A DNA stretch of 64,000 bases, taken from the NCBI RefSeq assembly GCF_000003195.3, contig NC_012875.2, forward strand, positions 11,870,174-11,934,173, written 5' to 3'. The first letter of the stretch is position 1. The number at the start of each line of letters is the position of its first letter. The stretch is from Sorghum bicolor (Eukaryota; Streptophyta; Magnoliopsida; Poales; Poaceae). The notes under the pieces were generated by a model. The model had not been told where the DNA came from. It worked only from the letters and a program-made list of their open reading frames with translations, and searched no databases. Of the stretch, positions 1-64,000 are shown piece by piece. Position numbers and translations under genes: made by a program.

Positions 1-452
1 CGACCAGTCCCCAAGCACCAAGTGCGCTCCTTAGAATTCTGCGTTGCTATACTGTACGACCAGTCCCCGAGCATCGAGTTCTCGGTGGTCGGTGCAGTCT
101 TTGAAGTTCCGAGCAGATAGACTGGGCGACCAGTCCCCGAGCGTCGAGTGCTCGGTGGTCGGTGCAGTCCCCAAGTTCTTAAATTGGTGAGCTGGTCGAC
201 CAGTCCCCGTGCGTATAGTGCTCGGTGGTCGGCACAGTCCCCGAGCACGGCGTAGGGACCGGTGGACAAGTCCCCGAGCGTGGTTGGGAACGTAAACGTG
301 CTCGGTGGTCGGCACAGTCTTCGAGCACAGCATAGAGAGTAGTCGACAAGTCCCCGAGCGTGGTTGGGAACGTAAACGTGCTCGGTGGTCGGAGCAGTCC
401 CCGGGCACAGCGTAGGGAATAGTCGACGAGTCCCCGAGCGTAGCTTGTCGAC
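1..452. repeat. Mosaic tandem repeat of the Tat-2 3' internal region
   Basis: Units begin CGACCAGTCCCCGAGC and continue through GTGCTCGGTGGTCGG. The first spacings (57 then 70 bases) equal those at 36602-36728. From about 198 the units change into a second type containing GGGAACGTAAACGTGCTCGG, repeated twice about 80 bases apart. The array is therefore a mosaic of two related unit types, unlike the uniform 70-base array in the complete copy. Confidence 0.85.
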
Positions 453-999
453 TGGGCCAAACCCCTGAAAAATAAATATAAAGAATATGTAGTACATGAT
501 GTATAAATAAACTTTAGATAAAAATCAGTACTGAGATAAGTTTTAGATTTTTTGTTATAAAATTAGCACAAGTAGTTAATTCATCCTAGAGCTTGTACCA
601 GCTCTGGTCTAGCCAACAATCAGCATGAGGTGCGGAACCTAGACACGCGTGGGATTGTCAGCCTCGCCAGAGAGCTACTGCCGACCACCCGGATCGCAGA
701 GGGCGGATCTCGTGCACGTGTAGGGAGGAGTCGGAGACAGTACCGGCTCTGGAAAGCTCGTGTAGGAGAAAAAACTAGTGTGGCTAAATAAAAAGTTTTT
801 TTTGAATGATAATAAAAAATATTATGCCAAAAATAAATAAGATATTAGAAGTGTACTTATCTTTGGATGAAAGTCTAGTCGGTGACGACAAAATTGTCCG
901 GCCCTCGAGCTTTTCGACTTGTCATGACGGTGGTCGCTGTTGTCGTAGCGTCGTTCTTCGCGGCGATTATTTTTGCGACTGGTGGTCAGAGCAAGTAGG
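453..999. other. Non-coding interior of the Tat-2 derivative
   Basis: I see no gene here. The stretch is AT-rich at both ends with a GC-richer middle (600-770), and has no recognisable similarity to gag or pol of the complete Tat-2. It is the sequence that replaced the deleted coding region. Confidence 0.5.
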
Positions 1000-1181
1000 C
1001 TAAACAATTTGGTCGATGGCCCGAGCAGGTCGGTGTTGTCGATCTGCCTCTCTTTGTAGCAGGGAAGCGGGTGACGCGTTGTCGGCGTGGTCGGAGACGT
1101 TGCTGGAGTAGTCGGAGTCGTAGCCAGCGTGGTTGAAGCCGCCGCCGACGTCGATGAAGAAGTGGTTGGCGCGGATCGGAT

Positions 1182-1277
1182 CTACACCTCCTCCGTGGTC
1201 ATGGCGGTGAAGTTGTTGAAGCTGACGGTGAACGTGAAGTCGCCCGCCATGGCCGCGAAGTCGGGGATGATGGCCAT
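1182..1277 (-). pseudogene. Gag amino-terminal remnant of the Tat-2 derivative
   Basis: The minus strand opens at an ATG in AACAAGATGG (1275-1277), equivalent to the gag ATG of the complete Tat-2 (47176-47178), where the preceding residues are also P-x-N-K-M. The frame closes at a TAG (1182-1184) after 31 codons. Further left, short similarity to the gag segment containing a (S/T)DLL motif persists to about 1000 in broken frames. No capsid, protease or polymerase follows, so no functional Gag is made. Confidence 0.6.
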
Positions 1278-1306
1278 CTTGTTCGTCGGGAGAGCTGTAC
1301 GCACAC

Positions 1307-1324
1307 CCCCTACCTGGCGCGCCA
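1307..1324 (-). other. Primer-binding site of the Tat-2 derivative
   Basis: One base inside the LTR, the minus strand reads TGGCGCGCCAGGTAGGGG, identical to the site at 47208-47225. It starts with TGG, as needed to pair with a tRNA 3'-CCA. Confidence 0.8.
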
Positions 1325-1325
1325 C

Positions 1326-1786
1326 TGTCGACGAAAGCTGGTCGGCAGTCTACCTTGGGGTATACCCACGGTAGTAGTTTATCGGTAGACGGTGCGCAAA
1401 CTACGAACTCGATGGTGACGCAAGACACGGACAAGCTTTTTATCCAGGTTCGGCCGCCGAGTTGGCGTAATACCTACATCCTGCGTCTGGTTGTATTGAT
1501 TTGTGTTGAGAGAATGTGATGTGTCCTAGGGGGTCCCTTGCCCCTCCTTATATAGTCTGGAGGGCAGGGTTACAGATCTGGAAACTAATCCTAGTCGGTT
1601 ACAATTGCCATGGATAATTCGATATCAATTCCTATTCTAACCGACTAGAATTCTGCTTGATCTCCACATCTTACTTCCTTGCGCGAAACTCCAGGCTATC
1701 GGATCAAGCCTTGAACTCGTCTCGTAATGGGCCAAGCCTCCTGGCCCAAGTCTAGCCGTAAGGGTATAGGGGTTTATACCCCCACA
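1326..1786 (-). repeat. 5' LTR of the Tat-2 derivative
   Basis: This 461-base LTR reads TGTGGGGGTATAAACC to CTTTCGTCGACA on the minus strand and is nearly identical to the two 462-base LTRs of the complete Tat-2. A TATA-like box (TATATAAGGAGGGG, minus) lies at about 1543-1556. Confidence 0.92.
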
Positions 1787-2116
1787 CGCTGTGATTGGTG
1801 GAGATACAGGGGCGGGCGACCCTACCCTTCTCGGGCGGCCGCCCGGAGTCTGGATCTGATTTGTCCCCCGTTTGGTCTGGAGCCTCGTGAAACCTTCTGG
1901 ATTACTCTAGAGTTGACGTTTCTGGTATTCTCTCTATGTAAACCTGACATGTGGACTATCTTTTGTTATTATTCCGGTAAGCCTTGTAGAAATAGACAAT
2001 TACCAAAACTCGTGGAATTTTCTCAGTGATAACCCTATATCTACTAGGTGTTTTGCATACGGATCCATTTTCATGTCTAGTTGGTGGTTAAAATTAGGAG
2101 TTATCTACCATCAACA
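1787..2116 (-). repeat. 3' LTR of Ath-B, fragment
   Basis: On the minus strand this begins TGTTGATGGTAGATAACTCC at 2116. It matches the outer 300 bases of the Ath-B 5' LTR (about 59618-59920), including the shared stretch around ACTCGTGGAATT. The fragment is cut at 1787 by the inserted Tat-2 derivative, and the rest of the LTR lies beyond the window. Confidence 0.85.
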
Positions 2117-2912
2117 AGTCCCCCAAGCTTACCCTTTGCTCGTCCATGAGCAAAGATAAACTCAGTGATGGATCAAGAGTTGCTACGATGCTCTCACGCC
2201 TCAAAAGTACACATGCGTTCAAGCAAGAACTCTCCTCCAAAATAAAGTGAACTATTTTGACTTGAACTTACTCATATTACCTTCCACCATGGTGCTTGTA
2301 ACCATCACTTGGGTCTTGAGCAGTTGAAAGACAGAATAGTCAGGTCAGGCGCTATATTTCTCGCTCTTTGATCAACTATTATTCTGGAGTTTTTGTAAGA
2401 TTTTCAAATAAAATTTAGAGTTTCCTTGTATGACCCTTTTAAATCTCTTATTTGTGGTATTTGTGGATCCTTACCAAGGCATGAATGATTGCCTTCTCTC
2501 TTCTCTCAGAATATGTGGTATTTGTGGAAATAAGGCATAGTAGCATTATGCCCTCTCTCTCTCACCCTACACCTAATAGGCTTATGTGGAGCTCATAGGT
2601 GGGGAGACAGCTCAAACATACTTGCAAACATATGTTGTATAGTTAAACCGTGGATCCAAAGAAACTAGTCATACAATCATATCATACGTGCATGTGAATA
2701 AGAGGAGTGAAGCGAGTAATATAAATGGTGATGATGATCTAATTCTACATTTGCTCCTTGGTGATAACTTACCTCCCATATTTGGAATTGAAGACCTTGG
2801 AGGAACTTGGTTTGCTCTCTTACTTTTCTTTCTTGGGACATTTGTCCTCTTTCTTTTTTTTCTTTCTCTCATTTTTTTCTGAGAGCAACCAAGCCTCTTA
2901 GTAGAACTATAT
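2117..2912 (-). other. Ath-B polypurine tract and 3' untranslated internal region
   Basis: Next to the LTR the minus strand reads GGTAAGCTTGGGGGACT (2117-2133), preceded by GGACGAGCAAAG. This is the arrangement seen before all the Athila-type 3' LTRs in this window. The rest (2134-2912) has no credible gene. Short open frames at 2669-2941 are low-complexity K/R-rich or hydrophobic and I do not call them. The Tat-1 copy at 2913 interrupts this region. Confidence 0.75.
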
Positions 2913-3559
2913 TGTTGGTACAAAAGCGGATCTGCAAACACAAAGGGCTAATACCCGATTCAAACGTTAAGGCGTGCCAGCTGATTTGACCTTACTATCG
3001 GCAAAGGTGATAACTCGAATACTTTGGTCCCGACAACAGCGATGCGCCCGGATGTCACGGCCAAGAGGTATTCACGCGGAACTTGAGAATATGCCGAACT
3101 TAAGTCGACGAACTCCTAAGAACTCGTAGTAAAAGGAAAATATGACGAAGTCATCGAAGAAGTAGATGCTGGAATATGAGTAAAAACTTGTGTTTGATTG
3201 ATTGATAGATGTCTCCTTACAAGGCCCTAGGGTCTACATTTATACCCTGCTCAAAGAGCTACAATCAGACACGACTAGGACTCGAATTCCAAATTAAACA
3301 GAATCCGTATACAAAACGAATCTTGATAACTAAGTAAAATACAAAATTATCCCCTCGTAACCGACCAGGACACCACCACGGGTCAATCGGCAACTCCCGG
3401 AGCCATCGGCAACCTTCCTCCTATCGCCATCGGCAAACATTGACACTGGCCATTGGTTAGGAACATCGGCAACTCTTCTGCAGTCTAGTTACCATTGCTC
3501 CGCCTGCCGATCTTGTACTCTACCGGTTCCTGTGCACGTGTCCAAAAACGGTGTCAACA
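2913..3559 (-). repeat. 3' LTR of Tat-1 copy 1
   Basis: The 647-base LTR is the reverse complement of the family LTR (TGTTGACACCGTTTTT to CAACA) and keeps the segment AAACACAAAGGGCTAATACCC. It is clearly diverged from 15627-16325 yet still holds about six ATCGGC/GCCGAT motifs. The adjacent PPT on the minus strand is ACTGGGGGGCATG (3560-3572). Confidence 0.88.
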
Positions 3560-3966
3560 CATGCCCCCCAGTTTCGGAGTATGAAATCCTTAATGCTCCA
3601 AAATTCTCTGCATTAATGGCGCCTTTCTGTAGTTAATCTTCCCGATTTGGCAACTGATCATTAAATCCGAACAACCTTGGTTCGATTCTTTCGCAGACTC
3701 CTAGAATTTCTCAACCTCCCAAACCAGATAGCGGATATCCCTTCTTTATTCACCCATCGGCAATATGACCGTTGGAGGAGGCTGCCGATGGACCGACCAG
3801 GAAATCCCACAAAGTGAAATATCTCCAGATCATGACCGCTTTCTGTCAAATCGCCTGCACAATCCCTTGATTACCGTGCGAACAGTTACCATATCAACCT
3901 GAGTATCTTCGGATTTCACAGATGCGGCGATGAGATAAGTCAGATTTGCCCTTGCCTATTTTATCC

Positions 3967-3974
3967 TATAAATA
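3967..3974 (+). promoter_or_regulatory. TATA box of the antisense gene, Tat-1 copy 1
   Basis: CCTATAAATAGTTCC lies about 150 bases before the ATG at 4121. The same TCCTATAAATAG occurs in the same place in copy 2 (26835-26842, minus), so the promoter belongs to the family. Confidence 0.7.
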
Positions 3975-4120
3975 GTTCCTTCTTGGGTACTCCTTCTCCA
4001 TCGCATCATTCTACAACCCTAACTCTGATTTTCTGGCGGCGGCACTACTCGAGGGCCCCAAGAACTCCAACGAAGGCCTTTCTCCATCCCCAAAGTCTTC
4101 GATCGTCTTCCCTGCGAGGA

Positions 4121-7100
4121 GATGGCCATCAACTTTGCTGTTCCTAAGGCCAGTTCATCACCCCATCTCTCCTGTATTTTCACCGCACTCCTGTTCATTC
4201 GCAGTTCACCTTACTGAATACCTTTTTCTTTTTCCTTTTGTTCTTCTTTTTACCCCCCAAAAACCTTTAGGATCTATCCAATAAATTCGTTATCCCTACC
4301 GATCAACCACACCTCCAATGTCTTGGTCCGCTAGGGAACCCAGATCCTACCGATCTGATCAACGCAGAGACAAATAGAATCCCCTTTAGAGCTGAGAACT
4401 TCTCTCTAGATCTGTGGAAAGACGCCTTCCGTTCTTGGCCCAGTCCTACCAAGGGATGGAAGGATTGGTTCTTGAGAGTCAGCCATTCAAATGAGGTTCA
4501 GTGGGGCGAGTGAAAACTGGATCAATGCATCAGATTGTCCCTTGCCGATATGCATAAGAATGAGTCACTGCTGATTGCTGCGTCATACTTCTGGTCAGAC
4601 ACTCTCAATGCCTTTATTTTCGGCCATGGCCCTACTTCTCCCACCCTTGCCGATGTGCTTATGCTCACCGGCCTAGATGTATCCACTTCCGATAGTAGTC
4701 ACATATTTGACACCACACCTAGTGCTAAGGTGGAAACCCGCTTTATCAGCGGCTGGTCTGGATACATTCAGAAGTACCGTAGAACAGGGCCTGTTAACAT
4801 AAAGGAACAAACCACCTTTCTGAACATGTGGTTGGACAAATTTGTATTCTGCGGTCGATAGGCAGGACCAACCTCTATCTACCTATCGGCAGCATAGAGA
4901 TTAGCTAATGGTGGCCGATTTCCCCTCGGCCGATACCTGCTGGGCTCTGCCTATCATCTTCTCCACCAAGTAGCCAGGAAACTCCTGCTCGGTCAACCCA
5001 TCAGCAACTCAGGGGGTCCCTGGTGGTTCATCAACACATGGCTTAGCCTCCATATGCACAAGCGTCTTGAGTTCGACCTCTTTGCACAACGTTTCCCCAG
5101 GGATATAGCCGAGGATCATGAACTGGGTGAAGAAGAATTGGCAACTCGTCCTCCTCTGAACTTTGGTGAGGTTGCCATAGTTTTGCCTGGCACAGGGGGT
5201 AACGCAGATCAGGTTAGCCGATTCTTCCAGACTCTGTACGAGGGCCTGACCAGAGAACAATGAGCATGGATGCCTTATGAAGACCCAGACACCAGATTTC
5301 CTTTGGTCTTCCATCCCTTCAACGATGCTCTCAATAAGGATCATGATGTGATGATGGCACTTATCACTCCAAGGGCCATACCAGTAAACTTTTTCGGCAG
5401 TGGGAAGGCCTCCAACTAGACCTATGAATTCTACAACCCATCGGCACTAGCCCGTCAACTGGCTTTTGTTCAGCTACCGATTGCACTTTGTTATGCCGAT
5501 GTGATAAAACCCAGGGAAACCATCACTAGTCTTCTTGAGTGGACCAGAATAGCTCAACTGCCACCAAATGCCGATACAGATGCTGATTTATCAGATTGGA
5601 TCCCGGCCCTCTTCATCACTCAAGCATACAAACAATGGTGGGAAGAATGGAAAGAACACCTGTTCTGCAGATCGGCTCTTACGTACCGTGGCATGATTGA
5701 CCCTCAATACAAGGTCCCTGATAATACTCTAAGTATTTTTTAAACCGATGTTTCAATTTCTTCACTATCCTTTTCAATCGATAATCCCCTTCCTTCATCT
5801 CATGCAGGATGATAATACACCACCATCGGTCAGCAGGAGTGGTAAGCCGATCGCGCTTTCCCCGTCGGGTCCAATCTCTTCGATCGGCAACAATGCTCCC
5901 ACCTTGGCTGCTATAATGCATCGGGGTGTACGTCTCAAGAAAGTCAACACCAAGCGGACAAAGGCATCTCCATCGGTAGCCGCTTCTACTTTAGCACAGG
6001 CTTTCAAGGTAAATTTTCAAACTCTTTCACCCATACCGATTCTATTCTTACATCTGTTACACTTGTGCTCACAAATTTTCATTGTTGTAACAGCACACCG
6101 GTGCATCGGAAAGGACCAGAAGCACAAGTGCCGATGCCCCCCAGTCCATTCAGCCGAAGAGAAAAGGTGCCAAGAGTACCAGGTCAGAAGCAAAGCGTCA
6201 AAGAATAGCAACGCCTTCTCCACCCCCAGTATCTCCAATCCCAGTGGAATCTTCTCCCTCTTCTCCAGAAGTTTAGACACAGCAGATACCTTCTCTCAGC
6301 CACAAGAAGAACTTCACATAGAAGAACCCCAGCCAGAGGAATCTCAGCTAGAAGACACATTAGTTGACGTGCATGAGCAAACTGTCGATCCAGCAAGTTC
6401 AATTATAGCATCGGTAGTTTCCTCAATCCAAACAAGCACTGCTCCCCCACAAGGTAACATACTCTTTATGAAATCATTGCCGATGAGCCTATCTTTCCGT
6501 CTTATAATTACTTCTGTTGATCTTTCAGCTGACATAGTCCCATCGGCAACTCCAGCCGATCAGCCCGTGGTTCCATCGGCATCATCTAGTCAGAGGCGAG
6601 AAATTGCCCTGAAACAAGTAAGTTACCCAATCTCTATCTGTATCATTTATCAATACTTGACCACAGAATAACTTATTTTATTTCCTTTTCAGGAACAGGA
6701 CTCTCCTGACAGTTTGTTCTCCTTTGCCATCGATATCTCTGAAGATGAAGGCGAGGAGGCAAGTTCTTCTCGAGCAGTTGGAATTACATTGGCGGAAATC
6801 AGGGCAAGGTTGGAAGAATTATCGGCCCTCCTTCATCAAGACACTGCCCAATTGGTTGATGACTCCGATCCGGCCAAGGTCTTGTTCAGAACCCTCAGAG
6901 GCCAAATTCCTGCCGATGCCGAAGAAATCCTTTTTCAAGCTGCACATCTAGAGAGCCGTCAGCTGCAATATCAAAAGTCTTCCCAGCGTCTTGCCGACAG
7001 AGCTACTCAGGCTCAGCTTTCTGAGGAGATGATGAAAGTGAAGCTCCTTGCCGATGAGAAGCACAAGAACATCGGCATCTTGAAGTCCTCAGGAGATGCA

Positions 7101-7388
7101 CTAAAGCACAAGATCTCTGATCTATCAGCAAAAAGAGAAGCCCTGTTGGCAGAACTCAAGCAAATAGAAGAATCCTTATCCCAAGCTCAACAAGAGGAAA
7201 GCCAGCTGCCTGAGGCGATCAAACTTCTTGAACAAGAGCGAAATGTCCATGGCCGCAAAGCGCTGCAGATGAAGAAGAAGCTGAAGCCAGTGGAGGGCTC
7301 TGCCGATGATGACGTGAAAGAGATAGAAGAAGCCAACCAGATCCGTCTGCATGCCATATCGACGATCCAGGCGCTGTTGAACACGTGA
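4121..7388 (+). pseudogene. Antisense plant-mobile-domain gene of Tat-1 copy 1, broken
   Basis: This is the decayed counterpart of the open six-exon gene at 23400-26826. Exon 1 starts at 4121 (M-A-I-N-F). Exon 2 (4271-5728) encodes the plant mobile domain, and later exons lie near 5810-6008, 6096-6455, 6530-6617 and 6694-7388. Exon 2 has in-frame stops at 4511 (CGA to TGA), 4859 (TCG to TAG) and 4895 (to TAG), and the donor after exon 2 has changed from GT to CT. The last exon, an E/K/Q-rich helical segment, is still open (6714-7388). The gene runs opposite to gag-pol of its element, tail-to-tail with pol, and lies between pol and the 3' LTR. A single open frame seen at 5748-6671 merely reads through introns. 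Confidence 0.75.
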
Positions 7389-7438
7389 ACTCTTCATCGG
7401 CGGTGTTCTTTGCTTCTTCATTCTAACCATTTTGGTCT

Positions 7439-7528
7439 AGCCGATAGGACCATTATCAGCATCCGCTTAAAACATTAAGTCCGGTTTCAGACATAGTTTG
7501 ATCCAGCCGATAGGAATGTTATTGGCAT
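7439..7528. repeat. Paired inverted-repeat spacer motif, Tat-1 copy 1
   Basis: Two decayed copies of AGCCGATAGGANTGTTATCGGCA stand about 68 bases apart between the 3' ends of pol and the antisense gene. They correspond to the two intact hairpins at 23257-23277 and 23326-23346. Here several right arms have lost the CpG (ATCAGC, ATTGGC). Confidence 0.6.
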
Positions 7529-7536
7529 TTAAACTT

Positions 7537-10500
7537 CTATGCATCGACCCAGATGCTTGGGTAATACTTTTTCAAATATTTACCATTTAATGCCCTGGGG
7601 AACTCAACTCCTTCGAGAGTTTCCAAGATATAGGCGTTTCCAGAAGCCGACCGATTTACCCAATAGGGACCTTCCCAATTAGGAGACCACTTCCCGAATT
7701 TTGAACTTTTAGTTCCGATTGGTAAAATTAGTTTCCATACTAAATCTCCATCGGCAAACTCCTTAGGTTTTACCCTCTTATCATACCATCTGGCAACTCT
7801 CTTCTTATTCTCTTCTATACTTATCAAAGCCTTTAACCGATGCCCCGCTAGATCATCCAACTCGTCTATCATCAAAGTGGTATAATCATCGGCAGCCAAT
7901 CGGTCTTGAAAAGATAGTCGCCTAGACCCAGTCTTAATCTCCCAAGGTAGCACTGCATCATGCCCATACACCAATTGATAAGGTGAAACTTTGGTCGATC
8001 CATGACAAGCCATCCGATATGACCATAAAGCTTCATTCAACAATGTATGCCACCTTCTAGGGTTTTCTTCAATCTTTCGTTTAACAAGCTTGATAATTCC
8101 TTTGTTAGATGCCTCGGCCTGCCCATTAGCTTGAGCATAATAAGGAGAAGAATTCAACACTTTAATTCCCATACCGATTGCAAACTCGTCAAACTCCCCC
8201 GATGTAAACGTAGTACCCTGGTCGGTAGAAATCGTCTGAGGAATACCAAATCGGTAAATAATATGCTCCTTCACAAAATCAATCATATTGGCCGATGTAA
8301 CCTTCTTCAAAGGAATTGCTTCAACCCACTTGGTGAAATAATCAGTAGCAACCAAGATGAATTTGTGCCTTTTACTAGAAGGCGGATAAATCTGACCAAC
8401 TAGATCAATAGCCCATCCCCGGAACGGCCAAGGCTTAATAATGGGATTCATGGCCGATGCGGGCGCTCTTTGAACATTGCCAAACTTCTGACAACCTTGA
8501 CATCCCTTGAAATATTTAAAGCAATCTTCAAGTATGGTTGGCCAATAATACCCATTCCTCCTAATCATCCACTTCATCTTGAATGCCGTCTGATGTGCTC
8601 CACATACTCCTTCATGGATTTCTCCCATCAAACTTTTAGCTTCATCTTCACCCAAGCATTTGAGAAGAATTCCATCAATTGTTCGATAATACAATTCATC
8701 TCCGAGGAGCACATACTTGGTGGCTTGAAACCGAACACGTCTCTCGACTTTCTTGGATGGATCTTTCAAATAATCAATGATTTCTTTTCTCCAATCATCG
8801 GCACCAATTGCCGATATTGTATTCAACATGGGCTAGTATCCTGAGGCATGCTGAGCGAACCGATTGGCCTCCTCATTATGCAACCGAGGAACATGCTCTA
8901 ATCAGAAATCCTTGAATTCCTTTAATAGCTGCATGCTCCTTTCGTGATAAGTTATCAGGACCTCGCTGCGACATTCATAGCTTCCAGCCAGTTGGTTTAT
9001 AACCAGCATAGAATCCCCAAAGACTTCAACAACATCAGCATGAACTTCTCTTAATAACTCTAACCCTTTTATCAAAGCTTGATATTTGGCTTGATTATTT
9101 GTTGATGTGGCAACAATCGGCAAGGAAAACTCATACTTCCTTCCCCGAGGGGAAATTAGCACTATGCCGATTCCTGCCCCCCGGCCACACGTAGATCCAT
9201 CGAAGAAGAGTGTCCAAGGTACAATTTCCAAAGTTCCCACGGCTCCAAAATGTTGAGTCACAAAATCGGCCATAATCTGTCCCTTAACCGCTTTAGCCGA
9301 TTCGTAACGCAGATCGAATTCCGACAGTGCCAAAATCCACTTACCGATCCTACCACTCATAATCGGCATAGACAACATATAACGGACCACGTCATCTTTG
9401 CATATAATAGTGCATTCAGCCGATAACAAATAGTGCCTCAATTTAATACACGATAAATATAGACACAAACATAGCTTTTCAATGGCCGAATGCCTGGTCT
9501 CAGCATCAATTAATCTTCTACTTAAATAATAAATCACACGTTCCTTTCCTTCAAATTCTTGAATTAAAGCCGAACCGATGACCATCCCATCGGTAGACAA
9601 ATATAACCTGAAGGGCTTCCGTTGCTGAGGTGGAATCAGAACTGGAGGATTTACCAAATAATTCTTGATTTCATCTAAGGCCAATTGTTGCTCTTTCCCC
9701 AGACGAACTCTTGATCGGCTTTCAACTTAAGCAAAGGACTGAAAGCACGAATTTTACCAGACAAATTAGATATAAACCTCCTGATAAAATTTACCTTGCC
9801 GATCAAGGATTGGAGCTCAGTCTTATTGGTGGGAGCAACTATTTTGTTGATAGCATCAATGGATCTTCTGCTAATGTCAATCCCTCTCTGATGCACCATG
9901 AAACCAAGGAATTGGCCTGCCGATACACCAAATGCACACTTGTTGGGGTTCATCTTTAAACCATGCTTCCTCGTGCATTCCAACACTTTTCGCAAATCGG
10001 CAAGATGCCTTGCAAAATCTTCAGATTTGACCACCACATCATCAATATAATTTTCCACCAGCTTGCCGATGAACTCGTGAAAGATAAAATTCATGGCCCT
10101 TTGATAAGTAGCACCAGCATTTTTCAAGCCAAAGGTCATGACTATCCACTCAAACAGCCCAACATGACCAGGACACCTAAACGCTGTCTTTGAAATATCT
10201 TCCTCAGCCATAAATATTTGATTGTATCCTGCATTGCCATCCATAAAGCTGATGATACGATGTCCAGCCGCAGCATCAACTAGCAGATCGGCGACCGGCA
10301 TCGGGTAGCCATCCATCGGTGTAGCCTTATTGAGATTTCTGAAATCAATACAAACCCGAAGCTTTCCATTTTTCTTGTAGACCGAAACAACATTGGAAAT
10401 CCACTCGGCATACCGACACTGCCGAATAAATTTAGCTTCAATAAGTTTGGTTATTTCGGCCTTAATATCAGGAAGGATATTAGGATTACATCGGCGAGCT

Positions 10501-10769
10501 GGCTGCTGATATGGCCGAAATCCAGACTTGATAGGCAACCGATGTTCAAGAATTGATCGGTCTAAACCAGGCGTCTCAGTATAATCCCAAGCAAAGCAAT
10601 CTTTATATTCCTTTAACAAGGCGGTTAACTGCTACTTACACTTAGAATTCAACTTAGCACTAATAAAAGTAGGCCTAGGTTTATCACCACTACCTATATC
10701 TACTTCTACCAAATCATCGGCCGATGTGAATCCTTGGCCTAATTTTCCATCATCGGCGAACCTATCCAT
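7537..10769 (-). pseudogene. Pol of Tat-1 copy 1 (RT, RNase H, aRNase H, integrase), broken
   Basis: The reading runs leftward from an ATG at 10767-10769 that overlaps the gag-protease stop (TAATG). The RT part (10619-9675) retains the Y-I-D-D active site. RNase H and archaeal-type RNase H lie at 9684-8902 and integrase at 8829-7537, with its H-H-C-C zinc site and D-D-E core. Breaks are a stop near 10634 (CAA to TAG), a one-base deletion near 9690 that shifts RT against RNase H, and stops near 8900 (CGA to TGA) and 8831 (CAG to TAG). The integrase segment alone is open for 430 codons and keeps a Trp codon that is a stop in copy 2. Confidence 0.88.
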
Positions 10770-13480
10770 TAAAACTCCTCATCAGAACCGACTGCTTGGA
10801 TCGGTGGAATTTCATAATCGGCGACTTTGAGGAAATCCTTCTCCCAAATTTCTCCCGAGATGCACCTAGTCCTTTCATAAGTATCTGCCTCTGCTGATGC
10901 AATAACATAGGAAGAATCTCCCGGGACAATCTCAAACTTATCACCTACCCATTGTACCAAGCATTGGTGCATTGTAGATGGGATGCAACAATTGGCATGA
11001 ATCCAATCTCTCCCTAGGAGCAGATTATAGGCTCCTTTTCCACTAATCACAAAGAAAGTTGTCGGCAAGGTTTTGCTGCCGATGGTCAACTCGACATAGA
11101 CTGCCCCCTTCACTGGAGATACATTTCCTTCAAAGTCCTATAGAATCATATTGGTCTTGGTCAAATCCTGATCTCCTCTTCCAAGCTTCTGATACACTGC
11201 ATATGGCATGATGTTGATAGCAGCTCCACCATCAATTAAAATCTTGGTCATCGGCTGACCATCCACTCTCCCTTTGACAAACAAAGCCTTAAGATGCTGC
11301 CTTTCATTATCGGCAGGCTTTTCGAAGATGGCTGTCATCGGTTCCAAAGCCAACTGAGCTATCTGGTCGGAAAATTCTAACTCCTCATCATCACTAGATG
11401 GTGCCAAGAACTCCATCGGCAACATAAATACCATGTTAACATTTGCCGATGGCCCTTTCCCTTTAGGGTCTGATTGTTGCTGATCCCTAGATTGGCCAGA
11501 ATTCTCACCCTTGCTTAGCTCTTCTCGTCTCTCGCGTTGCAGTCTCCTCTTCTGTGTCCTGGTCAATCTCTCTGGACACCATGGGGGAAGTGGTGACTGC
11601 CTTGCCGACGGACGACGATGTTCCCTTGACTCCATCCGATGAGTATTAGCGTCCCTGCAAAATATGAACTCATCGAGAACTCGTGCATTAGCCATCTCCT
11701 CAAGTTCTTCTTGATTCCTGGGAAAATATCCAACACGACCACCAAGCCTATCGTGTACACTGAGTCTGCCCCCCAGTCGATCATGAACCGACGCTCTCCC
11801 CCTAATCGGCCCATTATATCGCCGATCGTCATCATGATGGCGCCGATCAGATCTGTCATACCGATCATAACCATTGCACTCAGGGCAATCTTCAACAGTG
11901 GGCAATTTAATGTCCTGCTCCCAGCAATGGATAAAGAACGGGCAGTTCCAGTGATCCTTGTGCCGATTCCACTCCCATCGGTGTCTTTCTTCTTCCTGAT
12001 GATAATCTTCTTGCTGGCGCCGATACCGATCTTCATGTTGCTGCCTAGTCTCCCGATGCCTTCTATGAGTTATCACAATACCGGATCGGGGAGCCCTTCC
12101 TGAATTGGATCCCTCCTAGATCAAACCCTTTCCTTTAGCATCGGCAGCAGTAATCTGGTGTTGAGGATCAACTGATGCATTTCTTTCAGCTGCTTCTGAC
12201 GTCAGCACCTTAGTTTTCCCCTTAGCGTCCAACATGTTTGTCGGAAAAGGGTGTTGATCAATCTTCTTCAGCTTCTGGGCTTTGGAACTATCAAATTTGA
12301 TTCTTCCAGATTCAATAGCCAATTGCAGCTGTTGCCTGAAAACGTTGCACTCGTTGGTGCTGTGAGAAGTTGCATTGTGCCACTTGCAATATTTCATCTT
12401 CTTTAATTCTTCAACCGATGGAATCACATGATTGGGTGACAGCTTGATATGGCCTTCTTGAAGTAGAAAGTCGAATATCCTATCGGCTTTGGTAATGTCA
12501 AACGCAAACTTCTCTGGCTCATTGTGCCCAAAAGGACAAGACATCGGCTTCTTATTTTTCACCCATTCTGCCAGGCCGATGACTAGTTCCTCATCAGAAT
12601 CCGAGCTTGCTGCTTCATCCACGGACGATACCTTTTTATTCCATGCTCTTTTGGGTTCAAAAGGTCTAATATCTTGATCAGAAATTCTCTGTACCAAGTG
12701 ACTTAAGCTTTCAAACTCCTGAGAAGCATACTTGTCCCTGATGTGCGGCAACAAACCCTAGAAAGCCAAATCGGCTAGCTCTTGATTGTCCAAAACCAGA
12801 CTATAACATTTATTTTTGACCTCCCGTATTCTTTGCACAAAACTTTCAACCGATTCATCGTTGCGTTGCTTCAGTTTAACCAAATCGGTGATCTTCTTCT
12901 CATGGACTCTAGAAAAGAAGTATTTGTGGAACTGCTTCTCTAGATCGGCCCAAGTAATCACTGAGTTGGGAGGTAATGATATAAACCAAGTGAAAGCCGA
13001 TCCAGATAATGATGACGAGAACAAGCGATTTGGTGAAATCTGTCCAGAAAACTTGGTGAAATCTGGCACCTTGTACCGATTTGGAAGTGGGATTAAATCA
13101 TATGCAGGAGGATACGGTGTCCGATAAGAATAAGTGTTTACTTTGGGTTTTATCCCAAATTGGTCTCTCATTACTTCAGCAATCTTATCGGTCCAATAAG
13201 CATCGGCATCCAGCCGATGGGGTGGTTGCGGATCTGGCACCTGCTGATATACTTCCATGTGTCTATGCGGTGCGTGATCTGCATAGAACATTGGGTTAAT
13301 CATTTGGCCACCAATCTGCTGACCACCAAACTGCTGACCACCGAGATTCATCGGCTGGTTGACCAACCCCTGATTCTGGAACCCAGGGTAGATCTGGCCT
13401 TGTTGAAACACTATAGCCTGATGATTCTATTGGGGCATTTGTGGAAAGACTTGCTGCCCAGTCCATCCACTGTCAGATTA
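10769..13480 (-). pseudogene. Gag-protease of Tat-1 copy 1, truncated and broken
   Basis: Retrotransposon-gag similarity (13127-12758), a Q/G-rich region and an aspartyl-protease segment with a D-G-G-A motif (about 11240-11225) are all recognisable against copy 2. Stops interrupt the frame near 12756 (CAG to TAG), 12114 (CAG to TAG) and 11125. About 25 codons are deleted in the gag domain near 13045 compared with copy 2. The amino terminus is missing because the element breaks at about 13480. Confidence 0.82.
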
Positions 13481-14626
13481 CTCAACCTTAATAAAGGACA
13501 GTCTACCAATATAACATCATGATTATAACTATCATCATCCAAAGATAGGATGCACAACATTCCGGATCATTGAGTTAAAAGGTTATGAGACCAAGAAAGT
13601 GATGCTAGGAACAAGCATAAAGAACTAAATATGTTGAGTTAATTAGATTGGATCAATGAGGTTCTAACTCAAAGCATGTTTGGCTCTATACTTATGTGCA
13701 TACCAAAATTAAGGAGTATGTTGTGGAAGTAATGATTACTTACCAAGAGATGTTACCTTCAGTATTTGAAGCATGTTAAAGCCACAACATCTTGTGGTAG
13801 CTTTCCATGCTTGGCTAGTCATGTGTCTTGTTCATGCACCAACTATCTTTTCTATTGCACTCCTTTTGCCATGATTTGCTCTCTGTCTAATTTGTGCTTG
13901 GACCTTTAGCTCTTCTTATTATTTTATCTCTGCAAATCATTTGTGGCCACACATACCCGAAGGAGTAACCGGTAATGACAAGGGCATTGTTGTAACATAG
14001 CTAAGGGTCACTCTCCATGCTACAAAGAACTTGCTTGAGCATACTTAGCATAGTGCATTTATTATTCACAATTACTTCATTCTAAAGGATTGATTTTATT
14101 TTCCCATCTTATGTTTTGATTCTTCAATATAGGTATTATAAATCAGTTCAAACTCATAGAAATAAAGTATAGTGAATTTAGAGATTGCAAACCAGCGTGT
14201 GGAGTGATGGGAGCATGAGATGTGGAAGAACTTTGTTGGATCATCTTGAGGAGTAGTCCTTCTTTCCTCATGTCTTAGTTTCTCGACCTCAAAGGTGAGA
14301 ATGCAACTCCATGGGGTGAGTGCTTTGATTATTGATCATGTTTTGTGGCACCCTTCTTTCTTCTTGGCTATTAGTGAGTTGTGTCTCCCTTGTGCAAAAT
14401 TATTGTGTCTCTGTTCATCTCCAGTGTGAGTTCATCTCAGGACTTTTCCAAATTTTAATTTGGAAGTTTTCATGCAGGGGTTAGTCCAACAAAAATATTC
14501 CAATATCCACTATAGCATACTATCGGCTCAAAAATCAACCTAGACACCACGTCTAATTTGATTTAGGTGGGCATTTTAACCTAAGCACCACGCTTAATTT
14601 AAAAAGCATTTGAATGTAAGATCACT
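13481..14626 (-). other. Ath-B internal non-coding region
   Basis: This lies between the truncated Tat-1 copy and Ath-A. No reading frame of interest is open. The text is AT-rich and resembles the untranslated part of the other Athila-like elements. The last five bases, ATCAC (14622-14626), are the left TSD of Ath-A. Confidence 0.55.
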
Positions 14627-15626
14627 ATTGGCAGTCATTATAGACCAATTATAAACTGCCAACTTGATCCAAAAGGAGAAGAAGCAATCATATTATATAC
14701 ACACATGCATTTTATTACTAACAAGTTCCACTTGTACCATAGTGATTATATTTTGTAGGAATTATAGTCCAACAACTGAAAATGTGCCATACAATGAAGA
14801 AAGCGCAAAGTACCAAAAGACGTATTCAGAAATGCGCAAACCAAGAAAATAGAGAAAGGCCCAACCAACGCAGAACTGGGCCTGATCATAACCACGGGAG
14901 AGATCCAGGCCCAGAGCCAAACCGACCACACGAAGGCGGTGGTCAGGGGGACCCACCTAGGGTGCGGCCGCACGCTAGTGCTGGCGCACCCCTAGATGTG
15001 GCAAACCAGGCCCATCTTTCTCAGGCAGTTGCGTGCCGCCATGCATAGGACGGTTTCACCTACTACCAAATTTAGATGCGACGAACCGTCCTAGTTCCAC
15101 TATAAAAAGAGAGGCACTCCCCCCTTTTCAACACACACATCATTTGGAGTCAATTTACCTCACACCTCTCACTTGTATCTTTAGTCTAGATTAGTAGTAG
15201 AGCAAGGCAAGAGCTAGCAAGGAGAGCTTGTCTCCTTGGAAGAAATGATCTTCTTGGTATGAATAATATTCAATCTTCTTCCATGAGCAAGTTCTATTCA
15301 TCTTTATATGATTATGCATATGAACTAGAGTACGGTTATGTTCTTATCATGATCATAGTATATGAACTAGTTCTTAGTTCTTGTGCTATGTTCTTGATAT
15401 GTTCATCATTGTTCTTCATTGTTCATCAGATTAGTATGATTAGGATTAGAATTAGGAATGGGATGATGGTTCACTGTACTGTGATGGTTGCTCTTAGCCT
15501 GGCCTGTCACTCCGAAGGGGTGGGGCCCGCGGGGGTTAGGAGTTGTTTCCAATTACGTGAACATGGTGTTTAGGTATGCGGGAATCAGTGGATGTGCGGG
15601 TATCTTTCGGGTAGAGGGGTAGGTGG
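14627..15626 (+). repeat. Ath-A 5' LTR, segment 1
   Basis: The LTR starts TATTGGCAGTC, a decayed form of the TGTTGGCAGTC that starts the 3' LTR at 55031. It contains the TATA box at 15101. An open frame of 104 codons (15259-15573) also exists in the 3' LTR but I do not call it a gene. The segment ends at the Tat-1 insertion, with TSD GGTGG at 15622-15626. Confidence 0.9.
15101..15109 (+). promoter_or_regulatory. TATA box of the Ath-A 5' LTR
   Basis: CCACTATAAAAAGAGAGGC is a good plant TATA box. The 3' LTR has TACAAAAAG at the same place, a T-to-C change. Confidence 0.7.
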
Positions 15627-16325
15627 TGTTGACACCGTTTTTGGGCACGTGTCTAGGATGGCAGGATAAGGTGGCAGTGCGATGTTTACAAAGCGGGTTG
15701 CCGATGAGGATGGTTGCCGATGAGGGAGAAGTTGAATGTGACTAAGTCCACAGGCAGTAATATGGTGCCGATGGCTAGATAAGGAAGTCTGCCGATGACT
15801 ATGGCAAAGGATCTGCCGATGATGCAAAGGAGGAGTCTGGAAGCTGCCGGTCGTTATGTGGAGGAGTTTCGGTTTGTCACGAGGGATAGTTTTGTTATTT
15901 CCTTAATTATTTGCATTGTTTTGTATACGGATTCCGTGTAATTTGGAATTCGAATTCTAATCGTGTCTGGTTGTAGCTCTTTGAGCAGGGTATAAATGTA
16001 GACCCTAGGGCCTTGTAATAAAAAATCAATCAATAAAATCAAACACACGTTTTTACTCATATTCCAGCATCTACTTTTCGACGACTTCGTCATACTTTTT
16101 TCCTTTTTGTTACGAGTTCTTAGGAATTCGTCGACTTAAGCTCGGCGTGTTCTCAAGTTCCGCGTGAATACCTCTTAGCCGTGACATCCGGGCGCATCGC
16201 TGTTGTCAGGACTAAAGTATTCGAGTTATCACCTTTGCCGATAGCAAGGTCAAATCGGCTGGCACGCCTTAACGTTTGAATCGGGTATTAGCCCTTTGTG
16301 TTTGCAGATCAGTTTTGCATCAACA
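15627..16325 (+). repeat. 5' LTR of Tat-1 copy 2
   Basis: Starts TGTTGACACC and ends GCATCAACA. The TATA box TATAAATG is at 15991. Seven GCCGAT/ATCGGC motifs fall within these 699 bases. Confidence 0.95.
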
Positions 16326-16332
16326 GATCTTT

Positions 16333-16350
16333 TGGCACGCGCAGTGGGAC
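16333..16350 (+). other. Primer-binding site of Tat-1 copy 2
   Basis: TGGCACGCGCAGTGGGAC begins seven bases after the LTR. It starts with TGG as expected for pairing with a tRNA 3'-CCA. I do not assign the tRNA. Confidence 0.7.
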
Positions 16351-16365
16351 AGATTCAAGATCAAC

Positions 16366-19300
16366 ATGTCGATCTCTGACCTCGATCAGGAGAACGTCAT
16401 CCCCGTGACGGAGGCCAACCTCAAGGATGAGCAGAAGCAAGCTATTGCCCAAGCCATGGAAGAGTTCAAGCAGCAATGCCTGAGGTCTTTCAGCATAAAC
16501 AGGAGCGGCGAAGTGGTCCAGAAAGATGCACTGCCGGCACCACGGCAGGTTACCTTTGACGCCAATCCTGGCAAGCTTCAAGATATGGTTGACAACGCCA
16601 TCAATCGAGCGTTGATTAACCAAGCTGGTGTACTCTCTAATACGGTTTTCAATGCCGTGGCAAGAACTTTCAAGGAAGGACAAATCCCACCAGATTATGT
16701 GGGCCCCTCCCATCATCAGCCAACAGCACCAGAAGTCACGGCTCCATCGGCTGCCTTGACGACTGCAAGTGCACAATCTGCCGTCCCTCCAAGTACATCG
16801 GGGACTACTGGTGCACTATCCATGCCGATGACAACCAACCCACAAATTTCAGTTGGGCAGCATAAACTGACAACAGATATGTTGGCATCGGCAATGTCAG
16901 GGTTGACTCTTCCTCCAAACTGGTGGGGTTACGGTATGCCTCCAGAGTTGACACCGGGAACATCACAAATTACTGACACGAGGGGCAAAACTCCTATGAC
17001 ATCGGCACCTCCCAATGCGCCGGTGAACCAGAGTCCTCGGTATACCACAACTACTACTGCAAGGCCTCACACTGGAAATCCTCAAGATTCAATGTTCTAG
17101 ATGCCCAACGCATCAGCAGAGTCAATGCTGATGCAACAGAGGTCTATGGCTCAGTCAGGGTATGTCAATTCAACGGCTGTACCCAATTACCAATCATCGG
17201 CAGCACCTATGCCGATGAACGCTAATAATGGATGGCTTGGACAGCAAGCCTTTCCACAATCGCCCCAGCAGAGTAATCAGACTACAGGGTTCCAGCAAGG
17301 GCAGGTCTATCCCGGGTTCCAGGGTCAGGGGATTCCCAACCAGCCAATGAATTTTGGACAGCAACTCGGAGGACAGCCAATCGGTGGACAGCAGTTTGGT
17401 GGTCCGCAGATTGGAGGACAGGGGATCAATACAATGTTCCGTGCAGATCATGTCCCGAACAGACACGTGGAGGTTCGCCACCAAGTGCCAGATCCGCAGC
17501 CGCCTCATCGGCAAGATGCCGATGCATATTGGGCCGATAAGATTGCTGAAGTAATGAGGGAACAATTTGGGATAAAACCCAAAGTCAACACGTACTCTTA
17601 TCGGACACCGTATCCTCCCGCATATGATTTGATCCCGCTTCCACATCGGTATAAGGTACCAGATTTTACCAAGTTTTCCGGGCAAGATGATACGTCAACC
17701 ATGGAGCATGTCAACAGGTTCATCATTCAATGTGGAGAGGCTGGTAACAGGGACGAATTGAGGGTTCGTCTATTTTCATCATCATTGTCTGGATCGGCCT
17801 TTACTTGGTTCATATCGTTACCTCCCAACTCAGTAATTACTTGGGCCGATCTAGAGAAGCAATTCCACAAATACTTCTTCTCAGGGGTTCATGAGAAGAA
17901 GATCACCGACTTGGTCAAGTTGAGGCAACGTAATGATGAGTCGGTTGAGGGTTTTGTGCAAAGGATACGAGAAGTTAAGAATAAATGCTACAGTCTGGTT
18001 CTAGATGATCGGCAGCTAGCCGATTTGGCTTCCCAGGGTTTATTGCCACACATCAGGGATAAATATGCTTCTCAGGAGTTTGAAAGCCTAAGTCATTTGG
18101 TGTAGAGGATTTCTGATCAAGACATCAAGCCTTTCGAGCCCAAAAGAGCATGGAACAAGAAAGTATCGTTTGTTGATGAAGCAACGAGCTCCGATTCTGA
18201 TGAGGAACCAGTCATCGGCTTGGCAGAGTGGGTCCAAAACAAGAAGCCGATGTCTTGTCCTTTTGGGTAGAAAGAACCAGAAAAGTTCGCTTTCGACACC
18301 GCTAAGGCCGATAAGATATTTGATTTTCTACTCCAGGAAGGCCAGATCAAGCTGTCTCCTAATCACGTGATCCCATCAACTGAGGAGTTGAAGAGGATGA
18401 GATATTACAAGTGGCATAATGCAACTTCTCATGACACTAATGAATGTAAAGTGTTCAGACAACAGCTGCAATCGGCAATAGAATCCGGGAGGATCAAGTT
18501 TGACAGTTCCAAGACCCAGAAGCCGATGAAGATAGACCAGCATCCTTTCCCTACAAACATGTTAGATGCCAAGGGGAAGGCCAAGGTCTTAACATCGGAA
18601 ACGGCCGAGAAAAGTGCATCGGTAGATCCTCAGCATCAAGTTACTACTGCCGATGCAAAATGTAAGGGCTTAGTCCAGGAAGGAACCAGTTCGGGTAGGA
18701 CCCCTCGGTCTGGTATTGTTATAACTCATAGAAGACCTCGAGAGAGCTGGCAGCAACGGGAAGATCGGTATCGGCGCCAGCAAGAAGATTACCGCCAGCA
18801 AGAAGAAAGACGCCGACAGGAGTGGAATCGACATAGAGATCATTGGAACTGCCCGTTCTTCATCCATTGTTGGGAGGAAAATATCAAGCTTCCCACTGTC
18901 AGAGACTGTCCTGAGTGCAATGGTTATGATCGGTACGACAGGACTGATCGGCGTTATCATGATGACAATCGGCGATTTAATGGGCCGATCAGAGGAAGAG
19001 CATCAGTTCATGATCGGCTGGGGAGCAGGCTCAGCGTGCACGATAGGCTTGGCAATCGTGTCCGATATTTTCCCAGAAACCAGGAAGAACTCGAGGAGAT
19101 GGCTAATGCACGAGTTCTCGATGACTTCATATTTTGCAGGGATGCTAACACGCATCGGACAGAGTCAAGGGAGAATCGACGCCTAGCAGTAAGGCAGAAG
19201 CCACTTCCTCCATGGTGTCCGGAAGGGTTGACTAAGACACAGAAAAGGAGATTGCAGCGTGAAAGGCAAGAGGAGCTAAACAAGGGCAAGAACTCTGGAA

Positions 19301-20013
19301 GTCAGCAGCCATCAGACACCAAGAGGGAAGGTCCATCGGCGGGAGTTAACATGGTTTTTATGTTGCCGATGGAGTTTCTTGCACCATCCAGTGATGATGA
19401 GTTGGAATTTTCTGGTCAGATAGCTCAGCTAGCTCTGGACCCGATGACAGCTATCTTTGAGAAACCTGCCGATGACGAGAGACAACATCTTAAGGCTCTA
19501 TTCGTCAAAGGGAGGGTTGATGGGCAACCAATGACCAAGATCCTAGTTGATGGTGGAGCTGCTATTAATATTATGCCTTATGCAGTATATCGGAAGCTTG
19601 GGAAAGGGGATCAGGATTTGACCAAGACCGATATGATGCTCAAAGACTTTGAAGGAAACGTGTCTCCAGTTAAAGGAGCAATATGTGTGGAGTTGACCAT
19701 CGGTAGCAAAACCTTGCCGACAACTTTCTTCGTGATCAGTGGAAAGGGTGCTTACAACTTATTGTTGGGAAGAGATTGGATTCATGCTAATTGTTGCATC
19801 CCGTCTACAATGCACCAATGCTTGGTTCAGTGGATAGGTGACAAGATTGAGATTGTCCTGGGAGATTCTTCTTATGTCATTGCATCGGCGGAGGCGGATA
19901 CCTATGAGAGGACCAAGTGCATTTCAGGAGAAGTTTGGGAGAAAGATTTTCTCAAAGTTGCCGATTACGAGATTCCACCGATCCAAGCAGTCGGTTCTGA
20001 CGACGGTTTTTAA
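16366..20013 (+). pseudogene. Gag-protease of Tat-1 copy 2, three nonsense mutations
   Basis: The frame opens at M-S-I-S-D-L-D (16366), just after the PBS. It would encode an amino-terminal region, a P/T/Q/G-rich linker, a retrotransposon-gag domain (about 17690-18060, with F-T-W-F and W-x-x-L-x-x-x-F motifs), a short Cys/His-type segment (W-H-N-A-T-S-H-x-x-N-E-C, about 18410), an R/D/H-rich stretch and an aspartyl protease with L-V-D-G-G-A-A (about 19545) and the later hydrophobic L-L-L-G-R-D-W. In-frame TAG codons occur at 17098, 18103 and 18268. Comparison with copy 1 shows sense codons at the last two. The stop TAA (20011-20013) overlaps the pol ATG by one base. Confidence 0.88.
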
Positions 20014-23000
20014 TGGATAGATTCGCCGATGATGGAAAATTAGGCCAGGGATTCACATCGGCCGATGATTTGGTAGAGGTAGATATAGGTAGTGGTGATA
20101 AGCCTAGACCTACTTTTATTAGTGCTAAATTAAATCCTGAGTGTAAACAACGATTAACCGATTTATTAACGGAATATAAAGATTGCTTTGCTTGGGATTA
20201 TACCGAGATGCCTGGTTTAGACCGATCAATTGTTGAACATCAGTTACCCATCAAGTCTGGATTTCGTCCACATCAGCAGCCAGCTCGCCGATGTAATCCT
20301 AATATTCTACTTGATATTAAGGCCGAAATCACCAGACTCATTGAAGCTAAGTTTATTCGGCAGTGTCGGTATGCCGAATGGATTTCCAATGTTGTTCCGG
20401 TTTACAAGAAAAACGGGAAGCTTCGGGTGTGCATTGATTTCAGGAATCTCAATAAAGCTACGCCGATGGATGGATACCCAATGCCTGTCGCCGATCTACT
20501 GATTGATGCTGCGGCTGGTCATCAGGTCATCAGCTTCATGGATGGTAATGCAGGTTACAATCAAATATTCATGGCGGGGGAGGATATTCCAAAAACCGCG
20601 TTCAGGTGTCCTGGTCATGTTGGGCTATTTGAATGGATAGTCATGACTTTTGGATTGAAGAATGCTGGTGCTACCTATCAAAGGGCTATGAATTTTATAT
20701 TTCATGAGTTCATCGGCAAGTTCGTGGAGATTTATATCGATGATGTGGTGGTTAAGTCTGGAGATTTCTCAAAGCATCTTGCCGATTTACAAAAAGTGTT
20801 AGAGTGCACAAGGATGCATGGATTGAAGATGAATCCCAACAAGTGTGCATTTGGTGTATTAGCAAGGCAGTTTCTTGGTTTCATGGTACATCAGAGGGGT
20901 ATTGAAATTAGTCGAAGATCCATTGATGCCATCAATAAAATAGTGGCCCCTACCAACAAAACCGAGCTACAATCCTTGATCGGCAAAGTAAATTTTATCA
21001 GGAGATTTATATCGAATTTGTCTGGTAGGATTCGTGCTTTCGGCCCTCTTCTTAAATTGAAAGCCGATCAAGAGTTTATTTGGGGAGAAGAGCAGCAGTT
21101 GGCTCTGGATGAAATCAAGAAGTATCTAGTAAATCCTCCAGTTCTAGTTCCACCTCAACAAGGGAAGCCCTTCAGATTGTATTTATCTACCGATGGATCG
21201 GTTATCGGTTCAGCTTTAGTTCAAGAATTTGAAGGGAAAGAAAGAGTAATTTATTATTTAAGTAGGAGGTTGATTGATGCTGAAACCAGGTATTCGGCCA
21301 TTGAGAAACTATGCTTATGCTTATATTTTTCATGTATCAAGCTGAGACATTACCTGTTATCGGCCGAATGCACTGTTGTTTGCAAAGATGACGTGGTCCG
21401 ATACATGCTATCTATGCCGATTATGAGTGGTAGGATCGGTAAATGGATTTTAGCGCTGTCGGAGTTCGATTTGCGTTACGAATCGGCTAAGGCAGTCAAA
21501 GGGCAGATTATGGCCGATTTTGTGACTCAGCATTGCGGTTTAGTGGAAACCTTGGAAATTGTACCCTGGACGCTCTTCTTTGATGGATCCACCTGTGACC
21601 GGGGGGCAGGAATCGGCATTATATTAGTTTCCCCTAAGGGGAGGAAGTATGAGTTTTCCTTGCCGATTGTTGCCACATCAACAAATAATCAGGCTGAATA
21701 TCAAGCTCTGATCAAGGGATTGGAGTTGTTAAGAGAAGTTCGTGCTGATGCTGTTGAAATATTCGGGGATTCTATGTTGGTTATAAATCAATTGGCCGGA
21801 AGCTATGAATGCCGAAGTGAAGTTCTCATAACTTATTTCGAGAGAAGTATGCAACTGTTAAAGGAATTCAAGGATTTCCGATTGGAGTATGTTCCCCGAT
21901 TGCATAATGAAGACGCTAATCGGTTAGCTCAGCATGCCTCGGGATATCAGCCAATGATTAACGCGACATCGGCAGTCGGTGCCGGTGATTGGAGGAAAGA
22001 AATTATTGATTATCTAAAAGATCCATCTAAAAAAGTTGAAAGACGGGTTCGATTTCAAGCAACCAAGTATGTGCTCCTTGAAAATGAATTGTATTATCGA
22101 ACTATCGACGGAATTCTTCTCCGATGCTTGGGTGATGATGAAGCTAGAAGTTTGATGGGGGAAATCCATGAAGGAGTGTGTGGAGCGCATCAGTCAGCTT
22201 TTAAGATGAAGTGGATGATTCGAAGGAATGGATATTTTTGGCCAACCATACTTGAAGATTGTTTTAAATATTTCAAGGGATGTCAAGGTTGTCAAAAGTT
22301 TGGTAATATCCAGAGAGCACCCGCATCGGCTATGAATCCTATAATAAAGCCTTGGCCGTTCCGGGGATGGGCCATCGATCTGATCGGCCAGATTTATCCA
22401 TCATCTAGCAAAGGGCATAAGTTCATTCTAGTTGCCACTGACTATTTCACTAAGTGGGTTGAAGCTATTCCTTTGAAGAAAGTCACATCGGCCAATATGA
22501 TTGATTTTGTGAAGGAGCATATTATTTACCGATTTGGGATTCCCCAAACGATTACTACCGATCAGGGCACCATGTTCACATCGGGGGAGTTCGATGAATT
22601 CGCAATCGGTATGGGAATTAAAGTGTTGAATTCTTCTCCTTATTATGTTCAAGCCAATGGGCAGGCCGAAGCGTCTAACAAAGGAATTATCAAGCTTATT
22701 AAACGAAAGATTGAAGAAAATCCTAAGCGGTGACATACATTATTAAATGAAGCATTGTGGTCTTATCGGATGGCTTGTCATGGATCGACCAAGGTAGCAC
22801 CATATCAATTGGTGTATGGACATGATGCAGTGTTGCCTTGGGAAATTAAGGCTGGATCTAGGCGATTATCTTTTCAAGATCAATTAACTTCCGATGGTTA
22901 TGCCACTTTGATGACCGATGAATTGGACGATCTAGCAGGGCATCGGTTAAAAGCTTTAATGAGTATGGAAGAAAATAAGAAGAGAGTTGCTAGATGGTAT

Positions 23001-23246
23001 GATAAGAAAGTGAAGGCTAAAGAGTTTGCCGATGGGGATTTGGTATGGAAATTAATTTTACCAATTGGGACTAAAAGTTCGAAGTTTGGAAAGTGGTCTC
23101 CTAATTGGGAGGGTCCTTATCGGATAAGTCGATCGGCTCCTGGTAATGCCTACATTCTAGAAACCCTCGAAGGAATTGAATTTCCCAGAGCATTAAACGG
23201 CAAATATTTAAAGAAGTACTACCCCAGTATATGGGTCGATGCATAG
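20013..23246 (+). pseudogene. Pol of Tat-1 copy 2 (RT, RNase H, aRNase H, integrase), one nonsense codon
   Basis: The frame starts at the ATG of TAATG and would give 1077 codons. RT motifs include [17 protein letters not shown] and the catalytic Y-I-D-D (residues 241-244). A Ty3-type RNase H follows, then a second archaeal-type RNase H starting F-F-D-G-S (Asp near 524), with Q-A-E-Y and G-D-S motifs. This tandem arrangement is the mark of the Tat lineage. Integrase has the zinc-binding H-H-C-C segment and catalytic D (about 788), D (about 849) and E (about 886). A TGA at 22731-22733 replaces the Trp codon kept in copy 1 and removes the integrase C-terminal part. Otherwise the frame is intact. 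Confidence 0.93.
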
Positions 23247-23399
23247 AAGTTTAGGTGCCGATAACACTCCTATCGGCTGGATCCAAATGCTTGGGGACAA
23301 GACTTGGTGTTTCAAAAGTTTAGGTGCCGATAACAGTCCTATCGGCTAAACTAAGAGCTGAGGAAGCAGGAAAGCGCAGATACAATGCCGATGGAAACT
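23247..23399. repeat. Intergenic paired hairpins between pol and the antisense gene, Tat-1 copy 2
   Basis: Two units of AAGTTTAGGTGCCGATAACA followed by TCCTATCGGCT are 69 bases apart. In each, GCCGATA (23257, 23326) faces TATCGGC (23271, 23340), giving 7-base arms around a 7-base loop. The spacer separates the tail-to-tail 3' ends of pol and the antisense gene. It may serve as a terminator or polyadenylation zone for one or both genes, or as a cluster of the family hexamer. Confidence 0.65.
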
Positions 23400-26300
23400 C
23401 TATGTGTTAAGCAGCGTCTGGATTGCCGATATAGCGCGTAGCCGAATTTGGTTGGCTGCTTCTATCTCCTTGATGTCATCATCGGCAGAACCTTCTATCG
23501 GCTTCAGCTTCTTCTTCAGTTGGAGTGCTTTGCGACCATGAGCATTTCGCTCGCGCTCAAGAAGCCTGATGGTCTCTGGCAATTGGCTCTCCTCCTGTTG
23601 GGCTTGGGATAGAGCGTTCTCTACTTCCTTGAGCCCTGCCAACAGGGACTCTTTTCTTGCCGATAGATCGGATATCTTCTGCTTCAGCGCGTCTCCAGAA
23701 GATCTCAGGATACCGATGTTTTTGTGCTTCTCATCGGTCAAAAGCTTCTCTTTCCTCATTTCATCGGAGAGTTGAGTCTGAGCGGCTCTATCGGCAAGCC
23801 GCCGAGAAGCTCTTTGGTACTGCAGCTGGCGACTCTCCAGATGAGCGGCTTGGAACAGGATTTCTTCAACATCGGCTGGGATTTGGCCTCTGAGAGTTCT
23901 GAACAGGGTCTTGGTAGGGTCGGAATCATCGACCAATTGCGCTGTGTCCTGGTGAAGGAGAGCTGACAATTCTTCCAGTCTGACCCTGACCTCGGCCGAT
24001 GTGATGCCGACCGTCTGAGAAGTGCTTGCTTCTTCACCTTCTTCTTCAGAGAGATCGATGGCGAAGGAGAACAGGCTGTCGGGAGAATCTTGTTCCTGGG
24101 AGAGAAAGCAAAATTAGCTCATACTTAGAGAATCGGCAAATAGTGCTAACGGTAAACGGTGACTTACTTGCTTCAAGGCGATCTCTTGTCTTTGACTGAG
24201 AAGTGCTGACGGAGCTGCAGGCTGATCGGCCAAAGATGCCGATGGAGCTACAGGTTGATCGGCTGAGATTACCGATGGAATGATATCAACTGAAAGAAGA
24301 CAAAAGGAGTTATGAAACTAAATAAGAATAAGTTCATCGGTAGTGATATTGTTAAAGTATGTTACCTAGAGGAGGGACAACGGTTGTCTGAATCGGGAGA
24401 ACTGCCGATGGTATAACTGGACCCACCGGGCCAGTTGTTTGTTCACCCGTGTCAGCTGATGTATCTTCTGTTTGAGGTTCTTCCTGCTGGAGTTCTTCCA
24501 TCTGTGGTGCTTCCTGCATTGGATGGGGAGATGGTGCTTGCTGTGTCTGGACTCCTGGAGAAGAAGGAGAGGACTCCACCGGAATTGGAGATACCGGAGG
24601 AGGAGGGGGACTTGCCACTCTCTGGCGCTTTGTTCCAGCCTTAGCACCTTTGGTGTCCTTTCTCTTTGGCCGGCTGGACTGGGGGGCATCGGTACTTTGG
24701 CGCTTGGCTTTTGCCGATGCACCAGTTTGCTGCAACAACGAAAAGGGTTTTATAAGCACAGATGTAGCCGATATAAAGATGGTCAGTGTAAAAGAAAAAG
24801 GATGTGACAAATTGCCTGCGCCAGAGTGGAAGCAGCTACCGTAGGTGATGTTTGAGCTCTCTTGGTGGTGACTTTCCTGAGGCGCACACCCCGATGCACG
24901 ACGGAAGCCAGAGTGGGAGCGTTGTGGCCGATTGAGGAGATCGGGCCTGATGGAAACAAGTCGATTGGCTTGCCACTCCTGCTAACCGATGGGGGGATGT
25001 TGTCGACCTGCAAAAAGAATACAAGGGTGAGCTACCGGTGGAAATAGTATTGAAAAATGAAACATCGGTTTAAAATACTTACAGTGTCATCAGGGACTTC
25101 GTATTCGGGGTCGATCATGCCGCGGTATGAGAGGGCCGATCTGCATAATAGATGCTCTTTCCATTCTGCCCACCATAGCTTGTATGCCTGAGTAATAAAG
25201 GCAGCTGGAACCCATTCTGACAGATCTACGTCTGTGTTGGCATTTGGTGGTAGCTGGGCTACTCGAATCCATTCAAGAAAGTTGGTGATCGGTTCTCTGG
25301 GTTTTATCACATCGGCATAAGGAAGTGCAATCGGCAACTGGCCGAAAGCTAGCTGACGGGCTAATGCCGATGGATTGTAAAATTCGTAAGTTTGAGGGGA
25401 GGTTTTTGTGCTACCAAAGAAATTCACTGGTATGGCTCTGGGAGTTACAATTGCCATCATCACCTCATTATCCCTGTCGAGAGCTTCATCAAATGGATTG
25501 AAGGTTAGAGGGAGCATGCTGTCTGGGTCATCATAAGCCAGCCATGGTCGTTCATCTCTGGCCAATCCCTCATACGGAGTCTGGAAGAATCGACCGATTT
25601 GATCTGGATTACTCCCTGAACCAGGTAGAACTACGGCAGCTTCGCCAAAGTTCAGGGGGGCACGTGTTGCCGATTCCTCTTCGCCCAACACATGATTTTC
25701 GGCTATATCTCTTGGGAAATGCTGTGTGAACAAGTTGAAATCAAGGCGCTTATGCAAGTGCAGGTTGAGCCACATGTTAATAAACCACCAGGGACCTCCC
25801 AAGTTGCTGATAGACTGACCAAGCAGGAGTTTCTGGGCTACCTGATGGAGAAGATGGTAGGCAGCGCCAAGCAGGTATCGGCCGAGAGGAAATTGGCCAC
25901 CGTTAGCCAGTCTCTCTGCTGCCGATAGATAGACAGAAGTCGGTCCTGCCGATCGACCACAGAATACAAACTTGTCTAGCCACATGTTCAGAAAGGTGGT
26001 TTGTTCCTTTATGGTGACAGGCCCCTTCCCACGGTACTTCTGAATATACCCCGACCAACCGCCGATAGCGCGAGTCTCCACTTTGGCACTAGGAGCGGTA
26101 TCAAAGAAGTGGGTGCTATCGGCAGAAGAGACATCTAGACCAGTGAGCATAGCTACATCGGCAAGAGTGGGAGAAACAGGGCCGTGGCCAAAGACGAAAG
26201 CATTAAGAGTATCTGACCAAAAATAAGATGCAGCTATCAACAGTGACTCGTTCTTGTGCATATCGGCAATAGATAGCCTGATGCATTGGGCAAGCTTCCT

Positions 26301-26826
26301 TTCACCCCACTGGACTTCAATCGAATTGCTGACTCTTAAGAACCAGTCTTTCCACCCTACAGTAGGGCTGGGCCAAGAGCGAAAGGTGTCTTTCCACAGA
26401 TCTAAAGAAAAAGTTTCGGCTCTAAAGGGAATCCTGTTGGTTTCTGCATTGATAAGGTCAGTTGGATCTGGATCCCCTAGTGGGCCGAGACATTGGAGGT
26501 GTGGTTGATCGGTGGGGATGACAATTTTGTTGGATAACTCCTAGTGTTTTGGGGAATAAAAATACAAAGAAAAAAGGAAAAGGAAAATGTTCAGTAAAAT
26601 GAATTGCGAGTAAACAGGGATATGAAGAAAAGTACAGAGGACGGGGTGGAGATTTGACCTCAGGGACGACGAACCCGACGGCCATCTTGCTGCGAAGGAA
26701 GCGTTTGAAGGCGCCGGAGTTGGTGAAGAGGGGTACTTGTCGGAGACCTTGGGAGTTTTTGGTGGCGCCGCCGCTGGAAAAATAAAGTTGGGTAGTAGAA
26801 TGGTGTGATGGGGAAGGAGTACTCAA
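23400..26826 (-). CDS. Antisense plant-mobile-domain (PMD) protein of Tat-1, six exons
   Basis: I reconstruct exons on the minus strand at 26826-26659, 26540-25083, 25007-24816, 24729-24366, 24289-24168 and 24095-23400. Their lengths sum to 3000 bases with all phases matching, giving 999 residues and a TAG at 23400-23402. Introns are GT-AG except the third, whose donor reads CAG/GCAATT (GC-AG). Exon 2 (about residues 57-542) resembles the plant mobile domain: F-R-S-W-P, W-K-D-W-F, F-G-H-G-P, T-L-A-D-V-A-M-L-T-G-L, W-W-x-E-W-K-x-H-L. Exon 4 is basic and P/Q/E-rich, possibly a nuclear signal (P-K-R-K-D). Exon 6 is E/K/Q/L-rich and probably coiled coil. A translation start at 26685 is also possible. 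PMD proteins are known from plant transposons and from MAIL1-type silencing regulators. The function here is unknown. Confidence 0.8.
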
Positions 26827-26834
26827 GAAGGAAC

Positions 26835-26842
26835 TATTTATA
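26835..26842 (-). promoter_or_regulatory. TATA box of the antisense gene, Tat-1 copy 2
   Basis: The minus strand reads TCCTATAAATAGTTCC immediately upstream of the first ATG (26826) and about 150 bases upstream of the second possible ATG (26685). It is conserved in copy 1 at 3967. If this is the true promoter, the start at 26685 would leave a normal 5' leader. Confidence 0.7.
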
Positions 26843-27310
26843 GGACAAGATGGGCAAGGGCAAATCCGACTTATCTCTTTGCCGCATCCGAGAAATCTGA
26901 GGGTACTCAGGTGGATATGGTAACTGTTCGCACGGTAATCCAGGGATTGTGCAGGTGATTTGACGGGAAGCGGTCATTATCTGAAGATATTTTACTGTGC
27001 GAGATCTCCTGGTCGGTCCATCGGCGATATTCTATAACGGTCATATTGCCGATGGGCGGATAGAGGGGAAGTAACCGTTTTTGCGAATATCCTGGTCAGA
27101 ACATCGGCAGATCTTTGTAACGATATTGTTGCCGATGTACGACTGAGAAAAATGCCCGTTTAGGAAGTTGGGGATTTCGAGGAATCTGCGGAGGATTAGG
27201 ATCAGAGTTGTCCAGATTGAGGTTGTCGGTTACCAGATTAGGAGCATTAATTGCGGGAGAAGGCATCATTACTGCAGAGAATTTCGGAGCATTAATAGTT
27301 TTATACTCCG

Positions 27311-27325
27311 AAACTGGGGGGCATG
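27311..27325 (+). other. Polypurine tract of Tat-1 copy 2
   Basis: AAACTGGGGGGCATG abuts the 3' LTR. The same tract is next to the LTR of copy 1 on the other strand. The span 26843-27310 between the antisense promoter and the PPT has no gene but carries four family hexamers. Confidence 0.85.
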
Positions 27326-28024
27326 TGTTGACACCGTTTTTGGGCACGTTTCTAGGATGGCAGGATAAGGTGGCAGTGCGATGTTTACAAAGCGGGTTGC
27401 CGATGAGGATGGTTGCCGATGAGGGAGAAGTTGAATGTGACTAAGTCCACAGGAAGTAATATGGTGCCGATGGCTAGATAAGGAAGTCTGCCGATGACTA
27501 TGGCAAAGGATCTGCCGATGATGCAAAGGAGGAGTCTGGAAGCTGCCGGTCGTTATGTGGAGGAGTTTCGGTTTGTCACGAGGGATAGTTTTGTTATTTC
27601 CTTAATTATTTGCATCGTTTTGTATACGGATTCCGTGTAATTTGGAATTCGAATTCTAATCGTGTCTGGTTGTAGCTCTTTGAGCAGGGTATAAATGTAG
27701 ACCCTAGGGCCTTGTAATAAAAAATCAATCAATAAAATCAAACACACGTTTTTACTCATATTCCAGCATCTACTTTTCGACGACTTCGTCATACTTTTTT
27801 CCTTTTTGTTACGAGTTCTTAGGAATTCGTCGACTTAAGCTCGGCGTGTTCTCAAGTTCCGCGTGAATACCTCTTAGCCGTGACATCCGGGCGCATCGCT
27901 GTTGTCAGGACTAAAGTATTCGAGTTATCACCTTTGCCGATAGCAAGGTCAAATCGGCTGGCACGCCTTAACATTTGAATCGGGTATTAGCCCTTTGTGT
28001 TTGCAGATCAGTTTTGCATCAACA
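27326..28024 (+). repeat. 3' LTR of Tat-1 copy 2
   Basis: 699 bases, same length as the 5' LTR. Differences seen by eye: GTGTCTAGG/GTTTCTAGG, CAGGCAG/CAGGAAG, GCATTG/GCATCG, AACGTT/AACATT. TATAAATG is at 27690. Confidence 0.95.
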
Positions 28025-28472
28025 GGTGGCAGGGTAGTGATAGCTCTATCATCCTTTGCATTCCCCCATGATCAGGTATTCCGATAGGAGTTTTGTAAAG
28101 TCTCTATCGGCTGGGTATCTAGCTACGGGGATCTCCCCTCTTCTCAGGCTTAGTTCTAACTCTATTTATTGCTAATTAGATGATCCACTTACAGTTCTAT
28201 GCATAGTTATATGTGACCTATGCCTGCTCAAGTAGATTTATTTCTTTATTCTTTATTTATTATTTCTCTTCTATTTTATCCTTGAGGTTGATCCAATGTG
28301 TGTCCACTATCTTGAATATCATGTTTATTCCTATTTACTCTATGTCTACCAAGCATTCAATAAGTAATCATGTTTACACCATGTTTGATCCCTTTGCCTT
28401 CCTATGGGAATTATAAATTTGACACCCTTGAATACTCACGGGTTGAAATACTACAATGATAGTTCTGTCCGC
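28025..28472 (+). repeat. Ath-A 5' LTR, segment 2
   Basis: Continues the Ath-A LTR after Tat-1 and matches 56043-56488 of the 3' LTR. The first five bases are the second GGTGG copy. The last five (28468-28472, TCCGC) are the TSD of the following solo LTR. Confidence 0.92.
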
Positions 28473-29813
28473 TGTTGACACTTGCTAACACCACTTGAAT
28501 ACTAGGTTGTCATCCCCAGCATGGCACTAGAGTGTACTATGGTATTTTTACGCACACAAATAAATCCACAAGCACACAGATACCGTTGTAGCTTTTACCC
28601 GGTTAAAGGTTTTATCATATCCACAGGGAAACGAGAGAACTGATCTATGCTCTAACTTAACCTAGATAGATAGGTAGGTGTGAATAGGAAAGATGGTAGA
28701 ATTGAATAAGAACAATATTAAAGGTAAGATAACAATGGATGATAATAGGGGAATAGAGAGTAGAGCAATTTAGTATATGGTCAATGGTAGGAGAATAGAG
28801 AGGATAACTATGGTTTCTCTACTTCAAAGGGGTATGTCTATGTGTGGGGTGAAGCACGTGATAAGAATACACCACAAAGGATGCTTATCCATAGGCCGAT
28901 AAACCCTACGAATCCTGCTAACGTGAGGTGGACTACAGAGGCCCAACATAGCTGTCACCTACGTGGCCGACCACACGATCCGGCTAGACAGGGAATCTCC
29001 ACAAGTAATCTAGGTCTAAGCACCACGCTTATACCTATACTACAACTCTAACCTATAGGGTCCTATAGATTAAAAGTACACAAAAGAGTTGTGAACCAGA
29101 ACATACATGGATAGTAATTGCATAATGAAATAGAAGTAGATTACCAGAGTCATCCTATGAGCAAGCTTGATTAGAGCTTGATCATGGCGAAGTACAACCG
29201 GAGGAAGAACCGACAGGCCGGCCTCTCCTCCAATCCTCCCTCGCTCTCCATCTCGCTACTATCTAGATCAACTCTAGTGTAGAGAAGAGAGGAGAGCTCT
29301 CATCTTCAAACCCTAGCTTTTGCTCTGTCTATGAATAATGAATAGGGATGAAGAGGTGCCTCCTCTAGGGGCCAGGGATCCTGCTTATATAGCCCTTCCA
29401 AATGAATGTGGGCCATCGGATAAAACCGACCTTAATCGCACGATTTTCCTTAATCCTTTAGGTCGGTGGAGCATAATCCTCGAGGTGGAGCCTGATTGGT
29501 TCCTGTAGCAGGGCGTGCGCCCTAGGGGGGAGGGTAGGCGCCCTGCTCCCAGGCCCGCTCGGCCTTCCATTCGTTCCCATGGCTTCTGGAGTCTTCTAGA
29601 TGATAGAAAATTGCGCGACACGTTAATATCTCTATGTAGACCCAACATGTGGGCCTTTCCTCCATATTTCGTGACAACTCCCTGCAGAAATAGACAAACA
29701 CCAAAACTCGTGGAATTTTGTCAGATAAAACCCTAAGTCAGGGTGTCGGTTATAGTTGGATCCTTTTCTTTATTTATTTGATGGTTAAATTTGATACTTA
29801 AGGACCATCAACA
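28473..29813 (-). repeat. Solo LTR, Athila-like, related to the Ath-B family
   Basis: TSD TCCGC flanks it (28468-28472 and 29814-29818). It is 1341 bases, TGTTGACACTTGC to GACCATCAACA on the plus strand. Read on the minus strand it begins TGTTGATGGTCC, like the LTRs of Ath-B and Ath-D, and shares the conserved stretch around CAAAACTCGTGGAATTTTGT. A minus-strand TATA box (GGCTATATAAGC) is at about 29384-29395. No internal sequence remains, so it arose by LTR-LTR recombination. Confidence 0.9.
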
Positions 29814-30139
29814 TCCGCTTGCAGTTATATTACTTCTTCATTCATGAACTATCGATTGGTGTACCTAAGTACCATTACTTAAGATTGTAATCCTTGTACA
29901 CTTTCAAGCGTAGTGCCACAGCTTTGCATATCGCAAGTAAGGATGGTTAGGAATTCCAATCCGGCATTCCTAATTATTGTTACCAGACTGCACTGCTAAG
30001 GCCGGCGCCCTCGAGTTGCCTTGGGTTATCTCTCTGATGTAGCGATAGTTACGGTATGCCAACACCTGACATTTTTGGTGCCATTGCTAAGGATGGATCT
30101 ATGGTCTATTTTTAGTAGTGACGCTAAGAAATGCCAACA
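29814..30139 (+). repeat. Ath-A 5' LTR, segment 3
   Basis: Matches 56485-56806 and ends ATGCCAACA. The two LTRs agree up to this point and diverge directly after it, which fixes the boundary. An earlier GCCAACA at 30064 is inside the LTR. Confidence 0.9.
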
Positions 30140-30147
30140 AGCATTTC

Positions 30148-30165
30148 TAGCGCTGTTGCCGGGGA
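30148..30165 (+). other. Primer-binding site of Ath-A
   Basis: TAGCGCTGTTGCCGGGGA lies nine bases after the LTR. It is close to the TGGCGCCGTTGCCGGGGA site typical of Athila elements (tRNA-Asp type), with decay at the CpG/TGG positions. AGCATTTC before it is shared with Ath-B. Confidence 0.75.
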
Positions 30166-30266
30166 AGGCAAAAATCATACTGGCATAAACATTGATTGCA
30201 TAATAAGCATTGGTAGCCATAGATTAAGTAGGATAACTTTACTGTTTTCTTCCTCTTTTTATTGGA

Positions 30267-31588
30267 ATGAAAACAGGATATTATATGAGCGGTTTCAACT
30301 TGCAAGCAAACTTCCACAGTGATACAAAAACACTCCTAAGGAAGAGAAGGGTTCATACCGTTTCTTCTTCTTCTACGCAACCGGCAAGTGAATCAACCGT
30401 TCCAGCACCAACCGCACCAATCGCTATAGCCAAGACACTCTGTGACTACTCCACTCCTGCTGTTGCCAACGTGCCGACTGGGCCCGCTGTCAATATGGGG
30501 AATGGAAGATTCGAGATCCACACTGGCCTCATCTCTATGGTGCAGGCGAGCCAATTCTGTGGCCTGCCTAGTGAGGATGCCAACGCCCACCTTCAGAACT
30601 TCCTTGAGCTGTGCGACACCATCGTCATCAAGGACGTCGCGTAGAACAGCATCAAGCTCCGTCTGTTTCCCTTTTCCCTCACTGGAAAGGCAAAACAATG
30701 GTTTTATCAGAACAAGGAAACTGTTGACACATGGGAAAAGTGCTCCGCGACATTCCTCGGCAAGTTCTTCCCCATGAGCAGGACCAGCGCTATGAGGGGG
30801 AAGATCTGTAACTTCCAGCAGTCTTCACTTGAGTCCATACCCGAAGCATGGGAGAGGCTCCAAGAGTACATCCGGGCCAGTCCTCATCATGGAATGGAAG
30901 ACTGGCTTGTGCTCTAAAACTTCTACAAAGGCCTCATGGCCATGTCAAAGGGGCACGTAGATGCCGCAGCTAGAGGAGCATTCCTTTCTCTCACCATTAA
31001 TGAAGCTACTGCCCTCATCGAGAAGATGGTGGCAAATCAAAGCTGGGGAGAAGGAAGGAAAACACAAAAAGGCTCACAACCGGCGAAGGAGGCATATGTG
31101 CTTGCCGCAAAAATAGACTTGCTGCTGCAAAGGATGGACAGACAAGTTGCAAATCCCAACATGGGCACCGTCCAAGCAGTGAACTCACACACATCATGTG
31201 AAGTTTGTGGTGATAATGGCCATTTGGGGAACAATTGCCCCGAAACCCAAGAAGAAGCAGCATATATCAACAATGGGTTTCGGCCACCACAGCAAGGTAA
31301 CAACAGGTGGAACAATCAGCACCACCCGCAGGGTAATTTCTTCAATCAGCCTTCCTTGAAAGATCTGGTCATAGGGCAAGCTAAATCAACGAGAATCTGA
31401 CCAAGAAGCTATCCTACAATGATAAGATCATTGAGAACATCAACACCAAGCTTGAAACACTTTGTTCATGTGTCAAAAGTCAGACGACTTTCAACAAGAT
31501 GATAGAAACACAGATAGCACAGATAGCTGCATCAATTCCAATCACTGACATAGAGAGGATCCCAGGGCAACCGGAAACCTCTACTTAG
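30267..31588 (+). pseudogene. Ath-A gag, broken
   Basis: The frame starts about 100 bases after the PBS. It includes a retrotransposon-gag domain (about 30490-30990: F-C-G-L-P-S-E-D-A-N-A-H-L, L-F-P-F-S-L-T-G-K-A-K-Q-W-F, E-x-W-E-R-L) and one CCHC zinc knuckle C-x2-C-x4-H-x4-C (31200-31242). In-frame stops are at 30642 (TAG, Gln expected) and 30915 (TAA, Gln expected). A one-base deletion near 31382 shifts the C-terminal helical part, which stays readable to about 31588. No protease or RT follows, whereas a full Athila element would have them here. Confidence 0.85.
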
Positions 31589-32247
31589 TTCGTCCATGCA
31601 GCCACAAAAGAATGAAGGAATGAATGTTTTGCTAGCGGATTATAAATGTTGAGTCCTTGCCGAAGGCATTCGGTAGTTATCTAAAAAAACTATATATAAT
31701 AAAAATAAATTTTGTGCTATTTGTGTCCCAATAAAGATATCTGAAGGGGGCCACGACATCAAGGAAGCTTGGGGGAGCTGTCCTCGCTTAGGTATTATGT
31801 CTTTTTAAATTCTTTAAATTTTGTTTTAATTTCCCTTTTTATAGGAAGTTTTTATTTTTAGTTTCCAAAAGTTTCCCTTTCTATAGTTTTATTTTTAGTC
31901 AAAAATAATGTTTCTCTGAAAATATTATAAAAATTATTTTCTCGAAGTATAGATTTTCCCATTTCCATATCTTATTTTTATATAATTTGTGAAGACCAAC
32001 AATATTTTGAATAAATTGTGAAAAATCAAAATCTGGAGCAAGATTTCGAACCAAGTCCGATCGTAACCAGAGAGACGTTTGGGGTGACCGTTGGAGCCAG
32101 CAACCAAAAGGCCGGGCAGAGGCGGGCCCACCACTGGTGCGTGTGCACCAGGGTGCGGCCACACCCTGCCCAAGGCCTGCTGGCCTCGGCCTTTGGGCAA
32201 TGACTAGTAGCCGTTGTGGGGGGCGCTCCCCCGCCCACCATCAACTC
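31589..32247 (+). other. Ath-A spacer where pol is missing
   Basis: About 660 bases of AT-rich sequence without similarity to protease, RT or integrase in any frame. It contains an internal GAAGCTTGGGGGAGCTG (31765-31781) that resembles an Athila polypurine tract. A GC-rich inverted pair (GGTGC and GCACC, 32133-32170) precedes the next promoter. Confidence 0.6.
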
Positions 32248-32255
32248 TATAAATA
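32248..32255 (+). promoter_or_regulatory. TATA box of the second Ath-A gene
   Basis: CAACTCTATAAATAGAGAGG lies just ahead of the ATHILA-ORF1-like frame, in an otherwise internal position. It suggests a separate transcript for this gene. Confidence 0.6.
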
Positions 32256-32268
32256 GAGAGGATCCCCG

Positions 32269-32706
32269 GTGGAGCACCTCACCCCTCTCACACACATTTT
32301 TTTACTCTTCCCTTCTTCACTTTCTTGGTCCCCTTTGCTTCATAGCCTACTCCACGAGCTTAGTGCAAGAAAATTCTATCAAAAACCTCTTGCACACTTT
32401 CCTCTCCAAGCAAAAACACCATTCACTTGTGCTAGCTCATCCACCAAGAATAGAATTTTCGGGCTTAGAAGGAGCCGCCGCCAACACGGGGAAGATCCAC
32501 CAACCCCCGCAAGGAACGAGCAGCCGGCACATGGAGGAGAGGAGGAGGAGCCACACGGCCACGCCATTGACGAGGCCGACACCCCCTTCATCGACTTGGA
32601 GAGCGAGCGGGAGATGCAGGCATACAACCTCATGAAGGAACGCGAGTTCCTCCATTCGTTGGCATTCGACCACGCCATTTTCGAGCATCTTGGTTGGAGT
32701 AGAGTT
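32269..32706 (+). pseudogene. Ath-A ATHILA-ORF1-like gene, part 1 (split by Cop-1)
   Basis: An open frame runs from the promoter to the Cop-1 insertion. Its last third has the style of the ATHILA ORF-1 family: an acidic stretch (E-E-E-E-P-H-G-H), then R-E-M-Q-A-Y-N and F-D-H-A-I-F-E-H-L-G-W. The frame at the break (codon 32704-32706) continues in phase at 52283 once Cop-1 and one TSD copy are removed. Role unknown: Athila ORF1-like and envelope-position proteins have no settled function. The true start within the 5' part is uncertain. Confidence 0.55.
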
Positions 32707-33857
32707 TATTAGAGAATTAGACATTTTAATGTTTGTTTTAATCCAGAAAATTACACATAATGTTGTGGTGGCATATATAGTGCACGTGTGCAATTTTATC
32801 ACTACTTAGATTAGAGATAAACATTGCAAGAACTACTGCAACAACAGGAGACATACTGAAAATGAAAAACAATTGTTTAAGATTGTACCCCAAGGAGGGA
32901 CCAGTGCCGAATGCACCGGCAGCCCCATTCACACTAGTCGACATAGTGTGTTGCTCGTAGTAGTGGACCTCAGTTGATGTAGGAAGATGTTCGCAGTGTA
33001 GTCCCGTGAACGTCCACCAGGAAGAAGACGAAGTAGTCGCAGTCCCAAACATCCACCAAGAAGAAGATGAAGCCGATCTCGATCCCGATCCACCAGAGTG
33101 GAAGAAGACGATCTCCCCGGCGAGCAGTCACAGAAGACGCTCCCCAAAAACCTGATTGCCCACACACCCGAGCAGGTGTCTCGATGTAGGGCATCGGGTT
33201 CTGGAAGCTTGCTCTCCCGATCTCTGTGCGAGCAGAGGTTCGGGACGGGGATGGACAGAAAGCAACACGACTGGAATGGAAAGCAATGACTGATTGCTGA
33301 TTGTGTCTCGCAGGGAAGGAAGGTGACTCGCGTATGGAATATATAGGCCCCAGGAAGAAACATTTGGTTAATAGCAATCAATCACAATTAATTGCTATTA
33401 ACGAGTCAATCAGTTAGCAATTAATTGCCATTAATTGCACAATGGTCAGATCCCATTTTCCTCCCTATCCTTATTCACTACAAGAGTGCCACGTCACGTC
33501 TGGTCTGGTCCTCGTGTGTCACGTAACGCACGTCTTGACAAGACAAGACAAGACAAGCAAGTAAGCAAGCACGCACGCACGCACGCACGCACACCACACC
33601 ACGCCACGCCTCGCCTGGCCTCGCCACGGCATGGCACGGCACGACTCGGCTCAGCGGCGGCGCGTGCGTGCGTGTGACACCCCTTTTCCCTTCCTCAACT
33701 TCTCCATAGGAGCTATCAAAGGCCACCTATTTAAGTTGAGTTAACACATGGTCAATCATCAATACGGTACTGAACCATTTTCATTATAGCATTTATTATG
33801 GGCCCTTGAATTAATCATCAAATATAATTATGGGCTAAAAGCCCATTATATTCAACA
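32707..33857 (-). repeat. 3' LTR of Cop-1
   Basis: Runs TATTAGAGAATTAG (TGTTAG in the other LTR) to TATATTCAACA. It includes a microsatellite-like zone of ACAAG and GCAC repeats (33536-33596), a minus-strand TATATATTCC box (33336-33345) and an open frame (33052-32738) discussed under findings. Confidence 0.92.
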
Positions 33858-34401
33858 ATCCCCACCTATTTCTAGGGCACATAAGAAAAGCTCTCGAATT
33901 TCCATGTCGTTTCATATACGAGTCGTTTCAGTGGAGACTGTTAAGTTGAACTTCCACCTAGAGTACAGACAACACTTAGTCACAACTTGAACAATGGACT
34001 ATGCCTTGAATTGCATGTTTTGTGTGATATAAGTTTCATCTAAACTCATAACTAATACCGGGTTGCATGAACATCCCCTCTGGTTGAAGCATATAAGTCA
34101 TACTTCTGGCCCATTCATGAGTATCTTAGAGATCACCCAAATCTCATAGACTGTGACTAGCAGTCAAACTCATATAGGTGTAGTCCTTAAAGATGTTCTG
34201 TAGGACAACATCTATCGCTTCACAAGCCACTTTGGAATACATTAAGGTATATAACTTGCCTTCCTTATAGACTTAGGAAAGAAGTGCAATTGAGATGAGT
34301 TAAGTAAAGGGTCTTTCCTAACAATCTACTTCTGGCTTGTTTCCCCATTCTACTTCACGAGATCTCCGATCATATAGAATAGGTTGCCACCATGGTAGAC
34401 C
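33858..34401 (-). other. Cop-1 PPT and 3' untranslated region
   Basis: The minus strand next to the LTR reads AGGTGGGGAT (33858-33867), the PPT. The remaining 530 bases up to the RNase H stop have no open frame of interest. Confidence 0.75.
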
Positions 34402-35635
34402 TTACGTGGGTCTCAAACCCATCTCACTCGATACACTATCTATCATATTACGTGATAGTCCCTTTGTGAATTGATCTGCCAGATTCTTAGACGTATGGAC
34501 ATAGTTCAATGCTATAACTTTGGAGTTTCTCAATTTCTTGACAGTCTTCAAACGCCGTTTGACATGCCTTGTGGACTTCATGTTGTCCTTAGAACTGTTG
34601 ACTTTTGTGATCACTGTTTGATTGTCACAGTTCATGGAAATAGCCGGCACAGGTTTTTCAACCACCGGTAGATCCAACAGGAGTTCACGAAGCCACTCGG
34701 CCTCAGGGGCCGACGGTGTCTAATGCTGTGAGTTCTGCTTCCATGGTTGACTTTGTTAAGATAGTTTGCTTGCAAGACTTCCATGAAACTGCGCCACCTC
34801 CAAGCAGAAACATATATCCACATGTGGCCTTTAACACATCAGCATCAGATATCCAATTTGCATCACAATAACCCTCTAATACCTTGGTGTATCCGGTATA
34901 GTGAATGACATAGCTCACAGTACCTTTCAAATAGCGCATCACTCTCTCAAGAGCTTGCCAATGAATATCTCCCGGATTTGACACAAATCGGCTAAGTTTG
35001 CTCACTGCAAACGAGATATCAGGCCTCGTGGCACTTGCAAGGTACATCAGTGATCCTATAATTTTGGAGAATCTTAGTTGATCCCTTGCTATTCTTCGAT
35101 TTTTCCTTAATAGCACACTAGGATCATAAGGCGTAGGAGCAGATTGACAGTCATGGTACCCAAAGCGACTTAGAATCTTTTCCACATAGTGGGATTGCAC
35201 AAGTGTAATCCCACCATTGCCTTCTCTCGAAAGCTTAAAGTTTAGAATAATATCAGCTTCTCCCAAATCTTTCATCTCAAAGTTATTAGACAAAAAGTCT
35301 TTAACTTCCTTGATCACATCAAGGCTTGTCCCAAGGATGAGTATGTCATCCACGTACAGACAAAGGATCACAACTTCACCCCCACCAAGCCGATAGTACA
35401 CACATTTGTCAGCTTCATTAACAGCAAAGCCGGCAGAAGTTAAAGTTCTGTCAAACATCTGATGCCATTGTTTTGGAGCTTGTTTTAGGCCATATAGGGA
35501 TTTTAATAGCTTACACACCTTGCCCTTTTGACCACTTGTTACAAATCCATCAGGCTGATCCATATAGATCTCTTCCTCTAACTCTCCATTTAGGAAAGCT
35601 GTCTTCACATCCATCTGATGAATGAGAAGACCATG
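34402..35635 (-). pseudogene. Cop-1 RT (C-terminal part) and RNase H
   Basis: Read from 35635 leftward. The RT resumes with M-D-V-K-T-A-F-L-N-G and contains S-L-Y-G-L-K-Q-A-P and the catalytic Y-V-D-D. RNase H has G-Y-C-D-A-N-W, S-T-x-E-A-E and, after a frameshift near 34700, C-D-N-Q and H-x-R-R-L-K-type motifs ending at 34402. The first part of the RT is at 47689-48050, because Tat-2 inserted between the codons S-H-G and L-L-I-H. Confidence 0.9.
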
Positions 35636-36097
35636 TGTCGACGAAAGCTGGTCGGCAGTCTACCTTGGGGTATACCCACGGTAGTAGTTTATCGGTAGAC
35701 GGTGCGCAAACTACGAACTCGATGGTGACACAAGACACGGACAAGCTTTTTATCCAGGTTCGGCCGCCGAGTTGGCGTAATACCTACGTCCTGCGTCTGG
35801 TTGTATTGATTTGTGTTGAGAGAATATGATGTGTCCTAGGGGGGTCCCTTGCCCCTCCTTATATAGTCTGGAGGGCAGGGTTACAGATCTGGAAACTAAT
35901 CCTAGTCGGTTACAACTGCCATGGATAATTCGATATCAATTCTTATTCTAACCGACTAGAATCCTGCTTGATCTCCATATCTTGTTTCCTTGTGCGAAAC
36001 TCCAGGTTGTCGGATCAAGCCTTGAACTCGTCTCGTAATGGGCCAAGCCTCCTGGCCGAAGTCTAGCCGTAAGGGTATAGGGGTTTATACCCCCACA
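35636..36097 (-). repeat. 3' LTR of Tat-2
   Basis: Reads TGTGGGGGTATAAACC to CTTTCGTCGACA on the minus strand. The adjacent PPT on that strand is GCTCGGGGACTAGC (36098-36111). Confidence 0.95.
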
Positions 36098-36111
36098 GCT
36101 AGTCCCCGAGC

Positions 36112-36601
36112 ACCATGTATTGTGATGTAACACGCCGTCTTGAGCTTCTTCGATCAGCGAGGCTCGACGTCTTCAATAAGCAGGAAAGTCGCCCGAACAG
36201 TTGCAACGGTATTTTGACCAACTCAAAAGACAGTTGATCAACATGGACATCGAAGAAGCGAGTTGTTCGAAGAATGCATGGTGCTCTAAATTAAAAAAGA
36301 TTTCTTTCCTGGTGAAGTGTGCCCACATTACTTTTTTGAAAGGTATAGACATCAAAAAAGCAAGCATATTCACCGCAAGGTGAAGTGTGCCCACTTAGTC
36401 CCCGAGCCTGGTAGTAGGTGACGTAGGCACGTGGTGTCAGGGTCAAAATAAAAGTCCTCAAAGAAATTCTGTAGCTGAGATGCATCGCTAGATGCATCGT
36501 ACCGATGTAGTCCCCGAGCTTGCTGGAAGGCGAAGTATGAGCCTTGTAGCAAGGTCTAAAAAATTGAATTTACCAGTCCGTCTACAATTGAATAGACCAA
36601 T
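36112..36601 (-). other. Tat-2 3' internal spacer
   Basis: No gene. The word AGTCCCCGAGC recurs here at about 36100, 36398 and 36510 as isolated ancestors or relatives of the tandem array that follows. Confidence 0.6.
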
Positions 36602-36985
36602 CGACCAGTCCCCAAGCACCAAGTGCACTCCTTAGAATTCTGTGTTGCTGTACTGTACGACCAGTCCCCGAGCATCGAGTGCTCGGTGGTCGGTGCAGTC
36701 TTTAAAGCTTCGAGCTGATAGACTGGACGACCAGTCCCCGAGCGTCGAGTACTCGGTGGTCGGTGCAGTCCTTGAAGCTTCGAGCTGATAGACTGGACGA
36801 CCAGTCCCCGAGCGTCGAGTACTCGGTGGTCGGTGCAGTCCTTGAAGTTTCGAGCTGATAGACTGCGCGACCAGTCCCCGAGCGTCGAGTGCTCGGTGGT
36901 CGGTGCAGTCCTTGAAGTTTCGAGCTGATAGAATGGGCGACCAGTCCCCGAGCGTCGAGTGCTCGGTGGTCGGTGCAGTCCTTGG
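36602..36985. repeat. 70-base tandem array of Tat-2
   Basis: CGACCAGTCCCC starts at 36602, 36658, 36728, 36798, 36868 and 36938, so the last five starts have an exact 70-base period. Each unit holds CGACCA near its start and TGGTCG about 30 bases later, with an imperfect GAGC/GCTC dyad between. The array lies between the antisense promoter and the 3' LTR. Confidence 0.93.
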
Positions 36986-37272
36986 ATTGTTGACTCTCTG
37001 GCATATGTGTCTTCTTGTTTTTGAAAAGATCTTTCCAGTTAAAGTTGACGTGACGAGACCTCCTGACGGGGTGTCAGATGGATGCATGAAAAATTGCGCC
37101 TGGCAACTGTGCAGCCGCCCTTTGCATGGTTTGAGAAAAAGAAACCATCAATTGGTACAAAAACTCCGCCGCATTAATTGTCTATAATCATTGTAAACCG
37201 AAACGCCGCATCCGCCGCATGGCCCGCCCACTTCCCGAGAATACGGGAAGTGGGAGAGGTGGAGTTGCGGGT

Positions 37273-37280
37273 TATAAGAG
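37273..37280 (+). promoter_or_regulatory. TATA box of the Tat-2 antisense gene
   Basis: GGTTATAAGAGCC lies 118 bases before the ATG at 37391 in an otherwise GC-rich leader. This parallels the Tat-1 antisense promoter. Confidence 0.55.
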
Positions 37281-37390
37281 CCTGACAGTTCCGCCTGTAC
37301 TGCTTACCCTGCCATTGCCTTCAAGCCTTCCGCTCTCGCCTCCTTCAACCACCTGCATCTTCCTAACTCAAGCCCACTTTCGCACCTCCA

Positions 37391-40300
37391 ATGGCGAAGA
37401 GCGACTCCAAGAAGAGGGCCGAACTGATGGCCAAGGAGTGGAAAAAGTCCCGCAGCACCACGAAATCTCTTGGTGACCTCGTCGATATGGGGCTTCTGCA
37501 CAGCCCGGAGCTCGGCGGCTGGAGGGCGCCGGAGGGGGAGAGCTACCCCGACCCCCGCGCCGGTGAGATCGTCGTATTTGAAGATTTCATTAAGAGGGGC
37601 TTTGGTGTTCCTGTTCATCCTTTTCTTCAAGGTCTTCTTTTGTATTATGAGATCGGGATTTGCAATCTGCACCCGAACTCAATTCTCCTCATTTCCACTT
37701 TTATCCACCTGTGCGAGGCCTATGTTGGCATAGAGCCGCACTTCGATCTTTTTCGGTATCTTTTCTGCTTGAGGAAGAAGGGAGCGGTTGGAGGCTCCAA
37801 GGTTGCAGGTGGAGTATACCTCAACCTTCGTGATGGAATGAAGAATCGCTACCTGCACTGTCCATGGAACACTTCCTTGACCGAATGGTACAGGAAGTGG
37901 TTCTACATCAGGGAGGAACCGGGCAGCTCCACGTTCTGCGACGTGGGATACATTCCTGAGAAGAGGATGAGCTGGACCGACCGCCCGGAGTTCGACGGTC
38001 CAGTGGCGGATCTCATGAAGCTGATCGACTGGTCGCGCCTGGACGGGCTTGGCGTGGTCGGCAACTTCATTTGTCGTCGGGTGATGCCCTGCCAGAAGAG
38101 GGTGCACTCGGCGTACGAGTATGCCGGAAGCGTGGACCCGACCAGGATGCGGCCGGAGATCTTGGAGAAAGCGGAGGTACAACAGCTGTTGAACGAGCTG
38201 TTTAACTTCGCGGACGGAGGCTTCATCCGTGGCAGTGATCGGGTGCAAGCCTTCAAGTTAGGACGACCAGCACCAAAGGTATCGTGCAGATTATTTTGTT
38301 TTAGCATTCGTATATCGTCTGCAGCTGACTCATCTCTGTTGCTTTTGCAGATCGGCGATGTCGACCGGTACACAGTGTATGTATCACTGGCACCGGGGAT
38401 GGAAAATCCTGCGGGAGAAGACCCGCCAGAGGAGGACGCTGCTCGGTGTACTCATTACACCAGCAGTGAGGAGGACCAAGCCCGCCCCGTCCCGACCTCC
38501 GAGGAGAGGGTAGCGGGGAAGAGGCCATTGCCGGCAGATCCCTTGCCGACACCGGAGCTGCCGGCAGATCTACCGGCGGAGAGCAGCCAAGCACCGAAGC
38601 GTCGTCGGCTCGTGCGGATCGTTGACGACGACGACGACGACGACGAGGAGGCTGCGCCGTCGTTGGTCCGACGGCCTCGGAGCCGCCCAGATAATGCGCC
38701 GGCCGCTACTGATCGAGTGGCCAGCGACCCCCCTGCACCGCAAGTTGTCGAGATGGGGGCGCAGGTGCCGACCGGCCGGGCGAGGAGGAGGTTCACCGCG
38801 ACCCACCGCCGATCAGACCTGTAAGTGTTCGACTTACGTATTTTGGACTCCTCTTTGTTTTTTTTTTTGAAATTACACTTTTGTTCCTGTAGTGCGGCGT
38901 CGGATGTCGACCCCGGCCAGGCTGCCAGCCAGGGGACGGGCGAGCCTGTCCGCGCTGCTGAAGATACGGCCCTCCAGACCACAGAGCAGCCTACAGCTGC
39001 AGCCGCGCCCTGGAGCACCGAGGGGCCCCCGCCCGCGGCACCGACTACGACAGGCAGCCCGACCAGGGCTGAAGAGGCTCCCCCAGCTGGCTCCACAGAA
39101 GAGGAGAGAAGAGCCCCGGCCCCTCCTCCCGCCGGAGAGGGTGAAGTCTCCGCACCGCCCCGAGCAGGGGCCGCTTCGACTGCAGGCTCCCCAGGCCTGG
39201 TCCAGGGACCAGTAGTGCCTGGGAAGGCTACCGGGAGCAACGCAGCGCGGGAGGAGGAAGCTCAGGCGGCCTCCGAGGACGAGGTGGAGGAGATTGAGGG
39301 TCGTCCCCGTGATGGCCGCCAACACGTGTATGTGTGGCGCCAACGCGGGGATCACTTTATCGAGCATGAAGAGCTCGCCGAGACCGAGGAGGCCGCCAGG
39401 GTGGAGCGCGCAGCCAAGCGCCTCGTCGACGATGTCAAGGTAAGCGAATTTTTGTACTGCTGTACATTCTATGCCTTGTCTTGCATGGTCATTAAATGTT
39501 CGCTTTGTAGGGCGCAATGAAAACGGCAAAGTACCGGAAACGGTGCTTTGACCAGATAGAAGGCGTCGTGGCCGAGAACAAGGCCCTGGCCGCGGAGGTA
39601 GACCGGCTGCGGTCGGAAGTCGGGGAGAAGGTGGCCGAGATGAGCGCCCAAGAGGAGCGTCGTCTCGACCTCACTCGTCGCTTGGCCGACCAGTACCGGC
39701 AGCGAGAAGGTTAGTCACACGCTCCGAGCAGCTTTGCGTACTTGTGTAGTTTGCTTTACTGACCAGTTTATGATTTACGCAAACTTGGAGGAGGAGGTGG
39801 CGCGCCTCCGACAAGAGAAGGAGCAGCTCAGCCAACAGCTTGCCGGTGCGCTGGAGTCCGGGCGGCGAGCAGGAGAGGAATTGGGTCGAAAGGACCGAGA
39901 ATTATCTGGTAATGGGTGCCGCCTAGTTGGCTGCTGTTTGTCGCCCCTTTGTTTGTTTGGTATGCCAAAAATAACGCTTTGTTTCGTTTGCAGTGCTCAA
40001 GGTGAACGCCAAGAAACACCTGGATGATCTGATCAAGGACCGGGACTCCTGGAAGGTCAACTGTTGCAAGATCTGGAAAGGAGTGTCCCCGGTCCTAGAC
40101 CTGATCAGTCCCGAGCTCCCAGAGAGCCAGCCCCACGCGCCACAGTTGACCCCGGTCGAGAAGGCGCAACGGGCGTGGGACTGGCTCCAGCAGTTCGTGA
40201 AGGACGCCGGGGAGTTTGCCGGCGCGCACGTCCTCAGCATGGTGCGCGCCCACTATCCCCTGGTCGACTTGAGCAGGCTGGAGAAGGGGTACCCAAAGGA

Positions 40301-40568
40301 GGTCGGCCCACAGGAAGCGGACGAGCTTCGGGGTAGTCTGCTGGATTTGTCGTCGACAGTGATCGGCGACATCAATCTGTGCGGAACGGCCACTCCCCCA
40401 GACCAGCCGAGTTCAGATAAGTCGGCCAGGGAGTTGTCGAGCGCGTCCGTTGCGGGAGATGGGCGGTCGACGCCTGCGGTCTCGACCAGCCAGGCGCCGG
40501 TGGCCCCGACCCCTTCGTCCGGGCAGCAGGGCCAGGCGGGTGATCAGCCCGAGCAGCTAGGCCAATAG
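37391..40568 (+). CDS. Antisense 'putative gypsy type transposon' (Transposase_28-like) protein of Tat-2, six exons
   Basis: Exons: 37391-38278, 38351-38820, 38893-39439, 39511-39709, 39783-39908 and 39994-40568. They sum to 2805 bases with matching phases and give 934 residues. Exon 1 (296 residues) resembles the grass Transposase_28 domain: G-D-L-V-D-M-G-L-L, V-V-F-E-D-F-I-K-R-G-F-G, F-L-Q-G-L-L-L-Y-Y-E-I-G-I-C-N-L, P-N-S-I. Exons 2-3 are low-complexity P/A/E-rich with an acidic run (seven Asp) near residue 417. Exons 4-5 are predicted coiled coil (E/R/L heptads) and exon 6 starts with a helical domain (W-D-W-L-Q-Q-F-V). All junctions are GT-AG except the acceptor before exon 5, which reads CAA instead of CAG at 39782. 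It lies opposite to gag-pol, with 277 bases between its stop and that of pol. Function unknown. Confidence 0.75.
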
Positions 40569-40845
40569 AGTAGTCTGTAGGAATAGACTAGTGTCTGCCC
40601 GTCAGGGTATTTATTGTAAACTTTGTATGTAAAGTTTGTAATAAAGTTTGCTTTTTGTCATGACTGTTGTTTTGAGCGCTGTAAGAATATCTGAGTGACG
40701 TGTCACCGTATTCGTCTTGGTAGTCGTTAAGAGCATCCATTGCAGGAGTTTTGCCGAGTGCTGTGTGCGACAAGGTATAGGCAAAAAATAGAGAATTTCA
40801 TTATCAACAATTATAAGATACTTACAGAGGAAAGTTATTAAAACT

Positions 40846-43800
40846 TTATGGATAGAAACGTCGCAGTTTGTCTATGTGCCAAGAGTTAGGCACTCGTGTT
40901 CCGTCTGGGTATGCCAATCTGTAGGACGTAGGTCGTGTGACCTCGGTCACCACGAAGGGTCCTTCCCAGGGAGTGGATAGCTTGTGCATTCCCTCCTGGC
41001 TTGTTTTCCATCGAAGTACCAGATCGCCGACCACGAAGGAACGGTCCTTGACGTTCCTGTTGTAGTATCGCCTGACTGCCGCGAGATATTTTGCTGTTCG
41101 GAGACAAGAATCTAGACGCTTTTCCTCCATGCAATTGATTTCGAGTTCTCTGGCGTTGTCGGCGGTCGCCTGGTCGAAGTGTTCGATTCTAGGAGATCCG
41201 AAGTGTATGTCAGACGGCAGGACCGCCTCTGCACCGTACACCATGAAGTAGGGAGACACCCCTGTGTTTCGACTGGTCTGAGTTCGGAGGCCCCAGACCA
41301 CTGCCGGCAATTCTTTCATCCATCGACCGGGTGCTCTGTCGTTTTCGGTGTACAACCTTTTCTTTAGGGCGTCAACGATCATTCCGTTAGCACGTTCAAC
41401 TTGACCGTTGGCACGTGGATGTGCCACTGACACGTATTTTATGACTATGCCTCTGTCATCGCAGAAGTCCCAAAAAGTGGTGCCAGTAAACTGAGTGCCC
41501 AGGTCGGTGATTATGCTGTTCGGGATGCCGAATCTGTGTATGATTTGATTGAGGAACTCCACAGCCTTTTCGGAGGTTGCCTTGACCAGAGGCATGTGTT
41601 CAATCCACTTGGAGAACTTGTCGATTAACACGAAAACAAACTTGAAATTGCCCGGGGCTGGTTTAAATGGCCCGATCATGTCAAGCCCCCAGCAAGCAAA
41701 GGGCCAAGACGACGGGATGGTTTGAATTTCGTGGGCAGGTACGTGGGTCCTCTTAGCAAAAAACTGACATCCTTCGCAATGTCGAACCAGTTTTTCTGCG
41801 TCGCCGACCGCGGTTGGCCAATAAAAACCTGCTCGGAAAGCCTTTCCGACCAGCGTTCTGGATGCGGCGTGATTGCCGCAGGATCCAGCATGTATGTCCT
41901 CTAAGAGCCTGATACCATCATCTTGGGGTATGCACTTGAGCAGTACTTCGGAGCTTGCGTTTTTCCGCATGAGTTTGCCGTCGACCAGGATGTAGTTCTT
42001 TGATCGTCGAATGAGGCGCTCGTTCTCTGTTTTGTCCTGAAGGCCTGTCCCGTCCGATATGTATTTGATGAACGGGGTACGCCAGTCATGCCCACCGGTT
42101 GTCGGAGTGGCGTCGTCTATGAGCATTGCCTCGGTGGGCTGCTTGTCGACCAGGGAGGAGCCTACGCTCGGCTCATGGATGTCCTGGACGAAAATACCCC
42201 GCGGGATCTGGGCCCGAGATGAGCCTAACTTCGACAACGCATCTGCTGCTTGGTTCTTATCCCGGACCACGTGGATGTACTCTATGCCGTAGAAGTTGGT
42301 TTCCCATTTGCGAATTTCTTTGCAGTAGAGATCCATCTTCTCGTGGGTTGCGTCCCACTCCTTGTTGAGCTGGTTGATGACCAAAGCGGAGTCGCCGTAA
42401 ACATAGAGGCGCTTGACTCCCAGCTCGACGGCTAGTCTTATGCCATGCAAGCATGCTTCGTATTCGGCGACGTTGTTTGTCGCCGGAAAAAGGATCCGAA
42501 GGACGTAACGCAGTTTGTCCTTGTTGGGTGATACGAACAGTATCCCAGCGCCGGCACCGTTGACGTTCAAGGACCCGTCAAAGAACATTGACCAGTGGTC
42601 TGAGACATCGGGAACGGAAGGCTCGTTGAGATCCGTCCATTCAGCAATGAAATCGACCAGGGCCTGAGACTTGACAGTGGTGCGACTCTGGAACTCCAGG
42701 GAAAATGGACATAATTCCATTGCCCATTTCACGATTCTGCCATTGGCGTCTTTATTGCGCAGGATGTCCCCGAGAGGGAAACTGGTTGTCACCAGGACTC
42801 GATGGCCGTCGAAGTAGTGCTTCAGCTTTCTTGACGTTATTAGAATGGCGTATATGAGCTTCTGTATTTGTGGGTACCTGGCCTTGGACTCGTTTAAGAC
42901 TTCACTTATGAAGTAAACTGGTCTCTGGACCTTGTAGGCGTGACCTGGTTCACCTCGCTCGACCACTATTGCCGTGGAGACAACCCTGTCGGTTGCAGCA
43001 ATGTAAAGGAGTAGGTCTTCATTGGGCTGAGGCGCTGTAAGGACAGGTGGTGAAGTGAGGAAGGTCTTAAGCTGGTTGAATGCGGTGTCGGCTTCTTCTG
43101 TCCAAGAAAATTTTTCCGACGCTTTTAACAGTTTGAAGAAAGGGAGGCCTTTTTCTCCTAGCCTTGAGATGAAGCGACTGAGGGCGGCCATACATCCTGT
43201 TAGCTTTTGGATATCCTTTACGTTCTTCGGTGGTCGCATGTCGAGTACCGCCTTTACTTTTGAAGGGTTTGGTCGTATGCCGTCGCGACTGACAACGTTG
43301 CCGAGCAGTAGACCGGAAGGGACGCCGAAAATGCATTTCTTGGGGTTGAGCTTCCACTTGTACCTATTAAGTGCCTTGAAGGTTCGGTCTAAGTTGTCGA
43401 TTAGGGTGCTCGCGTCCCTTGTTTTTACGACCACGTCGTCCACATAGGCCTCGACGAGGTCATCACGAATCTCGTCGTGGAGGCATTGCTGGATGGACCT
43501 TTGATAAGTGGCTCCGGCATTTTTGAGTCCGAAAGACATGGTCGTGTAGCAGTATGCGCCGAAGGGTGTGATAAAGGATGTTTTGATCTGATCTTCTTCC
43601 TTTAGCGAGATCTGGTGATAACCAGAGTAGCAGTCTAGAAAGGAGAGGAGTTCGCATCCGGCCGTTGAGTCGACCACCTCGTCGATGCGAGGGAGACCAA
43701 AAGGATCTTTAGGACAGTGTTTGTTGAGATCAGTGTAATCAACGCACATTCTCCATTCATTATTCTTTTTGCGTACAAGAACCGGATTGGCGAGCCAATC

Positions 43801-44031
43801 GGGGTGATACACTTCTTTTATGAATCCGGCTGCTAGAAGCTGTGTTATTTCTGTCCTAATAGCCTCCTTTTTGTCACGAGCGAACCGTCGCAGTTTTTGC
43901 TTGATTGGTCTTGCGGTCTTCGAGACATTTAAGGAGTGCTCGATCAGGTTTCGTGGGACACCGGGCATGTCTGCGGGTTTCCTTGCGAAAACGCTCACGT
44001 TGTCCCTTAGAAACCTGACGAGCGCGTCTTC
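40846..44031 (-). CDS. Pol of Tat-2 (RT, RNase H, aRNase H, integrase)
   Basis: The frame is open from directly after the in-frame TAG that ends gag-protease. The first Met is at 43998 (1050 residues from there). [26 protein letters not shown], catalytic Y-V-D-D. RNase H of Ty3 type follows, then archaeal-type RNase H with F-F-D-G-S, A-E-Y-E-A, Y-G-D-S-A-L-V and N-Q-A-A-D-A-L, giving a full D-E-D-D set. Integrase has H-H-C-C zinc residues, then L-D-M-I-G, T-D-L-G-T-Q-F and Q-V-E-R-A-N-G carrying the D-D-E triad. It ends near W-H-I-D-K-L-R-R-F. All catalytic residues I can check are present. Confidence 0.93.
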
Positions 44032-47000
44032 CTATTTTGGATCCAGGTTGGCCCCGATGCGGGCTGTCTTCTCGGGGTTGCCTTCGACCAGCTGCACTTC
44101 TTTGTACTCCTTGGATTTTGAGTTCTTCCTGGCTGTCGCCTGTTCGGGTAATCGGAGCTGGTCGGGAGGTAGCTGTGCGGCTTGGTTTGCTGTTTCCGCC
44201 ATGCGGATTGAGAGGTCAATTGCCTCGGTGATCTTGAAGCTTTCTTCTTCGCAGGTGTACGCAGTGTAGACGTTGCCTCTGACGGTTAGGACACCCTTCT
44301 CCGTGGGCATCTTAAGGACTAGGTATGAGTAGTGCGGGACTGCCATGAACTTTGTCAGCGATGGGCGGCCCAGTATGGCGTGATAGGTCCCGTCGAAATC
44401 CGCGACTACGAAGTTGATGAACTCCGTCCGGAAGTGGTCGGGTGTGCCGAATTGGACAGGCAATGTTATCTGTCCGAGAGGCACTGAACTTTGACCTGGC
44501 AAAACCCCCCAGAATTGGGCGTCGTAAGGTTTTAGTTGTGCAGGGGATATCTTGAGGGCGGGCAGGCTGTTGCGGAAGAGGATGTCAATGGAGCTTCCCC
44601 CGTCCACGAGCACTCGCTCGAATCTGATGCTGTTGATGCAAGGGTCCAGAATCAGGGGGAAACGACCCGGCTCTGGGATAGCGGCCCACTGGTGCTTCTT
44701 GCTGAACGAGATCTCTCTGTGGGACCACGGGGGGAATTTTGGGTCTGCGATCAGCCCGTCCGTGCTGTCTATGTTGAGGCAAGCTCTCTTTAACAGCTTT
44801 CTTTCTCGCTTGGATTCAATGGAGACCCTGCCCCCGAAAATGGAGTGGACCACGTCGGTGGGGCTGACGTACTGGTGTCGGGGGTCTCTATCTTGGTCCT
44901 CGTCCTCATCTTCGTGGTCACACCCGTCTCGCTTGTTGTTTTTCCTGGCGGAGTCGTCTTGGGCGGCCCGCCGTGTATAGATGCTTTTGAGGACGCGGCA
45001 CTCTTCCATGGTATGATTATACTTTGGGTGCAGTTGGCATGGTCCCTTCAACGTTTTGTTGTAGTCTTCCTGGTAGTCCCGTTGTCCGTTGGGACGCTTG
45101 ACCGTGTTTACTTCGTGATCGTAGTCGCGAGGGCGCTTTCCTCTGAAATCGTCGCGGTTGTCGCACCGCCGATCCCAACCCTCTCGGTGATCGCGGTTGT
45201 CGGAGCGGCGGTGGCTTCTGCTGTCGTAGCGACCACGACCATCATCTCGCCGGGAAGGCTGGTCGGGACCTCTCGCATCGTCTCGGATTAGTTTTTCTGC
45301 GTCGTCGGCATCGGCGTAATTTTTGGCCGTGGCGAGGAGCTCTGCTACCGTTGTTGGACGTTTACGCAGCAGCTTGTTCCTCAGCGCTTCGTGGAAACGC
45401 AGGCCCTTGATGAAGGCTGAGATGGCCTCGTCGTGGGAAATCTTCGGGATTTTGAGGCGCATATCCGAGAATCGTCGGATGTAATCGCGCAGGGGTTCAT
45501 TCTTCCTGTCCCTTATCCTTTCGAGGTCATAGTTGTTGCCGGGCTGCTCGCATGTGGCGATGAAGTTGTCGATGAAAGCCTGGCGTAGCTCTTCCCAAGA
45601 GTCGAAAGAGTCCTCGGGCAAGCCAAGAAGCCACTGATGACCAGCCTGGTCGAGGACTACGGGGAAGTAGTTAGCCATGACGTGCTCATCCCCTGCCGCT
45701 GATCGGACGGCGATTTCATAGAGGGTGATCCAGTTCTCTGGATTTTCCTTGCCGTCGTATTTTTTAAGTTTTTCGAGCTTGAAATTGCGGGGCCACACGA
45801 CCTGGCGGAGGTGTGAGGAGAATTGTCTTAGGCCCGGAGGACCGTGCGTTGCATCGTACTCGATGCGGCGCAGGTTTTCGTGGACTGCTCTCTCTGCGGC
45901 GCGCCTGTTGATGCGGTCCCGGGCATCTTTGGGAGGGATGTCGTGGCGGAGGTCCCTGTGCTGGTTTACTTCTTGGCCGCGTACGTGGTTCTGCTTGCGA
46001 CGACCGTCGGCGTCCCGACTACCATTGTCGCGCCGTGAGTCCCCTCGACGGTTGTCGGGGGAGCGGCTGCGGTGACGCCTGCTGGGAGGCGGTGGGGCCC
46101 GGCTACGATTAGTCTGGTCAGAGGCGGCTCCCGTATAAGAGACGTCCTGGACTCTCTTGAGCAGAGTGGCTGTTTGTCCCATTGCAGCGATCAGGTGTGC
46201 TCGGATGCTGGTTCGGACTCCCTGGCATTCGGGGGTATCAGGAAGCCGATCTAGGTTAGCCATGGCGACAGCCACGTTGGCGCTTGGCGTTTTGTAGACT
46301 GGCTGGTCCCCGACCATGTCAAAGGCATCGTTGAGATTATTTGGTGGCATTTGTTGTTGCTCGTCTGCGCGTCATCGGGCGCGATCGGTGTTGCGCTGTT
46401 CGCGGAGTTGCCTCTGGTCATCTGTTTCTCCATCAACGACCGGTTCGTCGGCGCTGACATTGAACACAATATCCCCTCGCCGGGGGGGAAATATCGGGAA
46501 TCGGTCGAAACCCAGAGGGTGTGAAGGAAAATCCAGGTCGTAGTCCTCGTCTTCGGTGTTTATAACCTCGGTGGGGACGGAACCGGTGCTTGAGTTGGTG
46601 CTGGAAACCTGGCCGTCCCGTAGTTCTCGGATTGTCACCATGTTGACGTAGTGACGATCGTTCCTTGTCGGCAACCAACCCGCCTTGCTGAAAACGGATT
46701 GGGTGTGCTGTGAGTAAACAGAGGCCGAGTTGTTCAGGCCGCAAGGATAATCTTCCTTCTTGAGCTCGATGGATCGTCCTGAGGGTGTTGAGGTTATCGT
46801 CAGAGACGTTCCCAGCCGTTCGTGTGTGGCGACACGAGTTGGCCGGCGGGATTTGAAAAAATCCGCTGGAGCAGCTTGGTCGGGCCGACGCAGAACTCCG
46901 TCTACTAGTTGGGAAACTTCGAGTAGCTTGGAGTCAGCGCGATCAAGCGCTTGGAGAAGGTCCGAGCTGTCGATCTTCTTTCCCTTGTAGAGCGGGAGCG

Positions 47001-47178
47001 GTGGTCGGGCGCTCGGTGCGGCCACGTGTGTGGTCGGAGACGGCATGATCTCAGATTGGATCTGGGTCTCTTTCGAAACCGTGGTCGTGAGGCCGCCGCT
47101 GCACGTCGTCCACGTGATCTGGCCAACGGTGAACGTGAGGCCTTCAGGCACGGTCGCGGAAGCTGGGATCGTGACCAT
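44032..47178 (-). pseudogene. Gag-protease of Tat-2, two C-to-T stops
   Basis: The first in-frame ATG is at 47176-47178, 29 bases past the PBS. The frame runs to 44032 but is broken by TGA at 46372-46374 (CGA expected). It ends at TAG 44032-44034 (Gln codon expected), after which pol continues in the same frame. The gag domain is near 45800-45300 (W-I-T-L-Y-E, Y-F-P-V-V-L, W-L-L-G-L-P, L-R-D-Y-I-R-R-F), preceded and followed by R/D-rich stretches. A C-x2-H-P-x3-N-H-T-x2-E-C segment (about 45040) may bind zinc. The aspartyl protease has L-V-D-G-G-S-S-I-D-I (about 44610) and A-I-L-G-R-P. Confidence 0.85.
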
Positions 47179-47207
47179 CTTGTTCGCCGGAAAAGTTGCA
47201 CGCACAC

Positions 47208-47225
47208 CCCCTACCTGGCGCGCCA
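47208..47225 (-). other. Primer-binding site of Tat-2
   Basis: Minus strand TGGCGCGCCAGGTAGGGG, one base inside the 5' LTR. Confidence 0.85.
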
Positions 47226-47226
47226 C

Positions 47227-47688
47227 TGTCGACGAAAGCTGGTCGGCAGTCTACCTTGGGGTATACCCACGGTAGTAGTTTATCGGTAGACGGTGCGCAA
47301 ACTACGAACTCGATGGTGACGCAAGACACGGACAAGCTTTTTATCCAGGTTCGGCTGCCGAGTTGGCGTAATACCTACGTCCTGCGTCTGGTTGTATTGA
47401 TTTGTGTTGAGAGAATATGATGTGTCCTAGGGGGGTCCCTTGCCCCTCCTTATATAGTCTGGAGGGCAGGGTTACAGATCTGGAAACTAATCCTAGTCGG
47501 TTACAACTGCCATGGATAATTCGATATCAATTCTTATTCTAACCGACTAGAATCCTGCTTGATCTCCATATCTTGTTTCCTTGCGCGAAACTCCAGGTTG
47601 TCGGATCAAGCCTTGAACTCGTCTCGTAATGGGCCAAGCCTCCTGGCCGAAGTCTAGCCGTAAGGGTATAGGGGTTTATACCCCCACA
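47227..47688 (-). repeat. 5' LTR of Tat-2
   Basis: 462 bases. A minus-strand TATA box (ACTATATAAGGAGGGG) lies at about 47445-47460. Confidence 0.95.
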
Positions 47689-49559
47689 CCATGAGAGGCA
47701 GCCAAAGATAGTAACACTCGAATTGTTGTCAAACGGGCAACTGGTGAATCAGTATTAAAGAAATCTTCCCCTTCTCTTTGGGTATAACCCTTAGCCACAA
47801 GCCTAGCCTTGTACCTCTCAATTGTACCATCAGGCCTAAGCTTTTTCTTGAACACCCATTTACACCCTATAGGTTTACACCCATAATGCCGTTCAACCAC
47901 TTCCCAAGTTCCATTAGATATTATTGAATCCATGTCATTCCTTATTGCTTCCTTCCACAAGTCAGCATCAGGAGAGGAAAATGTCTCATTAATGGTTGTT
48001 GGGGTATCATCCATGAGGTACACAATATAGTCATCTCCAAAACACTTCACTTTTCTATGTCTTTTGCTCGTTCGAGTGACTACATTATCATCCTACTCAG
48101 GATAGTGAACATGGGGTTCCTCAAATTGTTCTATCTGAATAAATTGCTCATGGGAATTTATAGACTCATGACTAGAAAGATTAGGTGTACTTTTTATAGG
48201 GAACTCAGTTTCAAAGAATATTGCATCTCTTGATTCCATTATAGTACCAACATGCATATCTGGTACTCCAGAATTTATAATTAAAAACCTATACCCTAAG
48301 CTGTGAGTAGCATAACCAAGAAAAATACAATCAACTCTCTTAGGTCTGAGTTTGCGTTTCTTGTTTATTGGCACATTCACTTTAGCCAAACAACCCCAAG
48401 TACGCAAATAGGAGACATTTATTATTTTCTTTTCCCATTCCTCAAATGGCGTGATTTTTTTATTCTTTGTAGTAACTCTATTCAGGACATGACATGCTGT
48501 CAATATCGCCTCACCCCACCATTCCTTAGATAGTCCCGAAGTCTCTAACATGGTGTTAACCATCTCAGTTAGAGTACGGTTCTTTCTTTCAGCAATCCCA
48601 TTGGACTGTGGTGAGTATGGCGGTGTCCTCTCATGAATAATTCCATGTTCTACACAGAAATTAGAAAAATCACTTGAAAAATATTCTCCACTACGATCGG
48701 ACCTTAAGCGTTTAATTTTCCTCTCAAGTTGATTTTCTACTTCAGCTTTATAGGCTTTAAAATATTGTAATGCTTTATCCTTTGTTTTAAGCAAGTACAC
48801 ATGACAAAATCTAGTACAACCGTATATAAATCTAATGAAGTATCGTTTAACACCTTTAATCAACTCACCATTCATCTCGCATAGATCATAATGGATTAGT
48901 TCTAATAGTGCCAAGTTCCTCGCCTCCGCAGCCTTGTGAGGCTTGCGAGGTTGCTTGGATTACACGCATACATGGCACTTAGAACCTTTGACTAAACTAA
49001 ATTTCGGGATTAAATTCATATTTGCTAGCCGCGTTAAACAACCATAATTAACATGACAAAATAGCGAATGCCAAATATTTGACTCATTCGAAATAATAGT
49101 ATGGTTCACGATTTAATTACACACATCATGCATAAATAAGCGGAACAAGCCTCCGCAATCATAACCTTTACCAATAAAAGTTCCAAACTTTGAAAGTATA
49201 ACTTTATTGGCCTCAAAGACTATTTTGTAGCCATCTCTCCAAAGCTGTGAGCCGCTAACTAGATTCTTTTTGATGGAGGGGACATGCTGCACGTTCTTCA
49301 TCAGCACTGTCTTTCCCGAAGTGAACTTCAAAATAACCGTACCAACACCAAGAACACGCGCATGAGAGCTGTTCCCCAACAGTAAGGCTCCAGTGTTGCC
49401 GGCCTGATAAGAAGAAAATAAAGAGATGCCAGCACATACATGAACATTAGCCCCAGTATCCATCCACCACTCTGGTGAATGACAGACTGAAAGAACAGTG
49501 GGTAAATAATTACCATACCCAGATGTTCCTCCTTCAGCCTTGCTGATGACCATATTCAC
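47689..49559 (-). pseudogene. Cop-1 protease, integrase and start of RT
   Basis: Protease: W-W-M-D-T-G-A-N (about 49465) in the open frame 49559-49113. The GAG-pre-integrase region (49112-48915) has H-x-H and C-H-V-C residues but a stop where a Gln is expected. Integrase (48914-48093): H-Y-D-L-C, S-D-R-S-G-E-Y, A-E-R-K-N-R-T, that is the D-D-E triad. RT start (48050-47689): W-K-E-A-I, K-W-V-F-K-K-K, R-L-V-A-K-G-Y, cut at the Tat-2 TSD. Several stops and frame breaks separate the parts. Confidence 0.9.
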
Positions 49560-50389
49560 TGACTTTTTCCGTTCTCGTTTGAATTTGCGGTCTGGACAAG
49601 CACTTGCCCAGTGGTCATCGGTACCGCAAACAAAGCAGCCTCCATCTGCCTTTTTCTTCTTAAAAGTTGCAGTTTGCTATGGCTTTGGATTTATCCCTTG
49701 CTTGTTCTCTTGCTTGTTCTTTTTCTTATTACGGAATGCGGATTGCTTTTTCTTCTGCACCACATTGGTAATAGAAGACTCAACGCCTTTCCCATGTGTA
49801 TCTTTTGCTGTCGCCTTCTCCTCAACTTCAAGAGTTCCCATGAGTTCGGCAAGACCAAACTCTTTCCTCTGATGTTTTAGAGAAGTAGCAAAATCCTTCC
49901 AAGAAGGTGGCAGCATAGCAATTATACCGCCGACCACAAACTTTTTAGGCAACACACAAGGGAATTGTTCTAGTTCCTTAGCTACTCATATGCTTGTTCA
50001 ATCATAGAACGGTTATCCACCATTTTGTAATCAAACAGTTGCTCCATGAGGTACAGCTCGCTACCAGCATCAGAAACCCCAAACTTGGCCTCAAGCGCAT
50101 CCCATAATTCCTTAGCAGTGGTGCAAATGATATAGTTGTCAACGTACTTTTTATCGAGCACACTGATCACGACGCCTCTGAAGAGGTTGTCGGCTGCCAT
50201 GAACGTTTGCTCCTCCTCAGGAGTAAACTGTTACGGCTTCCCCTTCGCGGAGTGATAGCAACTCATAGCAGTTAACCACAATATCATTCTCGCGCGCCAC
50301 TGCTTATACTTTGAACCATCAAACGGATCCGGTTTTAACGCAGCAGCAAAACCACTAACAGAAAAATGCCTAATATCAGGTTTTTGGAT
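49560..50389 (-). pseudogene. Cop-1 gag, broken
   Basis: Open coding similarity begins at the very edge of the LTR (50389). It includes L-K-P-D-P-F-D-G-S, a stop at about 50231-50233, then the core with E-L-W-D-A-L-E-A-K-F-G and L-P-P-S-W-K-D-F. A zinc knuckle C-x2-C-x4-H-x4-C ([14 protein letters not shown]) lies at about 49638-49594. I find neither an in-frame ATG between LTR and gag core nor a normal tRNA primer site after the LTR. Confidence 0.8.
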
Positions 50390-52277
50390 TGTTAGAGAAT
50401 TAGATATTTTAATGTTTGATGTAATCTAGAAAATTACGCATAATATTGTGGTGACATATATGTGCACGTGTGCAATTTTATCACTACTCAGATTAGAGGT
50501 AAACATTGCAAGAACTACTGCAACAACAGCAGACATACTGAAAATGGAAAACAATTGTTTAAGATTATACCCCAAGGAGGCACCAGTGCCTAAGGCACCG
50601 GCGGCTCCATTCAGACTAGTCGACATAGTGTGTTGCTCATAGTAGTGGACCTCAGTTGATGTCGGAAGATGTTCGCAGTGCAGTCCCGCGAACGTCCACC
50701 AGGAAGAAGATGAAGTATCCTGAGTCCCAAATGTCCACCAGGAAGAAGATGAAGCCGATCTCGATCCTGATCCACCGGAGTGGAAGAAGACGATCTCGCC
50801 GGCGAGCAGTCGCGGAAGACGCTCCCCAAAAACATGATTGCCTGCACACCCGAGCAGGTGTCTCGATGCAGGGCGTCGGGTTCTGAAGGCCTGCTCTCCC
50901 GATCTCTATGCGCGCAGAGGTTCAGGACAGGGATGGACAGAAAGCAACGCGTCTGGAATGGAAAGGAATGACTGATTGCTGATTGTGTCTCGCAGGGAAG
51001 GAACGTGACTCGCGTATGGAATATATAGGCTCCAGGAGGAAATGTCTAGTTAATGGCAATCAATCATAATTAATTGCCATTAACAAGTCAATCAATTAGC
51101 AATTAATTGCCATTAATTCCACAACGGTCAGATCTCATTTTCCTCCCTTTCCTTATTCACCACGCGAGTGCCACGTCACGTCTGGTCTGGACCTCGTGTG
51201 TCACGTCACGCACGTCTCGTCTCAACTTCGACAAGAAAAGACAAGACAAGACAAGTAAGCAAGCACGCACGCCATGCCACACCATGCCACGCCACGCCTC
51301 GCCACACCACGCCTCGCCAAGGCACGGCACGACACGTCTTGGCTCGGCGGCGGCGTGCACGTGCATGTGGCAGCCCTTTTCCCTTGTTCAACTTCTCCAT
51401 AGGAGCTATCAAAGGCTACCTATTTAAGTTAACACATGGTCAATCATCAATATAGTTGTTGACACCATTTTTAGACACGTATCTTTTGACGTGTACCTGG
51501 GGTCAGTAAAGTATGGATCGGCAAATGAAGCAACGATAACTAGTATACAGGGAAGTTGCCGATGAAGGTGGTTGCCGATGAAGGGACAATTGAACGTGAC
51601 TAAGTCCAGAGGTGGTGACGTGTTCATACTGATGACCAGTATTAATGTTTGCCGATGGCCACAATAGGAGGTCTGCCGATGGCTCTGAAGGAAAGTGTGG
51701 AGATTGCCGATTGATCTGTGGCGGTGCCCCGGTCGGTTAGAAGGGGGTAGTTTTATGTTTTCCTTAGTTATTAGAATTCATTTTGTGTACGGGTTCCGTT
51801 TAGTTTGGAATTGAAGTCCTAGTCGTGTCTAGTTGTAGCCTTCGGACAGGGCATAAATATAGACCCTAGGGCGATGTAATGAAAGAATCTATCAATCAAT
51901 CAAACACAAGTTTTTACTCATATTCTAGTATCTACATTTTCGAAGACTTTGTCATATTTTCTTTTTATTATGAGTTCTTCGGAATTCGTCGAGTCAAACT
52001 CGGCGCGTTTTCAAGTTCCGCGTGATCACCTCTTGGCCGTGACATCCGGGCGCATCGCTGTTGTCGGGACCAAAGTGGTCGAGTTACCACCTTTGTCGAT
52101 TGTAAGGTCAAATCGGCTGGCACGCCTTGACGTTTGAATCGGGTATTAGCCCTTTGTGTTTGCAGATCAGTTTCGCATCAACAACGGTACTAAACCATTT
52201 TCATTATAGCATTTATTATCGGCCCTTGAATTAATCATCAAATATAATTATGGGCTAAAAGCCCATTATATTCAACA
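50390..52277 (-). repeat. 5' LTR of Cop-1 (interrupted by a solo LTR)
   Basis: TGTTAGAGAATTAG (50390) to TATATTCAACA (52277). The parts 50390-51456 and 52189-52277 join to about 1156 bases, equal to the other LTR. ORF 50626-50426 corresponds to 33052-32738 of the other LTR. Confidence 0.9.
51457..52183 (+). repeat. Solo LTR of the Tat-1 family
   Basis: 727 bases, TGTTGACACC to GCATCAACA. The right TSD is ACGGT (52184-52188). The left copy reads ATAGT (51452-51456), that is ACGGT with its CpG changed to TpA. The undisturbed Cop-1 LTR at 33764-33770 has ACGGT at this site. The LTR is clearly diverged from 15627-16325 but still has seven GCCGAT/ATCGGC motifs. TATA-like CATAAATATAG is at about 51851. 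Confidence 0.93.
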
Positions 52278-52282
52278 CAGTT

Positions 52283-53401
52283 GCCCCCGTTCATGAGCTT
52301 GGGTCACGTCTTTTGATGATCCAAATTTTGGGCACTCTACAAATTGTCGATTATGGTATTACCTTCCGTTGCTTTCGAAGAGATTTCGGTATTTATTGGA
52401 AGGATCTTGCCAACCATTGACTTAGGTTTCTCCCTCGAGGGTTACCAACGTCATGCTTTCTAGCATTTGATCTCGGGGCAACACGTCATTGGAAGGTTTC
52501 AGGGGCATTCTGCCAACATCCATCATCCCACTCTAAGGCTTCTCCATAAGTGGATCGCTAGTTCGTTCTTTTCAAGAGATGATACACATCTTACTTACGA
52601 CATAGAGTTGAAGTTGCTTTATGCTGTGCTCAAAAAGGTTAATGTTGCACCTGTTGTTGAGCTTGTTAATCATTGGTTACATTCCATTAAGACTTCAACT
52701 GCTATCATGTGCACATCTCTTATTACTCGCCTTGCTGCAAGTGTTGATCTCATGCTGCTAATACCATTATTTACCTCACTACTCCTCACATCATGATTAA
52801 TGAATCATATCTTTCGCATGCACATATGATTAAACACGACGAAACAGGTAAAAAGATTTTATATTATTTTTCGAGATATATAAACGAGATCCAGTTACCT
52901 AACCCAGATCTCGCTCTGTATAATTCCCCAACACTCACCTTCACCCTCATTGAGAGGGACGGAGGACGCATGAGCTCTGTTTCTCGTAGAAACTCACGGA
53001 GGAGGGAACAAGAAGAGCAGGCAGCACAAGCAGCAAGGGCAACACAGCCGGCACCATCTTCACAGCTAGCACAACACACTCCACCACTAGCAATGCTAGG
53101 GATGGGATGGACCCCTCCTATACCTGCACCCAGATTTACCCCTAGGTATGGATATGGTATGGGATACGTTCCTCACCCCTACGAGGCTGGAGGTTTGAGC
53201 TGGCAGGCAGGAGGGTCGAGCTGGCAGGTGCTCGGAGGTGCAGGCCCAAGCGAGCTAGAGGCATATGGGGCAGGGGGATCCAGGCATCACGAGCCAGGAC
53301 ACTCCTCAAATTCCGAGGGAATGCCACCCCCTGTTCGCCCTCAGGTCACACTGGACGTCTTCAACACTCGCATGGGAGGACTGGTGCTCCAGAACAGGTA
53401 G
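52283..53401 (+). pseudogene. Ath-A ATHILA-ORF1-like gene, part 2
   Basis: In phase with 32706 across Cop-1. The stretch has H-E-L-G-S-R-L-L-M-I-Q-I-L, G-I-T-F-R-C-F and Y-W-K-D-L, matching the G-S-R-L-L-T-x-E-F-L and T-W-K-x-L pattern of ATHILA ORF-1 proteins. A TGA near 52418 stops it. Later parts remain open in shifted frames: 52467-52796 and 52793-53401 (an S/R/E-rich segment, then G/Y/P-rich sequence with two G-G-x-S-W-Q-x-x-G repeats). These are the decayed C-terminal half. Confidence 0.55.
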
Positions 53402-55013
53402 ATCCAAGGTACGCTGAATGTCCACATCCAGACTACTACCCAATGGCATCAGTAGACCCAGTAGAGCTTCATCGTCCTTGGGGATGCAAGCCGTCGCCGG
53501 CACGAGCCACAGATGGCCTACCTACGATCCATGGGACATTTCCCTGGACCGCAGCAGTGAGCTAGCTTGGGGGAGGACCCCCACAAGAGGTAACATGTAT
53601 CTTACATTCTTGCACTTAATTTTAGTTCTTAATTTTAGTATTTAAATTTTAGCAATTTTTCATCTTCTTTCAAAAAAAATTCCACTCTCATGTGCACTAT
53701 GATATGTTAGTTTACCTTCTGTTGAAATGATGAATAGTTGCTCTATCTATAATTCTCTAGTATCTAAGTTATAATTTAGTGTTCATCAAGATTTAAGTTT
53801 GTTGGCTAAAAATGTCTCATTCTAAGAACTTGAAATCTTGTGGGTTGCAAATGCATGATCCTTTTTTAAGTTGTTGCGAGACATGATATGGTATAAATAG
53901 ATTTTGCTATGACTTTGTTCTAAGAGAAACTTGACATCCGGAGTTTTCTTTTCAAAAATTCAAAACAAAGAGTTCCTCAATGATTATGAAATACCTAACA
54001 AGGCCATATGACTTGCTTAGTAGTTTGTACACCTTTAGTCATATGCGGCTTGCGGCGCTTTGGGTTGAGTCAAATCCCAGGTATCCTAGAGTGAGATTAT
54101 GGTCATGCACCCATGATATGAGATTCACGCACCCACCAAATAAATCCGACTCTCACACTGAGAAGTTGCGCACAACATGCACCCTTCCATCCACCAAAAA
54201 TATGCCAACTCTTATCCTAAGAGTTGCGCCTTAGCTTCCACCAAATAGGTATGCCAAACTCTCACCCTGAGGTTTGCGCATCCCCATACAAAATTTTACT
54301 CCTTACATCACCATCATGACATCTCTCCATTTTCCTCTTTGAGATCCCTTTGAAACATATGGGCATCAGTTATCCATGAAAAAAAGGAAAAGCCAAAAGG
54401 CATGGACGAGAAAATCAAAATCCCCATCAGATATATATATATATATGATCCATATTTTTAGGGCCCATATGTTTACATTCTCTCATTCTCATCCTCAAAT
54501 AAAGAGAGTCATAATACACATAGTAACAAAAAATATTTAGATAGGACTACCACCAAAAATTCCACACACTTGCACATCTCAATCAACGTGTATGACTTGT
54601 ATCTCCTCATGGTCCAGGCTTTGACTTGGCAACACAAGTGTCGTAAGTACACCCACCTTTATACCTTCCCAAAGCTCCATTCTCAGCCTTAGTGAGGATT
54701 TCATACACATTGAGCGATCGAGAGAATCATTCGAGGAACTTATTTATTTTGCAAAAAATTATAAAACCTCCAGATTGATAGTCTATCAAGGGATAAATGA
54801 ATGGTGAGTCTGTTACAACCATTCTATCTTGCAACCACCCAAGAACTTGGAAATGCTATAAGCCCTATGAGAAGTCAAGGTAAAGTGTGGATAGCATGCC
54901 AACTTATTTAAATTGTGAATGAATGCTTTGTTATAGGTATGACACTCTTGAATTATATCGGCATAGTAGCAAATCAACAACCATACTTAATTATTTGCTC
55001 GAGACGAGCAAAG
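53402..55013 (+). other. Ath-A 3' untranslated internal region
   Basis: About 1.6 kb of AT-rich sequence with no supported gene. It holds an (AT)n microsatellite at 54430-54446. The stretch around 54540-54660 resembles 60250-60370 of Ath-D. Confidence 0.7.
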
Positions 55014-55030
55014 GTTAAGCTTGGGGGACT
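55014..55030 (+). other. Polypurine tract of Ath-A
   Basis: GTTAAGCTTGGGGGACT, preceded by GAGACGAGCAAAG, abuts the 3' LTR. This is the Athila-type pattern. Confidence 0.85.
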
Positions 55031-56806
55031 TGTTGGCAGTCATTATAGACCAATTATAAACTGCCAACTTGATCCAAAAGGAGAACAAGCAATCATATTA
55101 TATACACAAATGCATTTTATTACTAACAAGTTCCACTTGTACCATAGTGATTGTATTTTGCAGGAATTATAGTGCAACAAGTGAAAATGTGCAATACCAC
55201 AAAGAAAGCGCAATGTACCAAAAGACGTATTCAGAAATGTGCAAAACAAGAAAATAGAGAAAGGCCCGAACATCGTAGAACTGGGCCTGATCGTAACCAC
55301 GGGAGAGATCCAGGCCCAGAGCCAAACCAACCACACGAATGCGGTGGCTAGGGGGACCCACCTAGGGTGCGGGCGCACCCTGGTGCGGGCGCACCCTGGT
55401 GCGGGCGCACCCCTAGAGGCGGCAAACTGGGCCCATCTTTCTCAGGCGGTTGCATGCCGCCATGCATAGGACGGTTTCACCAACTACCAAATTTAGATGC
55501 GACGAACCGTCCTAGTTCCACTACAAAAAGAGAGGCACTCCCCCCTTTTCAACACACACATCATTTGGAGTCAATTCACCTCACACCTCTCACTTCTATC
55601 TTTAGTCTAGATTAGTAGTAGAGCAAGGCAAGAGCTAGCAAGGAGAGCTTGTCTCCTTGGAAGAAAGGATCTTCTTGGTATGAATAATATTCAATCTTCT
55701 TCCATGAGCAAGTTCTATTCATCTTTATATGATTATGCATATGAACTAGAGTATGGTTGTGTTCTTATCATGTTCATAGTATATGAACTAGTTCTTAGTT
55801 CTTGTGCTATGTTCTTGATATGTTCATCATTGTTCTTCATTGTTCATCAGATTAGTATGATTAGGATTAGAATTAGGAATGGGATGATGGTTCACTGTGC
55901 TGTGTTGGTTGCTCTTAGCCTAGCCTGTCACTCCGAAGGGGTGGGGCCCGCGGGGGTTAGGAGTTGTTTCCAAATACGTGAACATGGTGTTCAGGTATGC
56001 GGGAATAAGTGGATGTGCGGGTATCTTTCGGGTAGAAGGGTAGGTGGCAGGGTAGTGATAGCTCTATCATCCGTTGCATTACCCCACGATTAGGTATTCT
56101 GATAGGAGTTCTGTAAAGTCTCTATCGGCTGGGTATCCAGCCGCGGGGATCTCCTCTCATCTCAAGCTTAGTTCTAACTCTATTTATTGCTAATTAGACG
56201 ATCCACTAACAGTTCTATGCATAGTTATATGTGACCCTTGCCTACTCAAGTAGATTTATTTCTTTATTCTTTATTTATTATTTCTCTTCTATTTTATCCT
56301 TTAGGTCAATGTGTGTCCACTATCTTGAATATCAAGTTTATTCCTGTTTACTCTATGTCTACCAAGCATTCAATAAGTAATCATGTTTACACCATGTTTG
56401 ATCCCTTTGCCTTCCTACGGGAATTATAAATTCGACACCCTTGAATACTCATGGGTTGAAATGCTACAATGATAGTTCTGTCCGCTTGCAGTTATATTAC
56501 TTCTTCATTCATGAACTATCGATTGGCGTACCTAAGTACTGTTACTTAAGATTGTAATCCTTGTGCACTTTCAAGCGTAGTGCCACAACTTTGCATATCA
56601 CAAGTAAGGATGGTTAGGAAGGCCAATCCGTCATTCCTAATTATTGTTACCAGACTGCACTGCTAAGGCCGGCGCCCTCGAGTTGCCTTGGGTTATCTCT
56701 CTGATGTAGCGATAGTTACGGTATGCCAACACCCGAAATTTTTGGTGCCATTGCTAAGGATGGATCTATGGTCTATTTTTAATGGTGACGCTAAGAAATG
56801 CCAACA
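55031..56806 (+). repeat. 3' LTR of Ath-A
   Basis: TGTTGGCAGTC to AATGCCAACA, 1776 bases. A GC-rich minisatellite with a 16-base unit (GCGGGCGCACCCTGGT, about 2.6 copies) at 55366-55413 is shorter in the 5' LTR (14958-14995), which accounts for most of the length difference. Divergence from the 5' LTR is a few percent by eye. Confidence 0.92.
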
Positions 56807-56811
56807 ATCAC

Positions 56812-57377
56812 CACTCCTAAACTAGGCACCATGCTCCATTTAAGAGATGTATGAAACTACTCCAAACCTAAACATATACTATAGCAGACAAAGGTGACAT
56901 GAAAGAATTATAGAGATTTACTCAAACGGTGATGAAAGAGCATGACTATTGTTTAGCACATTAAGCAAATCTTAAAGGTAGGGGCAACCAAGATAGTATA
57001 GCAACATGGTAAGATATGTATCTATGGAACCATATCCCCCAAGCGTGACTTTTGCAAAAATCAAGATTGGATGAAAGTAATTCAATGTTGTGTAATGATT
57101 GGTTGGACATACCTCACATTTGTCAGTCCTTCGATCTTTTGCTCCAAACCTAGTAAGGTTAGTGACAAAAATACCCAAAGGAATATTTTTACAATTATAA
57201 TTCTATGCTCAATTAACAAGGGTAGCACAGTAGAAAAATGAACACTCATGTGATGGTCTAAATAGTGCTTGTTTTAGGACACTAAGCTTGTCCTTCCGAA
57301 ACCTTCAAGATGTTATTTGGTGAAGTGGTTTCCCTACCAACACCAATCAATGTGCACCTTATTGAGATCTACAATAT
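56812..57377 (-). other. Ath-B internal non-coding region
   Basis: Continues Ath-B on the far side of Ath-A. The right TSD ATCAC is 56807-56811. No open frame of interest and no pol similarity. Confidence 0.55.
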
Positions 57378-58574
57378 TTATGGTAAACATATAGTGTCTA
57401 CAACCACCCTTTTAAAAACATTAGGAACAAGGAGCATGAGGGGGTTGAAGATCTCATTTGAGGCAATGTTAGAGAGACTAAGCGAATCAGGAGATTGTTC
57501 ATATGAGCAACGGATTGTTGGGGTGTTAAAGAAGTAGTTTCCTTGCTCATTGAAGTCTCCATCATTTTCTACTTCCAAGGGTGACTCATATATGTCCAAA
57601 AATTGCCTTGGATCATCTCTTGAATTGATCTTATCTAAGGCCTGGACCATCAATTCAATGGCAATAGCACATAGGTTTTTAATGCTTTCTAGCCATGAAT
57701 GTTGTTCTTCTCGATCTTCCATGTGGTCTTGATGATTCCAATGTATGGGGTATCTAGATGGATATCTAGAATCATCAGGTGGTTTTGGAGAAAGAGCATA
57801 GAACAAGCCATAGTGGTCAAGGATGGGTTTAGATATGGGTTCGTATTCTATATCTAAAGTGGGCATATAAGGGGAGAGGATAAGAGTGGCTTCTAGATGG
57901 CTTCGCTCTCCTTCTATGTCATCACTTGGCATGCCATCCTTGAGTCTTTCTAATTGTCCTTCAAAGGGATTGGATTTGAAAAGCTTCATAAGAAATGTAT
58001 TTTGAAGATTCAAACTATAAGCACTAAAAGATCTCTTATGAAGCGGGATGTTTAAACTCCTCCCAAAATCTTTTTGATGGTGAATTTGGAGTACTAGTGG
58101 GTCGGGATGGATAGCCGATGCATGGGATTGGAATATTTGCAAAGTGGTTGTGAAAAGTCTCTCTTCTAGTTTGGGGGATGATTCCTTCTCTACCTATAGG
58201 ATTTTATCATGAAGGCTAGTGCAAGGAGTGTGTCCACTAATAAGGACAAACCTCTCCTCACTATTGAATAAAGAAAGCAAGATCCCTCCAAATGCGATAT
58301 TATCAAGACCCATATAAAGATGTTGAAGAAAGATAGGGTCTTATAGGTCGAAGCCTAAATTTATAGTAAGATTAAAAGATCCCCTAACGGTAGCTAAAAG
58401 TTCATTACCTACTTGAATAGAAGATAGGACCTTGGTTACATTGCCTTCTTCATAAGAAGATATGACTCTAGTTGTAGAAAAGGGCTCGCTTTGACCTATT
58501 GCAACCAAACATGGACGTAGCTTATAACTAGATGTGAGAATGATGGGTTCTAGTGGCTCTAAGCTTGCTCTCAT
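57378..58574 (-). pseudogene. Ath-B gag-position protein, broken
   Basis: This begins about 150 bases after the Ath-B PBS with M-R-A-S-L-E-P-L-E-P and S-S-Y-K-L-R-P, a start I recognise from Athila-like Gag proteins of grasses. The frame stops at 58341, and similarity seems to continue in broken form to a 254-codon open frame (58142-57378). That frame has A-I-E-L-M-V-Q-A-L-D-K-I-N-S-R-D-D-P, D-I-Y-E-S-P-L-E-V-E-N and E-Q-G-N-Y-F, a text found in many grass retroelement proteins. The usual central gag domain and zinc knuckle are missing. Function unknown. No protease or polymerase follows. Confidence 0.6.
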
Positions 58575-58696
58575 GGGTGTAGGAAATTGATAGGCGTGGA
58601 ATTTGGTTTATCCATAAGGATAGAAAAGAAAAGAAAAAAATATGAGAGAAAAGAAAAAGGTAGATTAAGACTAGGTTATCTAAGCAGACCACCTTT

Positions 58697-58714
58697 CTCC
58701 CCGGAATGGAGCTA
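58697..58714 (-). other. Primer-binding site of Ath-B
   Basis: Minus strand TAGCTCCATTCCGGGGAG follows AGCATTTC, as in Ath-A (AGCATTTC then TAGCGCTGTTGCCGGGGA). It marks 58723-59920 as the 5' LTR. Confidence 0.65.
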
Positions 58715-58722
58715 GAAATGCT

Positions 58723-59920
58723 TGTTGATATTAGTTATGCACAGGAAAGAATCTAAAGAAATAATCCACAGGTGCATGGATATCGGTGAGCACTTCACCC
58801 GGGAGATAAGTCCAGAGTATCATATTTATAATTTTACCATTGGGAGAAAGCGTGCACAAGACTACCTTGGTGTTAACTACTACCCACGGGCTGCAAGACA
58901 AGATAGTGAGATATGAGCGATATAGAGAGAACTCATTCGTCAGTCTTCTTCTAACCTATGGTAAGCTATGTAGATATTGTTCTAAGGGGAGTAACTAGAG
59001 AAAACATATACCTCAGAGAGTGCTTAACCCTAGTACCATATATCCTACCTTACCTCTTGAAGGGACGTGGATTACTGAGACCCAAGAGCATTCTCACTTC
59101 CCCCCCCCAAAAGGCTACCACAAATCTAGCTAGATAGGGAGTATCTATAAGAGTTCCTATCCCAAGCACCACGCTTACACTACGAATGATTACTCTATTC
59201 CCAAGCGCAAGCGAAAAAAGTAAACTCATAAACCAAAGAACAATAGACTTACTAGTATTAGAAGTTGAATTGCCGAATGATTCTAGAACCAAGCCTCGGG
59301 TTAGGAGACTTGATCCCGAAGATACAAAGAAGAAGGCACTAATAGGTCGGGCTTCCTCAATTCCAATCTTCACCCTATACTCTCACAACCCCTCTTGTTG
59401 CTACAACCTAAAGAGACAAATCCATTCGATGGACACTTCTCTGACTAATTCTCTCTGGAAAATATGAATTAGGGTTTCAGAGTTACATCTCAAGGGGGTA
59501 CCCCTTAATTTATAGCCTCGTAGGAATAGTCATAGCCCTTAGATCAAACCGACTTAAACGTGTGCTTAAGATTAATCCTCAAAGTCAGTGGAGGCTGATC
59601 TGTGAGACTCGATGTGATTGGTGGAGATACAGGGGCGGGCGCCCCTGCCCTTCTCGGCTCTGATTTGGCCCCTATTCGTCTAGAGTCCCGTGGAACCTTC
59701 GAGATTACTCTAGAGTTGATGTTTGTGGTATTCTCTCTATGTAAACCTGACATGTGCACCATCTTTTGTTATAATTTTAGTAACCCCCTGCAGAAATAGA
59801 CAATCACAAAAACTCGTGGAATTCTGTCACTGATAAACCTATATCTACTAGGTGTTTTGCATATGGATCCATTTTCATGTCTAGTTGGTGGTTAAAATTA
59901 GGAGTTATCTAGCATCAACA
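58723..59920 (-). repeat. 5' LTR of Ath-B
   Basis: 1198 bases, TGTTGATGCTAG to CTAATATCAACA on the minus strand. It has a minus-strand TATA box (GGCTATAAATTAAGG, about 59502-59516) and an (A/C)-type homopolymer run at 59100-59109. The outer 300 bases match the 3' LTR fragment at 1787-2116. The right flank is 3' internal sequence of Ath-D. Confidence 0.88.
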
Positions 59921-60742
59921 TACACCGACATATATCTTCCATTCCAACACTGGGAATGCACACAAACATGCCTTTCCATCAACAAAAATGTTTTACTCCT
60001 ACACTAGGAGGAAACACAAAAAAGAGTCTTAGTAGTAATAATTGCTCTAAGTTCTTTAAAAAGTCTTTCTCAATATTTCCTGGTCACGGAAAGGAGGTAT
60101 GTGGCTATGCAAAATAAAAGTATTGAAAAAGAAGACAAAACTGACAAGGGTCCTAGAAAGAAAGTAGAATAAAAGATAGCCCATACCATCCTATACATAG
60201 ACCATTAGTGATTCACAGAAAGAAAGACATTTTCAAAAGAACAATGTAGAATTAGGATTAGCCACTATATATTCCACACACATGCACTTCTTGATCTAAG
60301 AGTATGCTATTCCCCTCCATGGATCTAAGTTTTGACTGAGCAAAATATGCAAGGTAATTATGCTATTTCCTTGAATTACCTTTAACTCCATATAAGTCTA
60401 TACAGTGTAGGATACATACGATGCATATATCATACATGCTTTGGTGAGTTCCACAAAACCACCTATAATGAGTGATTCAAGTGTGCTACATGATGGAGAA
60501 GGGTAAACTAAGTTTTTCTTTGCAAAAATATTATAAAACTCCATGTGATAGGGCTAAAGGAAAAGAGAACTCTATTTTGTACTGTTCGATCGTCAACTTC
60601 CCAAAGTTTTATTGTAGACACTTTGAATCCCGTAGTACAAGTATGACTTGGAATAAATATGGTGATGTCTTGGTTTGAGGTTATGTTTAAAATAATCTAT
60701 CCTTTTTCCTTGACGATGAGTAAAAGATAAGTGTGTGGAGTT
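59921..60742 (+). other. Ath-D 3' internal region and decayed polypurine tract
   Basis: Resembles the untranslated region of Ath-A before its PPT (54500-55013). It ends in TTGACGATGAGTAAAAGATA then GTGTGTGGAGT, a decayed form of GGACGAGCAAAGGTAAGCTTGGGGGA. Ath-B inserted into this region. No gene is supported. Confidence 0.6.
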
Positions 60743-61796
60743 TGTTGATGGAAGATAACTCCTAATTTTAACCGTCAACTAAATATGAAAATGGACCTAT
60801 TTGCAAGCACTCAGTAGATATAGGGTTATCACTAATAGAATTCCATGAGTCTTGGTGATTGTCTATTTCTACAGAGGGTTACCGGAATAATAGCAAAAGA
60901 AGGTCCACATGTCAGATTTACATAGAGAGAAGACCCGAACATCGACTCAGGAACAATCTAGAAGACTCCAGGAGCCACCACCTGAAACCTAGGCCCACTT
61001 GGAAGGTGTCCAGGGGCAGGCGCCCCTACCAAGTGAGGGGCCACCCGGCGCTCTCCACCAATCAGGGTGAACCATGTGGATCTTGCCTCCACCGACTTTG
61101 ACGATTAATCTTAAGTGCACAATTAAGCCGGTTTGATCCAAGGGCTATGGTGATTTCTAGGGGGGCTATAGATAAGACTCTGACCCCCCTTGTATCTAAA
61201 TTCTAAACCCTAATTCATATTTTCTAGATAGAACTAAACAGAGAGGGGTCCCTAAAATGGATCTGTCTATATAGGGTGATAGCAACAAGAGAGATTGAGA
61301 GAGTATAGGGTGAAGATAGGAGTTGAGGAAGCCCGGCCTATCGGTGTCTTCTTCTTCGTATCTTCAGGATAAAGTGTCCTAACCCTAGGCATGGTTTTGG
61401 AATCGTTCGGCAATTTCACTTCTAATACTAGTAAGTTATTATTCTTATTGTTCTTTGGTTTACGAGTTTACTTTATTCTCTTCACGTAGGGAATAGAGTA
61501 AATATTCATAGCGTAAGCATGGTGTTTGGGCTAGGAATAATCGTAGATACTCTCTATTTGTTCAGATTTTTGGTACCTTTGAAGTGGAAGTGACAATCCT
61601 CTCGGGTCTCTGTAATCCACGTCCCGTCAAGAGGTAAGGTATATGCTGCCAGGGTTAAGCACTCTCTGAGGTGTCTCTTTTCTCTAGGTACTACCCTTAG
61701 AACAATATCTACACAATTACTATAGGTTAGAAGAAGACTGAAGAAAGAGTTCTTTCTATATCGCTTTTATCTCACTATCTTCTATAGGTAGTCCCT
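60743..61796 (+). repeat. 3' LTR of Ath-D, right end missing
   Basis: Starts TGTTGATGGAAGATAACTCC and follows the Ath-B LTR (opposite strand) through the conserved part ending ATATCGCTTTTATCTCACTATCT near 61783. The last 280 bases of that LTR are absent, and the sequence passes straight into the tail of Ath-C. Together with Ath-B it forms a large inverted pair. Confidence 0.8.
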
Positions 61797-61877
61797 TTAG
61801 AGTATTGTAGCAACTCTAAATCCATCACTGAGTCTATCTTTGCTCAGGGACGAGCAAAAGGTAAGCTTGGGGAAGTT
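61797..61877 (+). other. Ath-C internal remnant with polypurine tract
   Basis: CCATCACTGAGTCTATCTTT then GCTCAGGGACGAGCAAAAGG and GTAAGCTTGGGGAAGTT (61861-61877). It is nearly identical to the tail of Ath-B (2117-2170, minus strand). Only about 60-80 bases of the Ath-C interior are left, so a deletion joined Ath-D and Ath-C. Confidence 0.7.
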
Positions 61878-63033
61878 TGTTGATGGTAGTTAACACGTAT
61901 TTTTAACTTTCAACATAACTTTGATAACTAAAAGAGATGCTCGCCAACATAGATTTAGAGGTTCAAACTAACAAACTCCACAAGTTTTGGTGCATCTATG
62001 TTTTGTAGGGATCACATAGGAAATGAGCTAAAGGCAAACTAATCATGAATAAAAGTATCTCAAATGATGAATTGGAGTGCACCATTGCGACGGGCTCATC
62101 GAGACGATCGAAATCCATATATCATTTGAACTATTTGGAGTCTCGCATGAAGGAATATGAATTTCTCATGAAAATACACTTTTCTAGAGTCCAAAAGGTT
62201 CAAGAAGATACTAGAACGAATGGGATGGCAAACAGCCATAGGGGATGGGTGCCCGACCCACCCCCTTGGGCGGCCACCCGACTGCTGCACCCAATCAGCT
62301 TCAACCTCGTGGATTCCCGATATACGGCCTTTGTGGAGTAATCTTGAGTGTACATTTAAGTCAATTTAATCCGAGGGCTATGGTGCTTCCTAGGTGGCTA
62401 TAAATACAAGTCTAACCCCCCTAGGGGAGGGGAATCATTATGAGTTATAGCGGCGTCCCTCAAATGGATGACCTCTCTTCTCTATGAGTTGTAGAGGCGT
62501 CCCTTAAATGGATGATCTCTCTTCTCTATAGAATTAGGGCTAGACATTCCAATGTAGTAGATTAGTTCTAGTGAGGACTCAGGAGTTAGGGAGAGCGGAA
62601 CTACACTCTGGTTCTGGAGGAGTCTTCTTGATAGTTTTGGTATGTCTTCATATCTCTTCTCTGTAAGACTTATGATTTAATATATTATCTTCTCTATTTA
62701 CTTTATGCCTATTTATGATTAGTGTAGTTGTTATATCTTGGCATAGGATTTTTGCTATCGTATTGAGTGCTCTAGTTATTCATGGTAATTAGAGGAGTAA
62801 ATGCAAGTGTAGACATGGTGTCTAGGCTATAGTTTACATGAGGTTGTGCTCAATTCCACGGATAGTTGTGGTAGCCCCAGGGGTTGCAACCCTGTTAGGC
62901 CTTTGTATTGCACCACTTTCGGATTGATGTTTTGTAGAGCTTTTGGCAGCCTTCCCCCGACTACTTTCTTCCCAATCTTATTCGAGAGACGGAAAGGGCC
63001 TGCTGCTCCAAAGTGCTATTGTATTACTACTAT
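61878..63033 (+). repeat. 3' LTR of Ath-C
   Basis: Starts TGTTGATGGTAGTTAACACG directly after the PPT. A TATA box (GGCTATAAATAC) is at about 62395-62406, followed by two GAGTTRTAG-GGCGTCCCT repeats (62440-62520). The right end is not certain, and I take it to run up to the next LTR at 63034. The open frame 62045-62341 lies inside the LTR and is not called. Confidence 0.65.
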
Positions 63034-64000
63034 TGTTAGTGTCTGGAGTCGGGGTCCAGGCACTAACAAGTGATGAGTCTGTGTGCCCCCTTTAACCCGA
63101 ATGGCGATGCAAGAAAACACAGAGGGTTATACTGGTTCGGGCCTTAAATGCCCTACCTCTAGTGAGAGAGTCGTAGTCTATATTGCATTGCATCCGAAAG
63201 TGCTTGTAGTAGGGGAATACAAGCTGGTTGCGAGAGAGGTCTAAGTCCTAGGTCTCAGCTTTAAGAAGTGAGTGCAGGAATGCTCAGTATCCTGAGTCCC
63301 CTGTCTCTACGTGAGTGGAGTGAAGTGTGTGTGGCATGATGAGCTACGCTTGTGTGTTGCTATTGTGTGCTACACTTGTGCCTTGTCTTCTGAAGGGTGT
63401 CCTGCCTCCCCTTTTATAGCCACAAGGGATGGCAGGGCTTTTACATGTGTAAGTCTATAAATTATCTCTAGTGTGCCGTAGAGTGACAGTGTCGACCCTG
63501 TGAAGATTGACTGCCTCGTCCTTGTGGTGTGGGCAACGGCAAGGTCGTCCCTATGGACAGCGTTGCTGAGCCCTGTTTGGATCATGGAGGTCAGGTCCGA
63601 GGCACTATGGCTTGTCCTGCAATAGTGGAATAGTGACTACCAAAGCATTGTTACAGTGGCAGGGGTTAATCTCCTCCCATCCCTCCTACTATCGGGCAAC
63701 GCCTCACAGTGAGAGAGGTAAGGCGCCACAGTGACGGGAGTTGTTGGAATAGTGGGCGATGCGCCCTACTGTAGTGTGGGGGGCATGGCGCACGTCGCAT
63801 CAGGGGTACAGCCACCGTGCGTTGGAAGCCTGCCGCCGAGGACGAGGCTTGGGCGAGGCGTTGATTGCGCTCGAGACCGGGGCTCATTCGGGGTGGAGAT
63901 TGCGCTCGAGGCCGGGGCTCGAACGAGATGGAGATTGCGCCCGAGGCTAAGGGCTTGGGCGATATGGAGATTATGTCCGAGGCCAAGGGCTCGGACGTTG
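63034..64000 (-). repeat. Unidentified LTR, minus strand, truncated by the window end
   Basis: Starts with a perfect-looking dyad TGTTAGTGTCTGGA / TCCAGGCACTAACA (63034-63068). It contains the phrase TTATACTGGTTCGGGCC typical of grass gypsy LTR transcripts and a minus-strand TATAAAA (63412-63418). A 35-base tandem repeat (units at 63863, 63898, 63933, 63969; GATTGCGCTCGAGGCC type) runs to the window edge. The family is not identified, and the GC-rich repeat recalls Huck-like elements. Confidence 0.6.

Follow-up and report, generated by a model that had tools for sequence, protein, structure and literature searches.

A hexamer dispersed throughout a Tat-type retrotransposon of Sorghum bicolor is a candidate recognition word for an element-encoded protein

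Why should one hexamer recur throughout a retrotransposon, in its coding and non-coding parts and on both strands? The question is raised by a 64,000-nt stretch of Sorghum bicolor DNA (hereafter the window), in which the word ATCGGC/GCCGAT was noticed by eye about 100 times where about 6 occurrences were expected. The original prediction took this density for a family-specific binding site of the kind recognized by the VANC protein of Arabidopsis VANDAL elements, a strategy that an unrelated LTR retrotransposon would have reinvented.

Positions 15627-28024 constitute a single 12.4-kb LTR retrotransposon ("element A"). Its LTRs (15627..16325 and 27326..28024, both on the plus strand) are 699 bp each, 99.4% identical and bounded by TGTTGA...TCAACA. 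A 5-bp target site duplication, GGTGG, can be read from the junctions (15622..15626 on the left, 28025-28029 on the right), and the ends originally assigned to the element are correct. ORFs for gag, protease, RT, RNase H, a second RNase H-like domain and integrase occupy the plus strand between 16330 and 23246. In the domain matches, the additional RNase H (RVT_3, residues 527-646) falls between RT_RNaseH and integrase, and RT-RH lies ahead of IN. An extra ORF runs antisense in the interval from pol to the 3' LTR (about 23400-26685, minus strand). By these LTR, domain-order and extra-ORF features, element A is a Tat-type (OTA) Ty3/gypsy retrotransposon. The TRP28 domain (PF04195), an antisense feature of the Retand lineage, was found in none of the three antisense ORFs scanned, which yielded a PMD domain instead. 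Element A sits inside an older repeat (window 14628-15626 and 28024-28473), another copy of which, about 94% identical, lies at 55033-56486.

The antisense gene, which occupies the minus strand between pol and the 3' LTR, is predicted to be spliced. Its putative first coding exon, carrying the start codon (26660..26685), is predicted from sequence only. It is followed by an exon encoding the PMD domain (25083..26541; PF10536, E 6e-16, 59 bits versus a curated cut-off of 34.9), by middle exons and introns with approximate boundaries (24097..25082), where a basic stretch was noticed by eye, and by a last exon of coiled-coil-like appearance, also judged by eye (23400..24096; the left edge is the ORF end, the splice site is predicted). 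A TATA-like box (26835..26842, minus strand) precedes the predicted start codon by about 150 bp.

An exact count gave 56 GCCGAT and 45 ATCGGC in element A, hence 101 words on both strands, in close agreement with the estimate made by eye. The order-1 Markov expectation is 5.4 (z 41), and the word ranks first of all hexamers; in 60 order-1 simulations of the element, no hexamer exceeded a z of 6.1 and the word itself was never present more than 12 times. The two orientations are balanced (56:45, p = 0.32), which speaks against a strand-specific RNA signal. As originally noted, the word is frequently extended: the ATCGGC core is preceded by C in 50% and followed by A in 55% of the sites, and the form CATCGGCA/TGCCGATG occurs 34 times. 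Among the 18 one-base variants, ATCGGT alone is strongly enriched (6.1 fold in element A and 8.2 fold in element B, a relative described below); the remaining variants reach at most 2.5 fold, with the deamination products ATTGGC and ATCAGC at 1.2-1.9. Site spacings are near random (CV 1.09), and nothing clear emerged at the nine periods at which helical or nucleosomal phasing was sought.

Words are found in every sequence class, as had been claimed. Each LTR holds 7 (10 per kb); in the 5' LTR, five GCCGAT lie within the first 200 bp (15700, 15716, 15767, 15791, 15815) and two near the end (16237, 16254). The gag-pol ORF span contains 51 words in 6,917 bp (7.4 per kb), the antisense exons 25 in 2,866 bp (8.7 per kb) and the region upstream of the antisense gene 4 in 636 bp (6.3 per kb), these last being placed upstream of the TATA-like box (27020, 27048, 27103 and 27131, within 27020..27136). 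The antisense introns have 2 words in 423 bp, a small number within approximate edges, corresponding to 4.7 per kb where about 0.4 per kb are expected. Five words lie in the 153-bp spacer separating pol from the antisense gene (23247..23399). This spacer includes an imperfect 32-bp direct repeat (23247-23347), each copy of which holds a pair of words in inverse orientation; on a small scale, this hints that local duplication can spread words. The sparsest stretches are the C-terminal integrase ORF (2 words in 513 bp) and one 50-bp piece with none.

To control for coding constraints, synonymous codons were permuted 300 times within eight ORFs of element A, keeping both the protein and its codon usage. 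The shuffled ORFs contain about 14 words as compared to 72 observed; in six of the eight, the observed count is higher than in any of the 300 shuffles, and in the remaining two it equals the shuffle maximum. Thus, reading-frame constraint does not explain the word, and the enrichment survives both the dinucleotide and the codon control, either of which had been named beforehand as a possible refutation. Both controls speak strongly against mutational or codon bias as the cause. The shuffle result shows that synonymous choices in gag, pol and the antisense gene serve to fit the word into these genes.

Element B (2912..13344, minus strand), a relative found by homology and independently of the word, has a PMD ORF as well and contains 75 words versus 4.0 expected. 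The two elements are 69-91% identical in 500-column blocks, except for one short, poorly aligned block at 40%. In well-aligned surroundings, 52 of 77 sites of element A are intact in element B, where local identity predicts 25 (p 4e-10) and 30% of other CpG hexamers survive; with no flank filter, 57 sites are kept, 29 are changed and 15 fall in gaps. Positional identity peaks over the core bases of the word. CpGs are retained in 70 of 92 cases within sites versus 153 of 339 elsewhere (Fisher p 1.4e-7), and TG/CA stands in place of CpG in 18 of 92 versus 138 of 339 (Fisher p 1.4e-4). This better survival of CpGs within sites speaks against a CpG-rich background as the cause of the word. Three further copies keep 33/38, 31/36 and 32/37 sites, and two small LTR comparisons, involving few sites, keep 5/7 and 1/2. 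Altogether, the word seems to be maintained by selection. The conservation, variant and flank profiles have the look of a protein's sequence preference and do not resemble mutational drift; the sequence statistics fit a selected protein-binding site on DNA.

The word is apparently family-specific among the sequences sampled. Element A, element B and a diverged LTR of the same group (51555..52183, plus strand, 6 words) were all found independently of the word; four additional stretches, picked by word position, have 9.3, 8.0, 9.1 and 2.9 words per kb; other sequence interrupts the fourth of them (L038). Unrelated elements and host sequence had been proposed as the comparison, and there the enrichment is absent. 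The 30 best-scoring other PMD loci contain 27 words in 111,258 bp, so that the word is not a general feature of PMD loci; four 9.9-kb PMD regions with no similarity to the window have 1, 3, 1 and 1. Twenty-four loci of a TRP28 Tat family contain 17 words in 76,896 bp, and six other TRP28 loci 0-2 each. Three 5-kb copia stretches have 3, 3 and 9, and the word is absent from the five top hexamers shown for each stretch. Finally, the 28-64 kb portion of the window holds 23 words versus 13 expected, 6 of the 23 lying in the diverged LTR. In the whole genome (709 Mb), the 8-letter form TGCCGATG/CATCGGCA occurs 129,594 times versus 8,734 for its reversed control; on account of this excess of about 15 times, the retrotransposon group of element A may be leaving a visible mark on genome-wide word counts. 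Relatives were searched for in viral contigs and none found. A whole-word literature search for four 7- or 8-letter forms found none tied to a retrotransposon in a corpus that leaves most subscription papers and preprints uncovered; the four matches, judged by title, concerned bacteria or motif software.

A different word leads in the TRP28 family. Element C (window about 36600-47700), the third Tat-type element, has an antisense Transposase_28 ORF (PF04195). The leading hexamer of its family is CGACCA/TGGTCG, with 343 occurrences in 77 kb from 24 loci, partly in tandem arrays; element C itself has 33 versus 6.4 expected. Under the codon control, the RT-RH-IN ORF of element C contains 12 words versus 2.85, a number reached in 0 of 500 shuffles. 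The effect is weaker in two other ORFs (5 versus 1.4, 5/500; 4 versus 0.9, 3/500), unconvincing in gag-protease (8 versus 5.0, 41/500) and missing from the last ORF (1 versus 0.86). In the antisense region, CGACCA sites remain intact in 92 of 108 comparisons, which are non-independent (3-6 sites per copy, 24 copies), versus 49% for other hexamers. The counts, the codon control and the site retention suggest, at the level of sequence, that each family has a word of its own. Window positions 1-441 and 36602-36984, both CGACCA-rich, share a tandem array whose period is near 70 bp; at related loci such as L061, CGACCA arrays occur together with CCGAGC.

The most likely reader of ATCGGC is the antisense PMD protein. 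PF10536 is listed, at E up to 10, for all 44 of 44 aligned proteins, and the named relatives come from Miscanthus, Urochloa and rice. Over most of its length, a structural model of the protein aligns with DNA-bound VANC21 (9lnj). A Foldseek search returned no significant match, and nothing meaningful came from searching PDB sequences with the protein or its profile. DUF1985 was looked for in the PMD protein and not seen: for the window protein PMD is the only family listed at E up to 10, with most weak matches filtered out, and for the 44 members the listing covers 25 of 35 families. A literature search for the VANC21 structure found no paper in the corpus covered, and the model of a TRP28 protein was unusable (mean pLDDT 37.5). 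On the strength of the predicted fold, PMD and VANC may be distant relatives, and a shared protein module is therefore as possible as convergence. The original prediction is supported in part. The word behaves like a family-specific binding site under selection on double-stranded DNA, and the model aligns with VANC21-DNA; the claim of an unrelated reinvention may be wrong, since the fold match suggests a possible distant kinship.

One of the four PMD regions low in the word, L033, looks by eye from its ORFs like a Mu-like transposon and has a PMD match. There, clusters of GGCGCCGAG in both orientations lie towards both sides (about 285-480 and 9290-9400); a similar cluster is seen in L034 (about 9450-9610). 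Possibly, GGCGCCGAG is another word for another PMD protein.

We consider it probable that ATCGGC is the recognition word of an element-encoded DNA-binding protein, most likely the antisense PMD protein, and that it carpets the copies for self-recognition, most likely against silencing. The binding step has indirect support from the word statistics and the fold model, and the anti-silencing step is proposed by analogy. Made from its own promoter, this protein would bind ATCGGC (extended to about CATCGGCA, with ATCGGT tolerated) throughout the family copies. Selection would have spread the word over the entire element, in both orientations, allowing the protein to distinguish its own family's DNA from that of the host and to coat the copies. 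Coating would presumably counter DNA methylation, so that family copies would be kept or made free of silencing marks, as with VANC21. With four sites in front of the antisense TATA-like box and five in the first 200 bp of the 5' LTR, the protein might also control its own gene and gag-pol.

A smaller, still appreciable, chance goes to an element-encoded reader, the PMD protein or integrase, having some other purpose, such as keeping cDNA in the nucleus or protecting it, tethering new integrations to the element's own copies or controlling copy number. A uniform spread would serve to coat DNA or cDNA no less than chromatin; against this, the closest candidate structural match of the model is an anti-silencing protein. 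The five words early in the LTR and the four upstream of the antisense TATA-like box would be in keeping with a host transcription factor or chromatin protein recruited by the element, but a transcription factor would not require gag, pol and the antisense exons to carry words at about 7-9 per kb, and outside the element group the window is near background (23 versus 13 in 36 kb), making this reading unlikely. Recognition by a host silencing factor, for which the word would be a reliable family label, is highly improbable: the element would gain from losing the word, yet its sites outlast the neighbouring sequence. Equally slight is the chance that the word is an artefact, whether of composition or codon use or of an ancestral repeat inherited neutrally. 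A few words do lie in short repeats (23247-23347), but the Markov and codon controls, the over-conservation and a variant profile in which one change alone is tolerated all argue against such an origin.

If this whole chain is correct, the protein-coding genes of a mobile element also carry, along their length, a code for DNA recognition. Such a code would account for the ability of a silencing-resistance protein to distinguish its numerous family copies from host DNA, and LTR retrotransposons would join DNA transposons in using the VANC strategy. Tat elements are a large group of plant retrotransposons. The available text of two reports calls the function of their antisense ORFs unknown (PMC7264820, PMC11963269); for one of them, CATCGGCA can now be put forward as a candidate ligand and VANC21 as a possible structural relative. 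More tentatively, grass Tat elements might generally practise self-recognition by pairing an antisense DNA-binding protein (PMD, TRP28) with a family word that covers the entire element and bends gag and pol codons. VANC and PMD would then be two branches of one ancient module serving self-recognition and anti-silencing, with the arms race visible in genome-scale word counts. We regard this wider proposal as possible rather than probable.

Among known systems, the closest parallel is with VANC21 and VANC6 of Arabidopsis VANDAL, which, in the portions of the reports available, share with element A an element-encoded protein, a dense, short, family-specific word and sister families with other words (PMC5735166, PMC10398659). 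VANC21 causes DNA methylation to be lost in its own family, where the 9-base word to which it binds is concentrated (PMC5735166, PMC10398659, same portions); the predicted PMD fold is a candidate match to its DNA complex. The carriers differ, VANDAL being a Mu-like DNA transposon and element A an LTR retrotransposon, and so do the proteins, which by sequence are DUF1985 for VANC and PMD here. VANC targets, as far as the available text describes them, lie mainly in non-coding tandem repeats that share one orientation (PMC5735166); in contrast, the word of element A is dispersed on both strands, with coding DNA about as dense as the rest. Methylation loss is shown for VANC21, whereas element A is known here from its sequence. 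The domain family is common to element A, the PMD proteins of Ty3/gypsy elements and host MAIN/MAIL1 (PMC7156037, PMC8616336, as available). In the same accessible text, a 'DOWN' DNA word is linked to genes needing MAIN/MAIL1 (PMC7156037, PMC8616336), and TE-encoded PMD proteins have already been proposed as a possible counter-silencing strategy (PMC8616336). Unlike these PMD systems, as described there, element A has an element-wide carpet of words, and host MAIN/MAIL1 silence TEs (PMC7156037, PMC8616336). Antisense TRP28 (PF04195) is present in 97% of Retand-lineage clusters, according to the part of that study available (PMC11963269). Unlike the antisense ORFs described in the accessible text for Retand (TRP28) and Grande (gene23) (PMC11963269, PMC7264820), that of element A encodes a PMD protein, and its word extends over the entire element.
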